Shown here: positions 1 to 33,756 of the stretch, piece after piece
Position numbering within the stretch: position 1 is the stretch's first letter
Layout of the letters: the number at the start of each line of letters is the position of its first letter
DNA from: Caldilineales bacterium
GTDB taxonomy: Bacteria > Chloroflexota > Anaerolineae > J102
DNA: 33,756 nt
Direction: 5' to 3'
Assembly: GCA_013360575.1 (NCBI GenBank)
Contig: JABWBG010000009.1
Location: 1-33,756, forward strand
Position numbers and translations under genes: made by a program
Notes under the pieces: generated by a model
Seen by the model: the letters and a program-made list of their open reading frames with translations, nothing else
What the model was told of the DNA's origin: nothing
The model's database searches: none

Positions 1-340
1 GCGCCCGGCATGCCGATGCCCAAGGGCGGGCCGGGCGGCCTGGCTTGCTCGGTTCGGTTGCAGTCGCCGGCCGCGGGCCGGCTGTGAACGCGGCCAGACT
101 CTCGCGCAGATGGCGGACGGTGCTGGGCCGCACTTCCAGCGGCGTCAGCGCGTAATCGCTGAGCAACTGGGTGATGTGCGCGGCCCGTTCAGCGCTCTCC
201 TTGCCGGTGATCTGCGCCACCATCTCCATGTGCCAGATGCGGGCATATTCGCTCAGCCCTCCCACCACCGCGTCATCGCCGTAACCGCGCGCTGCTTCCA
301 GATCCAGGATCTTGCGCAGCGTGGAGATAGGATCGCTCAT
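1..340 (-). CDS. recG: Probable RecG helicase, N-terminal fragment (runs off the left edge)
   Basis: The minus-strand frame opens with ATG at 340 and stays open for about 113 codons to the window edge, so only the N-terminus is visible. It begins MSDPISTLRKILDLEAARGY followed by DDAVVGGLSEYARIW, which resembles the N-terminal extension of Chloroflexota and actinobacterial RecG proteins (a leucine-rich helix, then a GGL motif). No helicase motif lies inside the window, so the assignment rests on this extension and on its position behind degV/fakA, a common order in the phylum. RecG would remodel stalled forks and Holliday junctions. It is separated from the upstream fakB by 72 bp and probably belongs to the same operon. 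The last visible part is rich in Pro, Ala and Arg and may be a linker. A lineage-specific unknown protein is the alternative. Confidence 0.55.
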   Translation of the reverse strand, partial: MSDPISTLRKILDLEAARGYGDDAVVGGLSEYARIWHMEMVAQITGKESAERAAHITQLLSDYALTPLEVRPSTVRHLRESLAAFTAGPRPATATEPSKPGRPARPWASACRA

Positions 341-412
341 GTTGTAAACAGATCTGGCAGATTAACCTGGTTTTCGCGAGAAAATGCATCCTTTGCAGCA
401 AAAATCCGATTA

Positions 413-1267
413 TCAGAAGTAATGATCTGCTTGCTCGCGCACGATCACGCCCAGGCCTGTAAGGCCGATAAACGTGGCCAGGGTTGGGTGATACGCGTCG
501 GTAAACACCGGCAGATCGGGATACGCCAGTTCCAGACGTTCCAGTAGTTGTGTGGCGTCCTGTGTATTTCCCCGTTGTAATAGAGAAATTTCCTTGAGAT
601 AGGCAAATTCGTTAATAAATGTGAATAATTTTTCCACCATATCTTGGGAGTTGCGCACTTTTTCCATCACGATCAGGTTGCCTTCGCGCATCTCCATCAG
701 GGGATGAATGCGTAACATCGTGCCCAGGATCGCTTGTGACCGCCGGATCATCCCATCCCGTTCTGGGTAGTTCAGATCATCCACAAAAAAGCTGAGGAAG
801 ATGCTGGGGATGATCCCCCGCACCATGCGGGCGATATCGGGCAGAGCGGCGCCGCGGGCGGCCTCTTCCGCGGCGCGGATCACCACCATCCCCAGCCCCC
901 GGCTGATCGATTCGCTGTCGATGATGGTGATACGGGTATGGCCGCGCAGGCTAGCGGCGGCGGTGCGCGCCATCTGCACCGTGTTACTCAGTTTGCCGGA
1001 GATGTGCAGCGAGAGGATTTGATCCGTCTCTTTGCTCAGGGCGTGGTAGACGTCGACAAATTCTTGCAGCAGTGGGGCTTGCGCCCGCGGCAGCGTCTTC
1101 ACCGCGCTCAGCTTGCGGGCGTAGCTGTCGATGTTCAGCTCCACGCCCTCCTGGTAGATGCGCCGGCCAATGCGCAGGCGCATGGGCACCACGCGGATGC
1201 CGAAGCGTTCGATCTCATCGGGCGTCAGATGCGCGCTGCTATCGGTGACAATGCGGACAGGTTTCAC
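413..1267 (-). CDS. fakB: DegV family fatty-acid-binding protein (FakB)
   Basis: This 284-residue protein has the usual DegV length and starts VRIVTDSSAHLTPDEIERFGI, the conserved DegV N-terminus in which the TDS loop helps hold the fatty-acid carboxylate. The LSLHISGKLSNTV segment (about residues 85-97) matches the second conserved DegV patch. DegV/FakB proteins bind a fatty acid and present it to FakA for phosphorylation to acyl-phosphate. The gene for a FakA-type kinase lies immediately upstream with a 38-bp gap, which supports that role. The start is GTG at 1267, preceded by a GAGG sequence at suitable distance. Nothing looks truncated. The fatty-acid preference cannot be read from the sequence. 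Confidence 0.88.
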   Translation of the reverse strand: MKPVRIVTDSSAHLTPDEIERFGIRVVPMRLRIGRRIYQEGVELNIDSYARKLSAVKTLPRAQAPLLQEFVDVYHALSKETDQILSLHISGKLSNTVQMARTAAASLRGHTRITIIDSESISRGLGMVVIRAAEEAARGAALPDIARMVRGIIPSIFLSFFVDDLNYPERDGMIRRSQAILGTMLRIHPLMEMREGNLIVMEKVRNSQDMVEKLFTFINEFAYLKEISLLQRGNTQDATQLLERLELAYPDLPVFTDAYHPTLATFIGLTGLGVIVREQADHYF

Positions 1268-1305
1268 TCAGGACCTCAGAGACAGGTGGGCGGGGGAGAG
1301 GGGGG

Positions 1306-3051
1306 TTATTCGGCGGAGAGGAGGTAATGGTAGTGCGGCTGGCCGCCGTGCAGCAATTCGAACTCTTGATCGGGGAAGAGCGTTTGCAGATGTTCTGTCA
1401 GCGCCTCCGCCTCTTCGGCGGTGACAGGCTCGCCATAGTAGAGGGTGAACAGTTCTGTCTCGCCCCCGGCCTCCAGGCGGCGGAGGACGTCGATCATCAC
1501 TGTTTCCACATCGGCGCCCTTGCAACAGAGGATGCCATCCACGATGCCGATGATGTCGCCCACGCGGGTGGTAACATCGCCGATGGCGGCTTCGCGCACC
1601 GCGGTGGTGATCTCGGCGGTATGCACGGCTTGGGCGGCGGCAGCCATGGTTTGGGCGTTTTCGGCCGGGCTGGCCGTGGCGTGATAGCCGAGCATGGCGG
1701 CGATGCCCTGGGGGACGGTGCGTGTTTCGATCACGTGCAGGGTTTTGGCGCTCAGCTCCGCCGCCTGCCGCGCCGCCAGGATGATGTTTTTGTTGTTGGG
1801 CAGGATGATGACCTCTTCCTGCGGCAGCGATTCTGCGGCGTGCAGGATCTCTTCGGTGGAGGGGTTCATCGTTTGGCCCCCGGTGACGATGGCGCAGACG
1901 CCCAGGCTCTCGAAGACCTTGCGCATGCCTTCGCCTGAGACCACCGCCACGATGCCCAGGCAATCGGGCGTCAGCAAGGCGCCGGGGTGGGGCTGCGCCG
2001 TGATCTCAGCCGAACGGGCGGAGGCCGCGGCCGCGACCGGGCCATCTTCCTGCCATTCACCCTTGCGCCGCAGGGTTTGCAGGGTCATGTTCTCCAGCAC
2101 GATGTCATCCAACTGCCCCAACGAGGCGCCGAAGGTGAGGAAGGGGCCGGGATCGGTGTGATGCACGTGCACCTTCACCACCCGCCCGGCCCGGCCAACC
2201 ACCACGCTATCGCCGCCCAGTTCCAGCAACTGCTGGCGGATGGCGGCTTCGTCCAGATCGTCGCCGTAGACGAGGTATTGGATGTCGTAGCCCCACTCCT
2301 CCTCGCCCAGCGCGGCCAGATCAGGTTGCGGCAGCGCCGGCGTTGCCGCGGCTGTGATCTGATCCGGCTGCAGCAAGTGTTCACCGCGCAAGTATTTGGC
2401 CATGCCTTCGAAGAAATAGAAGAGTCCCTGGCCGCCGGCATCGACCACGCCCGCCTGTTTGAGCACGGGCAGCAGGTTGGGGGTGTTTTGCAGGGCCTGA
2501 TGGGCCTTGGCCAGCGCGGTTTCGAGCACGAACCGCAAGTCGGAGTTGATGGCGGCAGCGTGGCTGCTGGCGTCGGCAGCTTCGCGGATCACGGTGAGGA
2601 TGGTGCCCTCGACCGGTTTGAGCACGCCTTTGTAGGCGGTTTCGCGGGCCTGGCGCAGCGCTGCTGCGAAATCGGGCGCGTCGAGGGCTTCGGCCCCCTT
2701 CAATTGTTGCGCCATGCCCCGCAGGATCTGGGAGAAGATGACGCCGCTGTTGCCGCGCGCCCCGCGGATGGCGCCATTGGCAAACGCCTGCACCACGTCG
2801 GCGGCGGAGGCGTTGATCGAATCTGCGGCGGCTTTCCATGCCGCCTGCATGGTCAGCACCATGTTGGTGCCGGTATCGCCATCGGGCACGGGGAAGACGT
2901 TGAGCGCGTTGACGATGTGGCTGTGTTGTTTCAGCCAGGCATAGCCGGCCCCGAACATGTGGTGGATGTCGCTGCCGCTGAGAGAGCGGATGGGGGCCGG
3001 GCCGGCGGGGGGGTGTTCAGGAGGGGTGGGTGTGGGAGAACTGGCCAACAT
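1306..3051 (-). CDS. fakA: DhaL/DAK2-domain fatty acid kinase (FakA, YloV family)
   Basis: A 581-residue protein whose DhaL-type kinase domain carries NVFPVPDGDTGTNM (residues 51-64; the aspartates bind Mg-ATP) and GARGNSGVIFSQILRGMA. A middle region and a C-terminal DegV-like region follow, as in FakA. The family phosphorylates fatty acid held by FakB to give acyl-phosphate for phospholipid synthesis. The frame is open upstream to 3114, but the start at 3051 is chosen because AAGGAAGG sits just before it and because the upstream extension overlaps the end of asp23. The order asp23-fakA-fakB is typical of Gram-positive bacteria and Chloroflexota. The short N-terminal Pro-rich stretch (residues 1-20) looks disordered. 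Confidence 0.88.
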   Translation of the reverse strand: MLASSPTPTPPEHPPAGPAPIRSLSGSDIHHMFGAGYAWLKQHSHIVNALNVFPVPDGDTGTNMVLTMQAAWKAAADSINASAADVVQAFANGAIRGARGNSGVIFSQILRGMAQQLKGAEALDAPDFAAALRQARETAYKGVLKPVEGTILTVIREAADASSHAAAINSDLRFVLETALAKAHQALQNTPNLLPVLKQAGVVDAGGQGLFYFFEGMAKYLRGEHLLQPDQITAAATPALPQPDLAALGEEEWGYDIQYLVYGDDLDEAAIRQQLLELGGDSVVVGRAGRVVKVHVHHTDPGPFLTFGASLGQLDDIVLENMTLQTLRRKGEWQEDGPVAAAASARSAEITAQPHPGALLTPDCLGIVAVVSGEGMRKVFESLGVCAIVTGGQTMNPSTEEILHAAESLPQEEVIILPNNKNIILAARQAAELSAKTLHVIETRTVPQGIAAMLGYHATASPAENAQTMAAAAQAVHTAEITTAVREAAIGDVTTRVGDIIGIVDGILCCKGADVETVMIDVLRRLEAGGETELFTLYYGEPVTAEEAEALTEHLQTLFPDQEFELLHGGQPHYHYLLSAE

Positions 3052-3064
3052 GCGCCTTCCTTGG

Positions 3065-3436
3065 TCAGGCCGTGGAGGTAGAGGGGCTGACGCGCAGGCC
3101 CTGCACATGCACATGGACTGCGGTCAGAGGGATGCCGGCCACGTCTCGCAGCGAATAGTGCACCCGGCGGATCACTCCGTGGGCGACTTCGGCCACGCGC
3201 GTGCCGTACTCGACGATGATGTAGAGATCGACGACCACGCCTTTGTCTGTGACCTCGATCTCCACCCCGCGGTGGGCGTCGGCGATATTGAGCAGGGTTT
3301 TGGTCCAGTCATCGAATTTGGTTTTGTGGGCCAGACCGACGACGCCATAGCATTGCAACACGGTTTCGACCACGAGCGTAGCGATGGCGTTGGGCGATAT
3401 CTCGATCTTACCCAGCGAGGATTGGCGTTTGGTCAC
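3065..3436 (-). CDS. Asp23/Gls24 family envelope stress response protein
   Basis: A 123-residue protein, the usual length for this family. It begins with GKIEISPNAIATLVVETVLQCYGVVGL (split: ISPNAIATLV, then CYGVVGL) and contains a GVVVDLYIIVEYG beta segment and VHVHVQGLRV near the end, all Asp23/Gls24 features. Members are small cytoplasmic proteins, often membrane-associated through partners and linked to envelope stress, and are very often encoded directly upstream of fakA. Here the gap to the fakA start is only 13 bp, so the two genes are almost certainly co-transcribed. The biochemical function of the family is not settled. The first gene of the recG-ward operon is probably this one, because rpmB runs divergently upstream. 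Confidence 0.85.
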   Translation of the reverse strand: MTKRQSSLGKIEISPNAIATLVVETVLQCYGVVGLAHKTKFDDWTKTLLNIADAHRGVEIEVTDKGVVVDLYIIVEYGTRVAEVAHGVIRRVHYSLRDVAGIPLTAVHVHVQGLRVSPSTSTA

Positions 3437-3510
3437 GCGAGGGACTCCATGAAGCGAGGCAGGGGAACTGAGGGGTGGGGGTGTGAGCAGCGTAAGGATC
3501 GGCGCGAGTT

Positions 3511-3539
3511 TTGCGATTCGGGCGGATGTCTGCTATAGT
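3511..3539 (+). promoter_or_regulatory. Sigma-70-type promoter for rpmB
   Basis: TTGCGA at 3511-3516 and TATAGT at 3534-3539 are separated by exactly 17 bp. A TG precedes the -10 by one base (TGC-TATAGT), giving an extended -10. Transcription would start near 3546 and give a leader of about 100 nt before rpmB. It lies in the divergent gap between asp23 and rpmB. No equally good promoter was found for the asp23 direction. Confidence 0.6.
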
Positions 3540-3643
3540 AGCGCTTGCTCCCGTGCAAGGGGGCTTTTCTATGTCACCACGAGGGCGTCTTTGCTGTGGC
3601 AGGGCGTCTTTGATTTTCGCTAATTTTCCTGGAGCAGATGATC

Positions 3644-3826
3644 ATGGCCAAGTGTGAAGTATGCGGCAAAGGCCCGCAATTCGGCAACCACGTGAGTTTT
3701 TCGCAGCGGCATGTCAAGCGACACTGGAACGCCAACGTACAGAAGCGTAAACTGACGATTGCCGGCAAAACACAACAAGTGCATGTTTGCGCCAATTGCC
3801 TGAAGACGATGACCAAGACCCAGTGA
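3644..3826 (+). CDS. rpmB: 50S ribosomal protein L28
   Basis: The protein has 60 residues and starts MAKCEVCGKGPQFGNHVSFS, the classic bacterial L28 N-terminus. It has two CxxC pairs (Cys4/Cys7 and Cys49/Cys52, the latter in VCANCLK), so this is the zinc-binding form of L28. It is a structural component of the large ribosomal subunit. An in-frame ATG at 3638 is possible, but GGAG at 3631-3634 is 9 bp from the 3644 ATG and only 3 bp from the earlier one, and L28 proteins normally start MAK. The gene is monocistronic: it has its own promoter at 3511-3539 and is followed by a strong terminator. Confidence 0.95.
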   Translation: MAKCEVCGKGPQFGNHVSFSQRHVKRHWNANVQKRKLTIAGKTQQVHVCANCLKTMTKTQ

Positions 3827-3850
3827 GGGATGCGCGAACCCAGCCTGGCA

Positions 3851-3880
3851 AAACGCCAACCGCCGCGGTTGGCGTTTTTT
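3851..3880. terminator. Bidirectional Rho-independent terminator between rpmB and the acyl-CoA-binding protein gene
   Basis: A perfect 12-bp stem (3851-3862 with 3866-3877) has a 3-nt loop and a run of six T at 3875-3880. On the other strand the stem ends in AAAA (3850-3853 read as T), so it can also stop transcription of the convergent minus-strand gene ending at 3886. Confidence 0.9.
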
Positions 3881-3885
3881 GCTGT

Positions 3886-4152
3886 CTATGAACCGCCCAG
3901 GCGCTGTACCAGGTCGATATAGTTCTGCATGGCTTCTTCTTTGCTGGCGCCGCGCAGGGCGGTCCAGGCATCGTACTTGGCCCGGCCCACGAAATCGGTG
4001 AAGCCGGGGCGTTTGCCGGCGACATCGCCGGTGGTGGCCTGTTTGTACAGGGCGTAGAGCTTGAGCAGGGTGTCGTTATCAGGGCGCTGCGGCAGGTTTT
4101 GGGCGGCAGTGGCCGCGGCGGCGAAGCGTTGGGAAAGGGATGATTCGGGCAT
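3886..4152 (-). CDS. Acyl-CoA-binding protein (ACBP family)
   Basis: This 88-residue protein spans the full ACBP fold. LYALYKQATTGD (residues 32-43) is the acyl-CoA-binding helix signature. GFTDFVGRAKYDAWTALRG (about 50-68) and SKEEAMQNYIDLV (about 70-82) match the third and fourth helices, with the conserved Lys59/Tyr60 and Trp63. ACBPs bind long-chain acyl-CoA in the cytoplasm and buffer or deliver it. The frame is open much further upstream, but the start at 4152 is chosen because AGGA lies 6 bp before it and because it gives the normal ACBP length. The gene is a single unit facing rpmB. Its closeness to fakA/fakB may reflect a lipid theme, but it is not in their operon. Confidence 0.88.
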   Translation of the reverse strand: MPESSLSQRFAAAATAAQNLPQRPDNDTLLKLYALYKQATTGDVAGKRPGFTDFVGRAKYDAWTALRGASKEEAMQNYIDLVQRLGGS

Positions 4153-4192
4153 GAGCATTCCTGGCGGTAGGGGGCGGTGATAGAATGCCGGT

Positions 4193-4221
4193 ATCTTACA
4201 CGATCCTGAGCAGGGGGTAAA
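4193..4221 (-). promoter_or_regulatory. Probable promoter of the acyl-CoA-binding protein gene
   Basis: Read on the minus strand, TTTACC (4221-4216) and TAAGAT (4198-4193) are separated by 17 bp, with a TG one base before the -10. This puts the start of transcription about 35 bp before the 4152 ATG. Confidence 0.5.
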
Positions 4222-4352
4222 GTGTTTGGGGAGGGGTGGGTGAGCGGGAGGATTTCCGAGGCGGATCACCACTGCTGTAGATGGGGCGCCCAGCCCTTGG
4301 GCGCGCCATCTTAAGCGTACCCCCCCAGGCTCACCCCCAGGCTGCAACTCTA

Positions 4353-4381
4353 TTGACAGGCGCTGGGTTATGTGTTACACT
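4353..4381 (+). promoter_or_regulatory. Promoter of the BMP importer operon
   Basis: A perfect -35 (TTGACA, 4353-4358) and TACACT (4376-4381) are separated by 17 bp. The near-palindromic operator begins 3 bp after the -10, so it covers the predicted start site near 4388. This matches the promoter layout at 31324-31352. Confidence 0.75.
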
Positions 4382-4384
4382 CAT

Positions 4385-4404
4385 TATGTTGTTATAATAA
4401 CATA
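4385..4404 (+). promoter_or_regulatory. GntR-type operator, copy 1
   Basis: A 20-bp near-palindrome with core TTGTTATAATAA (4389-4400) and outer arms TATG/CATA. Nine of ten positions of each half are complementary, the best symmetry of the four copies. Related copies are at 9388-9407, 19902-19921 and 31301-31320. It lies just downstream of the -10 of the BMP operon promoter, a position suited to repression. The probable ligand is the GntR/HutC protein encoded at 19092-19862. Confidence 0.7.
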
Positions 4405-4679
4405 GTCTCCGCTTAACAGAACCCATTGACTGATCAGCGGTTCTTTAATGCCCAAAATATATTCCTGCCCAACCAGGATCGGCTGGTAGTACAGGGCGGT
4501 GGGACAGAATGATTTGGAGCAGATCCGCCGCCTTCTGCGCCAAGTCTCGCGCGCTGGGTGGGAAACAGTCCCCTCTTTTCACGTTGCCGGAGGTCAAGTT
4601 TGCACGGAACAAACACAGCCCTTAACGATTTCCTTGCCAACCCACTCAGTTTCTCACAAGCATTTGCGGAGGTTTTTCC
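4405..4679 (+). other. Long 5' leader of the BMP importer operon
   Basis: About 290 nt separate the predicted start site from the first gene. No credible ORF or known riboswitch core was seen. Two short stems compete for the same 3' strand: CCGCT 4409-4413 with AGCGG 4436-4440, and AGAACC 4418-4423 with GGTTCT 4438-4443. They could form a pseudoknot or alternative folds. The ribosome binding site GGAGG lies at 4668-4672, about 7 bp before the ATG. The rest, 4153-4352, holds the ACBP promoter and otherwise nothing recognised. Confidence 0.4.
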
Positions 4680-5696
4680 ATGTTACCTTTCTACAAACGT
4701 GCGTTGACGTTCTTGTTCCTCTCCCTTGCTCTTCTGGGCCTCCTGGTCGGCTGCGCGCCGGTGGCCGCACCGCCCGAACCGGCCAAGGAAGCGCCGCCGG
4801 CAAAGGTGGCCATGTTGATGGCGGTCTCTTGCGATGATTCCGGTTGGGGCACCCCTGGTTGTGAGGGCATCAAACAGGCTGCGACCAAATACGGCATCGA
4901 ATACTCTATTTCGGAGAAAGTGGCGATTGCTGATGCCGAGGCCGCAGTGCGTGATTACGCCGCCAGAGGCTACAACCTGATCATCGGTCATGGGTTCCAG
5001 TATGGCGACGCCATCGGCGTGGTGGCGCCCGACTTCCCCGACACTTCCTTTGCCATCTATGCGGGCTATGCCGAGGGCCAGAACATCACCCCCATTGATC
5101 CCAAGAATCATGAAAATGGTTATCTGGCTGGCATTGTCGCCGGCCACCTCACCAAGAGCAAGGTCATTGGCTCTATCGGTGGGTTCGACATCCCTACCGT
5201 CGTACGTGTCCTCGAAGGTTATTGCCTTGGTGCACAGTCCGTAGATCCATCTATCAGGTGCATCTACAACTACCCCGGCAATTGGGCCGATGTGCAGAAG
5301 GGTGCAGAAGCTGCGCAAGCCATGATGGACGCCGGCGCTGATGTTTTCTTCCATGATGCCAGTCTGACTGGCGTGGGCATGCTGCAGGCAGCTACAGAGG
5401 CCGGCAAGTACGGTATTGGATTCGGCACATGCCAGGACGCTATTCACAAGGATCTGATCGCCACAAGCGCGCTCGATGGTATCGCCGAGACGATGGTGTT
5501 GGCGGTGGATATGTTCATGGAGGGCAAGCTGGTCGGCGGTCAAACCTTGCGCCCACAGATGGCCGATGGCATCTTCACCTTGTGTCCCTATAGCGGCGCT
5601 GTCCCGCAAGCCGCCAAGGATGCGGTGGAGACCGCCCGGCAACAGATCGTGTCTGGCGAATTGGTGGTGGAGGAAATCAGCACACCTTCGAACTAA
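4680..5696 (+). CDS. BMP family ABC transporter substrate-binding lipoprotein
   Basis: The 338-residue protein begins with a lipoprotein signal (hydrophobic stretch, then LLVGC with Cys25), so it should be anchored outside the membrane. The mature part is a BMP/Med-type periplasmic-binding fold: VAMLMAV followed by WGTPGCEGIKQAATKYGI, YNLIIGHGFQYGDAI, FAIYAGYAEGQNI, NHENGYLAGIVAGHLTKS and a GADVFFHDASLTGVGML segment. Characterised BMP proteins bind purine nucleosides or related molecules, but some paralogues bind other ligands, so the substrate is unknown. It heads the plus-strand importer operon (ATPase, permease, permease). The GGAGG ribosome binding site is strong. A perfect hairpin after the stop may raise its level over the downstream genes. 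Confidence 0.9.
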   Translation: MLPFYKRALTFLFLSLALLGLLVGCAPVAAPPEPAKEAPPAKVAMLMAVSCDDSGWGTPGCEGIKQAATKYGIEYSISEKVAIADAEAAVRDYAARGYNLIIGHGFQYGDAIGVVAPDFPDTSFAIYAGYAEGQNITPIDPKNHENGYLAGIVAGHLTKSKVIGSIGGFDIPTVVRVLEGYCLGAQSVDPSIRCIYNYPGNWADVQKGAEAAQAMMDAGADVFFHDASLTGVGMLQAATEAGKYGIGFGTCQDAIHKDLIATSALDGIAETMVLAVDMFMEGKLVGGQTLRPQMADGIFTLCPYSGAVPQAAKDAVETARQQIVSGELVVEEISTPSN

Positions 5697-5710
5697 ACCC
5701 AACGTGACCA

Positions 5711-5743
5711 CCCGTGGGCGCCGGTGTGACCGGCGCCCACGGG
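5711..5743 (+). other. Intercistronic hairpin between the binding protein and ATPase genes
   Basis: A perfect 14-bp GC-rich stem (5711-5724 with 5730-5743) closes a 5-nt TGTGA loop 15 bp after the lipoprotein stop codon. No T-run follows, so it is probably not a terminator. Such structures often protect the upstream message from 3' exonucleases and so favour the binding protein. Confidence 0.7.
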
Positions 5744-5757
5744 CATCCCTGCCTGCC

Positions 5758-7272
5758 ATGTCCATCCCGCCGCCTGCGATCGAGATGCTGGACATCACCA
5801 AGCGTTTTCCTGGCGTGGTGGCGAATGATCGCGTCTCGCTGAGCGTGCGCAAAGGGGAGATCCACGCGCTGTTGGGCGAGAATGGCGCGGGCAAGACCAC
5901 GTTGATGAATGTACTCTACGGCCTTTACCGACCAGACGCCGGCCAGATTGCCATCCATGGCCGCCCGGTGGAGATCAGCGGGCCGCGCGCTGCCATTGAT
6001 CTGGGGATCGGCATGGTGCATCAGCACTTCATGTTGGTGCCAGTGCTGTCGGTGGCCGAGAATGTGATCCTGGGGCTGCACGGGCAGGCTTCCCTGCTCG
6101 ATCTGGCTGCAACCAGCCGCCGCCTGAGCAAGTTGGCAGCGCAAACCGGCCTGAGTGTCGATCCCGCTGCCAAGGTGTGGCAGCTCCCTGTGGGGGTGCA
6201 GCAGCGGGTCGAGATCCTCAAATTCCTCTTTCGCGGCGCGGACATCCTTATCCTGGATGAGCCAACAGCTGTGTTGACCCCTGACGAGACGGCCCGCTTC
6301 TTTGCTGTACTCAGACAACTGCAAACGCGTGGGGTGACGATCGTTTTGATCACCCATAAGCTCAAGGAGGTGATGGCCATCAGCGATCGGGTAACGGTCA
6401 TGCGCGGCGGCCGCCAGGTGACAACCCTGGACACAAAAGGAACGACGCCCGCACGCCTGGCGCAGTTGATGGTCGGACGCGACGTGCTGCTGGAAGTCGC
6501 CAAACGCCCGGCCATGGCTGAGCGCCGGCCTGTGCTGGCGATGCACGACCTGCACGCACGCAATGAACGGGGCCTGATGGCCCTGCGCGGGGTATCCCTC
6601 ACGGTGCATAGCGGTGAAATCCTGGGGCTTGCCGGCGTCTCTGGGAATGGTCAGGAAGAGTTGGCCGATGTACTTGCCGGTGTGCGCAGCATCGAAGCCG
6701 GCGCGCTGCATCTGCATGGTCAGGCGCGGCCATGGACGCACCCGCGGGCCGTGCTGGCCCAGGGCGTGGTGCAGGTGCCTGCGGACCGGCTGGCCGATGG
6801 GGCCGTGGCTGATTTCACGATTGCGGAAAATGCGGTGCTTCCCACCCATAACCGGCGACCGTTCAGCCGCCGTGGTATCCTCAACTGGCCGCGGATCCGG
6901 GAATTTGGCCGCCGCCTGATCGAGGAGTACGACATCCGTGGGGCGCGGCCTGACAGTATGGCCGGGTGGCTGTCAGGTGGAAACCTGCAGAAATTGATCC
7001 TCGCCCGGCAAATCACCCTGGATCCTGACGTACTGGTGGCCGTGCAACCTACGCGCGGGCTTGATGTCGGCGCCACCGAATTTGTGCATCGCAAGCTGAT
7101 CGAGACCCGTGACGCCGGTAAGGCCATCCTGCTGATCAGCACCGACCTTGATGAGATCCTCAGTCTCAGCGACCGGATCGCCGTGATCTACGAAGGACGC
7201 ATCAACGGCGAGCTGCTTCCCCCCTTTGACCTCGATCGGCTAGGCCTGCTCCTGGCCGGGGACGAGGCTTGA
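5758..7272 (+). CDS. BMP-type importer ATP-binding protein (two fused ATPase domains)
   Basis: A 504-residue tandem ATPase as in RbsA/NupA-type importers. Domain 1 has Walker A GENGAGKT (residues 40-47), the signature LPVGVQQRVEI (near 145) and Walker B ILILDEPTAVLTP. Domain 2 starts near 262, with the degenerate P-loop GVSGNGQEE normal for this family, an intact LSGGNLQK signature (near 405) and a VQPTRGLDVGA switch region. It powers uptake through the two permeases that follow. The frame is open upstream into the lipoprotein gene, but the sequence matches the family only from the ATG at 5758, which sits just after the hairpin. No clear ribosome binding site precedes it, so its translation may be weak. 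The next gene starts 32 bp after its stop. Confidence 0.92.
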   Translation: MSIPPPAIEMLDITKRFPGVVANDRVSLSVRKGEIHALLGENGAGKTTLMNVLYGLYRPDAGQIAIHGRPVEISGPRAAIDLGIGMVHQHFMLVPVLSVAENVILGLHGQASLLDLAATSRRLSKLAAQTGLSVDPAAKVWQLPVGVQQRVEILKFLFRGADILILDEPTAVLTPDETARFFAVLRQLQTRGVTIVLITHKLKEVMAISDRVTVMRGGRQVTTLDTKGTTPARLAQLMVGRDVLLEVAKRPAMAERRPVLAMHDLHARNERGLMALRGVSLTVHSGEILGLAGVSGNGQEELADVLAGVRSIEAGALHLHGQARPWTHPRAVLAQGVVQVPADRLADGAVADFTIAENAVLPTHNRRPFSRRGILNWPRIREFGRRLIEEYDIRGARPDSMAGWLSGGNLQKLILARQITLDPDVLVAVQPTRGLDVGATEFVHRKLIETRDAGKAILLISTDLDEILSLSDRIAVIYEGRINGELLPPFDLDRLGLLLAGDEA

Positions 7273-7304
7273 GGCAGAGAGAACCACAGAAAGGAGTCGC
7301 CCAG

Positions 7305-8396
7305 GTGAGTCTACTTGTTGCCCGCGAACGCCCGCTAACATCTCCGTTGGTCTATACCCTGATCGTCCTCGGCGGTGCTCTACTGGCCCTGCTATTGGGG
7401 GCGGTGTTGATGGCGCTGTGGGGGGTGAGCCCCCTTCAGGGGTACCGCGAGTTATTTATGGGCATGTTTGGCTCGGCCCACAGCATTTCTGAATCGCTGC
7501 TGAAGGCCACGCCGCTGATTATCATTTCCTTGGGCATTGCCATTGCTTTCAGCGCCTCAGCCTGGAACATTGGCGCCGAAGGGCAGTTCTACATGGGCGC
7601 GCTGGCAGCGACGGCATGCGCCCTTGTTTTTTCGCAGGCGCCCGGCTATTTGCTGTGGCCATTGACACTGATCGTCGCCATGGTAGTGGGAGGGATATGG
7701 GCGGCGCTGGCAGGCTATCTACGCGCCCGGTACGGTATCAACGAGATCATCGTTACGGTGATGCTAAACTACATCGCTATGTATTTTGTGCAATACATGT
7801 TGGCATCCCCTTTGCGTGAGACCCAGGCGCGGGGCGTGGGCTATCCGCAGACCGATGTCATTCCTCAGACGATTTGGCTGCCACGGTTGGCGCCAGGCCT
7901 GCGCCTGCATGTTGGATTTCTGCTCGCCGTCGCTCTGGTTTTCGTGGTGTACATGCTACTCAGACATACCACCCTTGGTTATCGCTTGCGCGCTGTGGGA
8001 TACAATTGGCGGGCAGCGCGACACGCCGGCATCGGCGTTTCCAACGCCTTGATCTGGGCAATGGGCTTAAGCGGGGCGCTGGCAGGCCTGGCCGGCCAGC
8101 TAGAGGTCACCGGTGTGCATCGTCGCTTGCTGTGGGGAATCTCTCCTGGCTATGGATTTCTGGCCATCGTGGTGACTTTGTTGGGCAACCGGCATCCGTT
8201 TGGCATCTTCATCGCCGCCATCTTGCTGGCCGCGCTGGATTTCGGCGCCCAGACCATGCAGCGGGGTACCGGTGTGCCGGTAGCGCTGGTGCATACTATC
8301 CAGTATCTCATGGTGATTTTGGTCGTGGGGGGAGGTGTGTTACGCACCCATCGTCTTACCCTGTTCGACCCTCTCTTCCGAAGGCGCGAGGCGTAA
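7305..8396 (+). CDS. BMP-type importer permease 1
   Basis: A 363-residue membrane protein with about eight to ten hydrophobic segments. It carries AWNIGAEGQFYMGALAA (about residues 86-102), the conserved motif of the BPD_transp_2 permease family, and a cytoplasmic loop with a RAVGYNWRAARHAGI coupling segment. It forms the channel of the importer with the next gene product. The frame can be extended to a TTG at 7269, but GTG at 7305 is preferred because AAGGAG lies 8 bp before it. It is followed after 2 bp by permease 2, so translation of the two is probably coupled. Confidence 0.9.
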   Translation: MSLLVARERPLTSPLVYTLIVLGGALLALLLGAVLMALWGVSPLQGYRELFMGMFGSAHSISESLLKATPLIIISLGIAIAFSASAWNIGAEGQFYMGALAATACALVFSQAPGYLLWPLTLIVAMVVGGIWAALAGYLRARYGINEIIVTVMLNYIAMYFVQYMLASPLRETQARGVGYPQTDVIPQTIWLPRLAPGLRLHVGFLLAVALVFVVYMLLRHTTLGYRLRAVGYNWRAARHAGIGVSNALIWAMGLSGALAGLAGQLEVTGVHRRLLWGISPGYGFLAIVVTLLGNRHPFGIFIAAILLAALDFGAQTMQRGTGVPVALVHTIQYLMVILVVGGGVLRTHRLTLFDPLFRRREA

Positions 8397-8398
8397 CC

Positions 8399-9343
8399 AT
8401 GGACCAAATGCTCACTCTGACCTTCATGACAGCGATGCTGGCGGCAGCATTTCGTTTTGCCACGCCGATCCTGCTGGCGGCGCTGGGTGAGATCTTCACC
8501 GAACGTTCAGGCATCCTCAATCTGGGGATCGAAGGGGTGATGTTGGGCGGCGCCTTCGTCGGTTTCTATGTCATGTATGTCAGCGGTAACATGTGGTTGA
8601 CTTTTCTGGCAGCCATTTTTGCTGGTTTGTGTATGGGGGGAGTGTTGGGCTTTTTCTACATCACCTTGCGGGCCAACCAGGTGGTTGTGGGCATCCTTTT
8701 CAGCTTGATGATGGTTGGCCTGACCAGTTTTCTCTACCGTTTGCTCTTTCATGAGACCATGCTGGGTAAGCAGGAACGGTTGACCCAGTTGCCCATCCCC
8801 GGTCTCAGCCAGATTCCCTTCCTGGGTGAGATCCTGTTCACGCAGTCCCCGCTCACCTATCTGGCCTTGCTGTTGGCGCCTGTGGCGCATTTCCTCCTTT
8901 ACCGCACCGAGTTTGGCCTCAGTGTGCGGGCTGTAGGGGAGCACCCGCGCGCTGCCGATACCCTGGGCGTGTCTGTCACGCGGCTGCGCTATCTGAGCGT
9001 GTTGATCGGCTGCGGCGCAGCTGCGGTGGGTGGCGTTTTCTTTTCCTTGCATTTCGGGCAGTTTCTGGATGAGATGCTTTTAGGTCGTGGCTACATCGCC
9101 GTCGCCATCGTCATCTTTGGGCAGTGGCGTCCGGGGCGGGCCCTGCTGGGCGCCATCATCTTTGGCCTGGTAGATGCTTTTGCCCTGCGCTTGCAAGCTT
9201 TGTCCATCACTGTGCCCTTTCAATTCCTACTCATGCTGCCCTATGTTCTCACCATCCTGGCGCTTCTTATCTCTGTGCGCTTTCGCGGCGATGTTGGGTC
9301 GCCCAGCGGGCCGCACGCCCTGATGGCGCCCTATGAACGGTAG
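8399..9343 (+). CDS. BMP-type importer permease 2
   Basis: A 314-residue membrane protein with several long hydrophobic stretches. ILNLGIEGVMLGGAFVGF (about residues 38-55) is the second form of the BPD_transp_2 signature, and VRAVGEHPRAADTLGVSV is the coupling loop typical of the second permease of nucleoside-type systems. The ATG at 8399 lies 2 bp after the previous stop, with GAGG about 8 bp upstream. The very long open frame upstream of this start is an overlap with permease 1 and is not part of the gene. It is the last gene before the internal operator at 9388-9407. Confidence 0.9.
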   Translation: MDQMLTLTFMTAMLAAAFRFATPILLAALGEIFTERSGILNLGIEGVMLGGAFVGFYVMYVSGNMWLTFLAAIFAGLCMGGVLGFFYITLRANQVVVGILFSLMMVGLTSFLYRLLFHETMLGKQERLTQLPIPGLSQIPFLGEILFTQSPLTYLALLLAPVAHFLLYRTEFGLSVRAVGEHPRAADTLGVSVTRLRYLSVLIGCGAAAVGGVFFSLHFGQFLDEMLLGRGYIAVAIVIFGQWRPGRALLGAIIFGLVDAFALRLQALSITVPFQFLLMLPYVLTILALLISVRFRGDVGSPSGPHALMAPYER

Positions 9344-9387
9344 ATCGACAGTGACTTTCTTTATGGCTATTGCAGCGCAAAATATAT

Positions 9388-9407
9388 TATATTGTTATAA
9401 TAAATTA
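9388..9407 (+). promoter_or_regulatory. GntR-type operator, copy 2 (upstream of the molybdenum hydroxylase genes)
   Basis: Core TTGTTATAATAA at 9392-9403, identical to copies 1 and 3. The outer arms are less symmetric (seven of ten positions pair). It lies in a 99-bp AT-rich gap that splits the importer genes from the hydroxylase genes. The promoter here is less clear than at the other copies: TATATT at 9383-9388 is a possible -10 with only a weak -35 17 bp upstream (TTTATG, 9360-9365). Confidence 0.6.
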
Positions 9408-9442
9408 ACTCCGCTCCTTTCCATGTTTATCACCCAGCGAGG

Positions 9443-10339
9443 ATGATGCCCGTGTCCCATCTTCTTTTCGACCAGGCCACCTCGGTAGCCCATGCGATCG
9501 AGCTCTTGAACACCCCTGGACTCCGTGCACAACCAGTGGCAGGAGGCACAGACCTTGTGGTGGCCATGCGCCAGCGCGGCCCCTGGTTCGACCGGCTGGT
9601 CGACATTTCCGCCATTCCTGAATTACGGGAGATCGTGGTGCGCGGCGACCAGATACGCCTCGGCGCCTGCGTCACCTTTGCCCGCGCTGCCGCTCACCCC
9701 CAACTGCGCGCGTTGACGCCGATGCTGGCGGAAGCATGCCTTAGCATCGGCGGCCCCCAAATCCAAAATGTGGGCACTGTGGGGGGAAATGTGGCCAACG
9801 CCGCCGCCTGCGCCGACACGCTGCCCGTGCTTGTGGCTCTTGACGCCCAGGCGCACATCGCCGGCGCCGCCGGAGAGCGTGTCCTTCCTGTCAGCGAGTT
9901 GATCATCGCCCCCCATCACACCGCCCTACAGCAGGGGGAACTCCTTACCGCTTTCAGCTTTGCCGCCCCTCCAGCCGGCGCCCGGTCGATCTTCATCAAA
10001 GTTGGGCGGCGCAACGCTCAGGCCATTTCCCGGTTGAGTGTGGCTGCCATAGGCCATGTGGACGCGGCTGGACTGGTGGATCACGTCCGGCTGGCCGTCG
10101 GCGCCGCCTTGCCCCGTCCACAGCGTCTGACTGCCGTCGAGGCGCTGGTGCATGGCCAACGCCCTGCTCCCGGTCTGTACGCGCTGGCTGGCGCCCAGGC
10201 GGTGGCCGTGATGCTCGATATCACGGGCCGGCGCTGGTCTACCGAATACAAAGAAGTTGCGCTGTCACAACTGGCCCCGTACGCATTGGCGCGTGTCCTC
10301 GAAGACGCGCCCCTCCCTACTCGATTCGATACCCCCTGA
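9443..10339 (+). CDS. Molybdenum hydroxylase (xanthine dehydrogenase family), FAD-binding subunit
   Basis: The 298-residue protein matches the CoxM/XdhB medium subunit. PVAGGTDLVV (31-40) and NVGTVGGNVANA (109-120) are the two FAD pyrophosphate-binding loops. The subunit passes electrons from the Fe-S subunit to its acceptor. The start is uncertain: ATG occurs at 9443 and 9446 and GTG at 9452, and the GAGG at 9439-9442 is best spaced for the GTG start. It is the first gene of a three-gene set encoding FAD, Fe-S and molybdenum subunits. Its stop overlaps a potential ATG, but the next gene probably starts further down. The substrate cannot be read from this subunit. Confidence 0.9.
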   Translation: MMPVSHLLFDQATSVAHAIELLNTPGLRAQPVAGGTDLVVAMRQRGPWFDRLVDISAIPELREIVVRGDQIRLGACVTFARAAAHPQLRALTPMLAEACLSIGGPQIQNVGTVGGNVANAAACADTLPVLVALDAQAHIAGAAGERVLPVSELIIAPHHTALQQGELLTAFSFAAPPAGARSIFIKVGRRNAQAISRLSVAAIGHVDAAGLVDHVRLAVGAALPRPQRLTAVEALVHGQRPAPGLYALAGAQAVAVMLDITGRRWSTEYKEVALSQLAPYALARVLEDAPLPTRFDTP

Positions 10340-10362
10340 TGCCATCAAGGAGGCTGTTTTTT

Positions 10363-10836
10363 ATGCTGATTCAGTTCACGCTCAATGGCCGGCCAGTTTC
10401 GGTGGAGGCGCCGGCGCATCTCACCCTTCTGACGGTGCTGCGCGATTATTTTCACCTGACCGGCGCCAAAGAGGGATGCAGCATTGGCGAGTGCGGCACC
10501 TGCGCAGTGCTGGTCGATGGCGAGTTGGTGAATAGCTGCCTGATGTTGGCGCCCAAGGTGGCGGCGCGTACGGTGCTGACCATCGAAGGAGTCAGCCCCG
10601 CGGATGGTTCGCTGAGTGATCTGCAGGAGGCCTTTATTGCCTACGGGGCGGTGCAGTGTGGTTTCTGCACACCGGGCATGGTGCTGGCAGGCGAAGCGCT
10701 TCTGGCCCAAACCCTCACCCCCACCCGCGAGCAGATCCGTACAGCGCTGGCCGGGAATCTCTGCCGCTGCACCGGCTACCAACAGATCGTGGATGCCATC
10801 GCCGCCGCCGGCGCGCAGCGCAAGGAGGTGAACTGA
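10363..10836 (+). CDS. Molybdenum hydroxylase, [2Fe-2S] subunit
   Basis: The 157-residue protein has two iron-sulfur domains. The plant-ferredoxin-like N-terminal cluster uses Cys39, Cys44, Cys47 and Cys59 (EGCSIGECGTCAVLVDG). The helical C-terminal cluster uses Cys99, Cys102, Cys134 and Cys136 (CGFCTPGM and CRCTGYQ). All eight ligands are present. It carries electrons from the molybdenum centre to FAD. The ATG at 10363 is chosen over the one at 10339 because AAGGAGG lies 8 bp before it and because family members start at this point. Its stop overlaps the start of the large subunit (TGATG), so translation is coupled. Confidence 0.93.
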   Translation: MLIQFTLNGRPVSVEAPAHLTLLTVLRDYFHLTGAKEGCSIGECGTCAVLVDGELVNSCLMLAPKVAARTVLTIEGVSPADGSLSDLQEAFIAYGAVQCGFCTPGMVLAGEALLAQTLTPTREQIRTALAGNLCRCTGYQQIVDAIAAAGAQRKEVN

Positions 10837-13172
10837 TGGCTGGACGACAGTTCATTGGCAAACCCGCCCGCCGGGTGGATGCCGCCGACAAAGTGACAGG
10901 ACGTACACGCTACGTCGCTGACTATCAACTTCCGGGCATGCTCTACGCTCGCTGTCTGCGCAGCGAGTGGCCGCACGCCGTCATGACCCATCTCGACGTC
11001 AGCCCGGCGCTGAACGTGCCTGGCGTGGCCGCCGTGATCACCAGCGCTGACTTTGTCGACGATGGCCGATTTGGCTTTCCCGTGCGCGATCAATACATCC
11101 TTGCCCATGAGCGGGTGCGCCATGTGGGCGAGGCAATCGCTGCGGTGGCGGCAGAAACGCCCGAAGCCGCCGCCGCAGGCCTACACGCCATCCGATGCGA
11201 ACTGGAACCACTGCCAGCGGTCTTCGAAAGCGCACAGGCGCTGGCGCCAGACGCGCCACAGATCGGGCCCGATCGCAGCGATGGCCGCCATCCCAACTTC
11301 CTCCACTCCGAGATTGTGCGGTTGGGCGATCCTGACCGCGCGTTGCCACAGTGCCCTGTGGTTCTCGACGCCGCCTATTCCGTGGCGCAGCAAGAGCACG
11401 CCTATCTCGAGACCGAGGGCGCGCTGGCTATCCCAACACCGGAAGGAGGGGTGGTGGTCTATGCCTCCAACCAGAGTCCATTTATCAATCGGGAGATTCT
11501 GGCGAGTGTCTTGGGCCTGCCTGCGGATCGGGTGCGCGTGATTCAGGCCCCCGTGGGCGGGTCCTTCGGCGGCAAGGATGACCTGAATTACCAGGCATCG
11601 GCCCAGTGTGCAGCGCTGGCGCTGAAGAGCGGGCGGCCCGTACGTATGACCTTCCCCCGTGAAGAAAGCATGATTGCCAGCTACAAACGGGATGCCATGC
11701 ACATGCGCGTGCGGTTGGGGGCGCTGCCGAACGGGGATCTACAGGTATGTAAATTCACAGGCCGGCTCGATTCTGGCGCTTACGCCTCGCAAAGTGTCTT
11801 TACCTCATGGCGCGCAGCCGTGCATGCCATGGGCGCCTATCGTTACGAGCATTGCCATGTCGATATCGATTGCGTTTATACCAACAATGGCTATGCCGGC
11901 GCCTTTCGCGGGTTTGGCAATACCGAGGTGTGCTTCGCCATCGAGCAGGCGATCGACGAGATGGCCGATGCGCTTGGTCAGGATCCCCTTGCCTTTCGCC
12001 TGCGCAACTGCTTGCGCTTGGGGGATGAAACCGCGTTCGGCCAGCGCCTCGAGGAGTCGGTGGGCTTGGCTGAGTGTCTGGAGGCCGTACGCAAAGCCAG
12101 CGGGTGGGATGAGAAGCGCGCCGCCTATGCGCGTCAACCCGCGGGGCCAATACGCCGCGGCCTCGGCGTGGCGGCTGTCTTCCACGGCACTTCGCTTGGG
12201 GCCGAGGGCGCCGACTACGCCGCCAGCACCATCTCGGTGGCAGAGGATTACTCGATTGCCCTTACCTCTGGGTTGACCGATTACGGCACCGGCGCAGCCA
12301 CAGTGTTTACCCTCATTGCCGCCGAAGAACTGGGGACGAGACCGGAACGCATCCGGTTGCTGCGGCCAGATACCAACACTTCCCTCGAGTCCGGGCCTAC
12401 GGTAGCCAGTCGTTCCACCATGTTGGGCGGGAATGCGGCCCGTTTGGCCGCGCAGAACCTGCGGCAGATGCTGGATTTTGCCGCAGCTTCGCTGCTCAAC
12501 TGTCCGCAGAATCGACTCCTGCGGGTTGGCGAAGCCTACATCGGTCCCAGCGAAGAGCCGGCGACCTGGGAGCGGATCGTCGACCATGCCCGTTCTCTGG
12601 GCCTCATTCTGTCCGCGCATGGCCGGTGGAGCGCCCCCCACATCCATTGGGATAGCCAGGCTGGCCGCGGCTCCGCGTACATAGCCTATCACTTCGGCGC
12701 CCATGTGGCCGAAGTTACGGTGGATATGCGTACAGGAAAGACTGATGTGACCGGCTTCTGGGCGGCGCATGACGTCGGCGCCACCATCTTCCCCCAAGGC
12801 GCTATGGGTCAGGTCTATGGCGGCGTCGCCCAGGGCCTGGGATATGCGCTGATGGAGGAGGCCCGATACGAAGCGGGCTATTTGCAGGCCACCAACTTCG
12901 ATACCTACCTGATTCCTACGGCAAAGGATGTCCCCGACATCACCTGCATCCTCCTGGAAAAACCTTATTCACAGGGCCCGTTTGGTGCCAAGAATGTGGC
13001 CGAGCCGGCGATGGTGCCCGCCGCCCCAGCCATTTGCAACGCCATCGCCCATGCCACTGGCCGCCGGGTACGCGATCTGCCCGCCAACCTGGAGCGCGTG
13101 CTGCTGGGGCATGCATTGTCCCACAGCGATGGCGGCCTGGCCTGCAAGATAGGGCTGGCCAGGCCGCGATAG
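10836..13172 (+). CDS. Molybdenum hydroxylase, large molybdopterin-binding subunit (xanthine dehydrogenase family)
   Basis: The 778-residue protein has the normal length for a separate large subunit. It has the Q-E-H-x-Y-L-E segment (QQEHAYLETEG), the molybdopterin loop GGSFGGKDD (from residue 241), AFRGFGNTEVCFAIEQ, and GAKNVAEPAM with the catalytic Glu at about 723, the base that activates the hydroxyl ligand. Family members hydroxylate purines, other N-heterocycles, aldehydes or CO. The CO dehydrogenase active-site loop is not seen, so this is more likely a heterocycle or aldehyde enzyme. AAGGAGG lies 7 bp before the ATG, which overlaps the previous stop. The reading frame extends far upstream through the Fe-S gene, but that part is a shadow. 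Confidence 0.92.
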   Translation: MAGRQFIGKPARRVDAADKVTGRTRYVADYQLPGMLYARCLRSEWPHAVMTHLDVSPALNVPGVAAVITSADFVDDGRFGFPVRDQYILAHERVRHVGEAIAAVAAETPEAAAAGLHAIRCELEPLPAVFESAQALAPDAPQIGPDRSDGRHPNFLHSEIVRLGDPDRALPQCPVVLDAAYSVAQQEHAYLETEGALAIPTPEGGVVVYASNQSPFINREILASVLGLPADRVRVIQAPVGGSFGGKDDLNYQASAQCAALALKSGRPVRMTFPREESMIASYKRDAMHMRVRLGALPNGDLQVCKFTGRLDSGAYASQSVFTSWRAAVHAMGAYRYEHCHVDIDCVYTNNGYAGAFRGFGNTEVCFAIEQAIDEMADALGQDPLAFRLRNCLRLGDETAFGQRLEESVGLAECLEAVRKASGWDEKRAAYARQPAGPIRRGLGVAAVFHGTSLGAEGADYAASTISVAEDYSIALTSGLTDYGTGAATVFTLIAAEELGTRPERIRLLRPDTNTSLESGPTVASRSTMLGGNAARLAAQNLRQMLDFAAASLLNCPQNRLLRVGEAYIGPSEEPATWERIVDHARSLGLILSAHGRWSAPHIHWDSQAGRGSAYIAYHFGAHVAEVTVDMRTGKTDVTGFWAAHDVGATIFPQGAMGQVYGGVAQGLGYALMEEARYEAGYLQATNFDTYLIPTAKDVPDITCILLEKPYSQGPFGAKNVAEPAMVPAAPAICNAIAHATGRRVRDLPANLERVLLGHALSHSDGGLACKIGLARPR
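13132..13167. terminator. GC-rich hairpin at the convergent gene ends
   Basis: An 11-bp perfect stem (13132-13142 with 13157-13167) with a 14-nt loop covers the last codons of the hydroxylase large subunit, just before the convergent alcohol dehydrogenase gene ends at 13180. It has no T-run on either strand, so termination is possible but not certain. Confidence 0.4.
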
Positions 13173-13179
13173 TCAGCGA

Positions 13180-14202
13180 TTACGCCATGCTTTCATGCAC
13201 CACCTGCACCTTCAATCCCTGCTGGCGACGGGCGATCTCATAGGCCTCCTGCGTTTGCGTCAGGGGAAAACGGTGGGTGATCAGCGGCTGCACCTGCACC
13301 ACGCCCGCCCGGATCAGCGCCAGCGCGTCCTCGTATTGGGCGATGGTGGAATCGTAGCTGCCCACCAGCCGCAGTTCTTTGTAGTGGATGAGGTCCAGAT
13401 CGAGCGTGATCGACGGGGCCAGCGTGGCCGCAAAATAGAGCACATGCCCCCGGCGCGCCGCCAGATCGATCGCCTGCTTGAGCACGCTGACGTGGCCGGC
13501 CGCGTTCACCACCACATCTGCCCCGCGGCCTGCCGACGCCCCTTTGACCGCGTCCAGCGCATCTTGCCGGGCCGGGTTGACGACGAGATTGACGCCCAAC
13601 TCTTCCGCCATGGCCAGACGGTGATCGAGCAGGCCGATCATGATGGTGTAGGCCCCGCGATGGCGCAACATTTGGGCGTGCAGCAGCCCGATGGGGCCAT
13701 CGCCGATCACCACCGCCACCGCGCCCGGCGCTACATCGATCTTGGCCTGGCCATTGACGACGCAAGCCAACGGCTCGGCAAACGCTGCCTCTGCCAGCGA
13801 CACGCCTGCCGGTATCTTCACCAGATTGGCGAAGGGGTAGGCCGCGTATTGCGCCAGTCCGCCAGAGAAATAACCCGCGTTCTGGCAGGCGCTCCACAGA
13901 CCGCGGCGGCAGTAATAACAGTAGCCGCAGGTCAGCCGGCCATCGGCCACCACCGCATCCCCCGGCGCCGCGGTGGTCACTTCCGCGCCCACTGCCTCCA
14001 CAACCCCCGACAATTCATGCCCCAGACGGAAGGGATAGGTGATCGTCCAGCCGCGCGGTTGCTTGCCGACGTAGGCTTCCACGTCGGTGCCGCACACGCC
14101 GCAGTGGGCCACGCGCACCAACACCTCGCGCGGGCCGATCTCGGGAACGGGCATTTCATCGATTTGAATGGACAGAGGCCCATGCAACCGGGCGACGTTC
14201 AT
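13180..14202 (-). CDS. Zinc-dependent alcohol dehydrogenase family protein (MDR)
   Basis: The 340-residue protein is a medium-chain dehydrogenase. It has the catalytic zinc site HCGVCGTDVEAY (Cys35-type ligand) and GHELSGVVEAVG, and the structural zinc cysteines in LTCGYCYYCRRGLWSAC (four Cys). The nucleotide fold follows with AVVIGDGPIGLLHAQML. It resembles sorbitol/threonine dehydrogenase-type proteins, which oxidise a secondary alcohol with NAD(P). The exact substrate is unknown. It is the last gene of the minus-strand operon that begins with the GntR regulator, 38 bp after the amidohydrolase. A polyol or amino-alcohol intermediate from that operon is a plausible substrate. Confidence 0.85.
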   Translation of the reverse strand: MNVARLHGPLSIQIDEMPVPEIGPREVLVRVAHCGVCGTDVEAYVGKQPRGWTITYPFRLGHELSGVVEAVGAEVTTAAPGDAVVADGRLTCGYCYYCRRGLWSACQNAGYFSGGLAQYAAYPFANLVKIPAGVSLAEAAFAEPLACVVNGQAKIDVAPGAVAVVIGDGPIGLLHAQMLRHRGAYTIMIGLLDHRLAMAEELGVNLVVNPARQDALDAVKGASAGRGADVVVNAAGHVSVLKQAIDLAARRGHVLYFAATLAPSITLDLDLIHYKELRLVGSYDSTIAQYEDALALIRAGVVQVQPLITHRFPLTQTQEAYEIARRQQGLKVQVVHESMA

Positions 14203-14240
14203 GGCAAACTCCTTGAAAAGTCGTGGCCAAAATCAAGCCA

Positions 14241-15629
14241 TTACGAAAAGAGGTTGAAATACGAGGGCAGTTCGATCCCGGCCTGGCGGAAGCGGGCATC
14301 GGCGTAGGCCACCGCGTCGCCCACCCATGCCTCCTCGTCCAGGGCGACGAAGCGCCGATCTTCCAGCAGCACCCGCCCATTGCAAATGACTGTGGCCACG
14401 TCATGGCTGGACGCGCAGTAGACGAGGTTGTTCTCGATGCGATTGAGCGGGCGCATGTGTGCAGCAGACAGATCCACCAAGATCAGATCAGCTTTTTTGC
14501 CGACCTCCAGCGAGCCGACCTCCTGTTCCATGCCCAGCGCCCTGGCCCCCTCCAACGTGGCCATGCGCAAGGTCACGGGCGCGGGCAAGACGCGGGGATC
14601 GTTGGTGGTGAGTTTTTGCAAGAACGCGGCGGTGCGCATGGCCTCGAACATATCCATGTTGTCGTTGACCGCGCAACTGTCGGTGGCCAGCGAGACCACG
14701 ACCCCGGCGTCGAGCAGTTTCTGGATCGGGGCGGCGCCATCCGCGATCTTCATGTTGCATTCCGGGTTGTGCGCCACTTTGGTGCCGGTGCGGGCAAAAA
14801 GCTCGATATCCGCATCCGAAAGCCAGATACAGTGCGCGCCCAGCACATCAGGCCCCAAAAGCCCCAAATTGTGCAGATGGCCGGTGGGAGTGGCTCCGAA
14901 CAATTCGCCGATATTGCGCCACTCGTATTCGGTTTCGGCGATGTGGATATGAATCAGCACCCCTTCGCGGTCCGCGCGGCGGCGCACCTCCTGGATCAGC
15001 GGCACGCTGCACGAATTGGGACAGGCCAAACCGTAGCGAAAGGTGACGCGGCCCTCGGTCGAGCCGGCGCAGCGCTGGCGCAGGGCATCGGCCAGCCGGT
15101 AGAGGGTGGCGTGGGGCAGCAGCACCTCCGGCGAGATCCACTGATCGGTCATCGTCAGGGTGTGGACGACGCGTAGGCCCGCCTGCTCGAACACATCCAC
15201 GACACAGGGATCGGTGGCCCATTCCATGTTCAGGATGGTGGTGATACCGGCGCGGATGGCGTCGACGCAGCCCAGCCGCGAGGAATGCAGTTGCGCGCCG
15301 TGGCTGCCGTTCAGATAATCCTGCACCGCCACCTTGATCCGGGGCACCGACACCTGATCGATCCAGTCCAGCAGGGCCAGATCATCGCGCGTGCCCTTGT
15401 GGAAATTCTGCAAGAAATGATGGTGGGTGTCGATCAGGCCGGGCATCACCGCTTTTCGCCGGGCATCCAGCACCTTTTTGGCCCGATACTGCCCCGCCAG
15501 CTCAGCCGTTGGGCCGACGGCGAGGATGCGGCCCCGGTCAATCGCCACAGCCCCATCTTCGATCAGCGGCTGGCGGTCATCGATAGTGACAACCAACCCG
15601 TTTTGAACCAGAATATCAATTTCACTCAT
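14241..15629 (-). CDS. Amidohydrolase, ATZ/TRZ-type metal-dependent deaminase or chlorohydrolase family
   Basis: This 462-residue protein shows the layout of the AtzB/TrzN/8-oxoguanine deaminase group. GLIDTHHHFLQNF gives the metal HxH (His69 and His71), LIHIHIAETEYEW gives a further metal His and the catalytic Glu, GAHCIWLSDADI gives another His, and VVSLATDSCAVND contains the conserved Asp. An N-terminal small beta domain (VQNGLVVTIDD) and a C-terminal KADLILVDL segment complete the fold. Members hydrolyse amino or similar groups from triazines, purines and pyrimidines, which fits the molybdenum hydroxylase in the same regulon. It follows the DapB-like gene by 52 bp. The substrate remains unknown. 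Confidence 0.88.
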   Translation of the reverse strand: MSEIDILVQNGLVVTIDDRQPLIEDGAVAIDRGRILAVGPTAELAGQYRAKKVLDARRKAVMPGLIDTHHHFLQNFHKGTRDDLALLDWIDQVSVPRIKVAVQDYLNGSHGAQLHSSRLGCVDAIRAGITTILNMEWATDPCVVDVFEQAGLRVVHTLTMTDQWISPEVLLPHATLYRLADALRQRCAGSTEGRVTFRYGLACPNSCSVPLIQEVRRRADREGVLIHIHIAETEYEWRNIGELFGATPTGHLHNLGLLGPDVLGAHCIWLSDADIELFARTGTKVAHNPECNMKIADGAAPIQKLLDAGVVVSLATDSCAVNDNMDMFEAMRTAAFLQKLTTNDPRVLPAPVTLRMATLEGARALGMEQEVGSLEVGKKADLILVDLSAAHMRPLNRIENNLVYCASSHDVATVICNGRVLLEDRRFVALDEEAWVGDAVAYADARFRQAGIELPSYFNLFS

Positions 15630-15681
15630 TTACAATCGCCTCGTGTGCGTATCGTTTGCGGCTGTATCCATTCGGTGATGG

Positions 15682-16719
15682 TCAGGAGGTGAGATAGTGC
15701 TCCAGGGAGCGAACTTTGCACACCAGCTTGGGCAGCTCATCGATGGTCACATAGCCGGGCCGGGCGTTGATCACATCGGGGATGCGGTTGACGATCTGCG
15801 AACTGGTGCCCAGAAGCGTGGGAGGCCTGTCATTGCGCAGGTGAATGGTGGGCGTGCCCCTGATCAGCCACTCGTTGATGTCATACTCCCCCGGCTCATA
15901 GACTTTGGCCGTCTGCGTCGCCTGGAACAGGATGCCCTCGGCGGTTTCGATCACGATCGTATTGTCCAGCCCCGTCACATCCCCGGCCGGGATGATCCGG
16001 TTGAATGCTTTGCAGGGCAGATCGTGATCGAGAATGATCGGCCTGACGCTCTCGGTGATGCTTTTCGTCGTCAGCCCCAGGCCCGCGATCTGGTTTTCCA
16101 GATCCATGCGCAGACAGACCACCTCGTCCCCCAGCGGCAGCTTTTCCTTTCGCTCGATCATGGCGTAGATATCATCGGCTTTCCTGCCCACTGCATAAAA
16201 TTCCGCCACCATCGGGCCTAATTCATCCATGTTGATCATGGCGCGGCCCTCGACCGACTCGATCCGGTGGGATGCGCCGGTCAGGGCGGTGATCAGGTTG
16301 ACCCAGAACACGTCCTGCATGCCCGAACCGGTCACAGTGACCCCGTTTTCCTTGGCGATTTGATCCAGTTTGGCGGCGATGGCGGGGCTGGATGTCCAGG
16401 CATAGGAGGCTTCCTCGGAAGTGGTGATCACGTTGAGGCCCGCTTCCAGGCACCGTTTGACGTGGGGATAGATCTTCTCCATGGCGGTGGCAACGGCGAT
16501 GAGCGCGATGTCGGCTGAGGTCTTGGCAAGCACCTCATCGGCGTTGTCGCTGATTTGAACGTTCAGTTTGCGACCGCTGCCGATGACATCACCCAGATCC
16601 TGGCCCACGTTTCTCAGGTCGATGGCGCCGGTGATAATGACGCCTTTGTCAACCATGAAACGGGCGATGTCTCGACCGATATTGCCAACTCCGTAGGATA
16701 TTGCTTTGATTTTTCGCAT
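15682..16719 (-). CDS. DapB-fold NAD(P)H dehydrogenase, 2,4-diaminopentanoate dehydrogenase-like
   Basis: A 345-residue protein with an N-terminal Rossmann motif (SYGVGNIGRDIARFMVDKG, GxGxxG at residues 10-15) and GAIDLRNVGQDLG, as in dihydrodipicolinate reductase N-domains. The rest (ITTSEEASYAW, VTGSGMQDVFWVN, EFYAVGRKADDI) resembles the 2,4-diaminopentanoate dehydrogenase family rather than DapB itself, which is shorter. Characterised members oxidatively deaminate an amine next to a side chain. It sits 79 bp downstream of the aldolase, in the middle of the GntR operon. An amine dehydrogenase role would fit a nitrogen-compound pathway. That role is inferred. Confidence 0.75.
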   Translation of the reverse strand: MRKIKAISYGVGNIGRDIARFMVDKGVIITGAIDLRNVGQDLGDVIGSGRKLNVQISDNADEVLAKTSADIALIAVATAMEKIYPHVKRCLEAGLNVITTSEEASYAWTSSPAIAAKLDQIAKENGVTVTGSGMQDVFWVNLITALTGASHRIESVEGRAMINMDELGPMVAEFYAVGRKADDIYAMIERKEKLPLGDEVVCLRMDLENQIAGLGLTTKSITESVRPIILDHDLPCKAFNRIIPAGDVTGLDNTIVIETAEGILFQATQTAKVYEPGEYDINEWLIRGTPTIHLRNDRPPTLLGTSSQIVNRIPDVINARPGYVTIDELPKLVCKVRSLEHYLTS

Positions 16720-16798
16720 GTTCAGACCTCGAAAGAATGGTTGGCGGCTCGACTGAGCTCGCCGAAGCCGGCACTGGCGGCGATGATGTCATCGGCCA

Positions 16799-17569
16799 TC
16801 AGGCGGCGGCGTGTGTTGATGAGGCGGGGAAGAGGACGCGGTGCAGCCCGGCCACCACCTCTTCGGGATGGGGCGCCTGCCACACCCGGCGGCCAAAGGC
16901 CACGCCCGCGGCCCCGGCAGCCACTGCATCGCCGGCCACCTCCAGGGTGTTATCATCGTTGCCGCTGCTTGGCCCGCCGGCCACGATCACCGGCAGGGCG
17001 GTGGCGGCGACCACCTGGCGAAAGGCGACGATATCGCCGCAGTAGTTGGTCTTGATGATGTCCGCGCCCACCTCCATCCCGATGCGCGCGGCGTGGGCGA
17101 TCTGTTCCGGCTGATAGAACTGTTCCGGCGGGGGCATCATCTCGGCCACCACAGGCAGGCCCAGGCTGTGGCACTGCTCGATCAACTGGCCGAACCATTG
17201 CAGCAGGAAAGGCTCGCCCCCGCGGCCAAAAAAGATGGAAACGGCTACCGCGTCGACATCCATGCGCAGCGCCGTGGAGGCCGTCACGACCGGGATCTCC
17301 TGGCGCGCCTCGGCGCTGAGGCCGGCGCTGACGCTGACGCGCAGCACGATGCCGACCTGCGGCGGGATCAAATCTGCCACCTGGCGCAGGAATCCGGGTG
17401 TGACCAGCAGGGCAGTGGCCCCGCCGGCCAGCACGGCGGATGTGATCTGCCGGGGGCGGTCGATGCCGGTCACCGGCCCCAGCCAAGGCCCATGATCGAG
17501 GGGAACGAGGAGGCAGCGGCGGTGGGGGCCAACGAGGAGTCGTTGCATGCGTCTTTGTTTTCCGATCAT
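16799..17569 (-). CDS. Class I aldolase, DhnA/LsrF family
   Basis: The 256-residue TIM-barrel protein has LLVPLDHGPWLGPVTG (about residues 20-35), the entry motif of DhnA-type class I aldolases. GADIIKTNYCGD holds the likely Schiff-base Lys, and LPVIVAGGPSS and GVAFGRRVWQ form the phosphate-binding end. Relatives include class I fructose-bisphosphate aldolase, LsrF, and ADH synthase. The ATG at 17569 overlaps the kinase stop (ATGA), so it is translationally coupled to the FGGY kinase, and the two enzymes probably act in sequence: phosphorylation, then C-C cleavage or thiolysis. A longer frame upstream to 17707 lies inside the kinase gene and is not used. The substrate is unknown. Confidence 0.85.
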   Translation of the reverse strand: MIGKQRRMQRLLVGPHRRCLLVPLDHGPWLGPVTGIDRPRQITSAVLAGGATALLVTPGFLRQVADLIPPQVGIVLRVSVSAGLSAEARQEIPVVTASTALRMDVDAVAVSIFFGRGGEPFLLQWFGQLIEQCHSLGLPVVAEMMPPPEQFYQPEQIAHAARIGMEVGADIIKTNYCGDIVAFRQVVAATALPVIVAGGPSSGNDDNTLEVAGDAVAAGAAGVAFGRRVWQAPHPEEVVAGLHRVLFPASSTHAAA

Positions 17570-19071
17570 TTCTGCTGCTCCGGGAAGGGTGAAGGGGGCG
17601 GGACGTGGTCGGGCGCTGCTTCTTGCGCGGCAAAGGCGCTGAAGCGGCGATAAGCGGCGTAGGCGGCGGCGTAGGCGGGGGCCAGCGGGGGCCGGCGTCT
17701 GACCCAACGCGGGGGCCCAAAGGTGCGTTCCAGGGCGACGGCCATCTCCTCTTGGCCCAGGGCCTGCTGGCAGAGGGCGTAGAGGGCGCGGGTGACCGTT
17801 TCTTCGGCGGTGTAGATGGCGGCGTCGTGGCCGCAGGCATCGGCGATGATCTGGGCCAGGCCGGGCGTGTTGGCGCCGCCGCCGGCCAGGGCCAACTCGG
17901 TCACGGGCAGGCCCATCTCGGCGTAGATGTCCAAGAGGTGGCGCAGGCTGAAGGCCACGCCCTCCATGACCGCCCGCGCCAGGTGTCGCGGTTCGTGGCT
18001 CAGCCGCAGCCCGTAAAACCCGCCGCGGATCTCATCCGACCAGTAGGGGCTGCGTTCGCCGGCCAGATAGGGCAGGAAGATCAGCCCCTCCGCGCCCGGT
18101 TCCACCGCCAGGGCCTTTTCTGCCGCCTGCGTGAAGCTGACCTCCGGCGATTGCTGGCCGAAGAATTGTTGGTGCATCCAACTGAGGGCGGCGCCGGTGG
18201 TGGAGGAAACGCCGCCGGCCAGGCGATAGGGGGGGAGGAAGGGGTAGATGTACAGCCGGTCGGCCCGATCCTGCGCGCGCTGACCGGGGGCAAGGGCCAT
18301 GAACACCATGGAGGAGCTGCCCAGCGAGCAGACGACGCGGCCTGGCCGGGGCGGCGCGCCGGTGATGAGGGCGGCGACATCGCCCACGCCGGTGAGGATG
18401 CCGGCGGCGGGATTCAGGCCCAGCTCGGCGGCGAGGGCGGGGCGGGGCGAGGCGATGATCGCATCCGCGGGCAGGATGGGGGGCAGCACGCTGGCGTCCA
18501 GGCCGACAAAGGCCAGGCGATCCAGCGCCCAGGTCTGCGTAGGCCAATCGAGCAGGGCGGCGCCGCCGCATTCGGTCAGGTCGGTGGCCAGCAGGCCCGA
18601 GAGGCGGAAACGGAGATAATCCTTGGGCCAGAGGATGGCCGCGGTGCGCTCCAGGACATCGGGACGGTGGCGGCGCAGCCACAGCAGCTTGGGCAGGGTG
18701 TAGGTGCTGTTGAGCTGGTAGGGCGGCAACTGGTATCGCTGCTGCAATAGCTCGGTCTCGACGTGGGCGCGGCGATCCAGCCAGAGGATCGTCGGCGACA
18801 GCGCGGTGTGCCCCGCGTCCAGCAGCACGGCAGAGTGCATCTGGCCGGTGAAGGCGATGGCTGTGAGCTGATCCAGGCGCAGGCCCTGCGCGCGCAGAGC
18901 CTGCGTGGCCGCGCAGAACGCGGCCCACCAGGCTTCGGGATCGCCCTCGGCCCAGCCGGGCTGGGGGGTGGCATAGGCGTAGCGCTGCGTGGCCACGGCC
19001 AACGTCTGGCCGGCCGCGGTGTAGACCACAGCTTTGAGGGCGGAGGTGCCCACATCCACCGCCAGCAGCAT
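17566..19071 (-). CDS. FGGY family carbohydrate kinase (xylulokinase-like)
   Basis: The 501-residue protein starts LLAVDVGTSALKAVVY, the phosphate-1 motif of FGGY kinases. FTGQMHSAVLLDAG and ILWLDRRAHVE are XylB-like substrate loops, GVGDVAALITG carries the catalytic Asp231, and LAGGGANTPGLAQIIADA is the adenosine motif. It phosphorylates a sugar or polyol using ATP. The start at 19071 is preferred over a GTG at 19095 because AGGAG lies 8 bp before it and the family match begins there. It follows the regulator gene directly and overlaps the aldolase gene. The last 50 residues are Pro/Ala rich and poorly conserved. Whether the substrate is xylulose is doubtful, given the neighbours. Confidence 0.87.
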   Translation of the reverse strand: MLLAVDVGTSALKAVVYTAAGQTLAVATQRYAYATPQPGWAEGDPEAWWAAFCAATQALRAQGLRLDQLTAIAFTGQMHSAVLLDAGHTALSPTILWLDRRAHVETELLQQRYQLPPYQLNSTYTLPKLLWLRRHRPDVLERTAAILWPKDYLRFRLSGLLATDLTECGGAALLDWPTQTWALDRLAFVGLDASVLPPILPADAIIASPRPALAAELGLNPAAGILTGVGDVAALITGAPPRPGRVVCSLGSSSMVFMALAPGQRAQDRADRLYIYPFLPPYRLAGGVSSTTGAALSWMHQQFFGQQSPEVSFTQAAEKALAVEPGAEGLIFLPYLAGERSPYWSDEIRGGFYGLRLSHEPRHLARAVMEGVAFSLRHLLDIYAEMGLPVTELALAGGGANTPGLAQIIADACGHDAAIYTAEETVTRALYALCQQALGQEEMAVALERTFGPPRWVRRRPPLAPAYAAAYAAYRRFSAFAAQEAAPDHVPPPSPFPEQQK

Positions 19072-19091
19072 GGGCGCGTCTCCTGTCACGG

Positions 19092-19862
19092 TCACGCCCC
19101 CACCGCCAGCGAGGCGGAGCGGACGACGTATTTGTAGCGGTCGCCGCGGCTGACCATGCGGGTGTATTCGACCGGCGCGCCATCGTCGGAATAGATGGTG
19201 CTTTCCACCAGCAAGAGAGGGGAGCCGGGGGCCGTCTGCAGCAGTTCATTTTCGCGATCGCTGCCGGCAATGGCCTGGATGGTCAACTCGGAACGGGCGA
19301 AGGTGACGCCCTGCCGGCGCAGCAGCCGCCACAGGGAGACTTCGGCTTCGATCTCGGCGGCGGTGAGCGTCACCTGCGGGGGCAGGCGCAGATGGGAGAT
19401 GGAGAGGATCGTGGGTTCCTCTTCGATCAGGCGGAGGCGTTCGACGATCCAGACCCAGGCGCCAACGGACAGTTGCAGGGCCGCGGCCACATCTCCCAGG
19501 GCCGGCTCCTGGCGGAGGGAGAGCAACCGCGAGCCGGCGCGCAGGCCGGCCGCTGCCAATTCTTCGGAGAAACTGCGCAACTGGGTCAATTCGCGCTGCA
19601 CTTTGGGCCGGGCCACAAACGTGCCCTTGCCCTGCTGCGATACCAGGTAGCCCTCGCGCACCAGTTCGTTGATGGCCCGCCGCACCGTGATCCGGCTGAC
19701 GTTGTAGGCCTCGCAGATCTCACGTTCGGTGGGGATGAGATCGCCTTCTCGCCAATGGCCTTGCTCCAGCGGTTCCAGCAGGGCCTGGCGTAGTTGGTGG
19801 TATAGCGGCACGGGCGCGTCCCGGTCGATGGCGGTTGAATCGAGAATGGTCAAGTTTCCCAT
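19092..19862 (-). CDS. GntR family transcriptional regulator, HutC subfamily
   Basis: A 256-residue regulator. The winged helix-turn-helix (about residues 15-84) has VPLYHQLRQALLEPLEQG, IPTEREICEAYNVSRITVRRA and LVSQQGKGTFVA. The UTRA effector domain follows (about 100-250), with SIYSDDGAPVEYTRMVSRGD-like C-terminal sequence seen as TIYSDDGAPVEYTRMV. HutC regulators bind short palindromes and are released by a pathway metabolite. An operator copy lies in its own promoter (19902-19921), consistent with autoregulation, and three more copies precede the neighbouring operons. The start at 19862 (ATG) is chosen since AGGAG precedes it; a GTG at 19877 is possible. It leads the kinase-aldolase-dehydrogenase operon. 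Its effector is unknown. Confidence 0.9.
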   Translation of the reverse strand: MGNLTILDSTAIDRDAPVPLYHQLRQALLEPLEQGHWREGDLIPTEREICEAYNVSRITVRRAINELVREGYLVSQQGKGTFVARPKVQRELTQLRSFSEELAAAGLRAGSRLLSLRQEPALGDVAAALQLSVGAWVWIVERLRLIEEEPTILSISHLRLPPQVTLTAAEIEAEVSLWRLLRRQGVTFARSELTIQAIAGSDRENELLQTAPGSPLLLVESTIYSDDGAPVEYTRMVSRGDRYKYVVRSASLAVGA

Positions 19863-19901
19863 GTTGCTCCTGTTCACGTGGTTTCGAGTGGATCAATTTA
19901 T

Positions 19902-19921
19902 TATGTTGTTATAATAAGTTG
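19902..19921 (-). promoter_or_regulatory. GntR-type operator, copy 3 (own promoter of the regulator)
   Basis: Core TTGTTATAATAA at 19906-19917 on the plus strand, with the left arm TATG identical to copies 1 and 4. It lies 7 bp after the -10 of the gntR operon promoter, so it covers the predicted start of transcription. Confidence 0.7.
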
Positions 19922-19928
19922 ATGTGCG

Positions 19929-19957
19929 AGTTTAACACAATGCTACCAGGATGTCAA
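19929..19957 (-). promoter_or_regulatory. Promoter of the gntR-kinase-aldolase operon
   Basis: On the minus strand, TTGACA (19957-19952) and TAAACT (19934-19929) are separated by 17 bp. It lies just after the terminator of the sugar importer operon and just before operator copy 3. The same two hexamers and spacing recur at 31324-31352. Confidence 0.75.
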
Positions 19958-19963
19958 CAGAAT

Positions 19964-20001
19964 CGAAAAAAACACAGCAGCGCCGGACCTTTACCGGCTG
20001 C
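19964..20001 (-). terminator. Rho-independent terminator of the sugar importer operon
   Basis: On the minus strand, a GC-rich stem (GCAGCCGG pairing with CCGGCGCTGC, with a small bulge) is followed by seven T (A-run at 19966-19972). The stop codon of the importer ATPase (19991-19993) lies in the loop. It separates this operon from the gntR promoter. Confidence 0.75.
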
Positions 20002-21088
20002 CATCGGCGAGGAGGGCTTCGCTGGCAGCGTCGAAGATGCGCAGGCTGGCGGGGGCAAAGTTCATCCACACCGCCGCACCGATCTCCATGCGCACCATCG
20101 CCCCGACAATGGCCTTGACGCTGTTATCGCCGCATTGCAGGGTGAGCAACGTCTCTTTGCCCAGCACTTCGGAGATGTAGACCGCGGCCGGCAGCGCGCC
20201 CGGCAGGGGCGCCAACTTGATCTGGATGTCTTCCGGACGGATGCCCAGCATCACCGGCAGGTGGTCGGGCGCGGCGGCGAGCTGGGCGCGTATCGCCGGC
20301 GACAACGGATAGGTGAAGCAATCGGAGGCGATCTGCCAGGTGTGTTTGTCCAGCCGGCCGGGCAGGAAATTCATGCCGGGACTGCCCAGAAAACCGGCCA
20401 CAAAGATGCTGTTGGGATGCAGATAGACCTCTTCGGGGTAACCGGCCTGCAGGACGCGGCCCGCGTTCATCACCACCAGCTGATCGGCCAGGGTCATCGC
20501 CTCGGCCTGATCGTGGGTGACGTAGACGGTGGTGACGCCCAGATCGCACTGCAGGCGCTTGAGTTCGGCCCGCATGCTGACGCGCAGCTTGGCATCCAGG
20601 TTGGAGAGGGGTTCATCCATGAGGAAGAGATCGGGCTGGCGAACGATGGCGCGCCCGATTGCCACCCGCTGCATCTGCCCGCCGGAAAGCTGCCGCGGCA
20701 GGCGATCGAGCAAGTCGCTGAGGCCGAGGATGGCCGCGGTCTCGGCCACACGCGCCTTGATCTCTTTGCGCGACATCCCGCGCGCGGCCAGAGGGAAGGC
20801 GATGTTCTTGAACACGGTCATGTGCGGGTAGAGGGCGTAGCTCTGGAAGACCATGGCGATGTTGCGCTCCCAGGCGGGCACATACGCCACTTCTTTTTCG
20901 CCGATGATGATTTCGCCGGCGGTCGGCTCCTCCAGCCCGGCCAACATGCGCAGCAGCGTGGTCTTGCCGCAGCCCGAAGGGCCGACGAGCACGGTCAATT
21001 TGCGGTCGGGGAAGTCGAGGGTGATGTCGTCGACGGCCACCGCATTGTGAAAGCGTTTGGCCAGATGGCGGACGGAGACTTTGCTCAT
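19991..21088 (-). CDS. CUT1-type sugar importer ATPase (MalK/UgpC/MsmX family)
   Basis: The 365-residue protein has Walker [10 protein letters not shown] (36-44), the Q-loop in [25 protein letters not shown] (from 134), Walker [13 protein letters not shown] (from 154) and the switch His in [17 protein letters not shown]-terminal OB-type (TOBE) regulatory domain follows with LGIRPEDI. It energises the two permeases encoded just upstream. The frame is open upstream to 21865 through the permease gene, but family similarity begins at the ATG at 21088. The 23-bp gap has no strong ribosome binding site. Such ATPases can serve several importers. Confidence 0.93.
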
Positions 21089-21111
21089 GATCTGATCTGT
21101 TGAGTTGGCAG

Positions 21112-21963
21112 TTAATACTTCACGGATCCGGCGGTGAGGCCGCGGATCACCCAGCGCTGGAAGATGAGGACGATGGTGATCACCGGCAGGATCGCCAGCA
21201 CCACCCCGGCGGAGATCCAGGTCCATTGCTGGCGGAAGGCGAAAGAGAAGTTTTGAATGGCCACCGGGATGGTCTGCACATCTTTGATGCCCAGGGTGAC
21301 GACCGAGGCCAGCATGAACTCGCCGTAGGATCCGATGAAGGCGAACATGCCCGCGGCAAACATGCCGGGCAACGAGAGGGGGAGGATGACGCGCAGAAAG
21401 ATCTGGAACGGGCGATAGCCATCCACTTTGGCCGCGTCCTCCAGTTCGAAGGGCAGCTCGGCGAAATAGCTGGCCAGCAGCCAGGTGGCCAACGGCACGC
21501 TGTAGAACACATTGGGGATGACCATGGCGGGCAGGGATTTGAGCAGGCCGATCTCTTTCAGCAGCACGAAGGTGGGGGCGATGGTGACCACGGGGGGAAT
21601 CATGGCCCCCAGTTGCAGCAGCACCAGGGATTGCACCTTGAACTGGAAGCGCAGCCGCGCCACAGCGTAGGCGGCGGTGGCCGAAACCACCAGACAGAGG
21701 ATGGCGGTGGAGAGGGAGACCAGGAAGCTGTTGCCCAGCGGCGTGAGGAAGCCCAGCTCGTCGATGACGTTGCGGTACGCGTTCAGCGTCGGCTCCTCCG
21801 GCCAGAGCTGGATGGGGATCAGATATTCGCTGCCCATCGGCTTCAGCGAGGTGCTGAAGACCCAAAAGAGGGGGATCAGGCAGAAGAGGGTGATGACGAT
21901 CGTGGTCAGCAGGGCCAGCGTACGATCGATGCGCTTGGCGTTGCGTTGCAGCCAGGATTTCAT
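21112..21963 (-). CDS. CUT1-type sugar importer permease (MalG/UgpE type)
   Basis: A 283-residue membrane protein with six predicted hydrophobic segments, starting near residues 15-35 (TLALLTTIVITLFCLIPLFW). The cytoplasmic EAA loop is seen as ELEDAAKVDGYRPFQIFLRV with ILPLSLPG, where the ATPase docks. Its ATG overlaps the stop of the other permease by 4 bp (ATGA), so their translation is coupled. It works with the second permease, the binding lipoprotein and the ATPase to import a carbohydrate or related solute. Nothing in the sequence gives the substrate. Confidence 0.92.
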   Translation of the reverse strand: MKSWLQRNAKRIDRTLALLTTIVITLFCLIPLFWVFSTSLKPMGSEYLIPIQLWPEEPTLNAYRNVIDELGFLTPLGNSFLVSLSTAILCLVVSATAAYAVARLRFQFKVQSLVLLQLGAMIPPVVTIAPTFVLLKEIGLLKSLPAMVIPNVFYSVPLATWLLASYFAELPFELEDAAKVDGYRPFQIFLRVILPLSLPGMFAAGMFAFIGSYGEFMLASVVTLGIKDVQTIPVAIQNFSFAFRQQWTWISAGVVLAILPVITIVLIFQRWVIRGLTAGSVKY

Positions 21964-23123
21964 GCGCCTTTGAACCTCAGGTTTTTGCGGATGCGGCTGA
22001 CATAGAAGACGCCGAGCAGCAGCACGATCAGGAAAACGACCACGCCGTAGGCCGAGCCAAGGCCAAATTGGGCGCGGCTGAAGTAGAATTTGTAGGCCAG
22101 GGAGCTGAGCGTCTCTGTGCTGACGCCAGGCCCCCCGCGGGTGAGGCCGTAGATCAGGTCGAAGGTGCGGATGGCGTCCATGCCCCGGAAGAGCAGGGCC
22201 ACGGCGATGGTTGGCGTCAGCAGGGGCAAGGTGATGCGGCGGAAGCGATAGAACCCGCGGGCGCCATCCACTTTGGCCGCGTCATAGATGTCTTGGGGGA
22301 TGATGGCCAGCCCGCCGATCATGAGGATGGCGATCATCGAGGACATCTTCCAGATGTCGGCGACGATCACCGCGTGCCGCGCCAGAATCGGATCGACCAG
22401 AAAGATAGGCACTTTTTCGAGGACGCCCCACTGCACCAGCAGGCTGTCCAGACCCACATCGGCGTTGAAAAACCATTTCCAAATGGCGGCGGAAATGATC
22501 GGGGGGATGGCCCAGGGGATGATGATGATCGAACGAAGCACGCCGGCCAGGCGTCCGCCCACCCAGAAGGTAGTCATGGCCATGCCCAGCCCGATCCAGA
22601 ACTCGAAGAAGACCGCCACGCCCGTGAAATAGAGGGTGTAGCCCAGGGCGGCGCGGAAGTTGGGGCTGTTCCACACGCTGATATAGTTGCGCAGCCCGAT
22701 AAAGGTTTCACTGCTCCATGCGGTGGTGTATTCCAGGGTGTGCAGGCTGTAGATGAGTGTCTGCGCGATCTGATAGTAATAGAAAAGGAAGATGCCGACC
22801 ACTGCCGGCAGGATGAAGAGCAGCGCCAGCTCTGGCTCGCGCAGGTTGAGACGGCGCACCCGCCCCAGCCCGATGCCGAGCATGAGGCTGCCCGCCAGCG
22901 CCAGCGCGGCCGGGGCCGCGGCCAGCCCTGGACGCACGACGAAGACCAGGGCCGCGAGCACATACAAACCGCCCACTGCTGCCGTCAGCCCGCGCCAGCG
23001 CGTGCGCATCTGCCGGGCGGCGGCCCACGCCCGCGCCAGCATGACCAGCCCTAGGAAGATCAGGCCTACGATCAGAATATAAACCAGCAGAATACGCGCA
23101 ACGGACAGGAAAGTTGTTTCCAA
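21960..23123 (-). CDS. CUT1-type sugar importer permease (MalF/UgpA type)
   Basis: The 387-residue protein is longer than the usual 290-310 residues of UgpA-type permeases. The excess is at the N-terminus, where about 90 residues form two or three extra hydrophobic segments (VYILIVGLIFLGLVML, then AAVGGLYVLAALVFVV, then ALALAGSLMLGIGLG), as in MalF-like proteins with added helices. The conserved part begins near ELALLFILPAVVGIF. The EAA loop is IYDAAKVDGARGFYRFRRITLPLL. Its stop overlaps the next permease start. It follows the binding protein gene after 96 bp that contain a strong hairpin. Confidence 0.9.
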   Translation of the reverse strand: METTFLSVARILLVYILIVGLIFLGLVMLARAWAAARQMRTRWRGLTAAVGGLYVLAALVFVVRPGLAAAPAALALAGSLMLGIGLGRVRRLNLREPELALLFILPAVVGIFLFYYYQIAQTLIYSLHTLEYTTAWSSETFIGLRNYISVWNSPNFRAALGYTLYFTGVAVFFEFWIGLGMAMTTFWVGGRLAGVLRSIIIIPWAIPPIISAAIWKWFFNADVGLDSLLVQWGVLEKVPIFLVDPILARHAVIVADIWKMSSMIAILMIGGLAIIPQDIYDAAKVDGARGFYRFRRITLPLLTPTIAVALLFRGMDAIRTFDLIYGLTRGGPGVSTETLSSLAYKFYFSRAQFGLGSAYGVVVFLIVLLLGVFYVSRIRKNLRFKGA

Positions 23124-23144
23124 TGCACTAACTCGCGCAATATC

Positions 23145-23165
23145 AATTATTAATCATTAATAATT
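23145..23165. repeat. AT-rich perfect palindrome in the importer operon
   Basis: A 10-bp perfect inverted repeat around one central base (23155), made only of A and T in the arms (ATTATTAAT type). It lies between the binding protein and permease genes next to the 23175-23208 hairpin. It could be a protein-binding site or an internal promoter region. It does not match the TTGTTATAATRA operator. Confidence 0.5.
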
Positions 23166-23174
23166 AATAAATTT

Positions 23175-23208
23175 GGCGAGGGCGGAGAAACGAACCTCCG
23201 CCCTCGCC
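23175..23208 (-). terminator. Intercistronic hairpin after the sugar-binding protein gene
   Basis: A perfect 13-bp stem (23175-23187 with 23196-23208) with an 8-nt loop begins 12 bp after the lipoprotein stop. On the minus strand it is followed by AAATTTATTAATT, a weak T-rich tail. It probably lets only part of the transcripts pass, or protects the lipoprotein message, so the binding protein is made in excess. Confidence 0.65.
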
Positions 23209-23219
23209 AGGCGAAGGGG

Positions 23220-24641
23220 TTAGGGGCCGACCGCGTCGATCTGCGCGCACGCCGCGTCGAGGGCGTCTTGCGGCGCCTTCAGTCCGGCCAGCGCCGCGTG
23301 CAACTCCTCGGTGAGGATGGACGAGATCTCGGCAAAGCGCGGCGAGGGAATGGGGGGGATAGCTGTGCTGGCGACCTTTTCGATCAGCGGCATGTTGGGG
23401 TTGTTGGCGAGCACTTCGGGGTCGCTATACACATCCATGTGCGCTTGCACCGGCCCCTGCGAGAGGTTGAAGGCCTTCTGCACGGGGAAGTCGAACATCA
23501 CCTCCAACACTTTGGCCACGGCCTCCGGGTTTTCGGTGTACTTGTTAATCGAGAAGCCCCAGCCTTCGAAGAAGCCGGCGCCTTGGCCCGGCTCCACGGC
23601 TGGCATGGGCACGAAGCCCCATTTGTCGACGACCTTGGACTGGGCCGGGTCGTTCAGCCAGAACATCATGTCCTGCCGCCCGGTGTGGAAGACGGACAGG
23701 CCACTGGTGAACCGCACCTGCGACTCCTCTTCCTTCCAGGTCAGCGCCTCCAGCGGGGTGACGCCCTCATCCAGCAGGCTCTTCATGAAGTTCAGGGCCG
23801 CCAATCCGTTGGCGTCGTTCATGGCGCACTGGCCGGCGGCGTCGAAGTAGGAACCGCCGTGGCCGCTCAGGTACTCGACCCAACGGTTGACCAGCACCTG
23901 TTCCTTGAGCGCGGGCCAGGTCCAGCCGCTGAGTTCAGGGTTTTGGGCCGTGATCTGCTTGGCTGCATCCACCAGTTCGGCGTAGGTCTGCGGCGGGGCG
24001 ATGCCGGCTGCCTCCAGCAGGTCTTTGCGGTAGTACAGGCCGCCGATGCCGCCCCACCAGGGGCCCAGCGCCAGCAGTTGGCCATCGACCGTGAAGGCAT
24101 CGAGGTAGGCCGGGTTCAGTTTGCCCAGCACATCCGGGCTGATCAGGTCGTTCAGCGGCAGCAACCAATCGGCCTTGGCGAATTCGGGCAACCAGTACAA
24201 CCCCATGCCGATCAAGTCGGTGGTGCCATCTTCGGCCTGGAACCAGGCGAGATAGTTATCGCGCCAGGGGCCGGCTTCGTAGGGCATGATGTTCAGCCGC
24301 ACTTCGATGTTGGGATACTTCTTGGCCACTTCTTCGCGAATGGCATCGATGGGCGGCGCGGCCGGCCCGAAGGTCTTCTCGAAGTAGCCGTTGTAGGCGA
24401 GGGTGACGATCTCCTGCTTGACAGGAACCTCGACCGTCACGACCTTTTCCACCTCAACGGTCTGTACAACTTCCACCTCGACGGTCTTTACAACTTCCTT
24501 GATGACTTCCACCTGCTTTTCCACGGTGACTTCCACCTGCTTCTCCACCACCTGGGGGGTAGGCGTGGCGCAGGCAGCCGCCAGGGGCAGGATCATCATC
24601 AAGACGACGATGACGAACCAGAAACTGCGTTTCTTTGACAT
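23220..24641 (-). CDS. CUT1-type extracellular sugar-binding lipoprotein with Val-Glu-Lys stalk
   Basis: The 473-residue protein has a lipoprotein signal ending LAAAC (Cys24). Residues 31-77 form a stalk of V/E/K/T repeats (units like VEKQVEV, VVKTVEV, VEKVVTV), typical of Chloroflexota binding proteins and probably a spacer between membrane and binding domain. The binding domain (EIVTLAYNGYF onward) has the family 1 solute-binding motifs LPLNDLI, YRKDLLEAAGI, PQTYAELVDAAKQI and FVPMPAVEPG. It captures a sugar-like solute for the two permeases. AAGGAGGAG lies close before the ATG at 24641. No promoter was recognised in the 135 bp upstream. Confidence 0.92.
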   Translation of the reverse strand: MSKKRSFWFVIVVLMMILPLAAACATPTPQVVEKQVEVTVEKQVEVIKEVVKTVEVEVVQTVEVEKVVTVEVPVKQEIVTLAYNGYFEKTFGPAAPPIDAIREEVAKKYPNIEVRLNIMPYEAGPWRDNYLAWFQAEDGTTDLIGMGLYWLPEFAKADWLLPLNDLISPDVLGKLNPAYLDAFTVDGQLLALGPWWGGIGGLYYRKDLLEAAGIAPPQTYAELVDAAKQITAQNPELSGWTWPALKEQVLVNRWVEYLSGHGGSYFDAAGQCAMNDANGLAALNFMKSLLDEGVTPLEALTWKEEESQVRFTSGLSVFHTGRQDMMFWLNDPAQSKVVDKWGFVPMPAVEPGQGAGFFEGWGFSINKYTENPEAVAKVLEVMFDFPVQKAFNLSQGPVQAHMDVYSDPEVLANNPNMPLIEKVASTAIPPIPSPRFAEISSILTEELHAALAGLKAPQDALDAACAQIDAVGP

Positions 24642-24776
24642 GTGGTTGCTCCTCCTTGAAGCAATCTTCGTCGCTAAATGGGTTGATAGTTGGTGTTCAG
24701 ATCTGTGTGAGCCGTTTCTCTGCAGGGGGCACCTCCTTTTTCTGCATGATGTCGGGGACGCGGCTGCTTGCTCCCG

Positions 24777-25748
24777 CTATGCCCAGAAGTTGTGCGGCCA
24801 GGCATGCTCCTTCAACAGGGCCATGTCGCTGGCAGGCAGCGGGCCTCGTTCCGATGCGGCGGTGTTTTCCAGCACGTGATGCAATTTGCGCATGCCGGTG
24901 ATCACGCTGGTCACAGCAGGATGGCTGAGACAGAAGCGCAAGGCCGCCTGCGCCAGGGTATCGCCCTCCTGACGCAGCAGAAAGCGCAAACGCTCGGCCC
25001 GCTCCGCCACCTCCCGTCGCCGGTCGCCGGAGAAGTAGAAATCTTGAAAACTGCCGGGCGCAAAGGTGGTTTGGGGCGTGATCTTACCGCTCAGCGCGCC
25101 TTCATCGAGGGGGGATTTGACGATGATGCCCACCTGTTCGGCCAGCGCCAGCGGAAACAGCGCCGTCTCCGGCGCCTGCTCCCAGATGTTGTAGGTGACT
25201 TCGCAGGCGTCGATCAGACCGGTGGCGATGCCCGCGGCGCCATAATCCGGCTCCAGGGGATAATTCAACGATAGCCCGAAGGCGGCGACCTTGCCCTGCT
25301 GTTTGAGCTGCGTGAAGGCCTCTTGCCAGTCATCCAGGTGCGCCCATTCATCCAGCCAGACGTGCAGCAGCAGCAGATCCAGGCATTCCACCCCCAGCCG
25401 CTTCAGGCTTTTCTCGGCCGAGGCGATGATCCATGCCTTGGGGAACACCTCGGCCAGCGGCGCGCCTGGCGCTGCCGGCCAGGTAAAATTCATGGGATTG
25501 ACCTTCGTAGACACGTAGATGCGTTCGGGCCAGGCGGCGATGGCCCGCCCCACCAGTTTTTCGCTCAGCCCGTCGCCATAGTTGGGGGCCGTGTCCACGA
25601 AATTGACGCCCTGGTCAAAGGCCGCGTGCAGAGCTGTCAGCGATTCGTCATTGTCCGCGCCGGCCCACCAGGCGCCGCCAATGCCCCACGCCCCAAACCC
25701 GATCTCAGAGAGTGCAATCCCCGTCTTGCCCAATTGTCGGTAATGCAT
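24777..25748 (-). CDS. Aldo/keto reductase
   Basis: A 323-residue AKR barrel protein. VNFVDTAPNYGDGLSEKLVGRAI gives the catalytic Asp and Tyr, YVSTKVNP gives the Lys, and the DLLLLHVW strand carries the active-site His. The C-terminal SVITGMRKLHHVLEN region binds the NADP(H) phosphate. It reduces or oxidises a carbonyl, possibly a sugar, as in the D-threo-aldose dehydrogenase group. It lies 135 bp upstream of the sugar-binding lipoprotein and in the same direction, so it may be co-transcribed with the importer. The repeat-rich spacer 25749-26009 precedes it. The substrate is not known. Confidence 0.87.
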   Translation of the reverse strand: MHYRQLGKTGIALSEIGFGAWGIGGAWWAGADNDESLTALHAAFDQGVNFVDTAPNYGDGLSEKLVGRAIAAWPERIYVSTKVNPMNFTWPAAPGAPLAEVFPKAWIIASAEKSLKRLGVECLDLLLLHVWLDEWAHLDDWQEAFTQLKQQGKVAAFGLSLNYPLEPDYGAAGIATGLIDACEVTYNIWEQAPETALFPLALAEQVGIIVKSPLDEGALSGKITPQTTFAPGSFQDFYFSGDRRREVAERAERLRFLLRQEGDTLAQAALRFCLSHPAVTSVITGMRKLHHVLENTAASERGPLPASDMALLKEHAWPHNFWA

Positions 25749-25764
25749 GGTTGTGTTCCTTTTG

Positions 25765-25785
25765 GTTATTAGTTATTAGTTATTC
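25765..25785. repeat. Three tandem heptamers (GTTATTA type)
   Basis: GTTATTA, GTTATTA and GTTATTC stand head to tail just upstream of the aldo/keto reductase start. They resemble the short tandem heptamer repeats known from cyanobacteria and filamentous bacteria. They flank the inverted-repeat element on its left. Confidence 0.7.
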
Positions 25786-25804
25786 GGTAACAGTTCACCT
25801 GATG

Positions 25805-25924
25805 TGTCATTGCGAGGGCGACCGCAGGTCGCATGGCGAAGCAATCTCCAAGGTGGTTCGTCAATTTTGTGGCTATCAATCAGCGTTGGGGATTGCTTCG
25901 GGGCTATCGCCCCTCGCAATGACA
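25805..25924. mobile_element. MITE-like inverted-repeat element, about 120 bp, no coding capacity
   Basis: The ends TGTCATTGCGAGGG and CCCTCGCAATGACA are perfect 14-bp inverted repeats. A second inverted pair lies inside (CGAAGCAATC at 25837-25846, and GATTGCTTCG at 25891-25900). This matches the TGTCATTGCGAGCGAAGCAATC-type dispersed repeat seen in several bacterial phyla. It has no ORF, so it depends on a transposase elsewhere or is a REP-like element. As RNA it could fold into a long hairpin between mttB and the aldo/keto reductase gene. Confidence 0.75.
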
Positions 25925-25973
25925 AAATAAGGTGAATTATTTGTTATTGTTTTATTGGATAATAGATATTAAT

Positions 25974-26000
25974 CGTCCATCGTCCATCATCCATCGTCCA
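25974..26000. repeat. Four tandem heptamers (CGTCCAT type)
   Basis: CGTCCAT, CGTCCAT, CATCCAT and CGTCCA stand in tandem just after the mttB-like stop codon. Together with the heptamers at 25765-25785 they bracket the inverted-repeat element. Confidence 0.7.
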
Positions 26001-26009
26001 AAAACTGCG

Positions 26010-27449
26010 CTAGATTCGCTTTTCGAAGTAACGCCGCGCCTCTTGCAGGATCCGTTCCAGTTCGGCGTCTTGCGTGGGGGTGGTGAAACGCTGCTCCGGC
26101 GCGGCCAGGATGCTGGCGAAACGGGCGCGGGCGTGGTCGAAGGCCGTCTTTTTGCCCCCCTCCTGCCACTCGGCGTAGGTTTGCGTGTCGGCGGTGGCGC
26201 CGGTGAACTGCTCCTTTCGCCACCACTTGCGCGTGTGCGCCTGGTTCAGATAATGGCCGGGGATGGGGCCGACCGCCTGGATCAGGGCCACGGCCAACGT
26301 CTCTTCGCTCATCTCCTCGCCGGAGATGAAGCGGCCCACCATGCCGGCGATATCGTCATCGAGAATGGCCTGCACCGGATGCGCGGTCAGTTCGTTGGCC
26401 ACGCCCAGGTGCAGCAGCATCGAATTGACGCCGGACAGGGCCGCGGCGATGGCCGCCATCCCCTTTTCGTAGCCGGCCTGGAACTCGATGCCCTTGGCGT
26501 TGACATAACCGGGGCTGCCATTGCTAAGGGGGAGGCCATAGCGCCGCCACAACTGGTTGAACATGGCATTGTTCAGCGAAGACCCGATCTGACCGAAGGC
26601 GGGGGAGCCGCTGCGCATGTTCAGCGGGGCCGAGAAATGGCCGATCAGCATGCGCTGGCCAGGCCGCAGGCACTGCGCCAACACCACCATGGCCAGGTGC
26701 TCCGCCGTGCTGACGATCACCGAGCCGGGCACGGTGGCCGGGCCGGTGCCGCCCATCATCGAGCCATCCACCGTGGTCAGCGCATACCCCGCCTCCACGA
26801 TGCGGCGGGCGGAGGCGACCGCGGCGCTGCTCCAGGTCAGGGGCGGCGAGGAGCCGATGGTGCCGGCGATCTCCTGGCCCAGCGCCTGCGCCATCTGAAA
26901 AGTGAAGAGTTCGGCGTCGTTGGAGCAAGCGGTGATCTGGTGCTTGTCGGAGTACTGCATGTGCAGCGCCACCCCGGCGGGCACGGCCAGGACATCGGGC
27001 AGGTCGTCGAACCCGAAATAGGGGTAGCAGCCCAGGTGATCCAGGTGCGGCAGCGCCTGCAACACGCGGATGCAGTCGATATACTCTTGCCGCGTGGGCC
27101 GCCGCGGTTCCAGCGTGTCGAGATCGATGCTCTGCATCCCGGAGGAGTGGGTGAAATAGAGGCGGTCGCCGCCCAGATGCAGGTCGTTGGCCCGGTTGGG
27201 CGCGGCCAGAGTGAACTGTTTGGGCGCCTCTGCCAGGCAGGCTGCCACCAGTTGGCGAGGAAAACGCACCCGCCCAGAGGCCTCGTCCACCGTGCAGCCC
27301 TGTTGGGCCAGGAAAGCCAGCGCCCACGCATCCTCGAACAGGATGCCCGGCTCGGCCAGTACGCGCAGCGCGCCCTCGTGCAGCGCGTCGATCTGCGCTT
27401 CCGGCAGCATCTGCCACGGGGTGCGGTTGCGGAAGCCCTGACGGGGCAT
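26010..27449 (-). CDS. MttB family corrinoid methyltransferase without pyrrolysine
   Basis: A 479-residue protein of the trimethylamine methyltransferase (MttB, COG5598) superfamily: GILFEDAWALAFLAQQGC, SSGMQSIDLDT, ACSNDAELFTFQMAQALG, TVPGSVIVSTAEHLAM and QAGYEKGMAAIAAALSG are typical segments. In the methanogen enzyme pyrrolysine lies just before a (T)D(S/A)K...QAGYEK stretch. Here GYVNAKGIEFQAGYEK reads straight through with Tyr315-Val316, and no in-frame TAG exists, so this is a non-Pyl member like the glycine betaine methyltransferase group. Such enzymes pass a methyl group from a quaternary or other methylamine to a corrinoid protein. Its partner is probably the corrinoid protein 22 bp upstream. 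The substrate is unknown. Confidence 0.88.
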   Translation of the reverse strand: MPRQGFRNRTPWQMLPEAQIDALHEGALRVLAEPGILFEDAWALAFLAQQGCTVDEASGRVRFPRQLVAACLAEAPKQFTLAAPNRANDLHLGGDRLYFTHSSGMQSIDLDTLEPRRPTRQEYIDCIRVLQALPHLDHLGCYPYFGFDDLPDVLAVPAGVALHMQYSDKHQITACSNDAELFTFQMAQALGQEIAGTIGSSPPLTWSSAAVASARRIVEAGYALTTVDGSMMGGTGPATVPGSVIVSTAEHLAMVVLAQCLRPGQRMLIGHFSAPLNMRSGSPAFGQIGSSLNNAMFNQLWRRYGLPLSNGSPGYVNAKGIEFQAGYEKGMAAIAAALSGVNSMLLHLGVANELTAHPVQAILDDDIAGMVGRFISGEEMSEETLAVALIQAVGPIPGHYLNQAHTRKWWRKEQFTGATADTQTYAEWQEGGKKTAFDHARARFASILAAPEQRFTTPTQDAELERILQEARRYFEKRI

Positions 27450-27471
27450 GGGGCGAGGATCCTTCTCTGAA

Positions 27472-28119
27472 TCAGAGAGCGAGGAGGGTTTTGGTCAGCT
27501 TGACCGCGCCGGGCGCGGTGGCGTCGAAGCCATCGGCGCCGATGGCCGCGGCAAAATCCGCGGTGATGCCGCCGCCGCCCACAATCACCTTCACTTGCTG
27601 GCGCAGGTTGGCGGCGGTCAAGAGGTCGATCACCTTTTTCTGCTCTGGCGCGGTGGTGGTGAGCAGGGCAGAGAGGGCCAGCACCTGGGCGTTGTAGGTG
27701 GTCACGGCAGCGACAAAGGCCTCTGCCCGCACATTGATGCCCAGATCGTGCACGGTGAAGCCGGCGGCGCTGAGCAGGGTGGCCACCATGTTCTTGCCGA
27801 TGTCGTGGATATCGCCGAACACGGTGCCGATGACCACCACGCCCAGCCCTTGGCGGTGCAGGCCCCGCTGCGCCACCTCGGCTTCGAGGATGGCTGTGGC
27901 CGCGGCCATCGCCTCTGCCGCCGCGATCAGGTCGGGCAGGAACAATTCCCCGCAGCCAAACCCCTCCCCCACCTCGCGGATGGCCTCGGTCAAGGCGGCG
28001 AGCGCGGTGATGGGGTCGATCTGCTGCGCCACCGCCTGCTGCGCCCAGTGGGCGGCGGCGGCGGGGTCGTACTCGATGACGGCCAGTTCGAGGCCGTCCA
28101 GGATGTCATCGGCGGTCAT
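27472..28119 (-). CDS. Methylamine-type corrinoid protein (partner of the MttB-like enzyme)
   Basis: This 215-residue protein has an N-terminal helical cap (about 1-85, with GELFLPDLIAAAEAM) and a Rossmann-like B12 domain. FGDIHDIGKN holds the DxHxxG motif (Asp103, His105, Gly108), where His105 is the lower axial cobalt ligand. ALSALLTTTAPEQ and KVIVGGGGITADFAAAIGADG are the other corrinoid-binding loops. It shuttles a methyl group on cobalt. It lies 22 bp upstream of the mttB-like gene and 4 bp downstream of the Ftr-like gene. It is clearly different from the other corrinoid protein in this operon (30419-31102), so each methyltransferase probably has its own carrier. Confidence 0.92.
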   Translation of the reverse strand: MTADDILDGLELAVIEYDPAAAAHWAQQAVAQQIDPITALAALTEAIREVGEGFGCGELFLPDLIAAAEAMAAATAILEAEVAQRGLHRQGLGVVVIGTVFGDIHDIGKNMVATLLSAAGFTVHDLGINVRAEAFVAAVTTYNAQVLALSALLTTTAPEQKKVIDLLTAANLRQQVKVIVGGGGITADFAAAIGADGFDATAPGAVKLTKTLLAL

Positions 28120-28123
28120 GGCC

Positions 28124-29011
28124 TCATTCCTCAGGGATCGGGGGCAGCAGTTGGCGCAGGTAATACTTGTGTTTGCCGAACTCGCCGCCGAAGTTCATGG
28201 CGGTCAGGGCGATGACGCCAGGGGCCTGGGCCGCGGCCTGCAACGCCAGCCCCATGGCCCGGGCCATCAGATCGGCAGAGGCGCCGAACATCAGCAGGTT
28301 CAGCACCGATTCCACGCCTGCCGGCACTTTGCTGTCCTCGATCTGCGTGCGCAGGGAAGGGATGTAATCCAATTCGCGGTACACCTGCTCCAGGCCGTAG
28401 CCCATCGGCGCCACGCCGTCCACCGCCGCGATCGCATCTTTGGCAGCCAGAATGGCGGCGACCGCCGCGGCGGCGTTGGCGGCGAAGCAGACGAAATGGC
28501 CATCGGTGCCGTTGGCGCTGATCCGAAGTTCTTTTTCGTAGAGAAATTCGCCGGTGGTGGTGGGCACCACGCACATCCGTCGGCCCGCGACCAGACGTTC
28601 GCCATCTTTCCCGGCCCAGCGCGTCTGCGACATGGCAAAGTGGGCGTGGATGTCCACGCGCACGCTGTCCAGGCCGGGGATCATGGCATCGAACAGGGCC
28701 ACGGTGGGCACCAGCGAGGCCAGGGCCAGGCGCAGTTCGATCTCTTTCAGCAGCGCCTGCCGGTTTTCGGGGATGTGGGCCAGGGAGAGGAAGACGCCGG
28801 GGCGGTGATCCGGGGTCTCGTGCGGCCCGGCCACGCGTTCGATGCCGGCGTTGAGGGGGGAGCCGATCATGCTGGAACCGGCCGCGCCGGCGAATTGCTG
28901 GGCCGCGCCCATCGCCAACTCGGTGGTCATGGCCGTGATCAGCAGGCGCGAAACTTCCAGGGTCCAGGCTTCGGCGAAGGTGTCGTAGATTTCGACAGGG
29001 TGGGCGGTCAT
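28124..29011 (-). CDS. Formylmethanofuran:tetrahydromethanopterin formyltransferase (Ftr/FhcD)-like protein
   Basis: The 295-residue protein has the length of Ftr (about 297). The N-terminal half is a clear match: EIYDTFAEAW (7-16), VSRLLITA (20-27), NAGIERV (54-60), ETPDHRPGVFL (65-75) and later PTTTGEFLYEKEL. The C-terminus NFGGEFGKHKYYL (273-285) matches the NYGGKLGxYxFxL ending of Ftr. It differs in the segment that in methanogens and methylotrophs reads SGSKxGxKYKFL: here it is GYGLEQVYREL. Ftr moves a formyl group between methanofuran and H4MPT. No Fhc/Fmd/Fwd or H4MPT genes are in the window, so a different carrier or reaction is likely. It lies 8 bp after mtmB and 4 bp before a corrinoid gene. 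The start at 29011 is chosen by homology; the frame is open further upstream. Confidence 0.82.
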   Translation of the reverse strand: MTAHPVEIYDTFAEAWTLEVSRLLITAMTTELAMGAAQQFAGAAGSSMIGSPLNAGIERVAGPHETPDHRPGVFLSLAHIPENRQALLKEIELRLALASLVPTVALFDAMIPGLDSVRVDIHAHFAMSQTRWAGKDGERLVAGRRMCVVPTTTGEFLYEKELRISANGTDGHFVCFAANAAAAVAAILAAKDAIAAVDGVAPMGYGLEQVYRELDYIPSLRTQIEDSKVPAGVESVLNLLMFGASADLMARAMGLALQAAAQAPGVIALTAMNFGGEFGKHKYYLRQLLPPIPEE

Positions 29012-29019
29012 GGCGTTTC

Positions 29020-30408
29020 TCAGTGCAGGGGCATGCCCGCGGCGATGGCGGCATCCTTGACGGTGTCGTATATCCGCTGCCATTCGTCCGAAGGCTGGAG
29101 TGTGGCCAGATCGTAGCATTCCTGGAAGCTCTGGCCTTTGGGCGGGTTGCCCAGTTGCTGCTCGTATTTGGGCAGCAGGCGGTTGGCGATCTCGTTGGCC
29201 TGGGCCAGACTCATGCCCGCGCACCGTTTGAACACCTCGCCGGCGAATTTAACTTCCAGCGGGGTGATGTAGTTGGTGTATTTGCCGCCGGCAGAGCGCG
29301 GCCCTGTGCAGGAGGAGGCGCCGCACACGCTCAGCAGCATCATCCCCACTGCCGACTCGTACAGCAGGCACTCTGTCGCCGGGCCGGCCGTCTGATTGAG
29401 CACGGAATTGGCGCAGAGGTGGGTGTTGCGGCTGAGCGCCTGGAACACCACCCCCAGCGACCACAAGGCCGGACGACCGCAATTGCCCATCGTCTTCAGA
29501 TCGTAGGGGAAACTGGCCCCATTCACGCACTGGTAGACGTTGTAGAGCATGATCGTGCAGGCGATGCAGGAGAGGGCCGCGCCCTCTGGCCCGCCGGCGT
29601 AGCCGCCGATCATCGACCAGGAGCCGCCGTAGGTTTGGCCGCCGCAGTTGTAGGCGTGGGCCAGCTTCATCAGGTTCTCGTAGGAGGTCTTGATCTCCAC
29701 CGGCGAGAGCACCAGAACGATGTCTCGCTGCGGTTTGTAGCCGCCGGGGATGCCAAAACCGCCCAAGACGCCGTAATGCGTGGGCGAGGTGCCGACGGCG
29801 TAAAGGCCGATGCCTTCTCGCCCGGCCCTGGCGATGGCGCCGTAAAAAGCCTCTGCCTGCATCTTGCCTGCCAGCAGTTCGTAGGGCGACCCGGCCCGCA
29901 GCGGCGCGCCCCAGATCGTCTCGAAAGAGGGCCCTTCCAGGCAGTCCACCTCGGGGATGGCGGCGATGCCGGTCACCAGCGGCTCGAATACCTCCTCGGA
30001 CACGGCGATGCTGAGGGGGGAGACCCAGATCGGGGGGGTGGGGTCGGAGATGGCGCGGTGGACGAAGTGGGCGATCTCCCGGCCCTCGCCCAGGGTGAAG
30101 GCCGCGGGGGCCGCGTCCACGCCGGCCAGCAGCTCTGCTTGCGAGTAGCGGATGGCGCGTTGGGTGTCGGTGCAGAGCATGCCCACCTCTGTGGCGACGT
30201 CCACCGCTGCCCGATAGAAGCGATCGGCCAGTTCCAGATCCTGGTTGATGGGGTTGGCCGGGTCGCAGGTTTTTTGCAGCCCATACTCTTTCAGTTTGGC
30301 GGCGATGACGCCGGGGATGACGCGTGTGTCCCAATCGAACTGCTTGATCACCGGGCCGCGGTGCGCTTTGTCCAGCACATCCATGAGTCGATCACGATTG
30401 ATAGTCAT
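29020..30408 (-). CDS. MtmB (monomethylamine methyltransferase) homologue without pyrrolysine
   Basis: The 462-residue protein is the length of MtmB (458). Shared segments run throughout: LGEGREIAHFVHRAISD, SPYELLAGKMQAEAFYGAI, MIGGYAGGPEG, AGPATECLLYESAVGM, and at the end GQSFQECYDLATLQPSDEW. In the methanogen enzyme GMGV-Pyl-GPETS has pyrrolysine at 202; here GIGLYAVGTS has Tyr203, coded TAC at 29800-29802, so no amber codon is needed. The Glu of the GGxE motif near the active site is kept. Loss of Pyl suggests a different substrate or methyl-activation chemistry. Its partner is probably the corrinoid protein just upstream (10-bp gap). AGGAGGAG precedes the ATG at 30408; the longer frame upstream overlaps the corrinoid gene. 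Confidence 0.88.
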   Translation of the reverse strand: MTINRDRLMDVLDKAHRGPVIKQFDWDTRVIPGVIAAKLKEYGLQKTCDPANPINQDLELADRFYRAAVDVATEVGMLCTDTQRAIRYSQAELLAGVDAAPAAFTLGEGREIAHFVHRAISDPTPPIWVSPLSIAVSEEVFEPLVTGIAAIPEVDCLEGPSFETIWGAPLRAGSPYELLAGKMQAEAFYGAIARAGREGIGLYAVGTSPTHYGVLGGFGIPGGYKPQRDIVLVLSPVEIKTSYENLMKLAHAYNCGGQTYGGSWSMIGGYAGGPEGAALSCIACTIMLYNVYQCVNGASFPYDLKTMGNCGRPALWSLGVVFQALSRNTHLCANSVLNQTAGPATECLLYESAVGMMLLSVCGASSCTGPRSAGGKYTNYITPLEVKFAGEVFKRCAGMSLAQANEIANRLLPKYEQQLGNPPKGQSFQECYDLATLQPSDEWQRIYDTVKDAAIAAGMPLH

Positions 30409-30418
30409 CGTACTCCTC

Positions 30419-31102
30419 CTATTCCTGTACGAATGTCGCAGAGACGGGCGGTGTTTCCTGCGATTGCAGCAGGCGGTCGCACAAGCGCACGGCCGAGACG
30501 GCGCTATTGCCCCAGCCATCCGCGCCGATCCGTCTGGCATAATCGGATGTGACCGGGCCGCCGCCGACGATGACGAAGAAACGGTTGCGGGCGCCGGTCT
30601 CGGTCAGCAGATTGAGCACATCCTGTTGGTAGGGCATGGAGGTGGTCATCAGGGCGGAGAGGGCAATGAAGCGGGCTTTTTCGCGCAGCGCCACATCGAT
30701 TACCTCCATCGGCGGCACATTGACGCCGACATCGATCACGTCGTAGCCATGAACCGAGAGCATGGTGGCCACCAGATTTTTGCCGATATCGTGAATATCG
30801 CCGGAGACCGCGCCGATCACCACCTTGGCTTTGGTCTGCGTGGCCTGGCCGCTGTGCAGGTGGCGGGAGAGGATGGCCATGCTCTGTTTCATGGCTTCGC
30901 CGGCCAGCATCAGGCTGGGCAAGAAAATTTCGCCGGCTTCGAACATGTCGCCGATCTCGGCGATCGCCTCCGAGGCTACCTCGATGGCCTCCATGGCATC
31001 GACGCCGGCGTCGATGGCGGCCTGGGCGGCGGCGGCGGCGGCTTCTGGCTCGGTGTCCAGAATGCTGTCGTACAACTGCGTGAGCAGTTCCTGCTTGTCC
31101 AT
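30419..31102 (-). CDS. Methylamine-type corrinoid protein (partner of the MtmB-like enzyme)
   Basis: A 227-residue MtmC/MttC-type protein. The N-terminal cap has AGEIFLPSLMLAGEAM (about 56-71). The B12 domain has SGDIHDIGKN with DxHxxG (Asp102, His104, Gly107), then LSALMTTSMPYQQ and VIVGGGPVTSDYARRIGADGWG. It carries the methyl group between the methyltransferase and an acceptor. AAGGAG lies 6 bp before the ATG. It is the first gene of the operon, following an approximately 200-nt leader from the promoter at 31324-31352, and is followed after 10 bp by the mtmB-like gene. Confidence 0.93.
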   Translation of the reverse strand: MDKQELLTQLYDSILDTEPEAAAAAAQAAIDAGVDAMEAIEVASEAIAEIGDMFEAGEIFLPSLMLAGEAMKQSMAILSRHLHSGQATQTKAKVVIGAVSGDIHDIGKNLVATMLSVHGYDVIDVGVNVPPMEVIDVALREKARFIALSALMTTSMPYQQDVLNLLTETGARNRFFVIVGGGPVTSDYARRIGADGWGNSAVSAVRLCDRLLQSQETPPVSATFVQE

Positions 31103-31300
31103 CTAAGGCTCCTTGTGGGGTGCGAAAAAAGCGCTTGGGTGGGGATGGGGTGTACGCTCTTGCCTGTTGAGGCCTGATCCAAATCGGGCGCAGCGCGGGG
31201 ATCAGGCGATTGTCGATTGTGATACCCAAACAATGGCGACTGGGCCTGGGCGGAGGCGGGCCGAAGCGGCGCGGGGGAGATGACAAGCGCCCAGGAGAGT
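31103..31300 (-). other. 5' leader of the corrinoid methyltransferase operon
   Basis: About 200 nt with no credible ORF. It contains a 9-bp perfect stem (31172-31180 with 31199-31207) with an 18-nt GC-rich loop. I looked for a cobalamin riboswitch B12 box and did not find one. A short AAGCGC-T6 stretch near 31124-31135 on the minus strand is not a convincing terminator. Confidence 0.4.
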
Positions 31301-31320
31301 CAAGTCATTATAACAACATA
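31301..31320 (-). promoter_or_regulatory. GntR-type operator, copy 4 (corrinoid methyltransferase operon)
   Basis: On the minus strand the site reads TATG then TTGTTATAATGA (31316-31305): identical to copy 1 for the first 14 bases, one core base different. It begins 3 bp after the -10 hexamer, exactly as at copy 1. Confidence 0.7.
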
Positions 31321-31323
31321 ATA

Positions 31324-31352
31324 AGTTTAGCACACAACCAACGGGCTGTCAA
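31324..31352 (-). promoter_or_regulatory. Promoter of the corrinoid methyltransferase operon
   Basis: On the minus strand, TTGACA (31352-31347) and TAAACT (31329-31324) are separated by 17 bp. The hexamers and spacing are identical to the gntR operon promoter. The operator follows directly. Confidence 0.75.
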
Positions 31353-31359
31353 TAGGGTT

Positions 31360-32193
31360 TTAGCGGTCCCGGCGAGACCCAAGCCCAGATCCCCGGCGGC
31401 CCAGAAAATCCCACAGATCCGCAGTGGGCCGGAAGGCCAGGCGGTAGACAGGTACCCGATCCAGCAGCGCAGCTACCGCGGCCAGCCAGGCGTGAGCGGC
31501 GGCGGTGCGTTCGGTGGCGACTTTTTCTGTGGCCAGCAGGGCCATGGTGGCTGGCGCAGGCTCAAGCTGTTCCAGGGCAAAGGTGGGAGCCTGGATCAAT
31601 TGGTAGAGGCAGTGCAGCGGCGCCCGCGCTTGTACAAAGCGCACATCCTCCAGGCGGGTGCCCAGTCCCCAGAAGGGCGTGCTGAGCAACTCTATCCCTG
31701 CCGCGCTGTGGCGGAGGATGACCGCCTCGTCGCATAGCACCTGGCCGACGCCCTGCGCCAACCGCGCCACCGTGCTTTTGCCCGCGCCCGATGGCCCGAA
31801 AAAGACATGCCCCTGCCCATCCAGCACGATGCCGGCCGCGTGCAGCAGCAGCCCCTGCCCTGTCTGGGGCAATTCGTGCATGCAGGCGTAGCTCAGCACC
31901 CGCTCCAGGGCAGAGGGCGCGCGGGCCAGGGAGGGCGTGCTCACCCGCGCCCGCCGCTGTTCGAGGTCGATCCAGCCACGATGCCCCTGGATGGTGAAGT
32001 GTGTGACCCAGCCGGCAATTACGCTGGAAAAGAGGGCGGTTTCGACTTGCTCCTCCACCACCAGATCGATCTGCCAGGGCTGCGGCCCCGCGCCCAGGAA
32101 AAGGTGGTAGCGCTGCGCCAACGGCTCCAGCCAGGCTGGATCGGGTAAGTGGCAGCGAAAGTAGATGCCGGCAATGGCAAGATCGAGGGGCAT
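31360..32193 (-). CDS. HprK-like P-loop kinase family protein
   Basis: The 277-residue protein has a Walker A motif in HVFFGPSGAGKSTVARLAQG (about residues 131-150), preceded by LLLHAAGIVLDGQG. This is the arrangement in HPr kinase C-terminal-like proteins often annotated as HprK-related kinase A/B. The following LCDEAVILRHSAAGIELLSTPFWG fits the family's second conserved region. No HPr or PqqD-type partner is visible, so the target is unknown and phosphotransfer has to be proven. The gene ends just before the methyltransferase promoter and appears unrelated to that operon. It lies 106 bp downstream of tgt in the same direction. The start is the first ATG of the frame, and no strong ribosome binding site was seen. 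Confidence 0.7.
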   Translation of the reverse strand: MPLDLAIAGIYFRCHLPDPAWLEPLAQRYHLFLGAGPQPWQIDLVVEEQVETALFSSVIAGWVTHFTIQGHRGWIDLEQRRARVSTPSLARAPSALERVLSYACMHELPQTGQGLLLHAAGIVLDGQGHVFFGPSGAGKSTVARLAQGVGQVLCDEAVILRHSAAGIELLSTPFWGLGTRLEDVRFVQARAPLHCLYQLIQAPTFALEQLEPAPATMALLATEKVATERTAAAHAWLAAVAALLDRVPVYRLAFRPTADLWDFLGRRGSGLGSRRDR

Positions 32194-32299
32194 GGCAGTG
32201 GCCGCTGAATGCCGGCTGGGCCGTGGTGGGGCAAAAAGTGAATCGTTGATGATGAATCAGCCCTTGTCCGGCGAAACAGTAGGAAGGGAAAGCCCCGAA

Positions 32300-33511
<1,212 letters not shown>

Positions 33512-33524
33512 TTACTCGTCCTCA

Positions 33525-33614
33525 TCCCCTCTCTCTCTCTCCTCTCTCTCTCTCCCCCCTCTCTTTCCCCTCTCTCTCTCCCCTCTCTCTCTCCCCTCTC
33601 TCTCTCCTCTCCCC
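33525..33614. repeat. 90-bp uninterrupted polypyrimidine tract (CT repeats)
   Basis: Every base from 33525 to 33614 on the plus strand is C or T, built from CCCCTCTCTCTCT-like units. Such a homopyrimidine tract can form triplex H-DNA and is prone to length change. It ends 17 bp before the start of the last gene. Confidence 0.9.
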
Positions 33615-33631
33615 GATTGTACGCCTCCTCT

Positions 33632-33756
33632 ATGCCCCGGTCAAACAAACCGTCCAAACCGCGGCGCTGGCTGACCCTGGCCGCGCTGTTGCTGGCCGCG
33701 CTGTGCAGCCTGGGCGCAGGCCCCCCCATCCTGCACAGCGGGCACGATCAGCCCCT
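33632..33756 (+). CDS. Start of a secreted or membrane-anchored protein (truncated at right edge)
   Basis: An ATG at 33632 opens a frame that runs off the window after 41 codons. It starts MPRSNKPSKPRRW, followed by LTLAALLLAALCSLGAG: a basic start, a hydrophobic core and small residues, as in a signal peptide. A lipobox is not clear, although LAALC could be one. The remaining PPILHSGHDQP is too short to recognise. No good ribosome binding site is seen because the upstream DNA is pyrimidine-rich (GCCTCCTCT). Confidence 0.5.
   Translation, partial: MPRSNKPSKPRRWLTLAALLLAALCSLGAGPPILHSGHDQP

Follow-up and report, generated by a model that had tools for sequence, protein, structure and literature searches.

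The window, a stretch of 33,756 nucleotides that forms a complete contig of a Chloroflexota host genome (91% complete), carries an open reading frame on the minus strand (29011..28124) whose 295-residue, Ftr-like product is here termed FtrX; the plus strand at 28124-29011, a region for which the earlier note gave no strand, is not the FtrX gene. The pathway genes of the window (13180-19877) and the FtrX operon (24777-31102) lie on one strand and are joined by a CUT1 importer, relatives of which are found in the same cluster elsewhere. Enzyme roles in this cluster were assigned by family resemblance, with scores often below the curated cut-offs, as follows.

13180..14202, minus strand: zinc alcohol dehydrogenase (ADH), threonine 3-dehydrogenase-like (52% to the homologue in genome G038; NCBIfam tdh 204 bits, below cut-off)
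14241..15629, minus strand: cog0402-type amidohydrolase, MTA/SAH or 8-oxoguanine deaminase-like (60% to the G038 homologue; 4f0r, 3.8e-69)
15682..16719, minus strand: 2,4-diaminopentanoate-dehydrogenase-like protein (NF040740 161 bits; PF19328; gene order)
16799..17569, minus strand: DhnA/LsrF-type (DeoC/LacD family) aldolase (NCBIfam PRK07226 213 bits; MJ0400 structure 1.2e-45)
17566..19095, minus strand: FGGY carbohydrate kinase, xylulokinase-like (TIGR01312 311 bits, below cut-off; 58% to the G038 kinase)
19092..19877, minus strand: GntR/UTRA (HutC-type) regulator (51% to the G038 cluster regulator; NCBIfam matches)
19991..21103, minus strand: MalK-type ATPase (ABC_tran, OB_MalK, TOBE_2)
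21112..21963, minus strand: ABC permease 2 (PF00528)
21960..23123, minus strand: ABC permease 1 (PF00528, MalF/UgpA-like)
23220..24641, minus strand: solute-binding protein of a CUT1-type ABC importer (PF01547; relatives in Chloroflexota clusters)
24777..25748, minus strand: aldo/keto reductase (AKR) (PF00248; relatives near FtrX in 11 of 13 loci, including the window)
26010..27449, minus strand: non-Pyl MttB-superfamily methyltransferase (PF06253 3.6e-79; open frame without pyrrolysine)
27472..28119, minus strand: corrinoid protein B (B12-binding and B12-binding_2; MtgC-like, below cut-off)
28124..29011, minus strand: FtrX, divergent Ftr-like protein of 295 amino acids (Pfam FTR and FTR_C; Ftr fold, TM 0.83 to 1ftr; clade support 100/100; E245N in 13 of 13)
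29020..30408, minus strand: MtmB-superfamily methyltransferase without pyrrolysine (PF05369 6e-74; alignment to 1l2q)
30419..31102, minus strand: corrinoid protein A (B12-binding and B12-binding_2; below MtgC/MtbC cut-offs)

FtrX is separated from the mtmB-like gene by 8 bp and from the corrinoid gene by 4 bp, exactly as given in the earlier note, which had also described the gene as stand-alone; that description does not hold, since its pathway genes are located some 10-15 kb from it on the same strand of the window. The MtmB-like protein has a Tyr at the position aligned with the Pyl of MtmB1 and no in-frame stop, and the same Tyr is found in the MtmB-like proteins of four other clusters. 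Among solved structures, the MttB-family protein comes closest to 2qne and to the glycine betaine methyltransferase 9yce. The 2,4-diaminopentanoate-dehydrogenase-like gene occupies the slot of the GlcD/CCG pair of its relatives, and the cog0402-type amidohydrolase keeps the HxAE motif. A separate plus-strand cluster (5476-13172), comprised of an ABC ATPase, two BPD_transp_2 permeases and a xanthine-dehydrogenase-type molybdoenzyme (FAD and Mo subunits), is suggestive of nucleoside or nucleobase use.

Fold and active site of FtrX

Pfam, phmmer and fold agree that 28124-29011 encodes a divergent, full-length Ftr homologue, as the earlier note had read it. FtrX matches Pfam FTR (PF01913, 1.1e-24) and FTR_C (PF02741, 5.2e-18, in the C-terminal half only) as well as the solved Ftr structures (1.6e-38, phmmer), and the homology is therefore far above chance. 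The Pfam search found FTR domains only, with no URO-D or Pterin_bind domain in FtrX. The AlphaFold2 model (pLDDT 82) revealed the Ftr fold, with TM values of 0.76-0.84 to Ftr structures over the whole length and 0.83-0.84 to archaeal Ftr, and this fold together with the FTR and FTR_C domains places FtrX within the Ftr/FhcD family. The curated NCBIfam FhcD models TIGR03119 and NF002554 were not reached, FtrX scoring about half of the cut-offs (155.9 versus 292.6 and 171.8 versus 297 bits).

The DTFAEA, AGIER and ETPDHRPG motifs are all present in FtrX and the SGSKxGxKY segment is missing, with PMGYGLEQVYRELD in its place and a net deletion; the motifs had been correctly reported as kept and the segment as replaced. 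The residues that replace this loop (209-223) are of low confidence in the model. Across the 13 FtrX proteins described below, the extended segment (SGSKxGxKYxxLxASTN) is deleted or replaced without exception, and Asn is found in all 13 at the position of Glu245 of Methanopyrus kandleri Ftr (Asn238 in FtrX), where 93% of 30 ordinary Ftr have Glu. In the M. kandleri enzyme, Glu245 is the residue key to substrate binding and catalysis, presumably protonated and stabilising the oxyanion. Of the positions conserved in at least 90% of the 30 ordinary Ftr, FtrX retains 39, including D10, T11, E14, R22, D68, R70 and N280, and has lost 30. Invariant residues peculiar to FtrX include W16, Q39, S46, S51, E90, T153, D170, H172, C175, E208 and Q209, and those of them that are polar point to a functional active site. 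Since Asn could still donate a hydrogen bond, transfer or hydrolysis is the first guess for FtrX; an unrelated reaction, or a role without catalysis, would fit the missing catalytic Glu just as well. Separately, in the Ftr of L071 (genome G568) and L076 (G645), whose genes adjoin those of the canonical pathway, Gln takes the place of Glu245; the two group on one long branch, and a change of function in them is possible.

Relatives and conserved gene neighbourhood

Twelve further FtrX members were found, all in Chloroflexota or Bacillota, giving 13 with the window copy.

L008: Anaerolineae MAG A05DMB-I-30 (present twice in the sample, as G419 and G818)
L005: a distant Chloroflexota genome
L120, L122, L123 and L124: Chloroflexota
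L009: Candidatus Formimonas warabiya DCMF, Bacillota
L057 to L061: five more genomes of Bacillota

These proteins are 50-75% identical to the window FtrX, as against about 30-37% for ordinary Ftr/FhcD. In a tree of 43 proteins (13 FtrX and 30 archaeal and bacterial ordinary Ftr, including those of Methanobrevibacter and M. kandleri), FtrX forms one clade with support of 100/100 and a stem of 1.38 substitutions per site, set apart from the Methanobrevibacter, M. kandleri and bacterial proteins and not grouped among ordinary Ftr/FhcD; as the root is the midpoint, the tree speaks to separateness and not to age. The distribution is patchy, since FtrX was found in none of 19 other sampled genomes of the host's family. 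Sampling of two classes of known members yielded no further FtrX, and sampling of the host's own class, a sample that evidently includes A05DMB-I-30, yielded four new loci. No relatives were found on viral contigs, and matches on plasmids were only to ordinary fhcD-like proteins (about 30-38%). DCMF carries FtrX in addition to a canonical Ftr in a complete Fwd-Ftr-Mch operon.

A comparison of the 13 FtrX loci with 27 control Ftr loci revealed that the cog0402-type amidohydrolase and the zinc ADH are found in all 13, the ADH immediately adjoining FtrX in every locus except that of the window. Nine loci have the FGGY kinase and aldolase, the remaining four being short or cut contigs, and where enough DNA is visible an importer, of CUT1 or ECF type, is also present. 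The S component of the ECF transporter in Bacillota gave no match in Pfam, NCBIfam or the solved structures that would point to a ligand. FwdA, FwdC, Mch and RimK/CitG are found in none of the 13 FtrX loci, an absence that is weak in several of them because the MAG contigs are short, compared with at least one of these genes in 23 of 27 Ftr loci. Of the four exceptions, L010 and L015 are perhaps too remote to be caught by the bait proteins, L074 has pieces of FwdB and FwdD, and L069 has Ftr beside an amidohydrolase and a BMP-type transporter.

Corrinoid genes are found in seven FtrX loci, six of Chloroflexota and one of Bacillota with a more distant MtmB; four Bacillota loci (DCMF and three others) are without local corrinoid genes, one of them lying on a contig that stops early. 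The phylogeny proposed in the earlier note to look for a corrinoid-operon clade recovered a separate FtrX clade, of which corrinoid genes are not constant partners and which they accompany mainly in Chloroflexota. A reading of the corrinoid operon as the defining context finds no support, the constant elements being the amidohydrolase and ADH, with kinase, aldolase and AKR. A Pterin_bind protein resembling methyl-THF:corrinoid methyltransferase is encoded in seven FtrX loci, its gene adjoining corrA in several of the Chloroflexota; the window yielded no protein related to the Pterin_bind or MtaA-like methyltransferase of the cluster.

Several further features of these genomes were observed. 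In L009, a glycine-cleavage H-like lipoyl protein (19369-19788) is encoded beside a second GlcD/CCG pair; this arrangement, downstream of FtrX, is shared by DCMF (L009) and G466, with an MtaA-like gene next in DCMF. A connection with the mec cassette of DCMF, which concerns dichloromethane, was weighed and set aside, as the surroundings of FtrX in L009 contain no cassette, just the MtaA-like and Pterin_bind genes. Eight MtmB-family genes are present in G418 (DCMF) and six in G038; because only one of these, in DCMF, has an in-frame TAG, the non-Pyl MtmB proteins constitute a sizeable uncharacterised group. The protein most increased on dichloromethane in DCMF is a non-Pyl MtmB of unassigned role (PMC9768040), and a formyltransferase is not mentioned in the main text of the DCMF proteome paper.

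H4MPT, methanofuran and folate genes

A PF01913 profile search of the whole host genome returned FtrX as the sole match, with no second Ftr. Mch is absent from both the host genome and the Anaerolineae MAG A05DMB-I-30, no Fwd/Fhc genes are found in the window, and the host genome lacks beta-RFAP synthase, the committed step of H4MPT synthesis. The remark in the earlier note that the usual Fwd/Fhc partners are missing nearby is borne out, and the genome search that it had called for shows Mch to be lacking as well. Its expectation of a changed carrier or reaction is likewise supported by the separate clade, the E245N replacement, the loop deletion and the lack of Mch and beta-RFAP synthase. Of nine FtrX genomes tested, eight lack beta-RFAP synthase and all nine encode formate-THF ligase (FTHFS), and dependence of FtrX on H4MPT is consequently not general. 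The single synthase, in DCMF, adjoins the operon with FwdA, FwdB, FwdC, Ftr, Mch and likely synthesis genes. The known spread of H4MPT/methanofuran genes through Firmicutes and Chloroflexi (PMC5020050) explains the ordinary Ftr encountered here and not FtrX.

In three Bacillota, including DCMF, FwdB has an in-frame TGA where others have Cys (UHGPG versus CHGPG), making it a candidate selenocysteine protein.

L062:6173-7459: TGA-split FwdB
L063:5938-7236: TGA-split FwdB
L064:11931-13226: TGA-split FwdB

Mch homologues were also found in L077-L087 (genomes G495, G038, G418, G553, G466, G706 and G573), with up to seven matches per genome, some of them partial, mostly in genomes without beta-RFAP synthase. 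They are 25-40% identical to canonical Mch, except for a 54% copy in L080 (DCMF). Frequent neighbours of theirs are BMP or ECF transporters, cog0402 amidohydrolases and DAO oxidases, and five of the loci have a 2-oxoacid dehydrogenase E1a/E1b/E2 set next to the Mch homologue. In G495, which gave no beta-RFAP synthase match, L069 and L075 each have an ordinary-type Ftr beside amidohydrolase and BMP-type transporter genes, with a DAO oxidase also in L075.

Proposed role of FtrX and comparison with known systems

Context and phylogeny show that the FtrX cluster lies outside H4MPT C1 metabolism. FtrX itself is best read, with a probability of roughly 0.5, as a neofunctionalised Ftr paralogue in a catabolic cluster, most likely performing formyl or acyl transfer or hydrolysis on a pathway intermediate. 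The cluster probably degrades a methylated, sugar-like nitrogen compound; what is shown is that the genes are present, in what order they lie and that they are conserved, and the substrate and chemistry are inferred from the enzyme families. The compound would be imported via the CUT1 or ECF transporter, and its polyol or sugar-like part oxidised by the zinc ADH, phosphorylated by the FGGY kinase and cleaved by the DhnA-type aldolase, probably to dihydroxyacetone phosphate and an aldehyde, with the GlcD/CCG or Ord-like protein and AKR providing oxidation or reduction. The cog0402-type amidohydrolase may deaminate an amidine or amino-heterocycle part and, judging from their families, the non-Pyl MttB and MtmB of Chloroflexota would use the corrinoid proteins to strip off methyl groups bound to nitrogen and deliver them to tetrahydrofolate. 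FtrX would act on a formyl or related acyl group that stems from the nitrogen-containing part, and the acceptor might be THF, an amine of the pathway or water; Asn238 could donate a hydrogen bond to the tetrahedral oxyanion in place of Glu245, and D170, H172, C175, E208 and Q209 may serve the different donor and acceptor. Riboflavin-, pterin-, nucleoside- and methanopterin-like substrates were weighed, and nothing separates them. Ftr and Mch are thought to serve only H4MPT-bound C1 units; a tentative extension is that both were recruited in anaerobes without H4MPT, where an Mch-like protein might open a cyclic amidine and FtrX move or remove the formyl group in the degradation of N-methylated purine-, pterin- or flavin-like compounds.

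It is possible that FtrX keeps the fold but performs other chemistry (as an isomerase, hydratase, lyase or non-formyl acyl transferase) or acts as a binding or scaffold subunit in the same pathway. The Asn in place of the key catalytic residue in all 13 proteins, the 30 lost Ftr positions and the deleted SGSK loop would fit such a role, whereas the 39 Ftr positions kept and the new polar invariants, suggestive of a working active site, argue against it. That FtrX is a true Ftr, acting on tetrahydrofolate or residual H4MPT and channelling C1 units that derive from the demethylated substrate in the direction of formate, is unlikely: although methyl groups probably reach a pterin carrier in the pathway and the same phyla contain canonical Ftr, the host genome has neither Mch nor H4MPT synthesis (beta-RFAP synthase), none of the 13 loci has FwdA, FwdC or Mch, Glu245 is lost, and Bacillota clusters retain FtrX without local corrinoid methyltransferases. 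The earlier note had further placed FtrX where a methyl-accepting second methyltransferase of the corrinoid system might be expected. Its position between the mtmB-like and corrinoid genes, in a window with no relative of the cluster's own Pterin_bind or MtaA-like enzymes, would favour this, but seven FtrX loci already encode a THF:corrinoid-type Pterin_bind methyltransferase, so FtrX is not the missing enzyme, and four Bacillota clusters have FtrX with no local corrinoid protein. To our knowledge, no Ftr homologue accepts a methyl group, and we consider this role highly improbable.

Ftr serves as a marker for methanogenesis and for methylotrophy by way of H4MPT. A match in Chloroflexota or Bacillota may signal a different pathway, and annotation of FtrX as formylmethanofuran formyltransferase is thus probably mistaken. 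As a conserved unit, the cluster points to an as yet uncharacterised route of anaerobic demethylation and degradation, and induction tests are possible in the cultured strain DCMF, which carries one member. No description of an Ftr-like gene in such a cluster was found in the open-access literature.

FtrX resembles Ftr/FhcD (1FTR, 1M5H, 1M5S and 6S6Y chain D) in its whole-length fold, PF01913 and C-terminal PF02741 domains and DTxAEA, ETPDxRPG and NxGG motifs, with about 31-33% identity to the archaeal structures, and differs in the replacement of Glu245 by Asn and of N168 by His, the deletion of the SGSKxGxKY loop and the lack of Fwd/Fhc/Mch partners. As in the Fhc complex (FhcABCD), an Ftr-family protein is encoded with an amidohydrolase; unlike FhcA/FwdA, however, this amidohydrolase is of the cog0402 deaminase type, and there is no FhcB or FhcC. 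Known non-Pyl MttB systems are those of MtgB (glycine betaine) and MthB (phosphocholine, with kinase MthK); the substrates of such MttB proteins are quaternary amines, which a kinase may first make ready (PMC12155760). The FtrX cluster shares with these the MttB, the corrinoid protein, a THF-type methyltransferase (in FtrX relatives) and a kinase, which is of FGGY type as opposed to the serine-kinase-like protein of the MthB system, and goes beyond them in its aldolase, deaminase-type amidohydrolase and FtrX. FtrX constitutes, within an uncharacterised catabolic cluster, a new branch of an established family that has been rebuilt in a consistent manner.

Follow-up and report, generated by a model that had tools for sequence, protein, structure and literature searches.

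A pyrrolysine-free MtmB-family protein in a conserved Anaerolineae gene cluster, a probable methyltransferase for a larger N-methyl compound

Results

The window, the whole 33,756-nucleotide stretch of Caldilineales DNA analysed here, encodes a member of the monomethylamine methyltransferase (MtmB) family that has tyrosine in place of pyrrolysine (Pyl) and belongs to a gene cluster conserved in six genomes of the class. We consider it probable that the protein is a non-Pyl corrinoid methyltransferase for an N-methyl compound larger than, and other than, methylamine, with the cluster handling that compound. This reading draws on the family and fold of the protein, the replacement of five columns conserved in three Pyl rows, the conservation of the cluster in 6/6 genomes from five families, and a RACo corrinoid activator in all six. 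The genes concerned are as follows.

29020..30408, minus: non-Pyl MtmB-family methyltransferase; Tyr203 codon TAC at 29802-29800
30419..31102, minus: cognate corrinoid protein CorA; B12-binding domains over cut-off, beside MtmB in 6/6
28124..29011, minus: FTR-like protein, a divergent relative of formylmethanofuran:H4MPT formyltransferase (profile scan, alignment)
27472..28119, minus: second corrinoid protein CorB (domain scan); 3/6 clusters
26010..27449, minus: MttB-family methyltransferase, no in-frame TAG; nearest solved structures 2qne and MtgB 9yce; 6/6 clusters
24777..25748, minus: aldo/keto reductase, AKR (domain scan); 6/6 clusters
23220..24641, minus: solute-binding protein of a carbohydrate-type ABC importer; best PDB matches are maltose/trehalose-binding proteins
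21960..23123, minus: ABC permease, function by position; 6/6 clusters
21112..21963, minus: ABC permease, function by position; 6/6 clusters
19991..21088, minus: ABC ATPase, named from sequence; 6/6 clusters
19092..19877, minus: GntR-like regulator, named from sequence; 5/6 clusters
17566..19095, minus: FGGY carbohydrate kinase, xylulokinase-like; 6/6 genomes
16799..17707, minus: class I DeoC/LsrF-type aldolase; 6/6 genomes
15682..16719, minus: 2,4-diaminopentanoate dehydrogenase-like protein; among the six, only in the window's cluster
14241..15629, minus: amidohydrolase of the SAH/MTA/5'-deoxyadenosine deaminase group; 6/6 genomes
13180..14202, minus: zinc-dependent alcohol dehydrogenase, ADH; 6/6 genomes
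9443-10339, plus: xanthine-dehydrogenase-type (XDH-type) FAD subunit (scanned)
10339-10836, plus: XDH-type 2Fe-2S subunit, named from sequence
about 10656-13172, plus: XDH-type Mo subunit (scanned)
4680..9343, plus: PnrA/BMP-type ABC importer, comprising a binding protein (4680-5696), an ATPase and a pair of permeases

The window protein has the MtmB fold

The MtmB-like gene runs on the minus strand from 30408 to 29020 and encodes 462 residues followed by a stop; translating this interval on the plus strand gives a different open frame, which is not MtmB. Homology to MtmB is far beyond chance. The Pfam MtmB profile (PF05369) scores 249.9 bits (cut-off 25) over residues 9-452, and phmmer aligns residues 9-451 with Methanosarcina barkeri MtmB1 (PDB 1l2q, E 1e-50). 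The AlphaFold model (pLDDT 95.5, pTM 0.94) superposes on 1nth with Z 57.4 and an rmsd of 1.6 Å over 453 residues (VIA), and Foldseek gives a TM score of 0.94 to 1l2q. The whole-length likeness to the methanogen enzyme claimed in the first-pass annotation is thus borne out in both sequence and fold.

That annotation also placed Tyr203 at the Pyl202 position, leaving the strand unstated, and proposed an alignment and structural comparison as a check; both agree with the placement. phmmer sets GIGLYAVGTS opposite GMGVXGPETS of 1l2q, where X is Pyl202, and MAFFT puts Tyr203 in the Pyl202 column, as it does in a wider set with three Pyl rows. Residue 203 lies within strand 201-204 of the model, in agreement with the reported anchoring of Pyl202 to a barrel strand in MtmB (PMC9842639). 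A hidden Pyl codon or a misalignment at residue 203 is ruled out by the open frame and by the agreement of phmmer, MAFFT and the model. A tRNA search of the window found none.

The active site is remodelled in the Tyr clade

The Pyl202 column was surveyed in 69 homologues (70 candidates covering at least 400 query residues, minus two fused entries and plus M. barkeri MtmB1); 40 of these rows were used in one further analysis. The column holds N in 23 rows, I in 11, Y in 6, L in 6, H in 5, V in 5, G in 4, Pyl in 3, Q in 2, a gap in 2, P in 1 and T in 1. The idea that Tyr is a special catalytic replacement was rejected, as the column is this variable. In a quick tree, which has several long branches and weak deep forks, the six rows with Tyr group together as a single clade (SH-aLRT 100). 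Its sister is a pair of tandem copies, with G and Q at this column, from the Bathyarchaeon Ca. Hecatella orcuttiae (support 99), and the Pyl rows are placed elsewhere, away from the Tyr clade. The phylogeny, suggested earlier as a check, indicates that Tyr is fixed in its small clade (6/6 Anaerolineae genomes), yet it is one of many replacements.

Of the residues that mark a functional MtmB, Pyl at 202 is Tyr in all six clade members (TAC in the window). At five further columns all three Pyl rows agree (E205, E229, E259, Q333 and Y335), and there the clade members have G, L, G, V and N, again in 6/6. We take E229, E259 and Q333 to be substrate-binding residues of the MtmB active site. Y203, Y260, W264, F300 and Y302 are invariant across the Tyr clade; since residues 260 and 264 alternate with 262 (the equivalent of E259) in one strand, Tyr260 and Trp264 should face the barrel. 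Judged from these replacements, the active site appears remodelled so far that monomethylamine is unlikely as substrate. The earlier suggestion that loss of Pyl implies a new substrate or mechanism is supported in part by this remodelling, but Tyr itself is not the key to it, given the variability of its column.

The gene cluster is conserved in the Tyr clade

The window's genome has one MtmB. Among 396 genomes of the class, 26 have an MtmB match at E 1e-20 or better, and six (including the window's), representing five families, carry the Tyr type with at least 67% identity. Plasmid records contained no MtmB relative. In each of the two genome sets surveyed, almost every MtmB-family gene is an open frame that lacks pyrrolysine.

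Cluster conservation was assessed by tblastn of 26 reference proteins against the six genomes, with further contigs added. MtmB, CorA, the four ABC importer genes, AKR, MttB, the FTR-like gene, ADH, the amidohydrolase, the kinase and the aldolase were found in 6/6. GntR was present in 5/6, as were GlcD and GlcF (absent from the window); an MtgA-like gene occurs in 4/6 clusters (absent from the window's and that of G300), CorB in 3/6, and an AFOR on the same contigs in 4/6. The best relative of the MtgA type in the window's genome is 30% identical and lies on another contig. The set is spread across two or three contigs in G212, G300 and G106, and in the latter two one gene is apparently split over two contig ends. 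The 15682-16719 dehydrogenase-like gene occupies the place of GlcD/GlcF in the other clusters.

The first-pass annotation had named the corrinoid protein at 30419-31102 as a partner for MtmB, and its domain scores and the pairing in all six genomes identify it as MtmB's own partner gene. Its DIHDIG sequence is presumably the cobalamin-binding motif. Upstream of it, 31360-32193 is an open frame of 277 residues with no Pfam match at 1e-5. The MttB-family neighbour, which has no in-frame TAG, suggests two methyl transfers in one pathway. The solute-binding protein has an orthologue in locus L044 assigned to SBP_bac_1. The XDH-type set (9443..13172, plus strand) is convergent with the cluster.

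An FTR-like protein accompanies the Tyr-type MtmB

The FTR-like protein is at least 55% identical in all six Tyr-clade genomes. A further 16 genomes have matches of 32-53%, of which those at 53 and 47% are short pieces, and close orthologues occur in exactly the same 6/396 genomes as the Tyr-type MtmB. The 6/6 co-occurrence has p 1.9e-13 if independent, a figure that ignores shared descent, though five families are represented.

The protein resembles Ftr/FhcD in passing the Pfam FTR and FTR_C cut-offs; it is unlike them in that it falls below the NCBIfam cut-offs (171.8 of 297 bits for NF002554 and 155.9 of 292.6 bits for TIGR03119), has lost a loop of about 14 residues in 6/6 clade members that is present in nine other aligned FTRs, has Asn in 6/6 for the Glu of a motif conserved in those nine, and has no accompanying Mch. 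We take this Glu to be the catalytic Glu245 of M. kandleri. The model has a pLDDT of 84.9. The literature searched offered no helpful information about FTR-like proteins. The orthologues at loci L056-L060 share the lost loop and the Glu-to-Asn replacement. A role as part of the H4MPT pathway is not supported, as Mch (PF02289), the H4MPT enzyme looked for, was found in 0/6 genomes. A repurposed function is likely, judging by these sequence features.

Relatives of the cluster lie near ring-degrading and nucleoside-type genes

The MtmB frame of G300 shares 4 bases with that of an SsnA-like amidohydrolase. After these two, in the same orientation, come genes for a carbamoyltransferase, two AFORs and a PreA-like protein. 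The G020 cluster has, past the binding-protein gene, two AFORs together with a fragment that matches the SsnA-like protein at 47% identity. In the Ca. Hecatella genome, C1 505500-535545 encodes three MtmBs together with a corrinoid protein, an importer of the Bmp type and amidohydrolases. The same stretch also encodes an SsnA-like protein, which at 429.7 bits falls below the cut-off of 444, and PreA, which at 470 bits exceeds its own, as well as two carbamoyltransferases, an AFOR (49% identical to that of G300), PreT-like, dihydropyrimidinase-like and AA_kinase proteins, and two PLP enzymes. The PLP enzymes reach the NCBIfam cut-offs for cysteine and threonine synthase, not that of a diaminopropionate lyase. 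For the carbamoyltransferases, the N-acetylornithine type gives better scores than the YgeW type, and the window's amidohydrolase is under every NCBIfam equivalog cut-off.

The reductive uric acid pathway is described as comprising XdhD, YgfK or UacX, SsnA, HyuA, YgeW, YgeY and YgeX (PMC12507026). The likeness to its cluster is partial: in G300 and Ca. Hecatella, MtmB has as neighbours genes of the SsnA-like, carbamoyltransferase and PreA/UacX (DHO_dh) types, but these are mostly below equivalog cut-offs and the cluster is complete in no locus. The window lacks the SsnA, HyuA, YgeW, YgfK/UacX and YgeX set, and has only the XDH-type set and the nucleoside-type amidohydrolase.

BMP proteins bind nucleosides in several bacteria, according to literature titles and abstracts. 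Of 29 MtmB loci in 20 chosen genomes, 11 have a BMP-type permease gene no more than 10 kb away, against 0.76 expected from rounded genome sizes. The 29 loci were obtained by merging genes within 10 kb and adding one G396 MtmB (181098), and for some of them the contig ends too soon for a neighbour to be visible. The tail probability is 1.5e-11 assuming independent loci and 0.006 with four hits; five of the 11 form one syntenic archaeal group, hence the loci are not independent. The remainder comprise two Ca. Hecatella loci and four from Anaerolineae outside the Tyr clade. No Tyr-clade locus is among the 11, the window's BMP genes being about 20 kb from MtmB.

Several archaeal loci were also recorded. 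At five of them (L140-L144), an MtmB-like gene whose Pyl column holds His is found with a corrinoid protein and an importer of the BMP type; L140 has an MtaB-family gene and RACo nearby. Ca. Hecatella orcuttiae (G396; L119, L137, L138, L139) carries six MtmB genes of the non-Pyl kind, several of which adjoin Bmp-type importers and pyrimidine-purine-type ring genes. In the same phylum, L145 7320-8738 and L146 2296-3711 are MtmB genes that have TAG as the codon of the Pyl column, and L145 has a second, non-Pyl MtmB on the opposite strand.

Discussion

In the pathway we propose, the cluster's ABC system would import an N-methyl compound, and its methyl group, on a cationic or protonated nitrogen, would be held in an aromatic-lined barrel (Tyr203, Tyr260, Trp264, Phe300, Tyr302) and passed by direct SN2 transfer to Co(I) of the adjoining corrinoid protein. 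A RACo-type activator encoded elsewhere would keep the corrinoid reduced, and the MtgA-like protein found in four of the six clusters would pass the methyl to tetrahydrofolate. The remainder of the substrate would be degraded by the amidohydrolase, dehydrogenases, kinase and aldolase, with a GlcD/GlcF-type oxidase in 5/6.

The likeliest single class of substrate, put forward tentatively, is a purine-, pteridine- or nucleoside-like N-methyl compound with a sugar or polyol part. The ring-type neighbours in G300 and Ca. Hecatella, the BMP association at 11/29 loci and the BMP and XDH-type genes of the window all point this way. Against it, the conserved importer is of the maltose/trehalose and not the nucleoside type, and the ring-cleaving set is absent from the cluster itself in 4/6 Tyr-clade genomes. 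The amidohydrolase, carbamoyltransferase and PLP-enzyme scores likewise argue against this class, as do the dependence among the BMP loci and the lack of any Tyr-clade member there. No nucleosidase or nucleoside phosphorylase was recognised among the cluster genes (assessed without a profile), which also counts against it. A wider proposal, made with much the same reserve, is that the Anaerolineae and Bathyarchaeia MtmB branch may demethylate purine-, pteridine- or nucleoside-like compounds to a corrinoid, with the FTR-like protein as a repurposed pterin-binding enzyme of the same pathway.

The claim in the first-pass annotation that non-Pyl MtmB proteins have no assigned substrate held until March 2026 and is now outdated. 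MtqB is reported to be a non-Pyl MtmB acting on tetramethylammonium and choline and weakly on methylamine (PMC13044021); it is the one enzyme among non-Pyl MtmBs for which a published substrate was found in the literature. A single tree in the same source contains 1,061 MtmBs, both Pyl and non-Pyl. Non-Pyl MtmB as such is thus already known, and what appears to be new is the genomic setting.

That the sole characterised non-Pyl MtmB uses choline and tetramethylammonium (PMC13044021) tells against our main reading, and a choline-like quaternary amine is the main rival to the purine-like class, itself a serious but tentative possibility. The protein would act, like MtqB, on choline, tetramethylammonium, a betaine or a choline-bearing polyol (for instance a glycerophosphocholine-type headgroup), while the MttB-like neighbour would take a second quaternary amine. 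The aromatic residues fit a cation, the MttB neighbour is nearest to MtgB, a glycine betaine enzyme, and the carbohydrate-type importer and kinase would fit a polyol conjugate. Such a substrate leaves no role for the deaminase, the FTR-like protein or the ring-degrading neighbours, however, and the Figure 6 legend of PMC13044021 describes MtqB as branching close to the Pyl MtmBs, whereas the Tyr clade lies elsewhere in the present tree. A methylated amino-sugar or aminocyclitol is a more doubtful candidate. After demethylation, the action of the dehydrogenases, kinase and aldolase on its skeleton would yield triose phosphate plus an aldehyde of two or three carbons. Such a route would employ the binding protein of carbohydrate type, the FGGY kinase, the LsrF/DeoC-type aldolase, both dehydrogenases and GlcD/GlcF, but the nucleoside-type amidohydrolase and the ring-degrading genes of the archaeal and G300 relatives would be unexplained. 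Both are narrower forms of the general N-methyl reading, and their likelihoods overlap with it. It is very improbable that monomethylamine is still the substrate, used less efficiently without pyrrolysine: MtqB does retain low methylamine activity (11 nmol/min/mg, PMC13044021), but at the five columns that do not vary among the three Pyl rows all six clade members have other residues, and a sugar-type transporter, kinase, aldolase and deaminase would be superfluous.

The Tyr clade offers a bounded, testable case: a single methyltransferase with a single corrinoid protein and importer, along with a fixed catabolic gene set. If the substrate is indeed an N-methylated purine or nucleoside, the cluster would provide an oxygen-free corrinoid route for nucleobase demethylation. 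No report of corrinoid demethylation of purines was found in the literature searched, which is weak evidence of absence. More generally, the results caution that an MtmB gene in a genome should not be taken as a sign of methylamine use. Ca. Hecatella has been inferred to be a possible methylamine user (PMC9635834); the five MtmB-like genes listed for it are open without an internal stop, which calls for caution on that reported inference.

Among known systems, MtmB of M. barkeri (1nth, 1l2q) shares with the window protein its family, full-length fold and an adjacent corrinoid gene; the window protein differs in its 27% identity, the lack of pyrrolysine and the five residues changed to G, L, G, V and N. 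MtqB of Methanococcoides methylutens Q3c, compared by its published description, has in common that it is a non-Pyl MtmB with a cognate corrinoid protein, but it belongs to an archaeal methanogen and delivers the methyl to coenzyme M. MtgB and other non-Pyl MttB enzymes are likewise pyrrolysine-free corrinoid methyltransferases, with a relative in the window's cluster, yet they constitute a family separate from the window MtmB (about 11% identity, Z about 24).
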